A stretch of 64,000 nt of DNA from Micromonospora sp. NBC_01813. GTDB taxonomy: Bacteria > Actinomycetota > Actinomycetes > Mycobacteriales > Micromonosporaceae. Positions 1 through 64,000 of this stretch are shown piece by piece. A model generated the notes under the pieces. The model was not told the DNA's origin. It searched no databases and saw only the letters and a program-made list of their open reading frames with translations. Position 1 is the first letter of the stretch. The number at the start of each line of letters is the position of its first letter. The DNA is taken from positions 6,261,001 through 6,325,000 of the forward strand of contig NZ_CP109067.1 of NCBI RefSeq assembly GCF_035917335.1, given 5' to 3'. A program made the translations under genes and the position numbers.

Positions 1-1882
1 TCGCGATCACTTTGGTGCGGTGTGGGCCGTTGGGGAGGTGGATTTCGCAGTGGTGTGGGGTGAGGAGGGCGGTGACGGCGAGTCCGGGGTGGTGGGCGGC
101 GAGGGTGGTGAGTGCGGGTACGGGGTCGTCGCCCTGGCCGTCGTCGTTGTCGGGGTTGGGGTGGTGTGGTGCGGGGATGGGGATCGTCGGGTCGGTGGGT
201 ACGGCGTGGTCGCTGGCGTTGCGGATGTATTCGAGGGCGTGGGCGATGGCTTTGGGGAGGCTGGGGTGGTGTGCGCCGGGGTTCCAGCGGCCGAGGTGGC
301 CGGTGAGGTGGGGTGGGGCGAAGCAGACGCCCCAGCGCAGGCCTTGGACCTGGTGTGGGTTGCCGGCGTTGCGGCTGTAATCGGCGAGGCTGATGACGGC
401 GGCGAGGCCGAGCCGATGGGCGAGGGTGACCACTGTGGCCAGTGGTGGGACTTGTGGTGGGGTGGCGTGGAGGAGGATGCGGCCGCCGGGGTGTCCGTTG
501 GTGACGGCTTCGAGGTAGGCGGTGACGGGGTCGGTGTCGGGTTGGTGGATGGTGGCGTAGCCGTGGAGGAGTTCGTGGTCGCGGAGGAACATCAGTTGGC
601 CGTCGAGGGTGGCGAGTTCGGTGGGGTCGAGGCCGAGCGCGGTCAGCTGGTGGGTGAGTTGGTATTCGGGTGGGAGTTGGTGCAGCGGTTTGCCGCCCGG
701 GTGGGTGCCGATGGGGGGTGCGGCTTCGGGCTGGCCGTTCAACGGTGGCCAGTTGAGGTGGCGGACCCGGCGGCGGCCGGCGGAGATGGTGACGGTCGCA
801 CCGTGGTAGATGCGGTGGCTGCCGGCGCAGGTGCGGCAGCCGCCGATGCGGTCGCAGTCGCAGTCCTCCCAGTGGGGCAGGTGGGTGCAGTCGGGGCAGG
901 GCAGGTACGGGATCGGCGGCCCCTGCCACGACGGTGGGGGCGGTTGCCAGGAGCGGGCCAGTCGTTCGCCGCGCCCGTCCCTGGTTTTGACGCCGGTGGG
1001 GCGCAGGGTGGTGTGCCACCAGCGGCCGTCGCGCCAGATGGCGTGCGCGCCGGGGGTCGGTGCGCCGGTGAGCAGCGCGGTGCAGTCGGCGACGATGCGG
1101 CGTTCGAGTTGGTCGGCGTCGACCGGGGGTGGTCCGAGGGGGATGCCGTTGGTTGGGCGTGGGGTGACGTGGTGGGCGGGGGCGTGTTGGCTGCGGTCGA
1201 TCAGCTCGAAGCAGGCCCGGCCGGTGTCGACGCGGGTGGCGGCGTCGGTGAACGTGTTGTAGCGGCCGGTGCTGGCGGGGACGGGGCTGCCGGGGAGTTC
1301 GTAGCGGATGTCCCAGTGGAAGTGGTCGCTGTCGGGGGCGGATGAGCTGCGGCGGGCTTCGATGACGAGGTCGAGGCAGAGGAGTTCGGCGGTGTCGCAG
1401 AGTTCGCCGAGCCGTTGGGTGGGGTCGGCGGGTGGTGGGGGTGTGGTGTGGCCGTACCAGATGCGCCAGGGGTCGTAGCCTTCGGCTGCGATCGGCCCGG
1501 CTTCGAGGGCGTGGCGTTGGTGGGCGGGCAGGTCGGGTTGCCAGCCGGCGGGGAGTTCGGTCCAGGGGGTGTAGATGGGTTCGCCGGGGAGTTCCGGGTC
1601 GTAGAGGTGCGCGGCGCCGGCCTGTGCGGCGAGGTCGGCGACGACGGGTGCCAGGTCGAGGCACCAGGCCCGGTCATCGTCGGTACGGGTGGGGGTGACC
1701 GCGCCGGGGACGATGGTGGCCGACGCGACGGCTGCGGTGTCGAGGTTGGCGACGGTGAGGACGAACTGGGCGCGCCGTTTCCCGGCCCCGTCGCAGCGCG
1801 CGCAGGTGGTGGTGGGGTTGGCGTCGCAGCGGGGGCAGCTGACGACGGTGACCGTGTGGTGTGGGGTCGGCTGGTGGGTCAC
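1..1882 (-). CDS. Hypothetical protein with two Cys-rich zinc-ribbon motifs (3' end outside window)
   Basis: I do not recognise this protein. The reverse strand reads openly from a GTG at 1882 past the window edge, at least 627 residues. Near the N-terminus it has CPRC (C16, C19) and CARCDGAG (C27, C30), a spacing like a DnaJ-type or rubredoxin-like zinc ribbon. A second Cys cluster near residues 325-350 reads CPDC...DCDC...CRTC. It is rich in His, Pro and Thr with GC-ending codons. Its GTGA start overlaps the stop of the DivIVA-like gene upstream, so the two are translationally coupled. The context (divergent short GntR gene) resembles accessory modules of actinobacterial integrative plasmids; that is inference. 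Confidence 0.7.
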   Translation of the reverse strand, partial: MTHQPTPHHTVTVVSCPRCDANPTTTCARCDGAGKRRAQFVLTVANLDTAAVASATIVPGAVTPTRTDDDRAWCLDLAPVVADLAAQAGAAHLYDPELPGEPIYTPWTELPAGWQPDLPAHQRHALEAGPIAAEGYDPWRIWYGHTTPPPPADPTQRLGELCDTAELLCLDLVIEARRSSSAPDSDHFHWDIRYELPGSPVPASTGRYNTFTDAATRVDTGRACFELIDRSQHAPAHHVTPRPTNGIPLGPPPVDADQLERRIVADCTALLTGAPTPGAHAIWRDGRWWHTTLRPTGVKTRDGRGERLARSWQPPPPSWQGPPIPYLPCPDCTHLPHWEDCDCDRIGGCRTCAGSHRIYHGATVTISAGRRRVRHLNWPPLNGQPEAAPPIGTHPGGKPLHQLPPEYQLTHQLTALGLDPTELATLDGQLMFLRDHELLHGYATIHQPDTDPVTAYLEAVTNGHPGGRILLHATPPQVPPLATVVTLAHRLGLAAVISLADYSRNAGNPHQVQGLRWGVCFAPPHLTGHLGRWNPGAHHPSLPKAIAHALEYIRNASDHAVPTDPTIPIPAPHHPNPDNDDGQGDDPVPALTTLAAHHPGLAVTALLTPHHCEIHLPNGPHRTKVIA

Positions 1883-2316
1883 GGCTGCCCCGCGTACCGG
1901 GTGGCGGCGGCGCTGGTGGTGGTGCCGACCCAGGTGGGCAGGTTGAGGGTGGTTTGGGCGGCGAGGGCTTGGGTGGTCTGCCAGCGGCGGAGGGCGTCTT
2001 TGATGCGGTCGTTCTGTTCGATGGTGCGGTCGAGTTCGGCGTAGAGGATGCCGAGGTCGTGGGCGACGCGGTCGAGGAAGGCGGCGACGTCGGCGGGGTC
2101 CAGGCCGCGGCCGCGCGCCCGGCGGGGCAGGGTGGGGAAGTGGTGGGCGCGGATCTGCCAGGGCCGGATCGGCCGGTACGCGGTGGGTCGCTGGTTGCGG
2201 GCGCGGCCGTCGGGTAGCCGGTAGACGCCGCTGCCGTTGGGCCAGTCGCGCGGCGGTGTGGCGGCCATTGTGCGGCGTTGCCAGCGCAGTCGCCAGCGTC
2301 GCCAAAGTTCTCGCAT
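1879..2316 (-). CDS. DivIVA-domain-like small protein
   Basis: 145 aa, first gene of the leftward operon. Residues about 90-140 read GLDPADVAAFLDRVAHDLG followed by a heptad-like helix (LYAELDRTIEQNDRIKDALR). This matches the short DivIVA-type motif seen in many actinobacterial proteins (G-Y/L-D-P-x-x-V-x-x-F-L-x-x-V then coiled coil). The N-terminus is Arg/Trp rich (RELWRRWRLRWQRR), perhaps for membrane or nucleic-acid contact. ATG at 2316 is preferred over GTG at 2319 because the ribosome site GGGGAGGA lies 7 nt upstream of it. The stop overlaps the next start by four bases. Full DivIVA proteins are longer, so a cell-pole role cannot be assumed. Confidence 0.7.
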   Translation of the reverse strand: MRELWRRWRLRWQRRTMAATPPRDWPNGSGVYRLPDGRARNQRPTAYRPIRPWQIRAHHFPTLPRRARGRGLDPADVAAFLDRVAHDLGILYAELDRTIEQNDRIKDALRRWQTTQALAAQTTLNLPTWVGTTTSAAATRYAGQP

Positions 2317-2400
2317 CACGGGTTCCTCCCCTTGCTGGTGTGGTCTGACTCGCCTGGTGGTGGTGCGGGTCGTGTGCCGGTGCCGGGTGTACGGGTGGAT

Positions 2401-2441
2401 GGGGTGGCCCCGCCGCTTGCCGTTGCCGGCGGGGCCACCCC
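2401..2441. other. Perfect 15-bp hairpin in leader of the leftward operon
   Basis: Arms 2401-2415 and 2427-2441 are exact reverse complements (GGGGTGGCCCCGCCG), with an 11-nt loop. No T-tract follows on either strand. It lies 85-125 bases upstream of the DivIVA-like gene, between that gene and the operator clusters, so it would be in its 5' leader. Attenuator, mRNA stabiliser or protein site are all possible. The rest of 2317-2585 shows no gene. Confidence 0.6.
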
Positions 2442-2585
2442 TGCCGCCAATCGCCGCAGCCTTCCTTGGCGGTACGGCGACCAGGGCAAACCTTCGGGGC
2501 CGGGACGCCCAACGGCATGACTCGCTGACCGCCCCGACCGGGTGGATCCACTCAGCGCCGACCGAGTAGTTCCGCCTAGAACCTA

Positions 2586-2618
2586 CGTTACTGGGTACCC
2601 TGGCGCTACCCCGTAACG
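2586..2618. promoter_or_regulatory. Putative GntR operator cluster 1
   Basis: Two inverted half-boxes: CGTTACTGGGTA at 2586 and TACCCCGTAACG at 2607 (reverse complement CGTTACGGGGTA), start-to-start 21 bp. The same arrangement occurs 126 bp further on. Placed on the side of the leftward operon. Binding by the neighbouring GntR protein is inferred from position and symmetry. Confidence 0.6.
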
Positions 2619-2711
2619 CTGGTTTCTTTGCCTATCGTCACCGAACCTCATCGACTAGGCGGTGGGTGGAGGCGTCTGACGCAGGCTGCATGCTGGCGCT
2701 AAGGCGGCCTG

Positions 2712-2744
2712 CGTTACCCAGTAACGATTCAGTACCCCGTAACG
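2712..2744. promoter_or_regulatory. Putative GntR operator cluster 2
   Basis: CGTTACCCAGTAACG at 2712-2726 is itself palindromic except at its centre, and TACCCCGTAACG at 2733 repeats the second box of cluster 1. The offset between boxes is again 21 bp. It lies about 50 bases before the GntR start codon, as expected for autoregulation. Confidence 0.62.
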
Positions 2745-2796
2745 CATGTTCTCCCCGGCGTGTGGTTTCTTGGACTTGCCGACCGAGGGAGTGCCG

Positions 2797-3081
2797 ATGG
2801 CTACGCCGCTCTACCAGCAGATCGCCGACGACATAGCGGAGCAGATCCGCGCCGGGGTACTCAAGCCGGGTGACCGCCTGCCGTCGACCCGGCAGCTGAT
2901 GGCGAACTATGACGTGAGCGAGACCGTCATCCGCTTCGTGATGATCCAGCTCAAGGCGCAGAGTCTCGTCTACGGACAGCCCGGACGTGGCGTCTACGTT
3001 CGTGACCCAGCCGATGGCGACGAAAGCCCGCGCAAGCACGTGTCGCTACGGCCTGTCGAGGATCCCAAGCCGGAGCAGTGA
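2797..3081 (+). CDS. Short GntR-family transcriptional regulator
   Basis: 94 aa. The whole protein is essentially the winged helix-turn-helix of the GntR family: PLYQQIADDIAEQIRAGVL then KPGDRLPSTRQLMANYDVS (recognition region) and the wing GRGVYV. No ligand-binding domain follows, unlike full-length GntR regulators of about 240 aa. Start ATG 2797 is chosen because GAGGGAG lies just upstream and the family motif begins three residues later; the frame is open further upstream to 2746. It is divergent from the zinc-ribbon/DivIVA-like operon and probably controls both directions through the two operator clusters between them (inference). Such minimal GntR proteins are frequent on actinobacterial integrative elements. 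Confidence 0.9.
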   Translation: MATPLYQQIADDIAEQIRAGVLKPGDRLPSTRQLMANYDVSETVIRFVMIQLKAQSLVYGQPGRGVYVRDPADGDESPRKHVSLRPVEDPKPEQ

Positions 3082-3227
3082 GCTTGTTTGGTGACTTGCC
3101 GCCGAGCACCGCTTGAGCCGCATCCGGCCACGGACTCGTCTGTCCCAATCGCCTGTGGACCCTCATGTGTGGCTCGGTCGACGTTGTGTCAGAATCCAAC
3201 CTCGTTCAGTCATCGGAGGTGGCGTGG

Positions 3228-4064
3228 GTGTCAACGTGGACGGCAGAGTTCAGGCTGAGCATCACCAAGGCGTTGGCTGACCAACTGGAAGCGACTCTGC
3301 GGCCGCTCACCCCCGCCACGCTGGACAAGGATCACCTGAAGCGAGTCCAGCCCCGTCCCGGCGTCTACTGCTTGTTCCATCAGGGCGAACGGGTGTATGT
3401 CGGCAAGGCCGCCAAGTCGTTGCAGGAGCGACTTAACCAGCACCAGCGGAAGGTGACCGGCCGCGCCGGGCTCGATCCGGCGGACATCCGTTTCGTGTGT
3501 GTCTACGTCGACGAGGACCTCGACGCCGCCGCGCCCGAAAAGCTCCTGATCAAGAACTATCGGACGCACGCCAGCATCCCCTGGAACACGAACGGCTTCG
3601 GCAACAACGATCCTGGGCGTAACCGGGACGGCAGTAAGGTCAGGAGCGGGCACTTTGACGCCCTATATCCGATCGACCTGGACTTCAGCATCCGATGCGC
3701 TGAAGGCGTTATGTCAGTCGAGGCGCTGCTTGAGCAGGCGAAAACTGCCCTCCCTTTCCGGATCCGCTGTGACAGCGGCGGTGCTGCGAAGGCCGTCTAC
3801 CAGGCGAGCAACGTCCGCTTGGGCGACGAGGAGCTGACTGTGCGAGCTTGGGCCGCCAGGCTGGTCGCCGCTCTGCCGGAGGGCTGGCAGCTCACGGCGC
3901 TTCCGGGCTACCTCATCCTGTATCGCGAGGAGCGCCGTTACGAAAGCGCACTGGGATGGTGGCGTCGCAGCGCCGATAGATCGGCGCAGTTCACGCAGGG
4001 TCCGATGAACTTTGCTGCCGGACCTGCCGAGGATGACCCGGCTGAACCGAGCGATCTCGACTAG
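3228..4064 (+). CDS. Eco29kI-family GIY-YIG type II restriction endonuclease
   Basis: 278 aa. Shows the GIY-YIG nuclease fold: PGVYCLF (Y47), VYVGKA (Y57), R68-x3-H72 in LQERLNQH, catalytic-type Glu in APEKLLIKNY (E104) and the conserved PWNTNGFGNNDPG block (N120), which with HFDALYPIDLDF is characteristic of the Eco29kI family. Eco29kI itself cuts CCGCGG; specificity here is not proven. It is longer than Eco29kI (about 214 aa), with an extra C-terminal part. GTG at 3228 is preferred because GGAGG stands eight bases before it; an upstream ATG at 3165 lacks a site. It converges on the vsr/methyltransferase pair, which would supply protection and repair. Confidence 0.85.
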   Translation: MSTWTAEFRLSITKALADQLEATLRPLTPATLDKDHLKRVQPRPGVYCLFHQGERVYVGKAAKSLQERLNQHQRKVTGRAGLDPADIRFVCVYVDEDLDAAAPEKLLIKNYRTHASIPWNTNGFGNNDPGRNRDGSKVRSGHFDALYPIDLDFSIRCAEGVMSVEALLEQAKTALPFRIRCDSGGAAKAVYQASNVRLGDEELTVRAWAARLVAALPEGWQLTALPGYLILYREERRYESALGWWRRSADRSAQFTQGPMNFAAGPAEDDPAEPSDLD

Positions 4065-4075
4065 GGCCCGTAGTG

Positions 4076-4870
4076 TCAGGCTGACTGGCGCGTCGTTGCC
4101 AGCTGGCGGATCGCTTCCGCTACTCGCTCGGCTGCCTCCGCTGGGTCCTCGTGTTCCCAGAAGCGAATCACCGTCCAGCCAGCCTCGGCAAGGATCCGGT
4201 CAGTTTCTCGATCGCGTACCCGGTTGCCCTCGAACTTCTCCCGCCAGAACTGCGCGTTCCGTTGTGATGGCCGGTGGTGATCGGGGCAACTGTGCCAGAA
4301 GCAGCCGTCGATGAACACGGCGATGCGGAGCCGTGGAAACGCGATGTCGGCAGTGCGGCGGACCGATGGGACAGGCCGGAAGTTGACGCGGTACCGCAGG
4401 CCAGCCTTGTGGAGGAGCGACCGAACCTTCCGCTCCGGGCGGGTGTCACGTCCCTTGTTAGCCCGCATGATCGTCTGGACGGCTGGGCTCGACGCCCAGG
4501 ACGTGTCGCTGGCGGGCTCCTTCACCGCCAGCAGCTCACGCGACCAGGCGAGTCGCCAACCTTCGGCGAGGTTTTCCGCCCTGGTGGCGTGACTGACCTC
4601 GCCCAGGTAGCGGGCAGGAGACTTGCCGCGGTCGGACCAACGGAGATAGGCGCGGATGCGCCTGGACTTGGGCAACAACTTGAGCTCCACCGACGCGCGG
4701 GCCCGGCGCCCATCGCCAAGATCCACCCATCGCCGGTCGTGGCCGCCGGCGGCACGGTCCTGCTCGGCGACGACCGACTGCCGACTCCGACCCTTTCGGC
4801 CCTTCCACGCACGTGCGCTCGGAAGCTTGTCTGCCCAACGATGTTCTGACTGTTGAAGACCCTCGGTCAT
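4076..4870 (-). CDS. vsr: Very-short-patch repair endonuclease (Vsr) with N-terminal extension
   Basis: 264 aa. Residues about 125-264 form a complete Vsr domain: GRDTRPERKVRSLLHKAGLRYR, TADIAFPRLRIAVFIDGCFW (metal-binding D175), HSCPDHH (H193 and zinc-type Cys/His), NAQFWREKFEGN and GWTVIRFWEHE. Vsr nicks next to T in T:G mismatches that arise when 5-methylcytosine deaminates, thereby protecting sites of a C5 methyltransferase. E. coli Vsr is about 156 aa; here about 120 extra N-terminal residues of unknown role carry a charged ELKLLPKSRRIRAYLRW segment. ATG overlaps the methyltransferase stop by four bases (ATGA), so the two are co-translated. Confidence 0.93.
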   Translation of the reverse strand: MTEGLQQSEHRWADKLPSARAWKGRKGRSRQSVVAEQDRAAGGHDRRWVDLGDGRRARASVELKLLPKSRRIRAYLRWSDRGKSPARYLGEVSHATRAENLAEGWRLAWSRELLAVKEPASDTSWASSPAVQTIMRANKGRDTRPERKVRSLLHKAGLRYRVNFRPVPSVRRTADIAFPRLRIAVFIDGCFWHSCPDHHRPSQRNAQFWREKFEGNRVRDRETDRILAEAGWTVIRFWEHEDPAEAAERVAEAIRQLATTRQSA

Positions 4871-6156
4871 GGCTGCTGGTTGGCCTCGTCAAGCGCTTCG
4901 GCGATCTTGCGGGCGAAGAACTCGCCGAGAACCACGGGGACAGCGTTGCCGAGCTGCCGCATCTGCTCACCACGCGGCCCGGCGAGCTTCCAGTCATCGG
5001 GGAACGTCATCACCCGAGCCGTCTCCCGTACGGTCATGTATCGGTGTCGGTAGGCGTCCGACAACGGGTCGAGATCGTCCGTGAGCATGACGGACTCCCC
5101 GCCGGGGACGCCGTGCACGCCAGCCTTGACGGTCTTTGCCGGCCGGTCCAGCTCGTTCGGGGTGTGGCCCGCGTAGATCCGGGCACCTGGCCAGCCGATG
5201 TGATTGGTGAACCCGCCAAGCAGATGCTCCTGGCGGTCGAGTCGATCCCACGGCACGGGCGGCAGGGGCCGCTGATCGTCGTCGCCAGCGATCGCGTCGC
5301 GCAACGTGCGCCAGGGAAGGGTGTCGTCGGCGATCGTGGTCGCGCCGGACAGCCGTGACATGACCCGGCGACGGACGTGGCCGGGCACACCTGGGTGTCG
5401 ATCCCAGTAGGTCCCGTCCAGCATCGTCCGCGCCAGGGCTGACTCAGAGTGCGTCGGGCTGACTGACTGCTCGAAGCGGTCGAGGTCGACACCGAGATCG
5501 GACCTAAAAGCCACCATGATGATCCTGTTGCGGATCTGTGGCACTCCGTAATCCGCGGCGTTCACCGGAAAGGTCCGGACCTGGTAGCGCTGCTTCGGGT
5601 CGGATGGCGTCTCGTCGAGTCTGCGACGGAGGATCTCGTCGTGCTCCTGCCAGGACGCTGCCTCGTCACGCTCCTCGAACGGGAGCTGCAGCTCCCGTTC
5701 GATGTAGTCGAAGTAGGGACGGAACGACTGCCGGAGCAGACCTCGCACGTTCTCGCAGATCACGGCCTTGGGTTGGATCTCCCGGACCGCGCGGAACATC
5801 TCCGGGAACATATTGCGCTTGTCCTCATCGCCCTTGGCCACGCCGCCGAGGCTGAATGGCTGGCAGGGAGGGCCTCCGGCGATGAGGTCTACACGGTCCC
5901 ATAGATAGCTGAAGTCAACCTGCCGCACATCCCCCTCAACCAGGGGCCAGCGATCGCCGTGCGTCGGGATCCACTCATCCTCGCCACGCGTGGCGGCGGC
6001 GTTGGTCTTCAGAGTGTCACAGGCATACCTGACGATTTCGTTGACCAGGAGCGGCCGGAAACCCGCTTGGTGGACGGCCATCGCCAAGCCACCCCCGCCG
6101 GCGAAGAGTTCAACCGATGTGCGGCCTCTTAGCGGGTCTCCTAGCAGATCAGACAT
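4867..6156 (-). CDS. DNA (cytosine-5-)-methyltransferase (Dcm family)
   Basis: 429 aa. All main C5-methyltransferase motifs are readable: I (ELFAGGGG, AdoMet site), IV (GGPPCQPFS, catalytic C98), VI (ENVRG), VIII (QIRNR), IX (VRETARVMTFPDDW) and X (QLGNAVP). It probably modifies the target of the neighbouring Eco29kI-like endonuclease. ATG at 6156 is chosen; a TTG six bases upstream is the only alternative. There is no ribosome site, but a TATAGT hexamer ends seven bases before the A of ATG, which is the layout of a leaderless mRNA. vsr follows with a four-base overlap. Confidence 0.95.
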   Translation of the reverse strand: MSDLLGDPLRGRTSVELFAGGGGLAMAVHQAGFRPLLVNEIVRYACDTLKTNAAATRGEDEWIPTHGDRWPLVEGDVRQVDFSYLWDRVDLIAGGPPCQPFSLGGVAKGDEDKRNMFPEMFRAVREIQPKAVICENVRGLLRQSFRPYFDYIERELQLPFEERDEAASWQEHDEILRRRLDETPSDPKQRYQVRTFPVNAADYGVPQIRNRIIMVAFRSDLGVDLDRFEQSVSPTHSESALARTMLDGTYWDRHPGVPGHVRRRVMSRLSGATTIADDTLPWRTLRDAIAGDDDQRPLPPVPWDRLDRQEHLLGGFTNHIGWPGARIYAGHTPNELDRPAKTVKAGVHGVPGGESVMLTDDLDPLSDAYRHRYMTVRETARVMTFPDDWKLAGPRGEQMRQLGNAVPVVLGEFFARKIAEALDEANQQP

Positions 6157-6174
6157 GCGCAAACTATACCGCGG
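6157..6174 (-). promoter_or_regulatory. Leaderless promoter of the methyltransferase with embedded CCGCGG
   Basis: On the reverse strand CCGCGG (6174-6169) is followed directly by TATAGT (6168-6163), six bases, then ATG. The -10 position predicts transcription starting at the A of ATG. CCGCGG is the Eco29kI target, so modification or cleavage of the promoter itself is conceivable. Promoter call from sequence; regulation is inference. Confidence 0.5.
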
Positions 6175-6303
6175 AGTTGTAGATCTTGGAAGCGACCACG
6201 CCGCCGAACCTGGTCCCCGGCCGACTTCGACAGTGAGTGGCCATGCCCACGGTCGAGAGCCGCCGCAGGTGTGGTTGGGTAACGGGAACTCGAGGGAGAG
6301 GCG

Positions 6304-6729
6304 ATGGCGACCTGGCAGTTCGGTCCGTTCGACAACGACGAGGCAGTTGAGTGGTGTGCTGCACTAGAAGCCACCGAACCCGACCTACGTGCTGAACTGG
6401 TGCGGGCAACGCTCGCGATGGCGTCGTCGTCCGCGGGCACTCTGACCGGTGATGAGGCCGCTCGGGCCGTCGCGGCGGCTGCCGTGGTCCTTCAGATGGT
6501 CACGGGCAGACCTGTCTCGAAGTCGGCCTACAGCCCTCAACTCGTTGGAGAAGACGTCCAAGTCGGTCCGGAAGTGCGGCATTTGGCGGTACGGGCACTC
6601 GACGTCGTACTAGCTGTCGGGTCCGTGTGGCGCCAACTGTGGCACGACGACGTCGAAGAAGACGAGGCGATCGCTGTCGTTGAGACACTTCGGCGTGCCC
6701 TCCTCTCTTCGGGGCGCCATCCAGCATGA
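6304..6729 (+). CDS. DUF4259 family protein
   Basis: 141 aa. Begins MATWQFGPFDNDEAVEWCAALE, the hallmark opening of DUF4259 (M-x-T-W-x-x-G-x-F-D-N-D), followed by helices and a second half with LRRALLSSGRHP. Biochemical function is unknown; members often sit in defence or accessory islands. GAGGGAGAGG lies just before the ATG. The promoter region is shared divergently with the methyltransferase, and includes TGGGTAACG at 6276-6284, the reverse complement of nine bases of the GntR operator (possibly chance). Confidence 0.82.
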   Translation: MATWQFGPFDNDEAVEWCAALEATEPDLRAELVRATLAMASSSAGTLTGDEAARAVAAAAVVLQMVTGRPVSKSAYSPQLVGEDVQVGPEVRHLAVRALDVVLAVGSVWRQLWHDDVEEDEAIAVVETLRRALLSSGRHPA

Positions 6730-6899
6730 GCTAGTGGGACTCGCCCGCAGGGATCAGCCAGCACGGCGGCGAAGCGTCGCTGTAGGGCTGTAGTCAGGTC
6801 CCGGTAGCCTCGTACCGTCGGCGTGTAACTCCGAGGTCCCGAACCGCGCCGACGCTCGCCAGGACGCTTGCCTGACGGCGGCTCGGGCGTCCAAAGGCG

Positions 6900-9287
6900 T
6901 TGGACCCTTGCTTGAAGGAGACTACGATTACCAGGCACGAAGTGGATGTCCAGCCTCATGGGCGAATTCTTACGGTTCTGGGAGATATCGAACTATCGCA
7001 GTGGCAATGCCTCGCGGAACTCATTGACAACGCTTTCGATGACTTTCTCTCGGACGAAAGTTCGGCAGACGGGGACATGCGTCCAACCGTGAGCGTCACA
7101 CTCCCATCGAGGGCCAGCGACGCCAAGACCGCCGAAGTCTGGGTGCAGGACAACGGCCGCGGTATGACACTTAATACCTTGGAGAATGCTGTCCGGGCTG
7201 GCTGGACTAGCAACGCCCGGTACGGCTCGCTCGGTCTCTACGGCGTAGGATTCAATATCGCAACCGCGCGTTTGGGGCGCGTCACCACGATCAAGACAAC
7301 CCGCAGTGGCGATCCATCGTGGACGGTGTTGACACTCGATCTGGTTAAGCTGGCGCGTGGTGAGAGTTACATGGTTCCGGTACGCTTCGAGCCGAAGGAT
7401 CACCCTGACGAGCATGGGACGCGAATTGTCATTAGTAGCCTAAAGAATGATCAATGGCAAACGCTTTCTCGCCAGGCAAATAAGATTCGCGAGCAGCTCG
7501 GCGATGTCTACAGCTATCTGCTGCGAGAGCGAAACTTTCTGATCACGGTGAATGGAAGACGCGTCCAGCCACGTCTTCCCTGTCTATGGGATGCATCGCG
7601 TTTCGTCACAAGGAGCGGTGAAGAGGTCAAGGCGGTCTTGGAGATTGATCAATCGCTGACCCCCATGAACGCCTGCCTTGACTGCGGCTGGTGGAACCCG
7701 GTTGATGTGCAGCGATGCGGTGACTGCGATAGCGGGCGCCTCCATGAAACCATCCGTCGAATATGGGGCTGGATTGGTGTTCAGCGCTACTTCCACAAGA
7801 ACGATTATGGTATCGACTTCCTGCGTAATGGTCGGAAGATTCTTATCCGAGATAAACGCCTTTTTTACTGGGAAGATCCGGACGGGCTGGATGGGCCGGA
7901 GTTGGAGTACCCGATCGATTCGCAGCGACCCAAAGGGCGCTTTGTGGGTGAGATACACTGTGATCATGTCCCGGTCATCTATCAGAAGACCGCATTCGAG
8001 TACGATACCCCTGAATGGCGAACGGTTGTCCGCACCATCCGGGGTGATAGTCCTCTGCGCGAGAAGATTGCGCAACGGCTTGGTAGACCAATCAATATAA
8101 GTCCTTTGGCTAAGCTCTTTGCCGGATACCGCCGTGAGGACGCTGGCCTGCGATACCTCGTTCCCGGTGATGGGAAGCAAGCACTCCATGATAAGGCGAT
8201 CGAGTGGGCCGCCAGTTTTCGTGCTGGTGACCCCGAATACCAGTCCGATGACGTCTGGCATGAGGCGGCCTATCGCCACGATCACCCGATGATAGTCGAG
8301 CCTGAGGGTGAAGCTGATGTCTTCGCAGAGATGGGACTCGATGAGAGTGGTGCGTCCCAATCTGAATCCAGAGATCCGTCGCCATCCGACTCCGATGACT
8401 CGAAAGGGAGGAGTGCCCCAGTATCCAGCCAGGTTCCGGAACCTCCTGTCAAGCACGTCGAGACCTTCGATCAACGTCTCGACCGCTATCGGAAGGGCGC
8501 CGAGTCGATCATCGATCTGGCCGGGCGCTACGAGGCGACTGGTCTTGGCAATGTCGAGCTAACTGTTTGGGCGGTCCATGGGAAACCAATACATGATCCG
8601 TCGGGTCAGGAAGTTCCGATATTTACGCACATGATTCGTCCGCCAAAGGCTGAAGCTTTCGTTAACGTGACACACCCGCTCTTTACCGAGTATGGTGTCG
8701 ATGTACGAGAACTTGCTATGGTCGATCTAGCCGAGTTTATGCGAGTCCGTGGAACCGCAGCTGGGCAGGTGCCAAAACCTTTGTCGTCGGTCCTGGTGGA
8801 CATTAAGAGAAGGTCGAGCGACCAAAAGGTGACCGCTGATGCGCTGATTGCGCGGGCGTCGCGACTTCTTGACCGTATTCGTGAGGCTATGCAACGCGAG
8901 GTCAAGGGAGCGCCAACTGGGTATTGGGAGGTGGTTCTAGAAACCCAGAGGGCTGGCGCGCAGCGGAGGTTTGCGATCGAAGGCGGCGATTCGACCTGGG
9001 ACTCCGCGATCGATTCCGGAGACTTTGTTTTGTTTCTTCCGGCAAGTGCGATTGTGCGCTTGCTGGAGCGATACCCGGATGCCTTCCTGGATGGCAAGGT
9101 ATTTCGTCAACCCTACGTCAGCCTCTCTGACGAAAGTTCACGCGCGCTGGTGCTGTCTCGGCTGGCTGGTTTTGTCGGGGAACTTGCGTTGATGGAGGAG
9201 CATCGCCCCAGGTTGAGCATCGAAGAGCTGCATCGTATACGACTTGCCTGCCAACTTGTAGAGCGCGACCTCACCGACACTGATTGA
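6900..9287 (+). CDS. MORC/MutL-like GHKL ATPase, putative defence protein
   Basis: Up to 795 aa. The N-terminal GHKL ATPase has the N box ELIDNAFDD (E40, N44), the G1 box DNGRGM (84-89) and the G2 box GLYGVGFN (112-119), close to the MORC/MutL branch. A zinc ribbon follows (C259, C262, C273, C276 in CLDCGWW...CGDC), then RNGRKILIRDKRLF and a C-terminal half without a fold I recognise. Comparative genomics (Aravind and colleagues) has linked such ATPases to helicase-nuclease restriction-like systems and to the origin of eukaryotic MORC proteins. The next gene fits that. The start is unclear: TTG 6900 is the longest, but AAGGAG at 6915 points to ATT 6927; GTG 6942 is another option. Base composition is far less GC-rich than core genes. 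Confidence 0.85.
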   Translation: MDPCLKETTITRHEVDVQPHGRILTVLGDIELSQWQCLAELIDNAFDDFLSDESSADGDMRPTVSVTLPSRASDAKTAEVWVQDNGRGMTLNTLENAVRAGWTSNARYGSLGLYGVGFNIATARLGRVTTIKTTRSGDPSWTVLTLDLVKLARGESYMVPVRFEPKDHPDEHGTRIVISSLKNDQWQTLSRQANKIREQLGDVYSYLLRERNFLITVNGRRVQPRLPCLWDASRFVTRSGEEVKAVLEIDQSLTPMNACLDCGWWNPVDVQRCGDCDSGRLHETIRRIWGWIGVQRYFHKNDYGIDFLRNGRKILIRDKRLFYWEDPDGLDGPELEYPIDSQRPKGRFVGEIHCDHVPVIYQKTAFEYDTPEWRTVVRTIRGDSPLREKIAQRLGRPINISPLAKLFAGYRREDAGLRYLVPGDGKQALHDKAIEWAASFRAGDPEYQSDDVWHEAAYRHDHPMIVEPEGEADVFAEMGLDESGASQSESRDPSPSDSDDSKGRSAPVSSQVPEPPVKHVETFDQRLDRYRKGAESIIDLAGRYEATGLGNVELTVWAVHGKPIHDPSGQEVPIFTHMIRPPKAEAFVNVTHPLFTEYGVDVRELAMVDLAEFMRVRGTAAGQVPKPLSSVLVDIKRRSSDQKVTADALIARASRLLDRIREAMQREVKGAPTGYWEVVLETQRAGAQRRFAIEGGDSTWDSAIDSGDFVLFLPASAIVRLLERYPDAFLDGKVFRQPYVSLSDESSRALVLSRLAGFVGELALMEEHRPRLSIEELHRIRLACQLVERDLTDTD

Positions 9288-10964
9288 ATGATGGCTATGT
9301 CTAGTGGATTCTTGGACCCACTGTTCCTACGTGACGTCGGTCCAAACCAATTCCCACGTCAAGTGGAGCGCTTGCTGTGGCACATTGGTTTTGATGCAGT
9401 GGCGAACATTGATGGCCCAGGAGATGAAGGTGGCGATCTGCTAGGGCGAATCAAAGACCAGCAATGGGTGCTCCAATGCAAGTGGAAGCGCCAAGGCGCG
9501 GTCGGTGCGGCAGCGGTTGATGAAGTCGCGAGGGCGCGTGATGTCTACCGTGGGACCCGTGCGGCCGTGGTGACTAACACTAGACACAGCGCAGAGGCGG
9601 TCCGGCGCACCGATCAGCTTGCACTGCTCGCCTCTCGGATACAGTTGTGGCATGGTCAGACCCTGAGCCGCGCCTTCGACCAGGCCGCAGAGCGCTTCGG
9701 GCAGCTCGACCTTCGCCCCTATCAAGTCGAAGCCCGCGATCGGCTGATTGAATATCTCGACGAGACCGGCCGAGCCCTTCTTGTCCTAGCGACTGGTTTG
9801 GGTAAGACGGTGGTCAGCGGCGAGGTCGTCGATAATCATCTGCGACGGTTTCCCACCGAGAACGTTCTTGTGGTAGCCCACACAAAGGATCTTGTCGAGC
9901 AGCTGGAGAGGGCGCTGTGGAGGCACCTTTCTAAGACGGTTAAAACACGCCTACTCACTGGTGATGAGCGTCCTGATGACCTTAGTGGGATAACCTTCGC
10001 TACGCTGGGAAGTGCCTTACGCGCAGTGCGTCGTGGCTATCACCCAGGGCTCGTGGTAGTAGACGAGGCACACCATGTGGGAGAGACGGGGCAATACGGT
10101 GACCTGCTCGAGAGGCTCGACAGGGCTCGACATCTCGGCGTGACCGCGACGCCCTGGCGTGGAGACGAGTACGATATTACCGATCGTTTCGGGCCGCCTT
10201 GTTTCAGTCTTGGCATTGAGGTTGGGATGCGCCGTGGATACCTGGCGCAGGTCGACTACCGGCTTTTCGTCGACAATGTCGATTGGGATGTGGTTCGAGC
10301 GGCCAGCGAGCATGCCTACAGCCTTGCTGAACTGAATTCGCGACTCTTCCTACTTCAACGCGATGAGGCAATTCGCGATGAACTAGCAGCGGCGTGGGCC
10401 ACGACGCGCAAGCCGCGCGCGTTGGTCTTCTGCCGTACAGTTGAACATGCTGAACGCATGGCGCACCTGCTCCGGCGTAATCCACTTTGGTCCACAGCTC
10501 TTGCCATACATGCGAGGCTGTCGAAGCGCGAGCGGCAGACCCGACTCCTGGCGTTCAGAACTGGCGAGGTACCAATTCTCACTTCAGTCGACATCCTGAA
10601 CGAGGGCGTTGACGTCCCAGACGTCAATATTCTCTGCTTCGCACGCGTTACGCACAGTCGGCGAATTTTCGTGCAGCAACTCGGTCGCGGGCTGCGTCTG
10701 CGTGACGGCAAGGAACGGGTCTTGGTTCTCGACTTTATTAGCGACCTGCGCCGAATAGCTGCTGCGCTGAGTATAAAGCGGACACTGGAGGCTGACGGAG
10801 AGGTCGAGGTTCTCGCCGATGTACCCAACTCCAGCATCACCTTTTCGGATCAGCGAGTCGGGTCCTTGATGAACGAGTGGATCAAGGATGCCGCCGACCT
10901 CGAGACGGCGTATGATGAGGCTCGGCTTCAGTTTCCCGACCCACACTCTAGATCCGATTGGTGA
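9288..10964 (+). CDS. SF2 helicase with N-terminal Mrr-like nuclease domain
   Basis: 558 aa. Residues about 20-110 form an Mrr/restriction-endonuclease-like fold: GPGDEGGDLLG (D50) and VLQCKWKR (Q63-x-K65), the D...QxK active-site pattern, then AVVTNTRHS. A superfamily II helicase/translocase follows: Walker A ATGLGKT (168-174), DEAH box (259-262), SAT-like motif GVTATP and motif VI QQLGRGLRLR. Likely an ATP-driven DNA translocase-nuclease acting with the GHKL ATPase. The ATG follows the ATPase stop codon without a gap, so translation is coupled. It ends in a short tail with no added domain. Composition resembles the ATPase gene, consistent with joint transfer. Confidence 0.88.
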   Translation: MMAMSSGFLDPLFLRDVGPNQFPRQVERLLWHIGFDAVANIDGPGDEGGDLLGRIKDQQWVLQCKWKRQGAVGAAAVDEVARARDVYRGTRAAVVTNTRHSAEAVRRTDQLALLASRIQLWHGQTLSRAFDQAAERFGQLDLRPYQVEARDRLIEYLDETGRALLVLATGLGKTVVSGEVVDNHLRRFPTENVLVVAHTKDLVEQLERALWRHLSKTVKTRLLTGDERPDDLSGITFATLGSALRAVRRGYHPGLVVVDEAHHVGETGQYGDLLERLDRARHLGVTATPWRGDEYDITDRFGPPCFSLGIEVGMRRGYLAQVDYRLFVDNVDWDVVRAASEHAYSLAELNSRLFLLQRDEAIRDELAAAWATTRKPRALVFCRTVEHAERMAHLLRRNPLWSTALAIHARLSKRERQTRLLAFRTGEVPILTSVDILNEGVDVPDVNILCFARVTHSRRIFVQQLGRGLRLRDGKERVLVLDFISDLRRIAAALSIKRTLEADGEVEVLADVPNSSITFSDQRVGSLMNEWIKDAADLETAYDEARLQFPDPHSRSDW

Positions 10965-10967
10965 ATC

Positions 10968-11561
10968 TTGTCCGAGTTGCCAGAATCTATCCGCGCCCAA
11001 GTTGTCGTTGAGCTCTACCAACAGGCCGATGAGCTTGATTGGGACTTGTTATCCTTATCCGAGAAGACAAAGCAGTACCAAAAATGGATTGATGATCCAG
11101 CTGTTGGTGGTGTGCTCACCCGATTCTTGGAGCCTGGTAGGGCGCGCGTCTGGATCAAAGATGGGCCGATGAAGGAATTTGCTCGAGCCAAAGAAGGTAT
11201 CGGCCCATATGTCCAATTCGCGAAAAGTCGATTTCTTGGGCCTGAGGATCTCATTCGCCGAGTGCTAGGGGGCGGCTGGCGGGTAGTGGAGGGTTCTGTT
11301 CGTGAGAAGCCAATGCAGTGTCGAGTCTTCAATGAAGATGAAGAGCGGTCCGTGTTTTGGGGTAAGCCTCAGACTTTCCGGGACCTGGTTTGGGCCGGCG
11401 TAAATTCTTCTCTCGCTACAAGGAAGGCGCCGTTGTTGATCGTAACCCTGCATGACGGAATGTCGCTTCCGGCGGAGGAAAGGGATTGGCAGGTTGCGAT
11501 AGCTAGGCACTGTGGGTTAGAGATTGGTCACGTGCGACGGAGCCTCCGAAGGGTCGGCTAG
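10968..11561 (+). CDS. Unrecognised 197-aa protein of the ATPase/helicase operon
   Basis: I do not recognise a family. TTG start lies three bases after the helicase stop, so it belongs to the same transcript. Visible features: charged N-terminal helix (ELYQQADELDWDLLSL), SEKTKQYQKWIDD, a block ARVWIKDGPMKEFARAKEG, then KPMQCRVFNEDEERSVFWGKP and LIVTLHDGMSLPAEERDWQ, ending in a basic tail RRSLRRVG. No signal peptide, membrane segment or zinc motif. Conserved placement behind helicase-nuclease genes would suggest an accessory or specificity subunit; that is untested. Confidence 0.7.
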   Translation: MSELPESIRAQVVVELYQQADELDWDLLSLSEKTKQYQKWIDDPAVGGVLTRFLEPGRARVWIKDGPMKEFARAKEGIGPYVQFAKSRFLGPEDLIRRVLGGGWRVVEGSVREKPMQCRVFNEDEERSVFWGKPQTFRDLVWAGVNSSLATRKAPLLIVTLHDGMSLPAEERDWQVAIARHCGLEIGHVRRSLRRVG

Positions 11562-11996
11562 TTGTGGTCCACCGGGGCAGAAGCTGGGTGCCCGACTCGC
11601 ATGTTCGAAAGGCTCGCTTGCACTTATGCTGAGTTCGCTTCCGTGGATCATCAAGTGAATGCGCGATGGAACTGGACGAGTTTCTCTGGTAGGGATTCTT
11701 GGGATCGGTTTCCCCTTGGGCGGGGGGGCGAGGAGGTGTTACGCGAGCTCAACTCGGCGATCGTTAACTCCGACCGCAGCCCGGCTGTGGATGATGCGCC
11801 GACGAGGCGGACAAGCTCAAGTCGTCGATCCGACGGGTTCCTGGCTGCTCGAAAGGAGCTGGTCGTCAAGGCCAGCGCCGCCGGCATTCTCTCCGCAGCC
11901 TGGCCAAACGCTGTGCGTAGCCGCCTGTCTATTGATGTGTCGGGCCTGTCTCCTGCGCCCAGCTCGGATTGGCTGCGTCCCTGCGGGTCGGGGTAG
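11562..11996 (+). CDS. Hypothetical 144-aa ORF, possibly degraded
   Basis: TTG directly follows the stop of the previous gene, so coupling is possible. The first 75 residues look protein-like (MFERLACTYAEFASVDHQVN, RWNWTSFSGRDSWDRFPLG, EEVLRELNSAI); the remainder is Arg/Ser-rich and loses coding character, and other frames are equally open there. I see no domain. It may be a true small gene whose 3' part was replaced, or the junction between the low-GC operon and the GC-rich HNH gene. Confidence 0.35.
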   Translation: MWSTGAEAGCPTRMFERLACTYAEFASVDHQVNARWNWTSFSGRDSWDRFPLGRGGEEVLRELNSAIVNSDRSPAVDDAPTRRTSSSRRSDGFLAARKELVVKASAAGILSAAWPNAVRSRLSIDVSGLSPAPSSDWLRPCGSG

Positions 11997-12067
11997 TCCC
12001 ATCCTCGGGGCGCCCGCCGGTTGCGATGTTGATTCATCGCGCAACTTGTATAGAAAGACGAGGGTTG

Positions 12068-13066
12068 GTGCCAAATCTCCGGGACTACCTCGACATCCGG
12101 CTGGCTTCCGCATGTGATCAGTGGCATTCGATCATCGATCGGACTCCGGTCACTGAGGGCAGCAGGCAGGTTGCCTTTCTGCCGGTCGAGACACTTATCT
12201 GCCTCGCCGCAAGCTTGTTGGTCAACCACCGCAAGTACGGAGGCTCCACGGCTCACCGGGCGGTCGAACCGGTACCCACGCTCGCGCGGCTGTTTCGGAG
12301 GCCCAACAGCAGCGTCCTGGCCAAGATGGCGAACCTCGACGGAAGTCGACGCAACGGCGCGAAGCACGAAGTCGAGGTCGCTGCGCGGCTCCTCGCGGAG
12401 CCCGGGCAGCTCGGCGCTGCCTACCGGATTCTGATCACCGCTGCGCGAAGTGTCGGCGTCGGGCCGGCGGCCTTGCCCGATTTCCTTGGCTTGGCCGGCA
12501 ACGAGGACGACCTTCTCCTGATCGGCCAGCGCGAACTGGATGAGGCAGACATCGTCACCGCTATTCGCCCAGCGGTGGAGGTCTGGCGGGAGTCACGGAC
12601 CGACCTGGACGAGCGGACGACAGAACGTCTTTTGATGGCGGCCGTTAGAGTCGGCCAGCACCGGTTCGCTAGCGAGGTGTTGCGCAATCACGGGCATCGG
12701 TGTGTCTTTTGTGGCCTCTCAGTCGCACTTCCCGAGAAGCGGGCGGCGCGGATGCTCATCGCCAGCCACATCAAGCCGTGGCGGGAGTGCACCCACGCCG
12801 AACGGCTCGACGCGCGCAACGGGCTGACCGCCTGCCCTACACACGACGTTGCGTTCGACACCGGCCTGATGACCGTCAACGGCGGGCTGCGCATCCACCT
12901 CAAGCCGGCCCTTGCTGCAGCCGTCCAAGCAGATCCGGCCGCCCGCGCAGCGTTTGGGCGCCCTCCGCTGGCCGAGAAGTTGCTCCTGCCGGACGCCGCG
13001 ATGCCTCCCGACGCCAAGTATCTTGCCTGGCATCGTCAGCACATCTTCGAGGAGGCGGCGAGCTGA
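12068..13066 (+). CDS. HNH endonuclease family protein
   Basis: 332 aa from GTG 12068, chosen because the protein then begins with PNLRDYLDIRLASAC; the frame is open upstream to 11969. The N-terminal two-thirds are an uncharacterised region (NHRKYGGSTAHRAVEP, AKMANLDGSRRNGAKHE). The C-terminal HNH_2-type nuclease shows CVFCGL (about 212-217), ASHIKPWRE (first His, about 234) and RNGLTACPTHDVAFDTGL (Asn and second His). Probably cuts DNA, perhaps modified or foreign. Its codons are GC-rich, unlike the ATPase/helicase operon just upstream, so it may be a separate acquisition within the same island. Confidence 0.85.
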   Translation: MPNLRDYLDIRLASACDQWHSIIDRTPVTEGSRQVAFLPVETLICLAASLLVNHRKYGGSTAHRAVEPVPTLARLFRRPNSSVLAKMANLDGSRRNGAKHEVEVAARLLAEPGQLGAAYRILITAARSVGVGPAALPDFLGLAGNEDDLLLIGQRELDEADIVTAIRPAVEVWRESRTDLDERTTERLLMAAVRVGQHRFASEVLRNHGHRCVFCGLSVALPEKRAARMLIASHIKPWRECTHAERLDARNGLTACPTHDVAFDTGLMTVNGGLRIHLKPALAAAVQADPAARAAFGRPPLAEKLLLPDAAMPPDAKYLAWHRQHIFEEAAS

Positions 13067-13155
13067 GGAACTTTCGCAGGGGGGCGGACTTCCTTGATGA
13101 GGCAGAGTCCGGAGGTCTGGTCAGGTAGTAGATCGGAAGCGGCCCTCACGAGCTG

Positions 13156-13554
13156 TCAGCGGTAGCAGTGCACAACCCGCCGCTGCTCCAGGCCCGTCGA
13201 CGCTAGCGCGACGGCGAGGATCAATTCGCCTAGTTTTTGCTCTGTGCCGTAGGCGACCAGCTCGCCGGACGCTTCGTTGATGCTGTTTAGGCCCGACAGG
13301 CGCGCTGCCTCGGTGATCGCTCCGGCTAGCCTTCCGTGATCGAGGTCCACGCCGGCCAAAGACAGGAGTGTGGCGGCTGCAGCGCGATCCGTGACACGGT
13401 AGCCGTCGCTCACTGGCTCGACCAGGAGGCGGACGGCGTCACCGTCGCAATACGTGAGTGGTAGATCGATGAGTACGCCGTCGCCGTACGGCTGGGCGGT
13501 GCTGCGGTCATCGACAGCCCGTAGGACCACGTCGATAGCGACCTTGCCGTTCAT
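13156..13554 (-). CDS. Short DUF1828 domain protein, possibly truncated
   Basis: 132 aa. The central part (DGVLIDLPLTYCDGDAVRL, VSDGYRVTDRAAAATLLSLAG) matches DUF1828, whose members usually run to about 250 aa with a further C-terminal part. Here the frame stops after RRVVHCYR, so the gene may be a 3'-truncated remnant. ATG 13554 is preferred, with GGGGGTGG just upstream; an ATG four codons earlier is possible. It ends 90 bases from the HNH gene, to which it converges. DUF1828 genes occur in defence and mobile regions, but the function is unknown. Confidence 0.65.
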   Translation of the reverse strand: MNGKVAIDVVLRAVDDRSTAQPYGDGVLIDLPLTYCDGDAVRLLVEPVSDGYRVTDRAAAATLLSLAGVDLDHGRLAGAITEAARLSGLNSINEASGELVAYGTEQKLGELILAVALASTGLEQRRVVHCYR

Positions 13555-13770
13555 GACCACCCCCATTGGGGTTCGCTCGCGGGCAGGCAGCTCTTCGTGA
13601 CGACCGCTTCGACCATATCCATCGTGCCGTACGCCGTCATCGCACTTCTTATCGCCACGCCGGTTGGCTCGTCGTATGTAGACGAGCCGCAGGCGATGCG
13701 AGGCCTCAGCGGCGGACGGTGTGGTTGACTGGGTGGCGCGTACGTACGGAGCGGGCCGAGGGGGTGGCGG

Positions 13771-14400
13771 GTGGTGCAGTTGCCGGCGGTGCTCGGTGAG
13801 CCGATCCGGTTCGTACTGAACTGGGGTCGCCGCTACTCGCTCTGGGTGTTCAACTTCGGCCTGGCCTGCTGCGCGATCGAGTTCATCGCCACCAGCATGG
13901 GCCGGCACGACTTCATCCGGCTCGGTGTCATCCCGTTCGCCCACGGGCCGCGCCAGGCGGACCTGATGGTCGTCTCCGGCACCGTCACCGACAAGATGGC
14001 GCCGGCGATCAAGCGGCTCTACGACCAGATGCCCGAGCCCAAGTACGTCATCTCGTTCGGTGCCTGCTCCAACTGTGGCGGCCCGTACTGGGACTCGTAC
14101 TCGGTGACCAAGGGCGTCGACCAGCTGATCCCGGTCGACGTGTACGTGCCCGGCTGCCCGCCCCGGCCCGAAGCGCTGCTGCACGGCATCCTGCGCCTGC
14201 AAGACAAGATCGCCGCCGAGCGCTCCGGCATCGGCGGCGTGCACCGGCCCGACCCGCTTGTCTCCCCGGTCGACCTGGCCGCCGACCCGGCCACTGGCCC
14301 AGGGGACCCGGCTACCGGTTCGGCCGGGCAGCAGCAGAGCGCCCGGCCGAAGTCGGTCGACGCGCTCACCGCACCGGTCGTCAAACCACCGACCCGCTGA
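13771..14400 (+). CDS. nuoB: NADH-quinone oxidoreductase subunit B (NuoB), isolated copy
   Basis: 209 aa. Complex I subunit that carries the N2 [4Fe-4S] cluster: [10 protein letters not shown] (adjacent cysteines), [15 protein letters not shown] and [16 protein letters not shown] provide the four ligands. A Pro/Ala-rich C-terminal tail of about 50 residues is extra. GTG start with GAGGGGGTGG before it. Normally nuoA precedes and nuoC/D follow; neither neighbour is here, and the next nuo gene lies 7.2 kb downstream. It is the 5' fragment of the partial second nuo cluster found in many actinomycetes. Confidence 0.95.
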
Positions 14401-14455
14401 GCGGTGCCATCTTCTACGGCCGGCTGAAGACCACCCGGTGCGCGACCCGGCGCGG

Positions 14456-14959
14456 TCAACCGGTCGGATCGCCGAGTGTGACCCTCGCCCGCTGCCCGCC
14501 GCCGCGTCCCTGCCCATGCACGGTCGCGTACTGGCCGAGGAGTTCGCGAGTGTTGTGGACAGCCAGCTGGTTGGTGAGGTAGTCGAGCAGGCGCGCTCGA
14601 CTTCCATCGGCATAGTGGACCTGACTCTGGTCGACAAACCTGCCCAGGCCCCGGTCGTACCCGTCCAGGAGTTCCTGTGATCGTTGCGCGGCTGCGTACG
14701 CTTCGGTCGTCAGCCAGTGGGGGATGTTCCGGCCGTACCCGGCCATCTGCGTGTTCAGGTCGTCAAGCCGGTAGGAAGCCGCGACGACCGGCGTATAGGG
14801 ATGGGCTCTGTCGAAGGATCGGCGGTGCTCATCAGGCATGGCTCGCCGTACGGCTTCGGCCCCCTGCTGTCTGACCAGGTCGTGGCCGTTCCGTGGCGCG
14901 GGTGGATCCTCGAAGATCATGCTGGTCGCTGATCCGCCCTGACCCAGGTAGCCACTCAT
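14456..14959 (-). CDS. Hypothetical 167-aa protein
   Basis: Not recognised. ATG 14959 is supported by GGAGAACGGAG five bases upstream; the frame is open further upstream but without a start as well placed. Hydrophilic, with SFDRAHPYTPVVAASYRLDDL, a helix-rich middle (LTTEAYAAAQRSQELLDGYDRGL) and a Gly/Arg-rich C-terminus (GQGRGGGQRAR). No signal peptide or membrane segment. It is antiparallel to nuoB and part of the block separating nuoB from nuoC. Confidence 0.6.
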   Translation of the reverse strand: MSGYLGQGGSATSMIFEDPPAPRNGHDLVRQQGAEAVRRAMPDEHRRSFDRAHPYTPVVAASYRLDDLNTQMAGYGRNIPHWLTTEAYAAAQRSQELLDGYDRGLGRFVDQSQVHYADGSRARLLDYLTNQLAVHNTRELLGQYATVHGQGRGGGQRARVTLGDPTG

Positions 14960-15129
14960 GGTGTCTCCGTTCTCCATGGAAACGCGGTGCCACCCACCCC
15001 GGGTGAGTGGAACGGCAGTCACTCTTCGCGGCTTGACGGCCCGCCCCCCACGTCGGTTCACCACCGCGGGCATCTTTTTCATCGCCGATGGGCCAAAGGT
15101 GTTGCCTTCGCGCGCTAGCGTTCCCACCC

Positions 15130-16449
15130 GTGAGTGAGACTCAGCGCGCGACGCAGATCGTCGACATCCTGACCGCCGAGTTCGGCGACCTGATGGCCAT
15201 CGACCCGGCCGCCTTCCGGCGCAAGTTCCGCAAGATGGCCGCCAGCCCGTTCGCGTTCTACCGGGGCAGCGCCTGCCTGTTCTACGCCGACCAGACCGAG
15301 CCCGGCGGGCAGTTCAACGACGACAGCTTCTGCGACGAGCGGACCAGCCGGGTCTGGATCCACGGTGACCTGCATGCGGAGAACTTCGGCACCTACATGA
15401 ACGGCTCCGGCGAGCTGGTCTTCAACGTCAACGACTTCGACGAGGCGTACGTCGGCCCGTTCCTCTGGGACCTGCGCCGCTTCGCCGCCAGCGTCGCCCT
15501 GATCGGCTACGCCAAGGCGCTCTCCGACGACGTCATCGGCACCCTGGTCCGGCGGTTCGCCACCGCGTACCTGACCGAGCTGCGGGCGATCGTGGCCGGC
15601 GGAGACGACGCGATCGGCTCGATCACGTTGGCCAACGCCGACGGGGTGCTGCGCCACGTGCTGCAGGAGGCCCGGCTCAACACCCGGGTCGCCCTGCTCG
15701 ACAACATCACCACGATCAACGACTACGAGCGGCGGTTCATCGTCCGCGACGGCGTGTTCGAGGTCGGCGACGACGACCGGGCGGCGGTGATCGCCGCGTT
15801 CGCCGACTACCTGACGACGTTGCCGCAGCGGGCCGGCGGGGGCCGGGCGGTCGCCGCCCAGATCAAGGACATCGTGCTACGCAAGGGCGTCGGCATCGGC
15901 TCGGCCGGGCTGCCGTCGTACAGCATCCTGCTCGAAGGCCACACCCAGGCGTTGGAGAACGACGTCATCGTCTACATGAAGCAGGCTCAGGTGCCGGCCG
16001 TCGCCCGGCACATCGACGACGACGGCATCCGCTCCTACTTCCAGCACCAGGGCCACCGGACGGCGGAGTCGCAGCGGGCCTTGCAGGCGCACGCCGACCC
16101 GTGGCTGGGCTTCACCGAGCTGGGCGGTGTCGGGCAGCTGGTCGCCGAGGTGTCGCCGTACGCCGCCGATCTCGACTGGGCCGACGTGAACGAGCTGACC
16201 GAACTGACCGGCGTGGTCGCCGACCTGGCCCACTCGGTGGCCCGGATGCACTCGGTCGCCGACGACGAATCCAGCCACGACCTGGTCGATTTCTCCACCG
16301 AGGAGGCGATCGTCGCGGCCGTCGACAAGGACGAGGCCGGGTTCGTCGAGGGCCTGGTCGACTTCGCCCATCGGTACGGGGCCCGCGCCCGCACCGACCA
16401 CCGGATCTTCGTCGACCTGTTCCGCAACGGCCAACTGCCCTGGGTCTGA
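15130..16449 (+). CDS. DUF2252 family protein
   Basis: 439 aa from GTG 15130. Shows the family core: FRRKFRKMAASPFAFYRGSACLFY, WIHGDLHAENFGTY and FNVNDFDEAYVGPFLWDLRR, followed by SYSILLEGHTQALENDVIVYMKQAQ and a C-terminal HSVARMH. The HGDLHxxN and DFDE patterns recall aminoglycoside-phosphotransferase/kinase-like folds, and DUF2252 is placed near that group, but no substrate is known. An ATG 42 bases upstream adds residues without family character. No clear ribosome site precedes either start. Confidence 0.85.
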   Translation: MSETQRATQIVDILTAEFGDLMAIDPAAFRRKFRKMAASPFAFYRGSACLFYADQTEPGGQFNDDSFCDERTSRVWIHGDLHAENFGTYMNGSGELVFNVNDFDEAYVGPFLWDLRRFAASVALIGYAKALSDDVIGTLVRRFATAYLTELRAIVAGGDDAIGSITLANADGVLRHVLQEARLNTRVALLDNITTINDYERRFIVRDGVFEVGDDDRAAVIAAFADYLTTLPQRAGGGRAVAAQIKDIVLRKGVGIGSAGLPSYSILLEGHTQALENDVIVYMKQAQVPAVARHIDDDGIRSYFQHQGHRTAESQRALQAHADPWLGFTELGGVGQLVAEVSPYAADLDWADVNELTELTGVVADLAHSVARMHSVADDESSHDLVDFSTEEAIVAAVDKDEAGFVEGLVDFAHRYGARARTDHRIFVDLFRNGQLPWV

Positions 16450-16494
16450 GCCGGCGGGCCCGGCAGACGCCATCGGCGCGTCCGCGCGGGCGGA

Positions 16495-17088
16495 TCAGTC
16501 GAGGACGGCGCGGATCAGGGCGACGACGCCGGCCCTGATCCGCTCCGGCGGCTCGTCGCGCAGCTGGTGCAGCAGGTCGCTGCGGACGGCGGCGAGCAGG
16601 GCGTGCGCCAGGTAGTCGGCGTCGTCCGGGCCGCGTACGCCGGAGATGATGCCGGCCAGGTGGCGGTGCAGTTCGTCGTACGCGGGATTGAGGTACGGGC
16701 TGCCCCGGCCGGCGCTTTCCAGCGCGAGCGCCAGCGACCGGTTGGCCTGCTTGTAGGCGAGGATCGCGTCGAAGATCGCGATGGCCCGGTCCGCCGGGGT
16801 CCCGTTCCCGGCTGCTCCGGCAGCGTTACCGGCTGACTCGGCGTCCCCACCTCCGCCGGCTGCCGGTAGTAGCGCGGCGCTGCGCTGCACGGCGAGCGCC
16901 TGCAGCAACCCGATCCGGTCGCCGAAGCCGCGGAACAGGGTGCCTTTGCCGACGCCGGCGGCCTTGGCGATGTCGTCCATCGAGACCTGGTCGGGGTCGT
17001 CGGTGGCGTCGAGCAGTCGGCCGGCGGCGGCCAGCACGGTTTCCCGGTTGCGTACGGCGTCGGCCCGTTCCTTGCGTGCCGCCGGCAT
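16495..17088 (-). CDS. TetR/AcrR family transcriptional repressor
   Basis: 197 aa. N-terminal helix-turn-helix: RETVLAAAGRLLDATDD, VSMDDIAKAAGVGKGTLFRGFGDRIGLLQAL, the classic TetR motif. A Gly/Ala-rich linker (AAGGGGDAESAGNAAGAAG) separates it from the C-terminal ligand/dimer domain. Divergent from the NTF2-like/NmrA gene pair with a 124-bp gap holding two matching palindromes, so it very likely represses those genes and itself. The ligand is unknown; NmrA-type partners suggest a redox or electrophile signal (inference). Confidence 0.93.
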   Translation of the reverse strand: MPAARKERADAVRNRETVLAAAGRLLDATDDPDQVSMDDIAKAAGVGKGTLFRGFGDRIGLLQALAVQRSAALLPAAGGGGDAESAGNAAGAAGNGTPADRAIAIFDAILAYKQANRSLALALESAGRGSPYLNPAYDELHRHLAGIISGVRGPDDADYLAHALLAAVRSDLLHQLRDEPPERIRAGVVALIRAVLD

Positions 17089-17117
17089 GAGCGATCACCC
17101 TTCCCGCCTGGATATCC

Positions 17118-17157
17118 GGACCGGCAGTCCGTATAGTCGAAACGGACCGCTGGTCCG
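17118..17157. promoter_or_regulatory. Two TetR-type operators with promoter hexamer between
   Basis: GGACCGGCAGTCC (17118-17130) and GGACCGCTGGTCC (17144-17156) share the form GGACCGNNNGTCC, 26 bp apart; the second extends to the perfect CGGACC-GCT-GGTCCG. TATAGT lies between them at 17132-17137, suitable as a -10 for the rightward pair. Binding would block it. Regulator identity is inferred from position. Confidence 0.6.
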
Positions 17158-17212
17158 CACTGTATCGCGGCCGTACGCGGAACACCGCACCCGACCCGGA
17201 TCGAGGAAGATC

Positions 17213-17626
17213 TTGACCGACTCACCCAGCCCCGCCGCCAGCGTCCTGCACCGCGGCCTCGACCTGATGCTCGCCAAGGACATGCCCGGCTTCCTCGCGC
17301 TGTGGCACGACGACGCGACCGCCGAGTTCCCGTTCGCGCCGACCGGCTTCCCGCGCCGCCTCGACGGCATCGCCGCCATCACCGACTACCTCATCGACTA
17401 CCCGGAGCGGCTCGACATCGCCGAGTTCTCGGAGCCCACCGTGCACCAGAGCACCGACCCGACGGTCGTGATCGCCGAGTTCACCAGCACCGGCACCGTC
17501 GTGGCCACCGGACAGCCGTACCAGATGCCGTACATCGCGGTGCTGACCGTGCGGGACGGCAAGATCGCCCACTACCGCGACTACTGGGACCCGATCGTCG
17601 CGGCGGCGGTGGCCACCAATGTCTGA
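17213..17626 (+). CDS. NTF2-like/SnoaL-type small protein
   Basis: 137 aa from TTG 17213, which has GAGGAAGA just upstream. The cone-shaped NTF2-like fold is suggested by ASVLHRGLDLMLAKDMPGFLALWHDDATAEFPFAP, GIAAITDYLIDYPERLD and a closing PYIAVLTVRDGKIAHYRDYWDP, typical of SnoaL-like proteins and isomerases. Catalytic identity cannot be told. Its last eight bases overlap the next gene, so both are one translational unit under the divergent TetR repressor. Confidence 0.82.
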   Translation: MTDSPSPAASVLHRGLDLMLAKDMPGFLALWHDDATAEFPFAPTGFPRRLDGIAAITDYLIDYPERLDIAEFSEPTVHQSTDPTVVIAEFTSTGTVVATGQPYQMPYIAVLTVRDGKIAHYRDYWDPIVAAAVATNV

Positions 17627-18527
17627 CCTGCAGCCCGTCCTGGTGACCGGCGCGACCGGCAAGACCGGCCGGCGCATCGTCGACGCACTCATCGCCCGGC
17701 ACCACCCGGTCCGCGCCGCCAGCCGGCAGCGCCCCACCGAGCAGCGCGCCACCGAGCAGCGCCCCACCGACCCGGACGCCGCCGCCCGGCACGTCCTCTT
17801 CGACTGGCACGACCCGGCGACCCACCGGGCCGCCGTCGACGGCGTACACGCCATCTATCTGATCCCGCCGCCCGGCACCACCGACCCGGCCGCACAGCTC
17901 GAACCCTTCCTCGACCTGGCCCACGACGCCGGAGTACGGCGGATCGTGCTGCTCAGCTCGTCGGCGTTCCAGGCCGGCGACCCCGGATTCGGCCAGGTGC
18001 ACGCCACGATCGCCAAACAGTTCCCGCAGTGGGCGGTGCTGCGCCCCTCCTGGTTCCTGCAGAACTTCGTCGGCGAGCACCCGCACGCGCACAGCATCCG
18101 GCGCGACGGCGAGATCGTCACCGCCACCGCCGCCGGCAAGGTCGCCTTCATCGACGTCGCCGACATCGCCGCCGTCGCGGTACGGGCGCTGACCGACCTG
18201 ACCCCGCACAACACCGAACATCTGCTCACCGGCCCGCAGGCACACAGCTACGCCGAGGTCGCGGCGATGATCAGCGAGGTCAGCGGCCGGCCGGTGCGGC
18301 ACACCGCGATCGGCGTCGACGAGATGAGCCGCCGGCTCGCCGGCTTCGGCATCCCGGACGCCTTCGCCGCCGTCCTGGCCGGCCTGGACGGTGACATCGC
18401 CGCCGGATCCGAGGACCGGACCACCAGTACGGTCCACGATGTCACCGGCCGGGCACCGACGAGCCTGCGCGACTTCGGCCTCACCCACGCCGCCCACTGG
18501 CGACCGACGGTCTCGTCCATGTCGTAG
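17619..18527 (+). CDS. NmrA-like NAD(P)-binding oxidoreductase
   Basis: 302 aa. Rossmann start VLVTGATGKTGRRIVDALIARHH (GATGxTG type of the NmrA/atypical SDR group), acidic and HDPAT segment, AIYLIPPP, RIVLLSSSAFQ, VLRPSWFLQNF and FIDVADIAAVAVRAL, all usual for NmrA-like NAD(P)H-dependent enzymes or redox sensors. It lacks a clear YxxxK pair. Near residue 40 three copies of a 15-base repeat encode PTEQR-ATEQR-PTD, an expansion in the loop after the second strand. Overlaps the NTF2-like gene by eight bases. Confidence 0.87.
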   Translation: MSDLQPVLVTGATGKTGRRIVDALIARHHPVRAASRQRPTEQRATEQRPTDPDAAARHVLFDWHDPATHRAAVDGVHAIYLIPPPGTTDPAAQLEPFLDLAHDAGVRRIVLLSSSAFQAGDPGFGQVHATIAKQFPQWAVLRPSWFLQNFVGEHPHAHSIRRDGEIVTATAAGKVAFIDVADIAAVAVRALTDLTPHNTEHLLTGPQAHSYAEVAAMISEVSGRPVRHTAIGVDEMSRRLAGFGIPDAFAAVLAGLDGDIAAGSEDRTTSTVHDVTGRAPTSLRDFGLTHAAHWRPTVSSMS

Positions 18528-18601
18528 CGGGCAGAACTGTGCGCCGCGCTCGTCGCCGACACCGCCGAGGCTTCCCTCGGGGTAGGTGTGCGTTCTGGGC
18601 T

Positions 18602-18637
18602 TATGCCTCTCCGGCATGAATATGCCGGAGAGGCATA
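18602..18637. terminator. Bidirectional terminator hairpin
   Basis: Perfect 16-bp stem (18602-18617 with 18622-18637, TATGCCTCTCCGGCAT arm) and a four-base loop, centred between the convergent NmrA-like and MDR genes. No T-tract, as is common in high-GC actinomycetes. Flanking GCAGAACT and AGTTCTGC form a further outer inverted pair. Confidence 0.7.
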
Positions 18638-18717
18638 GCGGTAAAACGGAGTTCTGCTCTCCGAACACCATCTGGCCGATCGATACGACTTCCGGGACCC
18701 GCAGCGCGCCGGCCGGG

Positions 18718-19755
18718 TCAGAACTCGATGACCGTCTTGATGCCGCTCTGCTCGGCGTACGCCTGGGCGTAGTCGTCCAGGCCGTACCGGTGGGTGATCA
18801 TGTCCATCAGCCAGCCGTGGTCGGCGCGGGCCAGCGCGTCGGCGGCCTGCCGCCAGTGCCGCCGGTTGGCGTTGACCGTGCCGAAGATGACGTTGTTCTT
18901 CATCACCAGGCAACGGTTCAGCTCGTTGAGGTCCAGCTCGATGTGGTGCGCCTTCGAGTTGATCCCGGTCAGGCAGGCCACGCCGTTCGGCGCCAGCTTG
19001 CCGAACACGTCGTGCACCACCATCGGCGCGCCGGTGCACTCGATGATGACGTCCGGGTCAAAGTCCAGCTCGGCGACCGGCACCGTGTGGTATGTCGCAC
19101 CCAGCCGGCGGGCCAGCTCCGGCTTCGGCCCGGTCTTGCCCCGCGCCAGCACGTGCGTCTCCAGGCCACGTTGCACGCTCAGCATCGCGGCCAGCAACCC
19201 GATCGGCCCGGAGCCGGTGACCAGCACCCGCTGCGGCGCCCAGAAGCCCCGCGCGCCGATCCGGTCGACGTTGTCCCACGCCTTGGCGACCACGCTGGTC
19301 GGCTCCAGCAGCACCCCGGCCAGCCCCAACTCCGGCCGCAGCGGTACGGCGTACTCCGAAGGGACCCGCCACCGCTGCCGGGCGAACCCGTCGACGCCCT
19401 TGATCCCGCACTCGGTGTACCGCCCGTTGCTGCACAGGTCCCACTCGCCGGCCGCGCAGTACGGGCACGGCACCGGATCCCGGTGCCGGACGATCCCGGC
19501 GACCAGGTCACCGGGCTGCATCGCGCCGGTCGGGTCCTCGATCACCCGCCCCAGCGACTCGTGGCCGATCACCAGATCGTCCCGCCCGGCCGGCGGCTCG
19601 CCGTAGTCACCGGCGAGGATCTCCGAATCCGTACCGCAGATGCCGACCGCGACCGCCTCGACCAGCACCTCGCCCTCGTCGCGCGGCGGCTCCGGCGCGT
19701 CGTCGACGAGCCGCAGCGAATCGGCCTTGCCCGGGGTGACAGTCAATGCGCGCAT
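18718..19755 (-). CDS. Glucose 1-dehydrogenase-like zinc alcohol dehydrogenase (MDR)
   Basis: 345 aa. Medium-chain dehydrogenase: catalytic-zinc region GICGTDSE and GHESLGRV, a partial structural-zinc lobe (PCPYC...WDLC), substrate segment VLLEPTSVVAKAWDN, Rossmann motif VTGSGPIGLLAA and TGINSKAHH. The GHE pair and the overall pattern fit glucose 1-dehydrogenase/glucose-type MDRs, which oxidise aldoses with NAD(P)+. Start ATG 19755 begins MRALTVTPGK as expected; upstream frame extension is antisense to other genes. Transcribed alone, divergent from the YCII/ECF pair. Confidence 0.87.
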   Translation of the reverse strand: MRALTVTPGKADSLRLVDDAPEPPRDEGEVLVEAVAVGICGTDSEILAGDYGEPPAGRDDLVIGHESLGRVIEDPTGAMQPGDLVAGIVRHRDPVPCPYCAAGEWDLCSNGRYTECGIKGVDGFARQRWRVPSEYAVPLRPELGLAGVLLEPTSVVAKAWDNVDRIGARGFWAPQRVLVTGSGPIGLLAAMLSVQRGLETHVLARGKTGPKPELARRLGATYHTVPVAELDFDPDVIIECTGAPMVVHDVFGKLAPNGVACLTGINSKAHHIELDLNELNRCLVMKNNVIFGTVNANRRHWRQAADALARADHGWLMDMITHRYGLDDYAQAYAEQSGIKTVIEF

Positions 19756-19905
19756 ACGCGGAGGGTTCCCCGCCCGGCGGAAGCTACACCGCGAAAGGCG
19801 AGCCCGAAATCTCGGTGGAGCGTGTCGGATCGACCCGACGGCGTTCGTAGTAGGGGTGAGCGCCGGCCCGAGGGGGCGGCCACCCGACGACAGGAGACGA
19901 TCCCG

Positions 19906-20256
19906 ATGGCGCAGTACCTGATGTCCGTTCTGACTGATTCGACCGAGCTCGCCACCGAGCCGGAGATGGCTGCGATCGGTGCCTTCAACGAGCAGCTCAA
20001 GGCCGACGGTCACTGGGTCTTCGCCGGCGGCCTCGCCGCACCTGACACGGCGACCGTCGTCGACGGCCGGGCCGGGTCGGCGGGGCCGGACGCGGAGCCG
20101 GTGTTCACCGACGGGCCCTACCTGGAGTCGAAGGAGTGGATCGCCGGCTTCTGGATCATCGAAGCCCCGCACCTCGACGTGGCGTCGCGGCTCGCCGCCC
20201 TCGGGTCGAAGCACTGCAACCGCCGGATCGAGCTCCGACCGTTCCTGGGCGGATGA
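19906..20256 (+). CDS. YCII/DGPF-domain protein linked to the ECF sigma factor
   Basis: 116 aa. YCII-related dimeric fold: MAQYLMSVLTDSTE, KADGHWVFAGGLAAPD, VFTDGPYLESKEWIAGFWIIEA and RRIELRPFLGG. The FTDGPYLESKE segment is a variant of the DGPF motif (DGPFxExKE). Such proteins are the standard partners of ECF42 sigma-factor genes, which follow here. Their role is unknown. CAGGAGA precedes the ATG. Its stop codon is overlapped by an ATG that opens a 20-residue reading frame leading to the sigma gene. Confidence 0.88.
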   Translation: MAQYLMSVLTDSTELATEPEMAAIGAFNEQLKADGHWVFAGGLAAPDTATVVDGRAGSAGPDAEPVFTDGPYLESKEWIAGFWIIEAPHLDVASRLAALGSKHCNRRIELRPFLGG

Positions 20257-20320
20257 GCGACGGACGCAGCTGGATGAGCGACGGACGCAGCCGGATGAGT
20301 GACGCAGCCGGATGAGTGAC
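20251..20320 (+). repeat. Tandem repeat of the start region, encoding a relay mini-ORF
   Basis: Two full copies of GGATGAGCGACGGACGCAGC (20251, 20272; period 21) are followed by a shortened copy (20293, GGATGAGTGACGCAGC) and the true sigma-gene start (20310, GGATGAGTGACG). The first ATG (20253) overlaps the YCII stop as ATGA. Its frame encodes MSDGRSWMSDGRSRMSDAAG and stops at 20313-20315, overlapping the sigma ATG at 20312, again as ATGA. Confidence 0.75.
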
Positions 20321-21610
20321 GTCGGCGAGGTGATCGCCCGGGTCCATCGTGCACAGTGGGCCCGGGTCGTCGCCACCCTGGCCCGGCGCTTCGGCGACCT
20401 CGACATCGCCGAAGAAATGGCCGCCGAGGCGTTCGCGACCGCCGTCGAGCGCTGGCCGGTCGACGGCGTCCCGCCGAACCCGGGCGGTTGGCTCACCACC
20501 ACCGCCCACCGCAAGGCCATCGACCAGGTGCGGCGCGAGGCCAGGCGCACGGCGAAACACCGGGAGGCGTTGATGCTGTCCGACCCCACTGACCTGTCCG
20601 ACCCCGCTGACGTGTTCGGCACCGCTGCCCCGCCCGGCGGCGTGATCGACGACGACCGGCTCCGCCTCGTTTTCACCTGCTGCCATCCGGCTCTCGCCAT
20701 GCCGGCCCGGGTCGCGTTGACGCTGCGGATGGTCGGTGGGCTCACCGTGCCCGAGATCGCCCGCGCGTTCCTGACCCAGGAGGCCGCGATGGGCCGGCGG
20801 ATCACCCGCGCGAAAGAGAAAATCAAAGCCGCGAAGATTCCGTACGGGGTGCCGTCACGCGCGGACGTGCCAGCCCGGGTCACCGGAGTGCTCGCCGTCC
20901 TCTACCTGATCTTCAACGAGGGCTACCTGACCTCGAACCCGGAGCGGCAGGCGGTCCGTGGCGACCTGACCGCCGAGGCGATCCGGCTGACCAGGCTGGT
21001 CCATGCCCTGCTGCCAGCCGCCGGCGAGGCCGACGGGCCGGCTGCCGGCGAGGCCGCTGGCAAAGCTGCCGGCGAGGCCGCCGGACTGCTGGCGTTGATG
21101 CTGCTCACCGAGGCCCGCCGGCCCGCCCGGGTGTCGGCCAGCGGTGCCCTCGTCCCCCTCGACCAGCAGGACCGTCGCGCCTGGGACCGCCAGCTGATCG
21201 CCGAAGGCCACGCCCTGGTCCGCGCCCGACTCGCCAGTGGCCAGCCGCCGGGGCGCTACCAGCTCCTCGCCGCGATCAACGCCGTCCACACCGACGCGCG
21301 CGCCGCCCGGGACACCGACTGGTCGCAGGTCGTCGCGCTCTACGACCAACTGGCCCGCCTCGACCCGTCGCCGATCGTGCGGCTCAACCGGGCCATCGCC
21401 GTCGCCGAACTCGACGGCCCGCAGGTCGCCCTGGCCCAGGTGGACGATCTGCCGCTGCAGGGCTACCACGCCTTCCACGCCACCCGGGCCGACCTGCTGC
21501 GCCGGCTGGGCCGAGGCGAAGCGGCGCGGGCCGCTTACGACCGGGCCATCGGGCTGGCCGGCAACACCGCCGAGACGGCGTACCTCACCCGTCGCCGCGA
21601 CCAGCCTTAG
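20312..21610 (+). CDS. ECF42-type RNA polymerase sigma factor
   Basis: 432 aa. Sigma-2 region (WARVVATLARRFGDLDIAEEMAAEAFATAVERWP), GWLTTTAHRKAIDQVRREARR, then sigma-4 with FTCCHPALAMPARVALTLRMVGGLTVPEIARAFLTQEAAMGRRITRAKEKI. The long C-terminal extension (about 230 aa: VLYLIFNEGYLTS..., LLAAINAVHTDARAARDTDW, RLNRAIAVAELDGPQVALAQ) is the TPR-like domain typical of ECF42. No anti-sigma gene is adjacent; YCII/DGPF proteins take that place in this group. An Ala/Gly repeat (AAGEADGPAAGEAAGKAAGEAAG) interrupts the extension near residue 235. Confidence 0.93.
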   Translation: MSDVGEVIARVHRAQWARVVATLARRFGDLDIAEEMAAEAFATAVERWPVDGVPPNPGGWLTTTAHRKAIDQVRREARRTAKHREALMLSDPTDLSDPADVFGTAAPPGGVIDDDRLRLVFTCCHPALAMPARVALTLRMVGGLTVPEIARAFLTQEAAMGRRITRAKEKIKAAKIPYGVPSRADVPARVTGVLAVLYLIFNEGYLTSNPERQAVRGDLTAEAIRLTRLVHALLPAAGEADGPAAGEAAGKAAGEAAGLLALMLLTEARRPARVSASGALVPLDQQDRRAWDRQLIAEGHALVRARLASGQPPGRYQLLAAINAVHTDARAARDTDWSQVVALYDQLARLDPSPIVRLNRAIAVAELDGPQVALAQVDDLPLQGYHAFHATRADLLRRLGRGEAARAAYDRAIGLAGNTAETAYLTRRRDQP

Positions 21611-21620
21611 GATCAGTGGC

Positions 21621-22262
21621 ATGACCCCGGAGGAGATCGGCGCCCGACTGGTCACCCTGCTGGAACAGTCGGGCCTGACCCAAGGTGTCACCGCAACGGT
21701 CTCTGCAGGCGGGGGCCGCTACGCGCGGGCCACCGTCGACGTGCCGGTCGGCAGCTGGCCGACCGCGCTGCGCACCGCCCGCGACGACATCGACCTGGCC
21801 TGCGACTTCTTCGACTGGCTTTCGGCCGTCGACGAACTCGACGCCGGCTTCGCCATCGTCGCCCACCTGTGGTCGATCCGGCACCGGCACGGCGTACTGC
21901 TGCGGACCAGGGTGCCCCGCGACAACCCGCAGCTGCCGTCGGTGGTCGACGTCTTCCCCGGCGCCGACTGGCACGAGCGGGAAACGTACGAGATGTTCGG
22001 CGTCGACTTCACCGGCCACCCCGGCCTGACCCCGCTGCTGCTGCCGCCACAGTTCGAAGGCCACCCGCTGCGCAAGGAGTTCGTCCTCGCCTCCCGGGTC
22101 GCCAAGCCGTGGCCAGGCGCGAAGGAGCCCGGCGAACCCGGCGGCGGCGGGGCCCGCCGCGCCCCGATGCGGCCACCGGGCGTACCGCTGCCGTCCGAAT
22201 GGGGCCCGGAGGCGGCCAGGGCCCGCGCCGCCGAGAGCGACCCCGACGGAGGTACGGCCTGA
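21621..22262 (+). CDS. nuoC: NADH-quinone oxidoreductase subunit C (NuoC)
   Basis: 213 aa, complex I 30-kDa subunit. Core signature FFDWLSAVDELDAGFAIVAHLWS, PSVVDVFPGADWHERETYEMFGVDFTGHPGLTPLLLPPQFEGHPLRKEF (split here across two quoted runs of the family motif) identifies it. The C-terminal 50 residues are Pro/Gly-rich. NuoC normally pairs with NuoD; no nuoD follows, instead the stop overlaps the nuoH start (TGATG). Confidence 0.93.
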   Translation: MTPEEIGARLVTLLEQSGLTQGVTATVSAGGGRYARATVDVPVGSWPTALRTARDDIDLACDFFDWLSAVDELDAGFAIVAHLWSIRHRHGVLLRTRVPRDNPQLPSVVDVFPGADWHERETYEMFGVDFTGHPGLTPLLLPPQFEGHPLRKEFVLASRVAKPWPGAKEPGEPGGGGARRAPMRPPGVPLPSEWGPEAARARAAESDPDGGTA

Positions 22263-23227
22263 TGCCGCTCTGGCTGGAGCTGACGATCCGGGTCGGTGCC
22301 GTCGTCGTCGCATTCCTCACCCTGCCGCTGATCGTCGGGCAGCTGGAACACAAGGCGATGGCACACATGCAGGGCCGGCTCGGCCCGATGTACGCCGGTG
22401 GCTTCCACGGCTGGGCACAACTCATCGCCGACGGCGTCAAGTTCGTGCAGAAGGAAGACATCACCCCACGCGCCGCCGACCGGCCGGTGTTCCGACTCGC
22501 CCCGGCGATCGCGCTCGTGCCGTACCTGCTGGTCATGCTCGTGATCCCACTCGGGCCGAACGACCTCGTCGGCCAGCCGCTCGACGTCGGCCTGTTCTTC
22601 GTCCTGGCCGTGATGGGCGTCGGTGTCGTCGCCGTGCTGATGGCCGCCTGGGCGTCGGCCAACAAGTACAGCCTGCTCGGCGGGCTGCGCGGCGCCGCCC
22701 AACTGCTCGCCTACGAGCTGCCGCTGGTGCTGTCGGCCGCCAGCATCGCGATGGCCGCCGGCACCCTGTCGCTGTCCGGCATCGTGCAAGCGTGGCAGCC
22801 GTGGTGGCTGCTCTGGCAGGCCCCCGCACTGGTCGTGTTCTTCCTCGCCGGGATGGCCGAGATCCGCCGCCCACCGTTCGACATGCCGATCGCCGACTCC
22901 GAGCTGGTCTTCGGCTACCTCACCGAATACACCGGACTGCGGTTCGCGTTCTTCCTGCTCGCCGAATACGCCGGGATCGTCGTCATCGCCGCCCTGACCA
23001 CCGTGCTGTTCCTCGGCGGCTGGCAGGGGCCGTTCGGCGACGACCAACTCGGCTGGCTCTGGACGCTGCTCAAGGTGTTCGCCGTCGCATTTGTCATTAT
23101 CTGGCTGCGGGTATCGTTTCCTCGACTACGGGAAGACCAGTTACAACGGTTGTGCTGGCTCGTACTGGTCCCGCTCGCCCTGGCCCAACTGGTGCTGACC
23201 GCCGGAGTCAAGGTCGCCATCGGCTGA
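22262..23227 (+). CDS. nuoH: NADH-quinone oxidoreductase subunit H (NuoH)
   Basis: 321 aa, multi-spanning membrane subunit at the quinone site. Conserved LEHKAMAHMQGRLGP (amphipathic quinone-chamber helix), GWAQLIADGVKFVQKEDITP, ELPLVLSA, MAEIRRPPFDMPIADSELVFGYLTEYTG and FVIIWLRVSFPRLREDQL are all present. About eight hydrophobic segments. It shares one base with nuoC. Confidence 0.95.
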   Translation: MPLWLELTIRVGAVVVAFLTLPLIVGQLEHKAMAHMQGRLGPMYAGGFHGWAQLIADGVKFVQKEDITPRAADRPVFRLAPAIALVPYLLVMLVIPLGPNDLVGQPLDVGLFFVLAVMGVGVVAVLMAAWASANKYSLLGGLRGAAQLLAYELPLVLSAASIAMAAGTLSLSGIVQAWQPWWLLWQAPALVVFFLAGMAEIRRPPFDMPIADSELVFGYLTEYTGLRFAFFLLAEYAGIVVIAALTTVLFLGGWQGPFGDDQLGWLWTLLKVFAVAFVIIWLRVSFPRLREDQLQRLCWLVLVPLALAQLVLTAGVKVAIG

Positions 23228-23271
23228 CCGGGCCGTCGCCGACCCGGATCGCCCCTGGCGTCGTCCGCCGG

Positions 23272-24921
23272 GTGGTCCCCGGTGTGGCGCTCGGCGTCGT
23301 GCTGCTGGCCGGTGCGGCCGGCCAGCTCACCGTCTGGGCCGCCGGCAACTGGCTGTGGAACGACGAGACCGCGATCGCCATCAACCTGCGCCGCGGCTTC
23401 CTCGCCCTCACCCGGGGGCTGGAATTCCAACAGGTCGCCCCAGTCGGCTGGCTCTGGCTGGAAAAAACGCTGCTGTACGCCTTCGGCGTCGACGAACGAG
23501 TCCTGCGGCTGCCGTCCCTGGTCGGCATGCTGGCCGTGCTGATCCTCACCGCGGTCATCGCCCACCGGGCGATCGGCCGATGGGCGGCGGTCGTCGCGAC
23601 CGCGCTGATCGCCACCGCGCCGATGATCCTCACCTACGTCGGCGAGCTCAAGCAGTACGCCGTCGAAGCGGCGGTCACCCTGGCTCTGCTGCTGCTCGCC
23701 GAACGCGTCGTGTCGTCACTCCAGGCGCGCGCCCGGTGGGTGCGTGCCGCGCTGCCGGTCGCCGGCTGGGCGGCGGTGACCCTGGTCGCGGTCTTCGTCA
23801 GTCTGACCGCCGTGCTGGCCCTCGCCGGTGCCGTCGCCTTCGCCGGCCTGGCCCTGGCGGTACGCCACCGCTGGCGCGACACCCTGCTGCTGGCCGCCGG
23901 CACGGCCCCGGCGGTCGCCTTCGCCGGCTGGCTGATCCACCGCCGCCGCCAGTATCCGTTCATGCCCGGCCAGGCCGACTACTTCGCCGGCGGCACCCCA
24001 CCGGCCGGGGCCGGCCCGGCCGAGATTCTCGGCTGGCTGCCGCAGATGTGGACCGGCTTCGTCACCGGCACCCTGCACTGGCACCACCCGATGCTGATCC
24101 TGACCCTGCTGCTGGCCGGTCTGGCGGCGCTGACGTGGCGGGGCCGGCCGGTGTGGGCGGCCATGCTCGGCGGCGTACTGCTGATGGGGGTGCTGGCGGC
24201 GGCGGCCCGTGGGCTGCCGCTGGCCGACCGGGTCGCCACCTGGCTGATCGCCCCGACGGTGCTGCTGGTCGTCGCCGGCCTGGATGGCACGGCCCGGCTG
24301 GCCCTGCGGCTGGCCCTGCGGCTGGCACTACGGCGGGCCCGCCGGCCGGCACTGCGGGCCACGACAGGTTGGCGCCGGGCGGCACCGGCGACCCTGGTGC
24401 TGCTGCTGGTCGCCGCCGTCGTGCCGGCGTACGCGGCACCGGCCGCGCAAGCCGCCTACCGGCAGGCGCTCGACCCGCTGGTCAAGGACGCCGGCCCGGC
24501 CGCCCTCGCCGACGTCGCCCGGCAGGTCCAGCCCGGCGACGTCGTGCTGTTCTACTGGTTCAGCTACCGGATGATCGAGTGGTACGGGCCGCAGCACGGG
24601 CTGGCGCCGCGCACCGTTCGGCTCTACCCACCCGATCATGACAACTGCGACCCGCAGCGGCTGGCCGAATGGATCGGCGACGCCCGCCGCGTCTGGTACG
24701 TACACGGCCGCAGCCTCAGCGGCGAGCCCCGCGACTACCCGCAGCGCGTCGCCGCCGCGCTCGCCGCGCAGGGCACCATCGCGGCGGTACGCACGTTCCC
24801 GCACGACCGGTGGGCCGGCTCGACCGGCAGCTGGGTGCTGGTCGACCTGACCGCCGGCCCCGACCCGCAGCCACCGCCCGTCGAACCCAGCGAACACTTC
24901 CACTGCCTCGGCCGGTGGTGA
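23272..24921 (+). CDS. GT-C type membrane glycosyltransferase
   Basis: About 549 aa from GTG 23272; a CTG at 23224 overlapping the nuoH stop (CTGA) would add 16 residues. The N-terminal membrane helix is followed by NWLWNDETAIAINLRRGFL, with the acidic pair in the first outer loop that marks GT-C (PMT/GT39/ArnT-like) enzymes using polyprenyl-phosphate sugars. Roughly nine to eleven hydrophobic segments follow, then a soluble C-terminal domain (DVVLFYWFSYRMIEWYGPQHG, RVWYVHGRS). A 12-base tandem repeat encodes RLALRLALRLALR near residue 342. It is unusual inside a nuo cluster; the job may be cell-envelope glycosylation (inference). Confidence 0.8.
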   Translation: MVPGVALGVVLLAGAAGQLTVWAAGNWLWNDETAIAINLRRGFLALTRGLEFQQVAPVGWLWLEKTLLYAFGVDERVLRLPSLVGMLAVLILTAVIAHRAIGRWAAVVATALIATAPMILTYVGELKQYAVEAAVTLALLLLAERVVSSLQARARWVRAALPVAGWAAVTLVAVFVSLTAVLALAGAVAFAGLALAVRHRWRDTLLLAAGTAPAVAFAGWLIHRRRQYPFMPGQADYFAGGTPPAGAGPAEILGWLPQMWTGFVTGTLHWHHPMLILTLLLAGLAALTWRGRPVWAAMLGGVLLMGVLAAAARGLPLADRVATWLIAPTVLLVVAGLDGTARLALRLALRLALRRARRPALRATTGWRRAAPATLVLLLVAAVVPAYAAPAAQAAYRQALDPLVKDAGPAALADVARQVQPGDVVLFYWFSYRMIEWYGPQHGLAPRTVRLYPPDHDNCDPQRLAEWIGDARRVWYVHGRSLSGEPRDYPQRVAAALAAQGTIAAVRTFPHDRWAGSTGSWVLVDLTAGPDPQPPPVEPSEHFHCLGRW

Positions 24922-25001
24922 ACTCATGAGATCAGAAGCTCGCGTGGGCGTGCCCGATTCGGCAGGATGAGCCACATGGATGGACACGGCGGGCGAGCGG
25001 G

Positions 25002-25577
25002 ATGAGCGACAAGGAGCACGGCAGCGGGCACGGCGAGGGTCTGTTGAAGGGCCTGGCGACCACCTTCAAGACGATGGTCACCCCGGCCCACACCCAGCAG
25101 TACCCGGATGTGGCCCCGGAGCTGCCGCCGCGGAGCCGTGGGGTGATCGCCCTGCTGGCGGAGAACTGCACGGTCTGCATGCTCTGCGCCCGGGAGTGTC
25201 CCGACTGGTGCATCTACATCGACTCGCACAAGGAGGAGGTGTCGGTGCCGGGGGCGGCACGGGCGCGGCAGCGCAACGTGCTGGACAAGTTCGACATCGA
25301 CTTCTCGCTCTGCATGTACTGCGGCATCTGCATCGAGGTGTGTCCGTTCGACGCGCTCTACTGGTCGCCCGAGTTCGAGTACGCCGAGTACGACATCCGT
25401 AACCTGCTGCACGACAAGGAGCACCTCGGCGAGTGGATGGCCAGCGTGCCGCCGCCGCCGGCGCACGATCCGAACGGTGAACCGGCCAAGGAGGAGACCA
25501 CCGCCGCCCGCAAGGCCGCCGGACCTGCCGCCGGGGCCGGCCGGGCCGCCGGACCGGCTGGCGGGGCGTCGGCGTGA
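25002..25577 (+). CDS. nuoI: NADH-quinone oxidoreductase subunit I (NuoI)
   Basis: 191 aa. Two 4Fe-4S ferredoxin motifs, [13 protein letters not shown] and [14 protein letters not shown], carry clusters N6a/N6b; [15 protein letters not shown] is a typical NuoI segment. The C-terminal 40 residues are an Ala/Gly-rich tail. It begins about 80 bases after the glycosyltransferase and overlaps nuoJ by four bases. Confidence 0.95.
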
Positions 25578-26131
25578 CCGGGGCGGACGTGCTGCTGCTC
25601 GCCCTCGGCGCGGTCGCCGTCGGCGCCGGCTTCCTGGTGGTGACCACCGCGCACATCGTGCGCGCCGGCCTCTACCTCGTCGCCTGCCTCGGCGCGGTAG
25701 CCGGCAGCTACCTGGTGCTCGCCGCCGAGCTGGTCGCCTGGGTGCAGGTGCTGATCTACGTCGGCGCGGTGGTGGTGCTGCTGCTGTTCGCGGTGATGCT
25801 CACCCGGGCACCGATCGGGGCGGCCGACGACCTGGACCGCCCCGGCTGGCCGGCCGCGCTGATCGGCGGCGGGGCCGGGCTGGGGCTGGCAGCGTTGTTC
25901 GTCGACGCCTACCGCTGGTCCAGCGTGGAACTGCCCGACGTCGGCACCGCCGAGCGCCTCGGTACGGTGATCTTCGGCAGCTGGGTGCTGCCGTTCGAGG
26001 TGCTGTCGGTGCTGCTGCTGTCGGCGCTGATCGGGGCGATCGTGCTGTCCCGCCCCGACGTCGGAGCAGCACCCGCCGCCGGCTCGCCGCCCGACAGCGG
26101 GGCGCCGGTTGAGCCGGGCGGGCGCGGCTGA
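25574..26131 (+). CDS. nuoJ: NADH-quinone oxidoreductase subunit J (NuoJ)
   Basis: 185 aa, five hydrophobic segments. Family features: [47 protein letters not shown] (in two runs) including the helix with the pi-bulge Gly-rich stretch ([10 protein letters not shown]) important for energy coupling. GTG start within nuoI's stop (GTGA). It shares one base with nuoK. Confidence 0.94.
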
Positions 26132-26502
26132 TGCGCCCGGTCATCCCGTACGTCGTCGCGGCCCTGCTCTTCGGCCTCGGCGTGTTCGGCGTGCTGCGCC
26201 GACGCAACGCCGTACTGCTGCTCATGTCGGTCGAGTTGATGCTCAACGCGGTCAACCTGATCCTGGTCACCGCCGACACGACGGTGCGCGGCGCCCTGCC
26301 GTACAGCGGGCAGACCTTCGCCCTGTTCATCATCGTCATCGCCGCCGCCGAGGTGGGCGTCGGGCTGGCGATCGTGCTGCACCTGTACCGGCTGCGGGCC
26401 AGCGTCGTCGTCGACGAAGTCCCACTCGACGCGGCCGACCCGCCTGCTCCGGGCGACGCGGACGCCGGCACCGCCGCCGATGATCGGGAGGTGGCCCGGT
26501 GA
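26131..26502 (+). CDS. nuoK: NADH-quinone oxidoreductase subunit K (NuoK)
   Basis: 123 aa, three membrane helices. Proton-channel glutamates are retained in SVELMLNAVNL and in AAAEVGVGLAI. The C-terminal 25 residues are an acidic Asp/Ala-rich extension absent in E. coli NuoK (about 100 aa). Confidence 0.94.
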   Translation: MRPVIPYVVAALLFGLGVFGVLRRRNAVLLLMSVELMLNAVNLILVTADTTVRGALPYSGQTFALFIIVIAAAEVGVGLAIVLHLYRLRASVVVDEVPLDAADPPAPGDADAGTAADDREVAR

Positions 26503-28451
26503 ACCCGGCCGCGCTCGGCTACCTGCTGCCCGCCGCGCCGTTCGTCGCGGCGGTCATCGGCCTGCTGCTGTCGCTACGCGGCGGATCCGGTGCGGCGGGT
26601 CGGTCGGCCCCGGCCGGCGCGGCGGCCCGGCGGGTCGCCGCCGGCCTCGGTATCGGCGGGGCCGCCGTCGCGCTGGGCGCGGCCGTCGCCCTGCTGGCCT
26701 CCGGACCAGACACAACCGACAGTGGTACGGGCTGGCTGGACATCGGCGGACTGCTGGTCACCTTCGGCGTACGGCTGGACGGGCCGGCTGCCCTGGTCGC
26801 CGTCGCGGTCGGCGCGGTAGCGCTCGCCGTACAGGTGTATTCGACGGCCTACCTCGCCGACGACGACCGCTACCCGGTGTACGCGGCCCAGGTCAGCCTC
26901 TTCACCGCCGCGATGCTGCTGGTCGTCGTCGCCGGTGACCTGATCATGCTGCTGATCGGCTGGGAGGTGATGGGCGCCTGCTCGTACCTGCTGATCGCGC
27001 ACGACCGGCGGCTGCCGGAGGCCCCGGCGGCGGCGATGAAGGCGTTCCTGGTCACCCGGGTCGGTGACGTCGGCTTCCTGCTCGGCATCGCGGTGCTCGG
27101 CGTCGGCGCCGGCAGTTTCCGGATCGCCGAGGTGCTCGCCCACGACTACCCGCCGGCTGTGTCGACCACGGCCGCGCTGCTGCTGCTCGCCGGGGTGGCC
27201 GGCAAGAGCGCCCAGTTCCCGCTGCACACCTGGCTGCCGGACGCGATGGCCGGCCCGACGCCGATCTCCGCGCTGATCCACGCCGCGACCATGGTCGCCG
27301 CCGGCGTGTACGTGGTGATCCGGCTCTACCCGGTCTTCGTCGCCGCCCCGGCCGCGCTGGTGGTGCTCGGCGTACTCGGGGTGGTCACCCTGCTGCTCGG
27401 TGCGTTGGCGGCGACCGCTCAGGATGACATCAAACGGGTACTGGCCTGGTCGACGGTGTCCCAGCTGGGCTACCTGACCGGGGCGCTGGCGGTCGGCTCG
27501 CCACCGGCCGCGTTGTTCCACCTGCTCACCCACGCCGCGTTCAAGGCGTTGCTGTTTCTCGTCGCCGGCTGCGTGATCCACGCGGTCGGCAGCAACCTGA
27601 TGTCGGCGATGGGCGGGCTGCGTCGGCCGATGCCGGTCACCTTCGGCGCGGCGGCGGTCGGGCTCGGCGCGCTCGCCGGTCTGCCGCCGCTGGCCGGCTT
27701 CTGGAGCAAGGAGAGCGTGCTGTACGCGGCCGCCGAAGCGGCCCGGCATCCGGGCGACGGGCCGGTGCCGGCGTGGCTGGGCTGGCTGGTCTGGCTGGCG
27801 GGTCTCGCCGGGGTGGCGCTCACCGCCTGGTACGCCACCCGGCTGCTGCTGCGTACCTTCTTCGGACCGTCCCGGGTCCCCGCCGACCGGCACCCGCACG
27901 ATCCGCCGGCGGCGATGCGCTGGCCGGTGCTGGCGCTGACCGTGCCGAGCGTGCTGCTCGGCCTGGCGGTGTTCAGCCCGACGGTCCGGGACCTGCTGGG
28001 TGGCAGCGCCGAGCTGGCCCCGCACTTCGGCCTCGACCTGGTGCTGCCGTTGCTGCTGCTCGCGGTGGGCGCGGGCTGGGCGGGGTGGCTGTATCGGCGG
28101 GACCCGGCCGCCGACCCGGCCCGGGTGCTGGGCCCGCTGCGGCCGGCGTTCGCGGCCGGGTTCTGGTTCGACTCGGTGCAGCGCACCCTGGTGGTACGCC
28201 CGGTGGTGGCGTTGGCCGGGTGGGTGCGGGTCGGGGACGAGTCCGGGGTGGACGGCGCGGTGACCGGCGTCGGCCGGGGCGTCGGCGGGCTGGCCGGCAT
28301 CCTGAGCCGCTGGCACGCCGCCCGACTGCCCCGCGCGGTCACCCTGGCCCTGGCCGGCGCCCTGCTGCTGGCGTTGGCGGCAGCGGTCCTCCTCACCTCC
28401 CCGACGATCTTGCAGTTATCGAGAGGATTTGTCTACTTTGTCCAACGATAA
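26499..28451 (+). CDS. nuoL: NADH-quinone oxidoreductase subunit L (NuoL), tail altered by a palindrome
   Basis: 650 aa, antiporter-like subunit. Conserved GWEVMGACSYLLI, TRVGDVGFLLG, FPLHTWLPDAMAGPTPISALIHAATMVAAGVY (lysine/histidine channel region, two runs), DIKRVLAWSTVSQLGY and FKALLFL are present. GTG start overlaps nuoK (GTGA). The last 17 codons (TILQLSRGFVYFVQR) are written by a 68-bp palindromic element and the stop lies in its right arm, so the native C-terminus was probably altered or extended. Confidence 0.94.
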   Translation: MNPAALGYLLPAAPFVAAVIGLLLSLRGGSGAAGRSAPAGAAARRVAAGLGIGGAAVALGAAVALLASGPDTTDSGTGWLDIGGLLVTFGVRLDGPAALVAVAVGAVALAVQVYSTAYLADDDRYPVYAAQVSLFTAAMLLVVVAGDLIMLLIGWEVMGACSYLLIAHDRRLPEAPAAAMKAFLVTRVGDVGFLLGIAVLGVGAGSFRIAEVLAHDYPPAVSTTAALLLLAGVAGKSAQFPLHTWLPDAMAGPTPISALIHAATMVAAGVYVVIRLYPVFVAAPAALVVLGVLGVVTLLLGALAATAQDDIKRVLAWSTVSQLGYLTGALAVGSPPAALFHLLTHAAFKALLFLVAGCVIHAVGSNLMSAMGGLRRPMPVTFGAAAVGLGALAGLPPLAGFWSKESVLYAAAEAARHPGDGPVPAWLGWLVWLAGLAGVALTAWYATRLLLRTFFGPSRVPADRHPHDPPAAMRWPVLALTVPSVLLGLAVFSPTVRDLLGGSAELAPHFGLDLVLPLLLLAVGAGWAGWLYRRDPAADPARVLGPLRPAFAAGFWFDSVQRTLVVRPVVALAGWVRVGDESGVDGAVTGVGRGVGGLAGILSRWHAARLPRAVTLALAGALLLALAAAVLLTSPTILQLSRGFVYFVQR

Positions 28452-28467
28452 CTGCAAGATCGTCGGG
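28400..28467. repeat. Perfect 22-bp inverted repeat with 24-nt loop at nuoL end
   Basis: Arms 28400-28421 and 28446-28467 are exact reverse complements (outer end CCCGACGATCTTGCAG). It spans the nuoL 3' end and the short nuoL-nuoM space and is less GC-rich in the loop (TTTGTCTACTTTGTCC). The form fits a small palindromic dispersed element (REP/MITE-like) or a processing/attenuation hairpin inside the operon. Confidence 0.75.
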
Positions 28468-28492
28468 ATCTTGAGGGGAGGCGGGTGCTGCC

Positions 28493-30142
28493 GTGTACGC
28501 CGATGACGCGATGACCCTCGGACAGCTCGCCCTGCTGGCCGTGCTGGTCCTGCCGGCGCTCGGGGCGCTGCTGCTCGCCCTGCCCGTCGGCGGCGACCGA
28601 GCCGGCCGGATCGTCGGCACCGGCTTCGCCGCCCTGGCGTTCCTGGCCAGCCTGCCGCTGATCGGCGACCCGGCCGGTGCCGGCTGGTTCACGTACGGCC
28701 CGGAGTCCGGACCCCCCGGGGTCGTGCCGTGGCATCAGATCGACCTGCCCTGGGTGCCGGCGCTGGACCTACGGTTCCACCTCGGCGTCGACGGCATCTC
28801 GTACCCGCTGGTGCTGCTCACCACCGCGCTCACGCTGCTCTGCTGCGGCTACACGATCTGGCGGGCACCGCACAGCGGCTCCGACAGTGGCGACTCGGGC
28901 CGCGGCGGCTCGGGTCGCTCCGGCCGGGCGCTGATCGCGCTGCTGCTGGTCATCGAAGTCGGCATCGTCGGCACCTTCCTCGCCCTCGACCTGGTGCTGT
29001 TCTTCGTCTTCTTCGAAGTCGTCCTACTGCCGATGTACGCGATCATCGCCGGCTGGGGCGGCAGCGGCGACCGCGCCGCCGACGGCAGCGACCGAGCCGA
29101 CAGCTCGCCGGCCGACAGCGCGCACCGGCGGGCGGCAACCAAGTTCGCCATCTACACCCTGGCCGGGTCGGTGCTGCTGCTGGTCGGCGTGGTGACCGTG
29201 GTGACCGCCGCCGGCACCGCCGACCTGACGATCCTCACCGGCGGCGGCGAATCCGGCGGCGGCGAACTCACCCGCGGCACCCAGCTTGCCGCGTTCACGC
29301 TGCTCGCGCTCGCCTTCGCGATCAAGGCCCCGCTGTGGCCGCTGCACACCTGGCTGCCCGACGCGCACAGTCAGGCACCCACCGTCGGCAGCGTCATCCT
29401 CGCCGGGGTGCTGCTCAAAATGGGCACGTACGGCCTGATCCGGGTCGCCGTCGGCGTCGCGCCGGAGGGAGCCCGTTGGGCCGCCCCGGTGCTCGGCACC
29501 CTCGCCGTCGTCGCGATCATCGTCGGCTCGCTGGTGTGCCTGGCGCAGACCGAACTCAAACGGCTCATCGCGTACTCCAGCGTCGGCCACATGGGCTTCG
29601 TGCTGCTCGGCATCGCCACGCTCAGCGCCACCGGCATCCAGGCCGCGCTGATCGGCAACATCGCCCACGGCGTCATCACCGGTCTGCTGTTCTTCCTCGC
29701 CAGCGCGATCAAGGACCGCTTCCACACTGGCGAACTGGCCGCGCTCGGCGGGCTACGCGAGCAGTCACCGGCGCTCGCCGGTCTGCTCGGCTACGCCGCG
29801 ATCGCCTCCCTCGGCCTGCCCGGCCTGGCCGGCTTCTGGGGCGAGGCGTTCGCCGTGGTCGCCGCGCTGCAACGCGGCGGCGTGCTGTGGACGACCCTGG
29901 CGGTGCTGGCGGCGGTCGGGGCGGCACTGACCGCCGCGTACCTGCTGCGGATGCTGCGCCGCGTCGTGCACGGCCCGCCAGGACCAGCGGTACGGGCAAC
30001 ACCGGCCGGTCCGATCACCCGACCAGAGGCGCTCGCCTGGGCACCACTGATCGTGGCGACCCTGGCGATCGGGCTGCTGCCGGTGCTGGTGCTCGGCGTC
30101 GCCGAGGTGCCGGTGCAGAGCCTGCTGGAGGTGATCCGGTGA
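28493..30142 (+). CDS. nuoM: NADH-quinone oxidoreductase subunit M (NuoM)
   Basis: 549 aa, antiporter-like subunit. FHLGVDGISYPLVLLT, LVLFFVFFEVVLLPMYAIIAGWGG (two runs), FAIKAPLWPLHTWLPDAHSQAPT, LKRLIAYSSVGHMGFVLLG and LPGLAGFWGEAF are diagnostic. Two Ser/Asp/Gly-rich loop insertions (SDSGDSGRGGSGRSGR and DRAADGSDRADSSPADS) lengthen it. GTG start with GAGGGGAGG upstream; overlaps nuoN by four bases. Confidence 0.95.
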   Translation: MYADDAMTLGQLALLAVLVLPALGALLLALPVGGDRAGRIVGTGFAALAFLASLPLIGDPAGAGWFTYGPESGPPGVVPWHQIDLPWVPALDLRFHLGVDGISYPLVLLTTALTLLCCGYTIWRAPHSGSDSGDSGRGGSGRSGRALIALLLVIEVGIVGTFLALDLVLFFVFFEVVLLPMYAIIAGWGGSGDRAADGSDRADSSPADSAHRRAATKFAIYTLAGSVLLLVGVVTVVTAAGTADLTILTGGGESGGGELTRGTQLAAFTLLALAFAIKAPLWPLHTWLPDAHSQAPTVGSVILAGVLLKMGTYGLIRVAVGVAPEGARWAAPVLGTLAVVAIIVGSLVCLAQTELKRLIAYSSVGHMGFVLLGIATLSATGIQAALIGNIAHGVITGLLFFLASAIKDRFHTGELAALGGLREQSPALAGLLGYAAIASLGLPGLAGFWGEAFAVVAALQRGGVLWTTLAVLAAVGAALTAAYLLRMLRRVVHGPPGPAVRATPAGPITRPEALAWAPLIVATLAIGLLPVLVLGVAEVPVQSLLEVIR

Positions 30143-31719
30143 TCGGCGAAGCATCGGCGCAGTCGATCGACCATCTGGCGTTGCTGCCCGCGTACCTGGC
30201 GGCCGTCACCGCCGTACTGGTGCTGCTGACCGACCTGTTCGTGGCCCGCTGGGCGGCGACGGTGGTCGTTGGCGTGACCGGAGCCGTCGGAGTCACCGTC
30301 GCGGCGGTGTACGCACTCAGCCAGCCGGCGCGGGCGACGTTCTGCGGGCGGCTGTCCGGCCTCGACGTCGGGGACTGGTTCGCCTGCTCGTACCGGGCGG
30401 ACAGCCGGGCGGCCCTGGTCGCGCTGCTGTTCGCCGCGCTGACCGCCGGGGTGCTGGCGTTGTCGGTGCCGACCCTGCGGACGGGGACCGTGCCGGCGGG
30501 GGAGTACTGCTTCCTGCTGGCCTGCTCGATGACCGGTGGCGTGGTGCTCGGCGCCGCCGGGGATCTGATCACCCTGATCGTGGCAGTGGAAACGCTCACC
30601 CTGCCGCTGTACATCCTGGTCGGGCTGAACCGGCAACGGGTCGCCTCGGCGGAGGCGGCGGTGACGTTCTTCGTCGTCAGTGTGGCGTCGACAGCGGTGG
30701 CGCTGCTCGGCGCGGCCCTGCTGTACGGCGCGTACGGGGTGGTGCACCTGGACCTGCTGGCCGGCATCAGCGGGCTGGGCGAGACAGCGAGCGTGGTCGT
30801 CGGCGGCTCGGCCGACGGCCAGGCCCGACTGGCTCGGGTCGGTGTGGTGCTGCTGCTGGTCGGGCTGGCGTTCAAGGTGGCAGCGGTGCCGTTGCACGCC
30901 TGGGCGCCGACCACCTACGACGGGGCGCCGTTGCCGGTCGCCGCGTACCTGTCGACCGCGTCGAAGCTGGGCGGCGTGGTGGCGATCGTGGCGGTGGTGA
31001 CCGAAGGGCTCGCGGGGCAGTTGGCGGCGACCGGGCCGGTGCTCGCCGTACTGGCGGTGGCGACGATGACGGTCGGCAACCTGGTGGCGTTGCGGCAGAC
31101 CCGGATGGTCCGGCTGTTGGCGTGGTCGTCGATCGCGCAGGCCGGCTACATCCTGGTGCCGCTGGCGGCGGCCGTTGGGGTCGCCGGCCGGGGCGTCGAG
31201 GAGCAGACGGTCGCCGTCGCCGCCGTCTTCGCGTACACCGTGTTCTTCGTGATTTTGGAGCTGGCGGCCTTCGCCGCGGTGGTGGCGTTGCGGCCGGCGG
31301 GCGGTGACGGCGGGACGATCGCCGAGTACGCGGGTGCGGCGCGCCGCCGGCCGTGGGTCGGTGCCGCGCTGGTGTTCGCGTTGATCGGGTTGGCCGGGCT
31401 GCCGCCTGGCCTGGCCGGGCTGTTCGCCAAGGTGACGGTGGTCCGGTCGCTGCTGGTCGGCGGGGCCGGCTGGCTGGCGTTGGTGGTGGCGGCCAACGCG
31501 GTGCTCGGCCTGGTCTACTACCTGCGGGTCAGTGCCACCCTGTACGCCCGGCCGCCAGCCGGTGCTGCACCACCGGACGGCCGGCCTGTCGGTGCCGGGG
31601 CCAGTGCCGGTGGTGGTGCGGTGGCCTGGCCGGTGGCGGTAGTGCTGGTCGCCGCGACGATTCTGGCCGTTCTGCTCGGTTTCGCCCCGCAGGTGGTCTT
31701 CGACGCAGTGGCCGGCTGA
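30139..31719 (+). CDS. nuoN: NADH-quinone oxidoreductase subunit N (NuoN)
   Basis: 526 aa, third antiporter-like subunit and last gene of the cluster. ETLTLPLYILVGLNR, FKVAAVPLHAWAPTTYDGAPLPVAAYLSTASK (two runs), TRMVRLLAWSSIAQAGYIL and LAGLPPGLAGLFAK match NuoN. GTG sits inside nuoM's stop (GTGA). About 14 hydrophobic segments. Confidence 0.95.
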   Translation: MIGEASAQSIDHLALLPAYLAAVTAVLVLLTDLFVARWAATVVVGVTGAVGVTVAAVYALSQPARATFCGRLSGLDVGDWFACSYRADSRAALVALLFAALTAGVLALSVPTLRTGTVPAGEYCFLLACSMTGGVVLGAAGDLITLIVAVETLTLPLYILVGLNRQRVASAEAAVTFFVVSVASTAVALLGAALLYGAYGVVHLDLLAGISGLGETASVVVGGSADGQARLARVGVVLLLVGLAFKVAAVPLHAWAPTTYDGAPLPVAAYLSTASKLGGVVAIVAVVTEGLAGQLAATGPVLAVLAVATMTVGNLVALRQTRMVRLLAWSSIAQAGYILVPLAAAVGVAGRGVEEQTVAVAAVFAYTVFFVILELAAFAAVVALRPAGGDGGTIAEYAGAARRRPWVGAALVFALIGLAGLPPGLAGLFAKVTVVRSLLVGGAGWLALVVAANAVLGLVYYLRVSATLYARPPAGAAPPDGRPVGAGASAGGGAVAWPVAVVLVAATILAVLLGFAPQVVFDAVAG

Positions 31720-31810
31720 ACGCCGGCACCTAGTGCGCAACTGACCGACCAGCCGGCGTTGAGAAGGGCCTCGCACCCTTCCTACCCGGCGCTGTGACAG
31801 GTCTCGCACT

Positions 31811-31835
31811 CCCCACCCGGCGGAATCGGGTGGGG
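31811..31835 (+). terminator. Probable terminator of the nuo cluster
   Basis: CCCCACCCG (31811-31819) pairs with CGGGTGGGG (31827-31835); the pairing can be extended outward (GCACT...GGTGC). It is about 90 bases after nuoN and before the MFS gene's ribosome site. No T-tract. Confidence 0.5.
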
Positions 31836-31949
31836 GGTGCGGCCGTCCAGGCGTTAGGGTCGGCAGGCCGACCACCCGTTACCGTCGTCGGCCCGCCGGC
31901 CACTTGCTCGACAGCGTCGGTGCCACAACCCAACGCGCAGGAGGCCCCG

Positions 31950-33221
31950 GTGCGAGGGCTACGCAAGTACGCCGAGGTCTGGCGCATCCCGGGCGGACCG
32001 GTCCTGCTGATCCCCGGAGTCGTCGGCCGGCTCAGCATCGGCATGACCCCACTCGCACTGCTCCTGGTGATCAGCGACGTCACCGGCCGGTACTCGCTGG
32101 CCGCCGTGGCCGGCGGAATCTACGCCGTCGCCGGAGCGGTCATCAGCCCGATCGCCGGCCGACTCGCCGACCGGTTCGGCCCCACCCCGGTGCTGCTGGT
32201 CACCGGCACCGCCCACCCGATCGCCCTGATCGCGCTGCTGTTCACCACCCGAGCCGACGCCCCGATCCTGCTGCTCTACCTGATGTCGGCGCTCGCGGGA
32301 GCCAGCTACCCGCCGCTGAGCGCCGCCATCCGGGGTGCCTGGACCAACCTGACCGACCGGGCCAGCGGCCGGCAGGAACTACGCAACACCGCGCTGGCCG
32401 CCGAGACGACCATCTTCGAGTTCGTCTTCATCATCGGCCCGCTGCTGGTGGCCGCCGCGATCGTGGTGGCCGACGCCGCCGCGGCGCTGATCGCCGCCGC
32501 CGTGCTGACCCTGGCCGGCACCCTCGTGGTGGCCCTCGGCGGCGCGATGCGCGGCTGGCGCCCGCACGCCGAAGGTCAGCACGCCCGAGGACTCGGCCCG
32601 CTGCGGGTCCCAGGCTTCCCGGCGCTGCTGCTCTGCGTCGCCGGGCTGGGCATCGCCTTCGGTACGGCCGGCGTCGCCGTGCCCGCGTACGCGTCGCGCA
32701 ACGGTGCCGGAGACGACGGGGGCAGCCTTGCCGGCATCCTGCTCGCCATCTGGGCGGTCGGCAGCGCCAGCGGCGGGATCTACTTCGGCACCCGCCGCCC
32801 CGCCGTCGACGCCACCCGGCAGTTCGCCTGGCTGCTGGGCGCGGTCGCGGCCAGCTTCGTCGTGTACGCGGTGATGCCGCACCCGCTGGCGCTCGGCTCG
32901 GCGCTGCTGCTCGGCGGCGCGGTGATCGCACCGGCGTTGACCGTCGAGAACGCCATGGTCGGCCGGCTCGCCCCGGTCAGCATGCTGAACGAGGCGTACA
33001 CGTGGGTCGCCACCATGGCGATCGGATTCAGCGCGGTGGGTGGGGCGGCCGCCGGCGTGATCGTCGACCGGGCCGGCGGACCGGCGGTGGCGTTCCTGTT
33101 CGCCGGCGCGGCCGTCGCGGTCGCGGCGCTGGTAGCGGCCTGGCCGGCGGGTCCGATCAGCCGGGCCGAGGCCCGGTCAGTGGTCGACCCCGACCGCGTG
33201 CTGCTGCGTGAAACTGCCTGA
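31950..33221 (+). CDS. Major facilitator superfamily transporter
   Basis: 423 aa from GTG 31950, which has CAGGAGG five bases upstream; the frame is open upstream to 31794 without a better site. Twelve hydrophobic segments are visible. The MFS loop 2-3 motif is [14 protein letters not shown]. Further [20 protein letters not shown] and [20 protein letters not shown] resemble a group of actinobacterial MFS proteins of unknown substrate. Convergent with yajQ across a shared terminator. Confidence 0.87.
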
Positions 33222-33280
33222 CCCGTCCCGCCCGCCGGGCGGCGGTAGCGGGTCGCGCAGGGGGAGATGTCTCGCCGAAC

Positions 33281-33320
33281 GTGATCCCCCTGCGGGATTT
33301 TGATCCCGCAGCGGGATCAC
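33281..33320. terminator. Bidirectional terminator between MFS gene and yajQ
   Basis: 18-bp stem (33281-33298 with 33303-33320; GTGATCCC...GGGATCAC) with one mismatch and a TTTG loop, lying between convergent genes. Confidence 0.75.
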
Positions 33321-33389
33321 GCTGAAACAGAGTCCGCGGTCCGGCCGGCGTCGTTGCGAGCCTGGCCGTCCACGATCGACCGGGACCGG

Positions 33390-33884
33390 TCAGCGATAGT
33401 TGATGAACTGCAGGGCGATGCCGAAGTCCTCCTGCTTGAGCAGGGCGATCACGGCCTGCAGATCGTCGCGCTTCTTACCGGTCACCCGGAGCTGGTCGCC
33501 CTGGATCTGCGCCTGGACCCCCTTGGGACCCTCGTCGCGGATCTTCTTGCTGATCGCCTTGGCCTTGTCCGACTCGATGCCCTGGATGACCTTGCAGTCG
33601 ATCTTGTAGATCTTGCCCGACGCGCGCGGGTCGCCGGCGTCCAGCGACTTCAGCGAGATGTTCCGCTTGACCAGCTTCTCCTTGAAGACCTCCAGGCTGG
33701 CCTTGACCCGCTCCTCGGTCTCCGCCTGCAGCGCGACCCCCTCCTCGCCGGCCCAGGCGATCTCAGCGCCGGTGCCGCGGAAGTCGAAGCGGGTGGAGAG
33801 CTCCTTCTCGGTCTGCCGGAGGGCGTTGTCGATCTCCTGCCGGTCGACCTTGCTCACGATGTCGAACGACGGGTTGGCTGCCAT
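33390..33884 (-). CDS. yajQ: YajQ family nucleotide-binding protein (UPF0234)
   Basis: 164 aa, full length. [58 protein letters not shown] and [18 protein letters not shown] are the conserved blocks. Family members bind nucleotides, and in some bacteria cyclic di-GMP; the role here is not shown. AGGGAGCAGACC precedes the ATG. Transcribed away from tRNA-Tyr. Confidence 0.95.
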
Positions 33885-33962
33885 GGTCTGCTCCCTGCCA
33901 GGTGCGGTACTGGACGTGTCTCGGATGTTGCCGAGCGATGGACTCCCGCCGACCGTACCCGG

Positions 33963-33993
33963 TTGCGGGAACGCCCGGTGATGCCGCTATCCT
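33963..33993 (+). promoter_or_regulatory. Putative tRNA-Tyr promoter
   Basis: TTGCGG (33963), 19-base spacer, TATCCT (33988). It ends about 37 bases before the mature tRNA 5' end. Confidence 0.45.
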
Positions 33994-34030
33994 TTCCTGC
34001 GTCGCCTCGCGAGCCGAGGCGGCACGCCCT

Positions 34031-34114
34031 GGCGGGTTGCCCGAGCGGCCAATGGGAGCGGACTGTAAATCCGTCGCGAAAGCTACAGAGGTTCGAATCC
34101 TCTACCCGCCACCA
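34031..34114 (+). tRNA. tRNA-Tyr (anticodon GTA)
   Basis: Acceptor GGCGGGT/ACCCGCC, anticodon loop CTGTAAA (GTA), long variable arm as in class II tRNAs, T-loop GTTCGAATC, discriminator A, and CCA encoded. Its 3' half from the base after the anticodon is duplicated 1,925 bp downstream. Confidence 0.95.
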
Positions 34115-34173
34115 GGCGCACCAACAGCCCTTGACCTGCACCAACAGGTCAAGGGCTGTTGTCGTACGGGCAG
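34067..34173 (+). repeat. 107-bp direct repeat, copy 1 (att site in tRNA-Tyr)
   Basis: Identical over 107 bp to 35992-36098. It covers the tRNA-Tyr 3' half, CCA, and the terminator hairpin (17-bp stem 34122-34138/34145-34161). Weaker similarity continues about 40 bp further (GTCCCGCCCGGTCCAGCC in both). This is the arrangement left by site-specific integration into a tRNA gene. Confidence 0.85.
34122..34161 (+). terminator. tRNA-Tyr terminator hairpin
   Basis: Perfect 17-bp stem CAACAGCCCTTGACCTG with a six-base loop, eight bases after the encoded CCA. It is copied exactly at 36047-36086. Confidence 0.75.
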
Positions 34174-34584
34174 CGCGACGTCCCGCCCGGTCCAGCCAGA
34201 TCCAGCCGTCTATGACAGTCCACGGGTACATGGCGGGTACAACGATCTTGGTCGTGGACCTGGCCGCCGAGGAGCCTGGGCCGGGTCTCTGGGGCGGCTC
34301 GGTCGGTCCTGGGCTGCCCACGGACGGCGTACGGGTGCGGGGCGGCTGGGATGGTGGGGCGCGGCGGTACGGGCCGTCAGCGGGGACGCTCGGGGGCAAG
34401 CCGGTCCCGTTCTTGGACCGGCGCGGCAGCCGGAAGCCCCGACGCGGACGGCGGCCAACCCCGCCGGCTTCCGTACCGCCGTGATGGCCACCAGCCCGGC
34501 AGACCTCCCGATGCTGGACTGGGGTTAGGAGCCTCCTGGGCGGCGCTGGCATCCTTGTGGCTCGCCGATGAGAGAGAACAGCCA
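34174..34584. other. Non-coding stretch inside the tRNA-Tyr element
   Basis: No convincing gene. Open frames on both strands lack ribosome sites and coding character. I see no repeats apart from the tail of the att repeat. Confidence 0.4.
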
Positions 34585-34872
34585 GTGAGTCTTGATCCCT
34601 CGCTGAAGAGTGCCCTGCGCCAGCTCCGGACGACCCGGGCGAGGCGTCCGGCCGATCCCGTTGACCCCAGCCGCTTCGCCGTGTGGCGCGAGGAGATCGC
34701 CGAGGCGCTGGAGAGGCTTGCGGAGATGTTCCCTCACGAGGAGGACCGGGTGAGGGCCCGCAGTGAGGCGGCGGCTGCTCGTGCCCAGGCGGCGTGCCTA
34801 CGTAGGACTATCGACCGCCCGGCTGCCAGGACTGATCCGCTCGAACCGAGTCCTGACCTCACCACGGAGTGA
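34585..34872 (+). CDS. Hypothetical 95-aa charged protein
   Basis: Starts at GTG 34585 after AGAGAGAAC. Hydrophilic and helical: LDPSLKSALRQLRTTRARRPADP, FAVWREEIAEALERLAEMFPHEEDRVRARSEAAAARAQA, a likely coiled coil. Not recognised. It lies within the tRNA-Tyr element just before the integrase fragment, so it may be an excisionase- or accessory-type cargo gene; no helix-turn-helix is evident. Confidence 0.55.
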   Translation: MSLDPSLKSALRQLRTTRARRPADPVDPSRFAVWREEIAEALERLAEMFPHEEDRVRARSEAAAARAQAACLRRTIDRPAARTDPLEPSPDLTTE

Positions 34873-34909
34873 CTTGTGCGGCGCGGCGGGCGGTGTCCCG
34901 CCCGCGCGC

Positions 34910-35290
34910 CGCGCTGGGCGCGGCGCCTTGATTCCTCCGCAACAGGTCGAACTGCTCTGCGTTCACCTGCGCCGGTACGGCACAGCGCGCGATGGTCGGC
35001 TCTTCCACGGTTTGCACGGCGGGCCGCTGTCTGAGTCGGTGTACGACCGGTGGTGGAAGCTCGCCCGTCAGAAGGCGCTGACGGAGGAACAGGTCGCGTC
35101 GCCGCTGGTCCGTCGCCCGTATGACCTTCGTCACGCGGCGGCGTCCCTGTGGCTGAACGCCGGGGTACCGCCGACCGAGGTCGCCCGACGTCTCGGCCAC
35201 GGGGTCGCGGTCCTGCTCCGGGTGTACGCCAACTGCGTCGACGGTGGGGACGACGGCATGAACGACAAGATCGGCGGCGCGCTCGGATGA
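34910..35290 (+). pseudogene. Truncated tyrosine recombinase (integrase) fragment
   Basis: Only the C-terminal catalytic part remains: GTARDGRLFHGLHGG, RRPYDLRHAAASLWLNAGV (box II H-x-x-R region), ARRLGHGVAVLLRVYANCVDG (GH and nucleophile Tyr). The N-terminal arm-binding and core-binding domains and the first catalytic Arg box are missing; the frame runs upstream to 34763 without similarity to integrases. It matches integrases of actinobacterial integrative elements. The element can probably no longer excise itself. Its stop overlaps the next ATG. Confidence 0.8.
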
Positions 35291-35967
35291 CTCTAAGTGT
35301 GGCGCGTGACTACGACGATGAGTGGATGGCGTGGGATTGGCTGGGACCGGTGGCGACATCGGCAGTCGGGATCGCGGGCATCGCTGGGGCCGTTTGGACT
35401 GCTCGTGCGGGCCAGCGGCATCAGCTGGATGTGGCGAGAGCACAGGGTGCCATCAGCGTGGCTGTTGCCTTGGCGGCGGAGAAGCGCCTGATATACATCC
35501 GCTTTCTCCAGCTTGCTCGTGCTGCCTTCAAGGAAGCCAGGGCGCTAGTCGCCTCTGGCGCTGCGTTGCCGTTGGATGAGGCGTCCCTGCCGCCCCTGCC
35601 GGCGGGACGGGAGATCAGGTACACCGGACGCTACGAGGTCGGAACGCCGTTCGCGTTGGCGATGGACGACCTGAGCAAGTGCTCCGACGAGGTTGTCATC
35701 GTCGGTGGCCGTGAAATCGGCACCCACGCAACTGCTGTGATCTCCGCGATCACCGGATACACCTCACATGTCGTCGATGTTTGGGACGTCGACCAGAGCT
35801 TGGCTGAGGCGTCCACTGCCATGCATCAGGACGCCACCTCGGCGGGCAGTCCCGACCCGGTTGCTCGGCCTGCCTCAGCGGGGTCGTCCGCCGTGGGCGG
35901 ATGGTGGGCGGGAGTGCACCGGTTGGCCCGGCGGGGGAGCCGAAGCGCCAGGTCAGCGGCCGGATGA
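35287..35967 (+). CDS. Hypothetical membrane-anchored protein of the tRNA-Tyr element
   Basis: 226 aa. One N-terminal hydrophobic segment (WLGPVATSAVGIAGIAGAVWTA) followed by a helical soluble part (AAEKRLIYIRFLQLARAAFKEARAL) and a Ser/Ala-rich basic tail. Single-helix proteins of this form are frequent cargo in actinobacterial integrative elements; function unknown. ATG overlaps the integrase fragment stop (ATGA). It ends 24 bases before the second att repeat. Confidence 0.62.
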   Translation: MTLSVARDYDDEWMAWDWLGPVATSAVGIAGIAGAVWTARAGQRHQLDVARAQGAISVAVALAAEKRLIYIRFLQLARAAFKEARALVASGAALPLDEASLPPLPAGREIRYTGRYEVGTPFALAMDDLSKCSDEVVIVGGREIGTHATAVISAITGYTSHVVDVWDVDQSLAEASTAMHQDATSAGSPDPVARPASAGSSAVGGWWAGVHRLARRGSRSARSAAG

Positions 35968-35991
35968 GGGCCGGAATCGTCGGCACACTGC

Positions 35992-36098
35992 AAATCCGTC
36001 GCGAAAGCTACAGAGGTTCGAATCCTCTACCCGCCACCAGGCGCACCAACAGCCCTTGACCTGCACCAACAGGTCAAGGGCTGTTGTCGTACGGGCAG
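35992..36098 (+). repeat. 107-bp direct repeat, copy 2 (att site, partial tRNA-Tyr)
   Basis: Exact copy of 34067-34173. The sequence just before it reads CTGC where the true tRNA has CTGT, and there is no 5' half, so this is not a functional tRNA. It marks the far end of the integrated element. Confidence 0.85.
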
Positions 36099-36803
36099 GC
36101 GTCGCGTCCCGCCCGGTCCAGCCAAGGTCCAGCCGGCTACGGCGAGCTCTGGGCGTCCGAGGCCGGAGTCGGGCGCCGGGGTCGGGGTCGGACGCTGGCG
36201 GGGCGGGGCCGCTGCGGTCGGCGACTGAGGTTTCTCGTTGTCTGTGGCTGCTGCGTGGGCGTTCTCGGTGGTGGTGGGTCCTTCGCGCTGCGATTTCCGA
36301 ACTGGCGAGTAGCGACCGTCATCGAGCTGTGACCGAAAGGGCTCCCGCTGAGTTGACTCTAGGGCTTAGCGTCGAAAACCGGCGACAGCGCGTGGCCACC
36401 GAGCCACCGACTCGACTTGGCGCGGGCATCTCGGTTAATAGGCCAATAAAGTACGTGATAAATCTTTCTATCGTTGAATCGTATTAAATCCGGCATGTCG
36501 GGCAGATCAAAGTGCTGAACTCCTCGAGTCCGCTAGCGTTTCCGGTACGGATCGCACCAATCCGGTGGCGTCGCAGTTGAGCTCAGCGCTACCACCTCGC
36601 AACCGGTCTGAGCTGCGGCGGGACGAATGCCGCAGAGGAAAGACGCGGCTAAGGTTCTCATCATCCGATTGGCTAGGATGCGGGGTGCTGAAGGTGCAGG
36701 CTGGCCGCGTCCACCTACCGTTGAGACCGTCTGGTGTGGCACCATCAGGACTCTGCCCCACCTTTGTGTAAGTCATTCACCTCCTTGGACGGGAGTCTGT
36801 AAC
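36099..36803. other. Gene-free region with an AT-rich patch
   Basis: No convincing gene on either strand. About 36430-36490 is unusually AT-rich for this genome (TTAATAGGCCAATAAAGTAC, ATTAAATC), perhaps a promoter region, the edge of an older insertion, or a regulatory site for the small secreted peptide gene that follows. Confidence 0.4.
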
Positions 36804-37019
36804 ATGCGTGGACACACGATGGGCCGCCGGCTCGGCAGGGTCGTCGCGGTCGTCGCACTCGGGATTGCTGTCACGTTCACCGCAGGGACCGCTGCCCAAG
36901 GCGCGCAAGCCTGGGTCACGTTCGGTGACGAGCTGTCGACCCTCTGGACGACGGATGAGGTCGATCAGGCTGATCCGGTCACCGCCCCGGTTCTGCTCAT
37001 TGACTACGGCTGGCACTGA
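36804..37019 (+). CDS. Small secreted peptide precursor, unrecognised
   Basis: 71 aa from ATG 36804 (GGGAG eight bases upstream); an ATG five codons later is an alternative. Basic start MRGHTMGRRLGR, hydrophobic core VVAVVALGIAVTFTAGTAA and a plausible cleavage at AAQGAQA, leaving about 40 acidic residues (FGDELSTLWTTDEVDQADPV) ending LLIDYGWH. It lies 23 bases before the GGDEF-EAL gene, so they are probably co-transcribed. No family recognised. Confidence 0.6.
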   Translation: MRGHTMGRRLGRVVAVVALGIAVTFTAGTAAQGAQAWVTFGDELSTLWTTDEVDQADPVTAPVLLIDYGWH

Positions 37020-37042
37020 CAGCAGCCCCTTCTGAGGGTTTC

Positions 37043-39568
37043 ATGCCTAAACCGCAGGCGGTCTCACAGCATCCTTCCAGGCGCGCGTGGTTCGTAACCG
37101 GACCGCTCGCGCTGGTTGCTGTGACCATCACTGTCGCTTTGGGCATGACCCACCCCAACCCGACGGGTGACTGGGCAACGGGTCTTCTGTTTTTCGGGCT
37201 CTTTGCTTTGGCGCACGCCATGATGCTGGCTATAGATCTTCGCCGGCAGACCTTCACCCTGAATATCGGGGAGATTCCGTTTCTCCTCGGCCTTTTCTTT
37301 TTGCCGCCACTGACGCTGATCGCGGGTCGTGTCCTGGCAGCAATAGTGGGCCACGTGAGTCGGCGGCAACCGCCGGTGAAATTGTGGTTCAACGTTGCCA
37401 ATGTGGCTGCGGGTACCTCGGTGGCGACCGCGATCGTGGTCAACGCCGGGGTGCTCGACGCTGATCAGCCACGCACCTGGCTCGCTCTGGTCAGCGCCAT
37501 GGTGGCAAACCAGATAGTGACGCTGATCCCGGTTCTGATGGTGATCACCCTGGTGCAGGGGCGGTTGTCCAGCAAGGAGCTGACGACCACCACCGTCCCC
37601 GGGGTCATCGTGGCTCTGATCAACATCACCTTCGGCCTGGTGGTGTTGATCCTGCTGGCGCAGAGCGAGTGGGCGCTGGTGCTGCTGATCGCGTTGGTCG
37701 TCTTCTTCGTGCTGGCGTACCGATCGTATGCGCAATCGTTGCGCCAGAATCGGACACTGTCCGAAATCTACGCGCTGACCCGGGCGATCGCTGATACCCC
37801 ACATGACGGCACGATCTCCGACGTCCTTCTCAAACGGGTACGCGAGGTCCTCCAGTCCGAGTACGCCACCCTGTGGCTGCCCAAGCAGGGGCGCTATCCG
37901 GAAGTCCTATTGTCCGCCACCGCCGATGGGCAGGGCCTGGTCGACACGGTCGGCACCCCGCAGGCGATCCGGGAGCAGGTCTTCGAGACTGGGGCGTCAC
38001 TCGCCGTCGGCGCGAAGTTCGGCGACAGCCCGTTCGATGCGGCACTGCGCGAATGGGGCACCAAGGATGCCGTCGTCGTGCCGCTGCGGGCCGGCTCCCT
38101 GGTGATCGGCTGCCTCGAAGTCAGCGGTCGGCTGGGGGACATCTCACACTTCGGGCCGGGTGATCTTCGGCTACTGGAGGCGATCGCCGTGCACGCGGCG
38201 GTCGCCGTGGAGAACTCCCGCCTGGTCGACCGGCTGCGCTTCGACGCGGCCCACGACGGGCTGACCAGGCTGGCCAACCGACGCCGGCTGACCGCGGCCC
38301 TGGACGAGTCGGTCGCCATCCGTACCCCGGGTGAAGTCGTCGCCGTCCTGCTCTTCGACGTCGACGGGCTACGCCAGGTCAACGAGTCCCTCGGGCACGC
38401 GGCGGGGGACAAGGTCCTGGTCGAGGTCGCCCGGCGGCTGCGGGTCAGCGCGCCGTCGTCGGCGCTGGTCGGCCGCAGCGGTGGCGACGAGTTCGTCGTC
38501 ACCCTGCGGATGGAGACCATCGAATCGGCGGTCGCGCTCGCGGAGGAGCTTCGGGACCAGATCCGTGACCAGATGGTGTTCGGCGCCCTCACCCTGGACG
38601 TCGACACGGTGGCCGGGGTGACGGTGCACCCGGACCATGGCAGTGACGCGGCGACGTTGCTGCAACGTGCCGATCTGGCCGCGACGGCGGCGAAGTCGGT
38701 GTCCGGCGGTGTCCAGCTGTTCAATCCGGCGTTGGAGTCCCGGTCCGTGCGCCGATTGGGGCTCGCCGGCGATCTGCGGGTCGCGTTGGACGAAGGCCAG
38801 CTGGAGGTCTACTACCAGCCGAAGGTGACGCTGCACGGCCGCCGGCTTGTCGGGGTCGAGTGTCTGACCCGGTGGGAGCATCCGACGCACGGGTCGGTCG
38901 CGCCGGAGGATTTCGTCGCGGTCGCCGAGCACACGGGGCAGCTCGGTCGGTTGACCGAGTTCGTTCTCGGCGAGGGTCTGCGTCGGTGCCGGGAGTGGAG
39001 TGTGGGGCAGCAACCGCTGCCGGTCTCCGTCAATCTTTCCGCCCGGACGTTGACCGACCCGGACTTCCCCGAGCGGGTACGCGAGTTGCTGGACGAGCAT
39101 CAGGTGTCCCCGGAGCTGCTCACCCTGGAGATCGCCGAGGCCGGGGTGTTGGACGGCACCGACCGGCCGATGCCGACCCTGCGGCGGCTGCGCGACCTGG
39201 GGGTGCGGCTGTCGGTGGACGACTTCGGCACCGGCTACACGTCGTTGGCGCATCTGCGGCGGCTCCCGGTCCACGAGGTGAAGGTGGACCGTTCGTTCGT
39301 GCAGGGCATGGCGACCGACCCGGGGGACCTGGCGATCGTCAACGCGGTGGTGACGCTGTCGCAGCAGTTCGGCCTGACCGTGGTGGCCGAGGGTGTGGAG
39401 AGTGAGCTGACGCTGGAGCTGCTGCAGGACATCGGCTGTCAGATCGGGCAGGGTTTCCTGTTCAGCCGGCCGCTGCCGTACGAGCGGCTCGCCGCCTGGT
39501 ACGAGGCCCAGGCCGACCCGGAGACAGTGCAGTCCAGCGAGGTCCGGCGGCTGCGGGCAGTGCCGTGA
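37043..39568 (+). CDS. Membrane GAF-GGDEF-EAL cyclic-di-GMP protein
   Basis: 841 aa. About seven membrane helices (residues 15-230), a GAF-like domain (about 245-395), a diguanylate cyclase domain with intact RSGGDEFVV, and a phosphodiesterase domain in which EAL reads ECL (VGVECLTRWEHP). Other EAL-domain residues are kept: SVNLSARTL, LEIAE, DDFGTGYTSLAHL, VKVDRSFV, EGVE. No RxxD inhibitory site precedes GGDEF. It could make and degrade c-di-GMP, with the membrane part as sensor. GAGGG stands five bases before the ATG. Confidence 0.93.
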   Translation: MPKPQAVSQHPSRRAWFVTGPLALVAVTITVALGMTHPNPTGDWATGLLFFGLFALAHAMMLAIDLRRQTFTLNIGEIPFLLGLFFLPPLTLIAGRVLAAIVGHVSRRQPPVKLWFNVANVAAGTSVATAIVVNAGVLDADQPRTWLALVSAMVANQIVTLIPVLMVITLVQGRLSSKELTTTTVPGVIVALINITFGLVVLILLAQSEWALVLLIALVVFFVLAYRSYAQSLRQNRTLSEIYALTRAIADTPHDGTISDVLLKRVREVLQSEYATLWLPKQGRYPEVLLSATADGQGLVDTVGTPQAIREQVFETGASLAVGAKFGDSPFDAALREWGTKDAVVVPLRAGSLVIGCLEVSGRLGDISHFGPGDLRLLEAIAVHAAVAVENSRLVDRLRFDAAHDGLTRLANRRRLTAALDESVAIRTPGEVVAVLLFDVDGLRQVNESLGHAAGDKVLVEVARRLRVSAPSSALVGRSGGDEFVVTLRMETIESAVALAEELRDQIRDQMVFGALTLDVDTVAGVTVHPDHGSDAATLLQRADLAATAAKSVSGGVQLFNPALESRSVRRLGLAGDLRVALDEGQLEVYYQPKVTLHGRRLVGVECLTRWEHPTHGSVAPEDFVAVAEHTGQLGRLTEFVLGEGLRRCREWSVGQQPLPVSVNLSARTLTDPDFPERVRELLDEHQVSPELLTLEIAEAGVLDGTDRPMPTLRRLRDLGVRLSVDDFGTGYTSLAHLRRLPVHEVKVDRSFVQGMATDPGDLAIVNAVVTLSQQFGLTVVAEGVESELTLELLQDIGCQIGQGFLFSRPLPYERLAAWYEAQADPETVQSSEVRRLRAVP

Positions 39569-39597
39569 CCTGCGGTTTCGCGTACGGGGTGATCTGA

Positions 39598-39627
39598 TTT
39601 CACCTGGCCGGCGGGGGCGTGTACTCT
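39598..39627 (+). promoter_or_regulatory. Putative promoter of tRNA-Thr/tRNA-Met
   Basis: TTTCAC (39598), 18-base spacer, TACTCT (39622), 36 bases before the tRNA-Thr 5' end. Confidence 0.45.
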
Positions 39628-39662
39628 TACCCGTGCGCATCCGCCCCGGCGGTGCGTGTTAG

Positions 39663-39735
39663 GCCCCCTTAGCTCAGTCGGCAGAGCGTCTCCATGGTAA
39701 GGAGAAGGTCTACGGTTCGATTCCGTAAGGGGGCT
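39663..39735 (+). tRNA. tRNA-Thr (anticodon GGT)
   Basis: Acceptor GCCCCCT/AGGGGGC, D arm GCTC...GAGC, anticodon stem TCTCC/GGAGA with loop ATGGTAA, T arm with GGTTCGATTCC. CCA is not encoded. Confidence 0.95.
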
Positions 39736-39759
39736 CAGAGGGTTCACAGGACCCGTCGC

Positions 39760-39832
39760 GGCGGTGTAGCTCAGGTGGTAGAGCAAACGGCTCATAATCG
39801 TTGTGTCGCCGGTTCAAGTCCGGCCACCGCTA
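39760..39832 (+). tRNA. tRNA-Met (elongator, anticodon CAT)
   Basis: Acceptor GGCGGTG/CACCGCT with a terminal G-U pair, anticodon loop CTCATAA (CAT), T arm GCCGGTTCAAGTCCGGC. It lacks the C1:A72 mismatch of initiators, so elongator is likely. CCA not encoded. Confidence 0.92.
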
Positions 39833-39871
39833 CGGTCGGCTTCCCGGTGAGGCCGGTGGTTGAAGTACAGG

Positions 39872-39888
39872 GGGCGCCGTGGGCGCCC
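39872..39888 (+). terminator. tRNA-Met terminator
   Basis: GGGCGCC-GTG-GGCGCCC hairpin followed by GCTTT, 40 bases after the tRNA. Confidence 0.55.
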
Positions 39889-39891
39889 GCT

Positions 39892-39921
39892 TTGCATGTC
39901 CGCAGCCGCTCCGGCTACGCT
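39892..39921 (+). promoter_or_regulatory. Putative rpmG promoter
   Basis: TTGCAT (39892), 18-base spacer, TACGCT (39916), about 40 bases before the rpmG start. Confidence 0.55.
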
Positions 39922-39963
39922 GGCAGGCTGTAGTTGTTTCGATAGCGAGGAAGGCACCCCGCC

Positions 39964-40131
39964 GTGGCTAAGGCGACCGACGTCCGTCCGAAGATCACTT
40001 TGGCGTGTGTGGAGTGCAAGGAGCGCAACTACATCACGCGGAAGAACCGCCGTAACGACCCGGACCGCATCGAGATGAAGAAGTTCTGTCCGCGGGACGG
40101 CAAGCACACCCTGCACCGCGAGACTCGCTGA
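39964..40131 (+). CDS. rpmG: 50S ribosomal protein L33
   Basis: 55 aa from a GTG start. [35 protein letters not shown] and HTLHRETR are unmistakable L33. The first zinc pair CVEC is present, but the second reads CPRDG instead of CPxC, so one of the four zinc ligands is Asp. It is an intermediate between zinc (C+) and zinc-free (C-) L33 forms. Same position as rpmG2 upstream of hadAB in Mycobacterium. Confidence 0.95.
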
Positions 40132-40191
40132 CCGCGGTTCCAGCTTCCGGCCGCACGTCGTCGGGTGCCGGGCACCGGGTAGGTTCTGCCC

Positions 40192-40638
40192 ATGCCCATG
40201 GACCCGTCCCTCGTCGGCCGTAGCTATCCGCCCGGCAGCCCGTACCTGGTTGGTCGGGAGAAGATCCGCGAGTTCGCCTCGGCTATCGGTGCGACCGATC
40301 CGATCCACCACGACCCTGAAGCCGGCCGCAAGGCCGGCTACTCGGACGTGGTGGCGCCGCCGACGTTCCCGATCGTGTTGTCCATGGCGTCGTCCGGGCG
40401 GGTGATCGACGACCCGGATCTCGGCATGGACTACAGCAGGGTCGTCCATGGCGATCAGCGTTTCCGCTACGTCCGGCCGGTGGTGGCGGGTGACGAGCTG
40501 GTCTGCTCCGACGTGATCGAGGAGATCATGTCGCGGGGTGGCCACGATTTTCTCACCATCCGCACCGAGATGACGACCCTCGCCGGTGACCCGGTCGTCA
40601 GCGTGTGGATGAAGCTCGTCGTCCGGGGGGAGAGCTGA
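40192..40638 (+). CDS. hadA: MaoC-like (3R)-hydroxyacyl-ACP dehydratase subunit A (HadA-like)
   Basis: 148 aa. Hot-dog fold dehydratase partner: REKIREFASAIGATDPIHHDPEAGRKAGYSDVVAPPTFPIV, DYSRVVHGDQRFRYVRPVVAGDEL. It resembles HadA, the non-catalytic partner that works with HadB in type II fatty-acid elongation in mycobacteria. The order rpmG-hadA-hadB-tRNA-Trp-secE is the same as in M. tuberculosis, except that hadC is absent. One base separates it from hadB. Confidence 0.87.
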   Translation: MPMDPSLVGRSYPPGSPYLVGREKIREFASAIGATDPIHHDPEAGRKAGYSDVVAPPTFPIVLSMASSGRVIDDPDLGMDYSRVVHGDQRFRYVRPVVAGDELVCSDVIEEIMSRGGHDFLTIRTEMTTLAGDPVVSVWMKLVVRGES

Positions 40639-40639
40639 C

Positions 40640-41032
40640 ATGGAGTTGCCAGCGCAGCGGTTCCGGGTCACCCGGGCAGACCTGGTGCGGTACGCCGGGG
40701 CCTCCGGCGACTTCAATCCGATCCACTGGAGCGACCGGTTCGCCACCGGGGTGGGGCTGCCCGGGGTGATCGCCCACGGGATGCTGACCATGGCCCTCGC
40801 CGGGCGGGCGCTGGCCCAGTGGGTCGGTGGCGCGGACGCGATCGTCGAGTACAACGTGCGGTTCACCCGCCCGGTGGTGGTGCCCGACGACGACGAGGGC
40901 ACCGAGATCGAGGTGACCGGGGTGGTCAAGGGCTCCACCGATGACGGTCTGACCAGGATCGACGTCACGGCCGTCTGCGCCGGCGAGAAGGTGCTGAGTC
41001 AGGCCCGGGCGTTGGTGCGTACCAGGGATTGA
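40640..41032 (+). CDS. hadB: MaoC-like (3R)-hydroxyacyl-ACP dehydratase subunit B (HadB-like)
   Basis: 130 aa. Carries the catalytic hydratase-2 motif YAGASGDFNPIHWSDRFA (Asp, His) followed by GVIAHGMLTMALAGRAL, and YNVRFTRPVVVPD. It likely dehydrates 3-hydroxyacyl-ACP as a heterodimer with the preceding subunit. GGGGGGAGAG precedes the ATG. Confidence 0.9.
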   Translation: MELPAQRFRVTRADLVRYAGASGDFNPIHWSDRFATGVGLPGVIAHGMLTMALAGRALAQWVGGADAIVEYNVRFTRPVVVPDDDEGTEIEVTGVVKGSTDDGLTRIDVTAVCAGEKVLSQARALVRTRD

Positions 41033-41098
41033 TCCCGCCCGGTGCGGGGTCTGGTGCCGGTCCCGTGGTGGTCTGCTCACCCGGTGGTGCCGGGCCGG

Positions 41099-41128
41099 TT
41101 GGGAAAGTGGTGGCTCTACCCGTACACT
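41099..41128 (+). promoter_or_regulatory. Putative promoter of tRNA-Trp-secE-nusG
   Basis: TTGGGA (41099), 18-base spacer, TACACT (41123), about 80 bases before tRNA-Trp. The space 41033-41211 holds nothing else I can identify. Confidence 0.55.
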
Positions 41129-41211
41129 GGTCCGCCGTGGGGTTCGTGACCCCTGATCAGTCCTGCATGGCTGTTCGCCATGGATTTCTGAGCAGGTTTC
41201 TCGACCCGCAC

Positions 41212-41284
<73 letters not shown>

Positions 41285-41420
41285 CGCCTAAGGCCTGACC
41301 GACCCGGTGGGTCGGCTGCCGTCTCCGTTGACGGCCGTCCCGCAGGGGAGTGGCCGGCATGCACGACGCAACACGCGTCTTACCTGGCGTGTGACCCCAC
41401 CACCCGCGACGGAGGGCGAG

Positions 41421-41792
41421 ATGGCCGAGAGGAACCGGCGTGGCGATGACGCCGCGGACGACCGCCCCGATGGCGAGTCGATCGACGAGACTCCCGTTGA
41501 GGACGACGAGTCGGTAGCGAAGGGTGGCGATGCCACCCAGTCGACGGCGGAGTCGTCGGAAGGCAAACCGAAGGCCAAGTCCGACGGCCGTGTGGGCTTT
41601 TTCGGCCGGATCATCCGGTTCGTCCGCGAAGTCGTGGCCGAGCTGCGTAAGGTCATCTGGCCGACTCGTAAGGAGTTGCTGACCTACACCGCCGTGGTGG
41701 TCGTGTTCATCGCGGTCATGCTGACCATCGTGGCCGGGCTGGACTTCGCGTTCGCCAAGGGTGTGCTGTGGGTATTCGGTAACCCCAGCTGA
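41421..41792 (+). CDS. secE: Preprotein translocase subunit SecE
   Basis: 123 aa. One membrane helix (TAVVVVFIAVMLTIVAGLDF) preceded by the conserved amphipathic segment FVREVVAELRKVIWPTRKEL. A 55-residue acidic, Ser/Asp-rich N-terminal extension is typical of actinobacterial SecE. It clamps SecY in the Sec channel. ATG 41421 has GGAGGG upstream. nusG follows after 21 bases. Confidence 0.95.
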   Translation: MAERNRRGDDAADDRPDGESIDETPVEDDESVAKGGDATQSTAESSEGKPKAKSDGRVGFFGRIIRFVREVVAELRKVIWPTRKELLTYTAVVVVFIAVMLTIVAGLDFAFAKGVLWVFGNPS

Positions 41793-41813
41793 TTGTGACG
41801 GAAGTGAGCAAGC

Positions 41814-42599
41814 GTGCCTGAGTACGACGAGACCGCCAGGGTCACCGACGATCAGTCGACGGTGGCCACGGCGGCGGCTGATGAGTCGGTTGAGGCCGCC
41901 AGCGCACCATCGGACCCCGCCGCGCCGGCGGACGCCTCCGCCGTCGCCGATTCGGCTGTCGACGGTTCCACCGCTGACGATCCGGCCGTCGGCGAGGTCG
42001 AAGAAGAGTTCGACGCGGTCGCGGAGCTGCGGCAGAAGCTGCGGTACGCACCGGGCGACTGGTTCGTGGTGCACTCGTACGCCGGTTACGAGAACAAGGT
42101 CAAGACCAACCTCGAGACCCGGATCAGCAGCCTCGACATGGAGGAGTTCATCTTCCAGGTTGAGGTGCCCACCCGGGAGGAGGTCGAGGTCAAGAACGGC
42201 AAGCGGCTCCAGGTGCAGAACAAGGTCTTCCCGGGTTACATCCTGGTTCGGATGGACCTGACCGCGGAGTCGTACTCCTGCGTACGCAACACCCCGGGGG
42301 TCACCGGCTTCGTCGGCGCCACCGACCGGGCCGACCGGCCCGCTCCGCTGTCGCTCAACGAGGTGCTCAAGTGGCTCGCCCCGGCGGTCACCACGGAGAG
42401 CAAGAAGTCCAAGCCCGAGATTCGGGTGCTGGACTTCGAGGTCGGCGACTCGGTCACGGTCACTGACGGCGCCTTCGCCTCGCTGCCGGCCACGATCAGC
42501 GAAATCAACGCCGACCAGCAGAAGCTCAAGGTGTTGGTGTCGATCTTCGGCCGGGAGACGCCGGTGGAGCTGAACTTCAACCAGGTCGCCAAGATCTGA
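41814..42599 (+). CDS. nusG: Transcription termination/antitermination protein NusG
   Basis: 261 aa. About 70 acidic, Ala/Asp-rich N-terminal residues precede the NGN domain ([41 protein letters not shown]) and the KOW domain ([19 protein letters not shown]). It binds RNA polymerase and couples it to the ribosome and Rho. GTG start. Confidence 0.96.
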
Positions 42600-42617
42600 T
42601 CCATCGCAGCTGTCCGC

Positions 42618-42650
42618 GACGCGGCAACCCCGAGCTGGGGTTGTCGCGTC
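42618..42650 (+). terminator. secE-nusG terminator
   Basis: 14-bp stem GACGCGGCAACCCC/GGGGTTGTCGCGTC (one G-U) with a five-base loop, 18 bases after nusG. Its right arm contains the -35 of the rplK promoter. Confidence 0.7.
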
Positions 42651-42669
42651 GTCTGCGCTAACCTAGAAC
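42641..42669 (+). promoter_or_regulatory. rplK-rplA promoter
   Basis: TTGTCG (42641), exactly 17 bases, TAGAAC (42664). The predicted leader before rplK is about 125 nt, where L1 could feed back on its own mRNA as known in other bacteria. Confidence 0.65.
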
Positions 42670-42798
42670 GTCGGCCCCGGGCCGCGCCTGACCGTGCGCG
42701 CGTGCTGGGGGTGCGCCAGCCCGTGCCGGAGGGTGTCAGCCTCCGGTGACGTCCAGCAGATCCGGTGCGCGACACCAGATCAAGCCCCAGGAAGTGAC

Positions 42799-43233
42799 AT
42801 GCCTCCGAAGAAGAAGAAACTCGTCAAGACGTTCACGCTGCAGCTGCCGGCGGGTCAGGCAACCCCGGCGCCGCCGGTCGGGCCGGCGCTCGGTCAGCAC
42901 GGCGTGAACATCATGGAGTTCTGCAAGTCCTACAACTCGCAGACCGAGGCCCAGCGCGGCGACATCGTGCCGGCCGAGATCAGCGTGTACGAGGACCGGA
43001 CCTTCAGTTTCGTGCTGAAGACCCCGCCCGCGGCCCGGCTGCTGCTCAAGGCCGCCGGCGTCCCGAAGGGCTCGGGCGTCCCGCAGGCGACCAAGGTCGG
43101 CTCGGTGTCCGCCGCGCAGCTGCGCGAGATCGCCGAGAAGAAGATGTCCGACCTCAACGCCAACAGCGTGGAGCAGGCGGAGAAGATCATCGCCGGGACC
43201 GCCCGGTCGATGGGCATCACCGTCAAGGAGTGA
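42799..43233 (+). CDS. rplK: 50S ribosomal protein L11
   Basis: 144 aa, full length. [33 protein letters not shown] (two runs), [18 protein letters not shown] and [11 protein letters not shown] are standard L11 blocks. It binds the GTPase-associated 23S rRNA region. ATG with AGGAAG upstream. Confidence 0.97.
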
Positions 43234-43328
43234 TCCGGCTGACCCGCGCCTGACGTGGGTAGCCGACGACCATCGTGGGAGGGTGCGCGCGACGCGCGGC
43301 CCGCCATTGACCACAGGAGCAAATCAAG

Positions 43329-44045
43329 ATGCAGCGCAGCAAGAGCTATCGCAAGGCCACCGACCTGATCGACCGGTCGAAGCTGTACGCCCCGGCGGAG
43401 GCGGTCAAGCTGGCCAAGGAGACGAGCCCGGTCAAGTTCGACGCCACGGTCGAGGTCGCCATGCGCCTCGGTGTCGACCCGCGCAAGGCGGACCAGATGG
43501 TCCGGGGCACGGTCAACCTGCCGCACGGCACCGGTAAGACCGCCCGGGTGATCGTCTTTGCCGCCGGCGCGAAGGCCGAAGAGGCCGTCGCCGCAGGTGC
43601 CGACGAGGTCGGCTCGGACGAGTTGGTCGCCCGGATCCAGGGGGGCTGGCTGGACTTCGACGCGGCGATCGCCACCCCGGACCAGATGGCGAAGATCGGC
43701 CGGATCGCGCGGATCCTGGGCCCGCGCGGCCTGATGCCGAACCCGAAGACCGGCACCGTCACGATGGACGTGACCAAGGCCGTCTCCGACATCAAGGGCG
43801 GCAAGATCACCTTCCGGGTGGACAAGCACTCCAACCTGCACCTGATCATCGGCAAGGCGTCGTTCGGCACGGAGCAGCTGATCGACAACTACGCGGCGGT
43901 GCTGGACGAGGTGCTGCGGGCCAAGCCGTCCGCCGCGAAGGGCAAGTACCTGCGCAAGGTCGTGCTGACCACCACGATGGGCCCGGGTGTCCCGGTCGAC
44001 CCGAACGTGGTGAAGAACCTGCACGAGGCGACCAGCGAGAGCTGA
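43329..44045 (+). CDS. rplA: 50S ribosomal protein L1
   Basis: 238 aa. [56 protein letters not shown] and the C-terminal STMGP-like block [13 protein letters not shown] identify L1, which shapes the L1 stalk. Preceded by ACAGGAG. Transcribed with rplK. Confidence 0.97.
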
Positions 44046-44065
44046 TCGCACACCGGCGACGATCG

Positions 44066-44103
44066 GGGGGGCGGGTCCGGCGGGTACGCCGGACCCGCCC
44101 CCC
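44066..44103 (+). terminator. rplKA terminator
   Basis: Perfect 17-bp stem (GGGGGGCGGGTCCGGCG arm) with GGTA loop, 20 bases after rplA. Confidence 0.8.
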
Positions 44104-44111
44104 GAATCGAT

Positions 44112-44141
44112 TTGGCGTCAGCGTCGACTGTGCCGTACGCT
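44112..44141 (+). promoter_or_regulatory. rplJL promoter
   Basis: TTGGCG (44112), 18-base spacer, TACGCT (44136), just after the rplKA terminator. Confidence 0.6.
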
Positions 44142-44147
44142 CTGTAC

Positions 44148-44300
44148 ATCCACACCCAAAGACCGCTGGTCACCGTGCCTCGGCACGGTTGAAGGTCCCG
44201 TATTCACGGGCGGCTCGCGCAGGGGCGGAACGGAAGTTGAGTCTTCGTCGTCATTCGACGCCTGCCTCGCCCCGTGCGCCTACTGCGCCGGGGCGTTTTT
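44148..44300 (+). ncRNA. Ribosomal protein L10 leader with attenuator hairpin
   Basis: The 5' leader of rplJ has the usual features of L10 leaders: an early CCAAAGACCGCTGGT element, a series of stems, and a closing hairpin GCCCCGTGCGC/GCGCCGGGGC (44269-44294) followed by GTTTTT. L10(L12)4 binding to such leaders reduces expression of rplJL. The T-run is rare for this genome, which supports a true intrinsic attenuator. Confidence 0.75.
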
Positions 44301-44377
44301 CGTGGGCGCGGGATCTTCACGACCGGCTGGCGTTCGCGCCGGCCGGTTCCCAGCCTGGAGCACCAGAGAGGAGGGAC

Positions 44378-44920
44378 ATGGCGGACAAGCCGGTTCGTGC
44401 CGACAAGGCCACCGCGGTCGCCGAGCTGACCGAACGGTTCCGCGAGTCGGGAGCCACGGTGCTCACCGAGTACCGGGGCCTCACCGTCGCTCAGCTGACC
44501 CAGCTGCGCCGTTCGTTGGGGCAGGACGTCACCTATTCGGTGGCGAAGAACACCCTGGCCAAGCGGGCCGCGTCGGACGCGGGCATCGACGGACTCGACG
44601 AGCTGTTCTCCGGTCCTACCGCGCTCACCTTCGTCTCCGGCGACGTGGTGGAGGCTGCCAAGGGCCTGCGCGACTTCGCCAAGGCCAACCCGCTGCTCGT
44701 CATCAAGGGCGGGGTCTTCGAGGGACGCGCGATCAGCGCGGCCGAGGTCACCAAGCTGGCCGACCTCGAGTCGCGTGAGGTGTTGCTGGCCAAGCTGGCC
44801 GGTGCCATGAAGGCGAACCTGAGCAAGGCCGCGGCCGTGCTGCAGGCGCCGCTGTCGAAGACCGCCCGTCTGGCGGCAGCGCTGCAGGACAAGCGCGAAT
44901 CCGAGGGTACGCAGGCCTGA
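44378..44920 (+). CDS. rplJ: 50S ribosomal protein L10
   Basis: 180 aa. [60 protein letters not shown] and a C-terminal helix that carries L7/L12 dimers. ATG 44378 has GAGAGGAGGG upstream; longer frames run back through the leader. Confidence 0.97.
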
Positions 44921-44966
44921 CCTGCCCGCCCTCGTCAACGTCACCACATTCGAAAGGAAGCCGACC

Positions 44967-45350
44967 ATGGCGAAGCTCAGCACCGACGAGCTGCTCGACG
45001 CGTTCAAGGAGATGACGCTGATCGAGCTCTCCGAGTTCGTGAAGCAGTTCGAGGAGACCTTCGAGGTCACCGCCGCCGCTCCGGTGGCGATGGCCGCCGC
45101 CGGCCCCGCCGCCGCCGCGGCCGAGGCCGAGCCGGAGAAGGACGAGTTCGACGTCGTCCTCGAGGCTGACGGTGGCAAGAAGATCCAGGTCATCAAGGTC
45201 GTGCGCGAGCTGACCGGCCTGGGCCTCAAGGAGGCCAAGGACCTGGTCGAGGCCGCTCCGAAGGCCGTTCTGGAGAAGGCCACCAAGGAGGCCGCCGACA
45301 AGGCCAAGGCCAAGCTGGAGGCCGAAGGCGCCAAGGTCACCCTCAAGTGA
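44967..45350 (+). CDS. rplL: 50S ribosomal protein L7/L12
   Basis: 127 aa. N-terminal dimer domain ([20 protein letters not shown]), Ala-rich hinge ([18 protein letters not shown]) and C-terminal factor-binding domain ([36 protein letters not shown]). Recruits translation GTPases. Confidence 0.97.
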
Positions 45351-45369
45351 CCTGACCCACACTGCGGTC

Positions 45370-45412
45370 GGTGGCGGGCGGCGATCCTCAGCGAGGGTCG
45401 CCGCCCGCCACC
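45370..45412 (+). terminator. rplJL terminator
   Basis: Perfect 15-bp stem GGTGGCGGGCGGCGA with a 13-base loop, 20 bases after rplL; no T-run. Confidence 0.75.
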
Positions 45413-45966
45413 GTTCGCACACCCGGTGCGATTGCCCAATGATCAGGGCATTTCACCTTTCGGGTCGGTCAACGCGGTCGATGGTCGGCTGACGACCGGT
45501 GGCGGGAAAGGCGATCTAGCCCTACGACAGGCCTTGACTCGGCCGGTAGCGGCAGGCACGCTGACTACAGCAAGAGTGAGCCGGGTTCGCTGCGATGCCA
45601 AGGCAGCGAGGCGTTTTTCCGGTTCGACGCTTGCGACGGCCACAGCTGGGTAATGGCACCGCAGTGGGAGGGTTGCCGTTCCGGGAGACCGGGATGGGTT
45701 CCACTGCAGCCGGCCCCACCGGGCCTCGTGGGATACGCCGCGTTCCGAGCGGTTCGGGTGATGCCGAGAGCGGCAACCCGACCGGCTCCGCGACGTCCTT
45801 CGGGGATGGGCTGGACAGCGGTTAGCCGCTCGGCTACACTGCTAGTTTGCGCTGCCTTCCATCTTGCCTCGCGCATGAAATGTCCGATACTGGGCATTTT
45901 CACCGAGGTTCTTTGGGGTGCGCGCGAAACAGCCGTCTGCAGCACCGGTCCTCGGAAGGACGCATC
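45413..45966 (+). promoter_or_regulatory. rpoBC upstream region with promoter
   Basis: Gene-free. TGGACA (45812), exactly 17 bases, TACACT (45835) form a good main-sigma promoter, giving a leader of about 120 nt before the rpoB TTG. An isolated TTGACT at 45534 may be part of a further upstream promoter but has no well-spaced -10. Confidence 0.65.
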
Positions 45967-49398
<3,432 letters not shown>

Positions 49399-49483
49399 GG
49401 CATTTCCGGTGGCGCCCTGACCGGGCGCCACCGGACCGCTTCATGAATCAGCAGTAGAGACGACGACATAGGGGACACTTAAC

Positions 49484-53371
<3,888 letters not shown>

Positions 53372-53398
53372 TCCACGGCAACACCAGTACGGCTGTCC

Positions 53399-53436
53399 GG
53401 CGCCTGTCCCACCGCGAGCGCGGTGGGACAGGCGCC
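53399..53436 (+). terminator. rpoBC terminator
   Basis: Perfect 17-bp stem (GGCGCCTGTCCCACCGC arm) with GAGC loop, followed by TTCCCGTTT, 28 bases after rpoC. Confidence 0.85.
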
Positions 53437-53502
53437 TTCCCGTTTGCCACCGAGCCGGCACACCGGGCGGGCCGGTGGGTCCTCAGCTTGTAGGCTGGCA
53501 CC

Positions 53503-53868
53503 GTGCAGGTGACCCCGGTGCCCTCCGCGTACCAGCAGTGGCTGCGGCATCCGGCGGATCCCGACGCGGTGCGATCCAGCAAGGCCGGCGCGGTCTTCGC
53601 GCTCGGGCTGGTGGCGGCGATCACCGGGGTGCTGGTCGGCGGCATCATCCCGGCCACCCTGGCGTTGCTGCTCAGCCGGCAGGCGCGTCGGCAGGCGTAC
53701 ACGTCGCGGGGTTATCTGACCGGGGCGGCCTGGCTGCGGCGCGGCGAACGCCTGGCCTGGACGGGCCTGCTCCTCGCCGCCGCGGTGCTGACTCTCGCGG
53801 CCGTGCTCGGCATCTTCGGTTGGGCCACCGGTCCGGTCGGTCAGGACTTCGCGCCGGGCGTCAACTGA
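53503..53868 (+). CDS. Small two-helix membrane protein
   Basis: 121 aa, GTG start. Two hydrophobic segments (AVFALGLVAAITGVLVGGII and [20 protein letters not shown]) separated by a basic loop SRQARRQAYTSRGY. The first resembles DUF4190-type membrane pairs. Function unknown. Paired with the next gene and placed between rpoC and rpsL. Confidence 0.7.
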   Translation: MQVTPVPSAYQQWLRHPADPDAVRSSKAGAVFALGLVAAITGVLVGGIIPATLALLLSRQARRQAYTSRGYLTGAAWLRRGERLAWTGLLLAAAVLTLAAVLGIFGWATGPVGQDFAPGVN

Positions 53869-53893
53869 CCGGCCAGGCGACGAGGAGGAGCAG

Positions 53894-54391
53894 GTGACCC
53901 AGTTCCCGGGCTACGGGGCCGGCGGAGGACCCGCCGACCCCACCGCTGCCTTGCGGGTCGCGCCACCGCCACCGCCACCGGCGGAGGGGCGGTTGTCGAC
54001 GCGGCGGGTGGAGCAGGTGCCCGGCACCAGTTTCGGCCTGGTGCACCTGGAGGTCCGGCCGGTGGTGTCCGGGTTGGCGGTGACCGCGCTGATCTCCGGG
54101 GTGGTGTCGGTGCTGGTGTCGTTCGCGGTCGGCTGTCTGGGCGTCGGCGGCGCGGACGGTGGGTGGGGCGGCTGGGCGGCCGGCGCGTTCACACTGCTCA
54201 GTGGTTCTTTCGGGGCCGCCGCGGTGGTGTTGGGCCTGTTCGGCCTGCGGCAGGTGCGGCAGAGCGCCCCGCCGCCGGCGATCCGGTTCACCGGCCGAGG
54301 GTTGGCGATCGCCGGCATCAGCTGCGGCGGCACCGGACTGGCACTGACCCTGTTCGGCCTGGCCGTCACCTTGCTGCTGGTGGTCAGCTAA
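53894..54391 (+). CDS. Membrane protein with proline-rich N-terminus (DUF4190-like)
   Basis: 165 aa, GTG start after GAGGAGCAG. N-terminal Pro/Gly-rich cytosolic part (VAPPPPPPAEG), then about four hydrophobic segments (VSGLAVTALISGVVSVLVSF, FTLLSGSFGAAAVVLGLFGL, GLAIAGISCGGTGLALTLFG). The alternating pattern G-x-A-I-A-G resembles DUF4190 proteins of actinomycetes. Function unknown; probably co-transcribed with the preceding small membrane protein. Confidence 0.7.
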   Translation: MTQFPGYGAGGGPADPTAALRVAPPPPPPAEGRLSTRRVEQVPGTSFGLVHLEVRPVVSGLAVTALISGVVSVLVSFAVGCLGVGGADGGWGGWAAGAFTLLSGSFGAAAVVLGLFGLRQVRQSAPPPAIRFTGRGLAIAGISCGGTGLALTLFGLAVTLLLVVS

Positions 54392-54514
54392 CAAGTCGGG
54401 TCACCCGGCAAGAGTCGGGCCCGGCCGGCCGGCGCTCAGTTGAGCCGGTACACTGGGTTACTGGAGTGGCCGCCATGGGCGGAGCAGGTCCCAGACGGGG
54501 CTGGTTGCTTCGTT

Positions 54515-54543
54515 TTGACCTGCGCGTGTGTGGTGGGTACTCT
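54515..54543 (+). promoter_or_regulatory. rpsL operon promoter
   Basis: TTGACC (54515), exactly 17 bases, TACTCT (54538): the best -35/-10 match in the window. Leader of about 240 nt before rpsL. Confidence 0.75.
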
Positions 54544-54671
54544 TTCCTCTCGTGCCCGGCCTGACCGGGCAAGTCGTGCGTGCGCCCGATCCGGCTGCCA
54601 GCCATCGAGTTGCGTCACGACAGCAGCCAGATCCCCGGTGGGTGACGACAGCCAGCCGGGTCCGTGTGCGG

Positions 54672-54719
54672 GCGACACGCCCGACCGCGGGTGCCGGTGC
54701 CCAGCAGGTCGCCGGTCGG
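54672..54719 (+). promoter_or_regulatory. Leader box shared with the rpsJ leader
   Basis: GCGACACGCCCGACCGCGGG at 54672-54691 is identical to 59470-59489. Inside it CCGACC (54681) can pair with GGTCGG (54714-54719). It ends 102 bases before the rpsL start; the rpsJ copy ends 104 bases before its start. No gene lies in 54392-54793. Confidence 0.6.
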
Positions 54720-54793
54720 AGTGTAGGAGAGCCGTCTCGCGACGGCTGAGGAACAGTGCGGCCGCCCGCGGCCGGAGGGAGCAAAGGAACCCG

Positions 54794-55168
<375 letters not shown>

Positions 55169-55169
55169 G

Positions 55170-55640
55170 ATGCCGCGTAAGGGCCCTGCTCCCCGCCGGC
55201 CACTGGTCGCGGACCCGGTGTACAACTCGCCGCTGGTGACCCAGCTGGTGAACAAGATTCTGATGCGCGGCAAGCGTGCGCTGGCCGAGCGGATCGTCTA
55301 CGGAGCCCTGGAGGGCTGCCGGGAGAAGTCCGGCACCGACCCGGTCGTCACGCTCAAGCGCGCCATGGACAACGTCAAGCCGACCCTCGAGGTCCGCAGC
55401 CGCCGGGTTGGTGGCGCGACCTACCAGGTTCCGGTCGAGGTCCGGCCGACCCGGGCGACCACCCTCGGGCTGCGCTGGCTCGTCCAGTACTCCAAGTCCC
55501 GCCGGGAAAAGACCATGATCGAGCGGCTGATGAACGAGCTGCTGGACGCGAGCAACGGTCTGGGCGCGGCGGTCAAGCGCCGTGAGGACACCCACAAGAT
55601 GGCGGAGTCCAACAAGGCCTTCGCGCACTACCGCTGGTAA
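55170..55640 (+). CDS. rpsG: 30S ribosomal protein S7
   Basis: 156 aa. [48 protein letters not shown] and AHYRW are standard S7. Nucleates 30S head assembly. The rpsL stop (TGA) is immediately before its ATG, with AAGGAGAAGAG as ribosome site. Confidence 0.97.
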
Positions 55641-55710
55641 GTGGTCGCTGTCATGCCCTCCGGCATAGCCGCGCACACACAGTCGACGACGAGACGAAGT
55701 AGGGATTGAA

Positions 55711-57807
55711 GTGGCCGCCGCAGACGCGCTCGCCAAGGTACGCAACATCGGCATCATGGCGCACATCGATGCCGGTAAGACCACGACCACTGAGCGGATC
55801 CTGTTCTACACCGGTATCACCTACAAGATCGGTGAGGTCCACGACGGCGCTGCCGTGATGGACTGGATGGAGCAGGAGCAGGAGCGGGGGATCACCATCA
55901 CCTCCGCCGCCACCAAGTGTGAGTGGAAGGACCACACCATCCAGATCATCGACACGCCCGGCCACGTCGACTTCACGGTCGAGGTCGAGCGGTCGCTGCG
56001 GGTGCTCGACGGTGCGGTGGCGGTCTACGACGGTGTCGCGGGTGTCGAGCCGCAGACCGAGAACGTCTGGCGGCAGGCCGACAAGTACAAGGTCCCGCGG
56101 ATGTGCTTCGTCAACAAGCTCGACCGGACCGGGGCCGACTTCTTCCGCTGCGTGCAGATGATGATCGACCGCCTCAACTCCACCCCGCTGGTGCTGCAGA
56201 TCCCGATCGGGCTCGAAGGCGACCACATCGGCGTCGTCGACCTGGTCGAGATGCGGGCGCTGACCTGGCGTGGCGAGACCGCGAAGGGCGACGACTACGC
56301 GGTCGAGGAGATCCCGGCGGATCTCGCCGACTCGGCGGCCGAGTGGCGCGAGAAGCTGGTGGAGACCCTGGCCGACGTCGACGACGCGATCATGGAGAAG
56401 TACCTCGAAGGTGAGGAACTCTCCGCTGACGAGATCAAGGCGGCGATCCGGCGGGCGACCATCGCGGACAAGGCCAACCCGGTGCTCTGCGGCTCGGCGT
56501 TCAAGAACAAGGGCGTCCAGCCCATGCTCGACGCCGTCGTGGCGTACCTCCCCTCTCCGCTGGACGTGCCGGCGATCGAGGGCACCGCGACCGACGGGGA
56601 AACCCAGCTGTTGCGTAAGCCGTCGACCTCGGAGCCGTTCTCCGGCCTCGCGTTCAAGATCCAGACCGACAAGCACCTCGGCAAGTTGACGTACGTCCGG
56701 GTCTACTCCGGCACGCTCGAGTCCGGCACCCAGGTGGTCAACTCCACCAAGGACCGCAAAGAGCGGATCGGCAAGATCTACCAGATGCACGCCAACAAGC
56801 GTGAGGAGCGGCCGGCCGCGATCGCGGGTGACATCATCGCCGTCCAGGGCCTGAAGCAGACCACCACCGGGGACACCCTGTGTGACCCGGCGAACCCGGT
56901 CATCCTGGAGTCGATGACGTTCCCGGAGCCGGTCATCGAGGTGGCGATCGAGCCCAAGACAAAGGCCGACCAGGAGAAGCTCAGCACCGCGATCCAGCGG
57001 CTGGCCGAAGAAGACCCGACCTTCCGCGTCAAGAACGACGAGGAGACCGGGCAGACGGTCATCGCCGGCATGGGCGAGCTGCACCTGGACATCCTGGTGG
57101 ACCGGATGCGTCGCGAGTTCAACGTCGAGGCGAACATCGGCAAGCCGCAGGTGGCGTACCGGGAGACCATCCGCAAGGTGGTCGAGAAGGTCGAGTACAC
57201 CCACAAGAAGCAGACCGGTGGGTCCGGCCAGTACGCCCGGGTGATCGTCAAGCTCGAGCCGCTGCCGATGGACACCGACGGCCCGACGTACGAGTTCGTC
57301 AACGGGGTGACCGGTGGCCGGATCCCACGGGAGTTCATCCCGTCGGTCGACGCCGGTGCCCAGGACGCCATGCAGTACGGCATCCTCGCCGGCTACCCGC
57401 TGGTCGGCGTCAAGCTGACGCTGCTCGACGGGCAGTACCACGAGGTCGACTCGTCCGAGATGGCGTTCAAGATCGCCGGCTCGATGGTGCTCAAGGAGGC
57501 CGCCCGCCGGGCGGATCCCGCGCTGCTCGAGCCGATGATGGCCGTTGAAGTCACCACTCCGGAGGAGAACATGGGTGACGTGATCGGCGACATCAACTCC
57601 CGGCGTGGCATCATCCAGGCGATGGAGGAACGCGCCGGTGCGCGCGTCGTCCGCGCCCTGGTGCCGCTGTCGGAGATGTTCGGCTACGTCGGCGACCTGC
57701 GGTCGAAGACCCAGGGCCGGGCGAGCTACAGCATGCAGTTCGACTCCTACGCCGAGGTTCCGCAGAGTGTGGCGAAGGAGATCATCGCGAAGGCGACGGG
57801 CGAGTAA
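55711..57807 (+). CDS. fusA: Elongation factor G
   Basis: 698 aa, GTG start. GTPase motifs [31 protein letters not shown] and [10 protein letters not shown], followed by domains II-V ([18 protein letters not shown]). Drives ribosomal translocation. Third gene of the str operon. Confidence 0.97.
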
Positions 57808-57995
57808 CGGTTCGGGGGAGCCCAGCTTCCCCGGCCCGCCTCGGGCGAGCTGCATACCGGGCCTGAAGGCGTGACCGCCGCAAGACCCAAGCACTTCCCG
57901 GTCGCCACCATGGGACCGGAGAGGCTGTCGACAGAGTCCTAAGCGCCGATCGGCGCGCCGGGCGTACGAACCAAGAAGTCCACAGGAGGACACCA

Positions 57996-59189
57996 GTGGC
58001 GAAGGCGAAGTTCGAGCGGACTAAGCCGCACGTCAACATCGGCACCATTGGTCACATCGACCACGGTAAGACGACGCTGACGGCGGCCATCACCAAGGTC
58101 CTGCATGACAAGATGCCGGACCTCAACCCGTACACGCCGTTCGACGAGATCGACAAGGCGCCGGAGGAGAAGGCCCGCGGCATCACGATCTCGATCGCGC
58201 ACGTCGAGTACCAGACCGAGGCACGGCACTACGCACACGTGGACTGCCCCGGCCACGCCGACTACATCAAGAACATGATCACCGGTGCCGCGCAGATGGA
58301 CGGCGCGATCCTGGTGGTCGCGGCGACCGACGGCCCGATGCCGCAGACCCGTGAGCACGTGCTGCTGGCCCGCCAGGTCGGCGTCCCGTACATCGTCGTG
58401 GCGCTCAACAAGAGCGACATGGTCGATGACGAGGAGCTGCTCGAGCTGGTCGAGCTCGAGGTCCGCGAGCTGTTGTCGGCTCAGGAGTACCCGGGCGACG
58501 ACCTGCCGGTCGTACGGGTCTCGGCGCTCAAGGCGCTCGAGGGCGACCCGGAGTGGACCGACAAGCTCATGGACCTGATGAACGCGGTCGACACCGCGAT
58601 TCCGCAGCCGGAGCGGGAGATCGAGAAGCCGTTCCTGATGCCGATCGAGGACGTCTTCACGATCACCGGTCGGGGCACCGTGGTCACCGGCCGCGCCGAG
58701 CGTGGCGTGCTGAAGCCGAACGAGGAGGTGGAGATCGTCGGCATCCGCGAGAAGTCGATGAAGACGACCTGCACCGGTATCGAGATGTTCCGCAAGCTGC
58801 TCGACGAGGCACGGGCCGGTGAGAACGTCGGTCTGCTGCTGCGTGGTATCAAGCGCGAGGACGTCGAGCGCGGCATGGTGGTAGTCAAGCCGGGTACCAC
58901 CACCCCGCACACCGAGTTCGAGGCGACCGTCTACATCCTCTCCAAGGAGGAGGGTGGCCGGCACACGCCGTTCTTCCAGAACTACCGTCCGCAGTTCTAC
59001 TTCCGGACCACCGACGTGACCGGCGTGGTCACGTTGCCGGAAGGCACCGAGATGGTCATGCCGGGTGACAACACCTCGATGACCGTCAAGCTGATCCAGC
59101 CGATCGCGATGGAGGAGAACCTCAAGTTCGCGATCCGTGAGGGTGGCCGGACCGTCGGCGCCGGTCGGGTCACGAAGATCATCAAGTGA
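57996..59189 (+). CDS. tuf: Elongation factor Tu
   Basis: 397 aa, GTG start. [50 protein letters not shown], and C-terminal [14 protein letters not shown]. Delivers aminoacyl-tRNA. A 188-base gap with a GCGCCGATCGGCGC palindrome (57943) separates it from fusA, so it may also have its own promoter. Confidence 0.97.
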
Positions 59190-59252
59190 ATTGGTAACCC
59201 GATTGGCCTTGCGGTACTCCGGTACGGCATACTAGTCAGGTTGCGTCCGCGT

Positions 59253-59285
59253 AGGGTGGCTGGCTGTCCAGCAGCCAGCCACCCT
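59253..59285 (+). terminator. tuf terminator
   Basis: Perfect 14-bp stem AGGGTGGCTGGCTG with TCCAG loop, 63 bases after tuf. Confidence 0.8.
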
Positions 59286-59335
59286 CGCACGGCGTCCGGG
59301 GCAGATGCGCCACGGCACCGCGCACCGATCGACAA

Positions 59336-59529
59336 CGCCAGACAGTGTCTGGCGAAGTTCCGGTGGCGGCGTCGTCGGCCTGGCCCGGTGCTCAAGACCT
59401 CAGCGGCACGGTGTGCGTCCGCGTGGTCCAGATCGGTCCGAAGCTATGGGGCGGAGCCTGGCCAGCGATTGCGACACGCCCGACCGCGGGGGTCGGACAC
59501 ACGAAGAAACGGCAGCGCCGGGGTCCGAC
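59336..59529 (+). promoter_or_regulatory. rpsJ (S10) operon leader with palindrome and competing hairpins
   Basis: CGCCAGACAGTGTCTGGCG (59336-59354) is a perfect odd palindrome. The box shared with the rpsL leader lies at 59470-59489. Within and after it, CCGACC (59479) pairs with GGTCGG (59490-59495), while GGTCGGAC (59490-59497) can instead pair with GTCCGACC (59522-59529): two mutually exclusive stems. I could not fix a promoter; TTGCGG/TACTAG at 59209-59235 lies before the tuf terminator. Confidence 0.5.
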
Positions 59530-59593
59530 CGGCGGCATCCGCTCCGGCGAGCGGGCTCCATTGCGGGCGGAGAGAGAAGGAACAGAAGCCACC

Positions 59594-59902
59594 ATGGCGG
59601 GACAAAAGATCCGCATCCGGCTCAAGGCCTATGACCACGAGGTCGTGGACTCCTCGGCACGGAAGATCGTCGAGACGGTGACGCGTACCGGTGCTCAGGT
59701 CGCAGGCCCAGTGCCGCTGCCCACTGAGATCAACCGTTTCTGCGTCATCCGTTCGCCGCACAAGTACAAGGACTCGCGCGAGCACTTCGAGATGCGCACA
59801 CACAAGCGTCTGATCGACATCATCGACCCGACCCCCAAGACGGTCGATTCGCTGATGCGCCTCGACCTGCCAGCTGGCGTCGACATCGAGATCAAGCTGT
59901 AG
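59594..59902 (+). CDS. rpsJ: 30S ribosomal protein S10 (NusE)
   Basis: 102 aa. [60 protein letters not shown]. Part of the 30S head and of antitermination complexes with NusG. GAGAGAGAAGGA precedes the ATG; longer frames extend into the leader. Confidence 0.97.
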
Positions 59903-59912
59903 GGACCGGACA

Positions 59913-60578
59913 ATGGACAGGCAAGTGAAGGGCATCCTGGGCGCCAAGCTCGGCATGACCCAGGTCTGGGACAACAACCGGGTCGTCCCGGTGACGGTGG
60001 TGCAAGCCGGCCCGTGCGTGGTGACCCAGGTGCGTACCGCCGACAAGGACGGCTACTCCGCGGTGCAGCTCGCGTTCGGCGCGATCGACCCGCGCAAGGT
60101 GAACAAGCCGGGTTCCGGCCACTTCGCCAAGTCCGGAGTGGCCCCGCGGCGACACATCGTCGAGCTGCGCACCACCGACGCCAGCGAGTACGAGCTGGGC
60201 CAGGAGGTCACTGTCGAGACGTTCGAGCCGGGAGCCCGGATCGACGTCACCGGCCGGACCAAGGGCAAGGGCTTCGCCGGCGTCATGAAGCGGCACGGCT
60301 TCCATGGCCTGCGGGCCAGCCACGGTGTCGAGCGCAAGCACCGCTCGCCCGGCTCGATCGGTGCCTGCGCGACCCCTGGTCGCGTCTTCAAGGGCGTCAA
60401 GATGGCCGGTCGCATGGGCAGCGTGCGCTACACCGTGCAGAACCTGACCGTGCAGGCGGTCGACCAGGAGAACAACCTGCTGCTGGTCAAGGGCGCGATC
60501 CCGGGCCCGGCAGGCGCGTTGATCCTGGTCCGCAGCGCGGCGAAGGCACAGGTCAAGAAAGGCGGGTCGGCCAAATGA
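59913..60578 (+). CDS. rplC: 50S ribosomal protein L3
   Basis: 221 aa. [61 protein letters not shown] (two runs), KMAGRMG. Overlaps rplD by four bases (ATGA). Confidence 0.97.
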
Positions 60579-61234
60579 CGACGGTTGACGTGATCGACGC
60601 CGAGGGTGCCAAGACCGGCACCGTCGACCTGCCCGGCGAAGTCTTCGACGTGCAGGCCAACATCGCCCTGATGCACCAGGTCGTGACCGCCCAGCTCGCC
60701 GCCGCGCGACAGGGCACGCACAAGACCAAGACGCGGGGCGAGGTCGCCGGCGGCGGTAAGAAGCCGTACAAGCAGAAGGGCACCGGCCGGGCCCGCCAGG
60801 GCTCCATCCGGGCGCCGCAGTTCGCCGGTGGTGGCGTGGTGCACGGGCCGGTCCCGCGGGACTACAGCCAGCGCACCCCCAAGAAGATGAAGGCCGCCGC
60901 GCTGCGGGGTGCCCTGTCCGACCGGGCCCGCGCAGGTCAGGTCCACGTCGTGGAGGCGTTCGTCGGTGGCGACAAGCCGTCGACCAAGGCCGCTCTGGCC
61001 ACGCTGCGCAAGATCAGCTCCGCCAAGCGGGTGCTGATCGTGCTGAGCGCGACCGACGAGCTGAACTGGATGTCGCTGCGCAACCTGCGCAACAGCGCGC
61101 CGCTCGTGCACCTCATCGAGGTGGGGCAGCTCAACACCTACGACGTGCTGGTCGCCGACGACGTGGTCTTCACCAAGGAAGCCCTCGACCAGTTCCTGGG
61201 CCGGCCGGCGCAGACCGAGGAGGGCGACAAGTGA
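60575..61234 (+). CDS. rplD: 50S ribosomal protein L4
   Basis: 219 aa. [39 protein letters not shown] and [17 protein letters not shown] are the conserved exit-tunnel loop and core. Start overlaps the rplC stop; its own stop overlaps the rplW GTG. Confidence 0.97.
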
Positions 61235-61533
61235 GCACGATTGCCGACCCGCGCGACATCATCGTGGCGCCGGTGGTCTCGGAGAAGAGCTACGCCGAGT
61301 TGAACCGGAACTGGTACACGTTCCTGGTTCACCCGGACGCCAACAAGACCCAGATCAAGATCGCGATTCAGCAGATTTTCGACGTCCGGGTGCTGACCGT
61401 GAACACGCTCAACCGCGAGGGCAAGCGCAAGCGGACCCGTACCGGCTTCGGCCAGCGCAAAGCTACCAAGCGGGCGATGGTGAAGTTGGCCGACGGTGAC
61501 CGCATCGAGGCCTTCGGCGGCCCGGTCAGCTGA
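61231..61533 (+). CDS. rplW: 50S ribosomal protein L23
   Basis: 100 aa, GTG start in GTGA overlap. [58 protein letters not shown]. Docking site for trigger factor and SRP at the tunnel exit. Confidence 0.97.
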
Positions 61534-61545
61534 GGGGTGTAGACA

Positions 61546-62385
<840 letters not shown>

Positions 62386-62401
62386 AAGGAGTCTGGGACA
62401 C

Positions 62402-62683
62402 ATGCCTCGCAGCCTTAAGAAGGGCCCGTTCGTCGACGACCACCTGATGAAGAAGGTGGAGACGCAGAACGACAAGGGCTCGAAGAACGTCATCAAGACC
62501 TGGTCGCGGCGCTCGACGATCACCCCGGAAATGCTCGGGCACACGATCGCCGTGCACGACGGGCGCAAGCACGTCCCGGTGTTCGTCACCGAGTCGATGG
62601 TCGGGCACAAGCTCGGCGAGTTTGCCCTGACCCGCACCTTCAAGGGTCATGAGAAGGACGACCGCAAGAGCCGTCGGCGCTGA
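62402..62683 (+). CDS. rpsS: 30S ribosomal protein S19
   Basis: 93 aa. [60 protein letters not shown]. Complete. Confidence 0.97.
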
Positions 62684-62720
62684 GTCGCGGGCACGGATAG
62701 AGGATCAAGGGGTTACAGCG

Positions 62721-63239
62721 ATGCCAGTTAAGGGCGACGCTCCGGTGCTTCCGGGCGCGCGGGCGATTGCGCGGCACGTGCGCATCTCGCCGATGAAGGC
62801 GCGCCGGGTGGTCAACCTCGTCCGCGGTCTGCCCGCGAAAGAGGCGCTCACCGTCCTGCAGTTCGCGCCGCAGGCGGCTAGTGAGCAGGTGTACAAGGTC
62901 CTGGCCAGCGCCATTGCCAACGCCGAGAACAACGAGCAGCTTGACCCCGACGCGCTGCTGGTCAGCGAGGCGTGCGTGGACGAGGGCCCGACGCTGAAGC
63001 GGTTCCGGCCGCGGGCGCAAGGCCGGGCGTACCGGATTCGCAAGCGGACCTGCCACATCACCATCGCGGTGGAGGCCGTCGCCCCGGCGACGCCGTCGCG
63101 GCGGGCGGGCAAGGCTCAGCCGGCGAAGGCTGCCAAGAAGGCCCAGCCGGCCGCGGCCGAGCAGGAGACCACGGCGCAGAGCACGTCGGAGAACGAGCCA
63201 GCCGGCGGCAAGCAGAGCAGCACGGAGGGTGCCGAGTAA
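62721..63239 (+). CDS. rplV: 50S ribosomal protein L22
   Basis: 172 aa from ATG 62721. Core [53 protein letters not shown] 55-residue Ala/Lys/Glu-rich tail ([25 protein letters not shown]) goes beyond the usual 110-130 aa; such tails are common in high-GC actinomycetes. Shares one base with rpsC. Confidence 0.96.
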
Positions 63240-64000
63240 TGGGTCAGAAAGTTCACCCGCACGGGTTCCGGCTCGGCATCTCGACCGACTGGAAGTCGCG
63301 CTGGTACGCGGACAAGCTTTACAAGGACTACATCGCCGAGGATGTCAAGATCCGTCGGATGATGTCCAAGGGCCTCGAGCGGGCCGGCATCTCCAAGGTG
63401 GAGATCGAGCGCACCCGGGACCGGGTACGCGTCGACATCCACACCGCCCGTCCGGGCATCGTGATCGGCCGCAAGGGTGCCGAGGCGGACCGGATCCGTG
63501 GCAACCTGGAGAAGCTCACCGGCAAGCAGGTGCAGCTCAACATCCTCGAGGTGAAGAGCCCCGAGTCGGACGCGCAGCTGGTTGCCCAGGGCGTGGCCGA
63601 GCAGCTCGCCAGCCGGGTCAGCTTCCGGCGGGCGATGCGCAAGGCCATGCAGTCGGCGATGAAGAACCCGATCGTCAAGGGCATCCGGGTGCAGGTCTCC
63701 GGCCGCCTCGGCGGCGCGGAGATGAGCCGTACCGAGTTCTACCGCGAGGGTCGGGTCCCACTGCACACGCTGCGGGCCAACATCGAGTACGGCTTCTTCG
63801 AGGCCCGTACGACGTTCGGCCGTATCGGCGTCAAGGTGTGGATCTACAAGGGTGACGCGGTTCCGGGGCGGGAAGCTCCGGCCGAGGCGCCGAGCCGGCC
63901 CCGTCGCGAGCGGCCCGAACGGCCGCGCCGTGGCCGTTCCGGATCGAGCGGGACGACCGCCGGTGGGACCGAGGCCGGCCGGGCGGCCGCTGCCGAGATC
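63239..64000 (+). CDS. rpsC: 30S ribosomal protein S3 (3' end outside window)
   Basis: 254 residues are visible and the frame runs off the window. [22 protein letters not shown] motif [51 protein letters not shown]. The visible C-terminus is Arg/Pro-rich ([14 protein letters not shown]). ATG overlaps the rplV stop (TAATG). Confidence 0.96.

Follow-up and report, generated by a model that had tools for sequence, protein, structure and literature searches.

MORC ATPases silence DNA in eukaryotes. What such an ATPase would do in a bacterium, next to a helicase that carries a nuclease, is the question raised by an operon in the 64,000-nucleotide stretch of DNA analysed here (the window), which lies in the 7.63-Mb single-contig genome of an actinobacterium. 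The original prediction saw a candidate defence system of four tightly coupled genes, preceded by a DUF4259 gene, in which a DNA-sensing ATPase loads or gates a translocating nuclease.

Gene content and conservation of the locus

The operon comprises three forward-strand genes (6900-11561). The first (6900-9287) encodes a MORC-type GHKL ATPase with an S5 domain and a C-terminal domain (HATPase_c_3, E 3.1e-12); its true start probably lies within 6900-6942, since conserved sequence begins near 6942. A zinc ribbon of the form CxxC..CxxC (7674-7727, forward strand) is inserted before the MORC-like signature. The second gene (9288-10964) encodes an Mrr-type nuclease (residues 15-128; Mrr_cat, E 5.4e-15) fused to an SF2 helicase (ResIII, E 9.1e-26; Helicase_C, E 9.7e-20), and the third (10968-11561) encodes a 197-aa protein, here called S197. 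Stop-to-start gaps are 0 nt between ATPase and helicase and 3 nt between helicase and S197, and the GC content of the three genes is 54-59%, compared with about 63-74% in the flanking 1-kb windows. The predicted pairing of a MORC-type, ribbon-bearing ATPase with a helicase-nuclease, all of low GC content, was therefore correct. The fourth member, a 144-aa ORF (11562-11996, forward strand), we judge not to be a gene: neither Pfam, PADLOC nor NCBIfam offers a family for it, none of the 80 relative loci contains a homologue, and its GC content by codon position (0.59/0.61/0.67) is un-gene-like. Of the two small proteins proposed as specific components, this leaves S197, which is indeed specific and belongs to no named family.

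The original frame was also too narrow. Overlooked were a GIY-YIG/Eco29kI-like restriction endonuclease (3165-4064, forward strand; RE_Eco29kI, E 6.1e-10; GIY-YIG, E 1.9e-6), which is a variable member of the locus; a Vsr endonuclease with an N-terminal extension (4076-4870, reverse strand; vsr TIGR00632, E 8.2e-35, residues 132-241); an M.DrdVII-like C5-cytosine DNA methyltransferase (4867-6162, reverse strand; DNA_methylase, E 2.6e-50); and a 332-aa HNH_2 protein (12068-13066, forward strand; HNH_2, E 1.4e-9). We rejected the HNH protein as a core member and regard it as an island passenger: it occurs in 2/81 loci, window included, and is 80% identical to an HNH protein at the DISARM-bearing site of a sister genome and 54% identical to one near the methylase of another locus (L008). 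The family of the DUF4259 gene (6304-6729, forward strand; PF14078, E 1.6e-19) had been named correctly. However, it is present in only 5/81 loci and adjoins the methylase in a locus (L123) where the MORC operon is absent. It therefore probably does not work with the ATPase, and we treat it as a methylase neighbour outside the core.

These counts come from an ATPase alignment (A2) scanned against a genome collection with one genome per species (84,980 species), which placed relatives at 108 positions; the best 80 of these loci were retrieved. With HMMs made from the window proteins and their matches, every frame of 60 aa or longer was searched in those 80 loci and in the window (n = 81). The HMMs detected the ATPase in 81 loci, the helicase in 79, the methylase in 78, Vsr in 76, S197 in 75, the Eco29kI-like nuclease in 36, DUF4259 in 5 and the 144-aa ORF in 1, the window itself. 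Adjacency was counted in those 74 of 80 loci whose sequence extends 2.6 kb or more beyond the ATPase. There the helicase directly follows the ATPase in 74/74 and S197 directly follows the helicase in 73/74 (for L064 and L074 adjacency was taken from gene coordinates; the script counts had been 72 and 71). The sole exception, L055, has a sigma-70-region-4 protein after the helicase. Gene order, which the original prediction had named as a check, is thus conserved across genera for three of its four genes, the 144-aa ORF being the one that failed. The commonest arrangement is a -4 nt overlap, seen in 43/78 loci for ATPase-helicase and 27/74 for helicase-S197, with start codons guessed by alignment. 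The loci are labelled mostly as Actinomycetota, together with a spirochete, a myxobacterium, a delta-proteobacterium and a chloroflexus, labels that may be wrong for metagenome bins. Methylase, Vsr, ATPase, helicase and S197 occur together in Actinomycetota and in three single loci whose labels are spirochete (L037), delta-proteobacterium (L047) and Chloroflexi (L089). Eco29kI-like neighbours form two clusters, in 20 and 17 of 81 loci, the domain having been checked with Pfam in one member of each. A sigma-70 region 4 protein also recurs as a neighbour (23/81 loci, domain checked in one).

In the 52 fully covered loci, defined as those for which 9 kb or more of sequence is available on each side, we found the methylase in 52, Vsr in 51 and the Eco29kI-like nuclease in 26. 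The 80 loci are the nearest relatives of the ATPase, and the 52/52 holds for those only. This constant company makes the DNA-sensing reading incomplete; given the methylase in every fully covered locus, methylation-protected restriction reads better than a stand-alone DNA sensor. The methylase is missing from 3/80 loci, two of them short contigs. The third, L016, lacks both methylase and Vsr in the sequence available around its ATPase (9.7 kb on the 5′ side, 6 kb on the 3′ side), which counts against a restriction-modification (R-M) reading. Moreover, around a distant MORC-like ATPase (L010, the second GHKL protein of its genome, G023) neither methylase nor helicase could be recognised by eye in an 18-kb ORF list.

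The ATPase, the helicase and S197

Residue conservation was assessed in 74 aligned sets, comprising every locus, the window among them, in which methylase, ATPase, helicase and S197 are all full-length; a further ATPase alignment (A6) holds 65 of 78 full-length ATPases plus the window, near-duplicates having been left out by hand. Residues E26, D29, N30, D70, G72, G74, G98, G101 and G103 of the ATPase (numbered from 6942), which we take to be the ATP-binding positions of the GHKL motifs, are invariant in 74/74 sets, as are the zinc-ribbon cysteines C245, C248, C259 and C262. A profile search of the PDB returned five matches, of which MORC3 and MORC4 were the top three and ribosomal zinc ribbons the other two. 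In Foldseek, the top two matches of the ATPase model were MORC4, with Hsp90/TRAP1 next at similar E-values. Both searches thus place the protein closest to eukaryotic MORCs among GHKL proteins, and GHKL motifs with intact ATP-binding residues, one of the features of prokaryotic MORC ATPases (Iyer 2008), are present in all 74 sets. The strict S5 motif of 2008, GhXhhpXXRhl, does not describe these proteins: position 10 is Lys in 73/74 and Arg in 1/74, and so hydrophobic in none. All ten remaining positions agree by column, with GIDFLRNGRKI in 50 of 74 sets, and the single match to the strict pattern must lie elsewhere in its protein.

The nuclease and motor parts of the second protein are equally intact. 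Mrr residues D50, Q63 and K65 are invariant in 74/74 sets, window included, and so are the helicase residues that we assign to the Walker, DEAH and QxxR motifs. In NCBIfam the window helicase matches RadD (E 8.3e-37), the EcoAI R subunit (E 9.4e-31) and XPB (E 1e-14), and by these scores lies nearer RadD than XPB/Rad25.

S197 of the window has no match in Pfam, PADLOC or NCBIfam at E 0.1. We aligned 66 of 74 picks and the window (A5), leaving out near-duplicates by hand and PIN-fused frames from the picks. These 67 members belong to no Pfam family (16 scattered weak matches, best E 0.034), and the profile has no sequence relative in the PDB (best E 0.96). Residues W25, Y37, W40, G47, L50, R60, W62, K64, D65, P67, K69, R73, A74, G77, G79, G101, K114, P115, W131, L140 and W142 are each kept in at least 90% of members. 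The AlphaFold2 model is confident (pLDDT 95.9) and consists of a helical N-terminal half, bearing the basic, Trp-containing motif WIKDGPMKE, and an alpha/beta C-terminal half. Foldseek places EcoT38I and AF2093 first for this model, both matches being weak (prob 0.99, TM 0.32-0.35, E 0.009-0.018), clamp-loader and Hsp70 proteins occur among the results, and the model gives only a hint of an RE-like fold. We considered S197 as a PD-(D/E)XK nuclease and rejected this, the fold matches being weak and conserved acidic residues of the beta core absent. No acidic position past residue 70 is kept in at least 80% of the 74 sequences and, therefore, S197 is unlikely to be a nuclease. A relationship to the helicase of the operon was likewise rejected (hhalign probability 0.4%). 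By these comparisons S197, lacking both a Pfam, PADLOC or NCBIfam match and conserved nuclease acids, is new.

Searches led by S197 itself used overlapping draws of 394, 200 and 249 genomes, with 10 matches each, and yielded at least 23 distinct genomes with S197, its own included. An Mrr-SF2 helicase lies upstream on the same strand in 20 of these 23, window included. Two phylum-wide draws of 396 genomes found S197 in the window's own genome only; this is a lower bound, at most 8 candidates per genome having been scored in the listed rows of the second draw. Furthermore, a second copy of S197 is fused to a PIN_8 domain in 3/80 loci (L017 and L084 by Pfam, L019 by similarity). A similar PIN protein, in which the S197 HMM detects nothing, stands next to Vsr in L013 and L023, and on plasmids of Ruegeria and Pseudosulfitobacter a PIN-like gene lies directly 3′ of S197.

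The predicted methylase site and the exchange of engines

Plasmid pDrdI of Deinococcus wulumuqiensis 479 carries the MORC operon. A search of the whole record found one C5-methylase on it, in two stretches of one frame, adjoining the ATPase gene. pDrdI has been assigned a 5mC methylase, M.DrdVII, with the site YCGCGR (PMC6430315), and we infer that M.DrdVII is the gene beside the ATPase. That paper gives no restriction activity for DrdVII; it also lists DrdI only by its methylase, so that its silence says little. YCGCGR 5mC is reported for a sample of Deinococcus radiodurans as well, in the part consulted of PMC8112702. The window methylase is 41% identical to that of pDrdI over 422 columns, target-recognition region included, a kinship that is new. 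Segment 331-360, in the target-recognition region, is the best conserved in the 74 sets (0.83, versus 0.48-0.76 in nine other segments). We therefore predict a CGCG-type site for the window methylase, YCGCGR or close to it. Eco29kI recognises CCGCGG, which fits within YCGCGR. The strict motif PGARxY occurs in 56/77 methylases and KAGxHGxPGG in 58/77; only 38/77 have both, and some relatives may thus read another site.

S197 does not keep to the MORC operon. In 3 of the 23 S197-bearing genomes (G050, G862 and G1084) it accompanies MzaB, MzaD and the Z1 protein MzaC of the MZA system, identified by PADLOC in G050 and by similarity to the G050 proteins in the other two. S197 directly follows Z1 in G050 and G862, and in G1084 the order is MzaB-MzaD-MzaC-methylase-Vsr-S197. 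All three carry Vsr and a methylase like that of the window (72% identical in G050; E 5e-178 or better in each) with the signature KAGxHGxPGGE. This pairing of S197 with an MZA engine and a similar methylase is new. A single MzaE query found none in the 16-18 kb covered in each of these genomes; the G1084 stretch starts inside MzaB, and an MzaE may lie upstream. S197 seems to stand in place of MzaE in these loci, and the MZA of a sister species (G005) has MzaE and no S197. In a FastTree phylogeny the three MZA-type copies of S197 do not form a separate group: the smallest clade that holds them all has 22 sequences, the window's included (support 0.868). Taken together, the occurrence of S197 with a similar methylase in both MORC and MZA loci indicates that it accompanies this methylase kind and a GHKL-helicase engine, and no one particular engine.

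The window itself is no MZA locus. MZA (MzaA-E), on which Gao et al. reportedly performed experiments in 2020, resembles it in having GHKL ATPase, helicase and nuclease genes. However, a Z1 query found no MzaC relative in window positions 1-20000, the window ATPase matches the NCBIfam MzaB model weakly (17.1 bits against a cut-off of 850), and no MZA model is among the PADLOC matches listed for the window (best 25 of 62 for the methylase, best 25 of 38 for the helicase).

The chromosomal site of the island is variable. Six further genomes of the genus have the same flanks, with differing content between them. G005 has MZA genes together with DUF4259, methylase, Vsr and a GIY/Eco29kI-HMM match; its methylase is 91% and its Vsr 92% identical to those of the window, and it lacks the MORC operon, with no ATPase, helicase or S197 of this kind, which counts against the R-M reading. 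G006 has DISARM-type genes (DrmA, DrmB and DrmD models), a methylase and the HNH protein mentioned above, whilst G002 has a different methylase with Vsr. The sites of G001, G003 and G004 are short stretches with no match to the window families. PADLOC was run on the G005 and G006 proteins. MZA, DISARM or Vsr-methylase genes thus occupy the site in 3/6 sister genomes, a setting that agrees with the defence role originally proposed.

Restriction-modification as the favoured reading, and its competitors

The reading we favour, and hold to be somewhat probable, is that the island is an ATP-dependent R-M system. The C5-methylase would mark host DNA at a CGCG-type site, predicted to be YCGCGR or close to it, and thereby protect it, with Vsr repairing the T:G mismatches left by deamination of 5mC. 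On DNA without the mark, the MORC ATPase would close as an ATP-driven clamp and couple through S197 to the SF2 translocase, whose N-terminal Mrr domain would cut; the MORC protein would thus gate a translocating nuclease. Where present, the Eco29kI-like nuclease would add simple cutting at the same site. What the sequences show directly is gene content and order, intact active sites, co-occurrence, the kinship of the methylase and the exchange of engines; restriction itself, the clamp step, the part played by S197 and the site are predictions built on these.

The most likely role of S197 in this scheme is that of an adaptor or site reader without catalytic function, as it stays with this methylase kind when the engine is swapped for MZA. 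More tentatively, and with a good deal of doubt, we suggest that S197 may be a new kind of specificity or adaptor subunit, portable between systems. Small and non-catalytic, it would belong with a YCGCGR-type methylase and guide exchangeable engines, each made of a GHKL ATPase, a helicase and a nuclease (MORC with Mrr-SF2, or MzaB-D-C), to unmethylated sites, also in PIN_8-fused form.

Protein distances bear on both roles. Across the 74 sets, pairwise correlations among the distances of ATPase, helicase and S197 lie at r 0.89-0.96, and those of each with the methylase at r 0.49-0.54. After correction for helicase distance, S197 remains correlated with the ATPase C-terminal domain (partial r 0.49, p 0.001) and weakly with the methylase (r 0.14, p 0.001), whereas neither ATPase domain follows the methylase (r -0.04 and -0.07); all p-values are optimistic because the sequences are related. 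The stronger tie to the MORC C-terminal domain favours S197 as a MORC partner over S197 as a site reader. The looser tie of the methylase to the other three would also fit an arrangement in which methylase and Eco29kI-like nuclease form a simple type II R-M system, and MORC, helicase and S197 a separate defence system co-inherited in the island. G005, with methylase, Vsr and GIY/Eco29kI-HMM match and no MORC operon, agrees with this, and in loci carrying one the Eco29kI-like nuclease could be the real restriction enzyme, a point against assigning R-M to the MORC module. However, the methylase accompanies the ATPase in all fully covered loci and the nuclease in only half of them, and in one group (L028-L032 among others) ATPase, helicase, S197, Vsr and methylase form a single gene run. 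We consider this arrangement unlikely, though of the alternatives it survives best.

Mrr-family domains often act on modified DNA. The helicase could accordingly belong to a type IV-like system directed against foreign modified DNA through its Mrr domain, with the methylase as a passenger, and its best PADLOC match is indeed a type IV model. That match runs through the helicase part, however, a resident 5mC methylase in 52/52 fully covered loci argues for protection and not attack, and no modified-base reader was recognised, all of which makes such a system improbable. We give least credence to the idea that MORC, helicase and S197 assist Vsr as a MutL/UvrD-like repair set for methylase-made T:G mismatches: the near-constant presence of Vsr and the GHKL precedents MutL-Vsr and MutL-UvrD, discussed in the consulted sections of PMC2292703, speak for it, but Vsr and methylase occur without the MORC operon in G005 and G002, L055 retains ATPase and helicase without Vsr, the pDrdI stretch examined has the set with no annotated Vsr, and such repair would not need the Mrr nuclease, whose site is invariant.

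The ATP-dependent R-M reading has a precedent in prediction. In the sections consulted, Iyer, Abhiman and Aravind (2008; PMC2292703) predicted prokaryotic MORC R-M operons in which a GHKL-S5 ATPase accompanies a Rad25-like SF2 helicase with an N-terminal RE-fold nuclease, a cytosine methylase and Vsr, with HNH in some. The same SF2 helicase-RE-fold fusion, with cytosine methylase and Vsr nearby, is found here, and judged by gene content the island belongs to this class, with a divergent S5 motif and a helicase that scores nearer RadD than Rad25. The text of those sections, whose figures may draw small proteins, does not describe a third protein of about 200 aa, a zinc ribbon inside the ATPase, an Eco29kI-like nuclease, PIN_8 fusions, a link to YCGCGR or an exchange with MZA. 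None of the literature matches listed reports an experiment on a bacterial MORC R-M operon. Eco29kI-type GIY-YIG type II systems likewise set a related nuclease beside a C5-methylase; unlike them, the island adds an ATP-dependent module of MORC, Mrr-helicase and S197, plus Vsr, and half of its fully covered relatives showed no such nuclease. A further parallel is VcSduA, a Shedu protein whose N-terminal GHKL ATPase is of the kind formerly called paraMORC3, and is proposed to control a PD-(D/E)XK nuclease; VcSduA is reported to act against phages. It is, however, one polypeptide that includes the nuclease, and no helicase, methylase or S197 is described with it in the part consulted (PMC12137116).

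With a minimal set of methylase, MORC, Mrr-helicase and S197 and a likely known methylation site, the 2008 prediction becomes directly testable, and the host strain of pDrdI has a published methylome. If S197 is common to two ATP-dependent engines, such systems would consist of an exchangeable motor joined to a part that reads the site or acts as adaptor.

The set also occurs on plasmids. A tblastn search of 72,556 plasmid records gave 6 matches to the ATPase and 2 to S197, and four plasmids (Ruegeria, Rhodococcus, Pseudosulfitobacter and Deinococcus) have ATPase, helicase and a small protein found by the S197 HMM (E 1e-53 to 1e-21). The Ruegeria plasmid carries the full set of methylase, Vsr, ATPase, helicase and S197. 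On the Pseudosulfitobacter plasmid an IS3 transposase lies between ATPase and helicase. The ATPase matches none of 50,697 phage records at E 1e-6, and one IMG/VR contig bears methylase, GIY nuclease, ATPase, helicase and S197.

A possible carrier of the island and a possible anchor of its hotspot

All five of the methylase, the GIY-YIG nuclease, the MORC ATPase, the helicase and S197, the 197-aa protein encoded after the helicase, are found together on a 54.6 kb IMG/VR contig that is predicted to be viral (L128). Therefore, the MORC island may be carried by a prophage. Moreover, the left flank of the chromosomal hotspot (window 1-2541) has a second copy at 7441123-7443679 of the same genome, with 94% identity, and is repeated in several places in sister genomes. 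It is possible that this repeated flank serves as a recombination anchor for the hotspot.

Possible DISARM genes between Vsr and the ATPase

Three loci (L036, L007 and L027) contain three extra genes between Vsr and the ATPase, encoding products of ~574, 1020 and 410-425 aa. By eye, the first two are similar to proteins of the DrmB/DrmA type in the sister genome G006, and on this likeness DISARM may be nested within the MORC island at these loci.

Accessory and variant proteins

L040 and 22 other loci (23/81, counting the best 80 loci with an ATPase relative and the window) encode a protein of ~455 aa, in many of them after S197; its sigma-70 region 4 domain was checked in the L040 copy (14679-16043) alone. 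This protein is perhaps a further DNA-binding component. In the window Vsr (4076-4870), the vsr model matches residues 132-241, so that about 130 aa at the N-terminus form an extension; among 75 relatives, whose lengths rest on guessed starts, 53 measure 240-319 aa and another 15 measure 140-159 aa.

Lastly, a second ATPase of the MORC-like type, which bears a zinc ribbon, lies at 7581-9875 of L010, from a genome of the same family (G023, C6). Inspection of its neighbourhood by eye recognised neither a helicase nor a methylase. An N-terminal helix-turn-helix was noted by eye in this ATPase; the annotation of a Streptomyces plasmid match (H4) names a helix-turn-helix protein.
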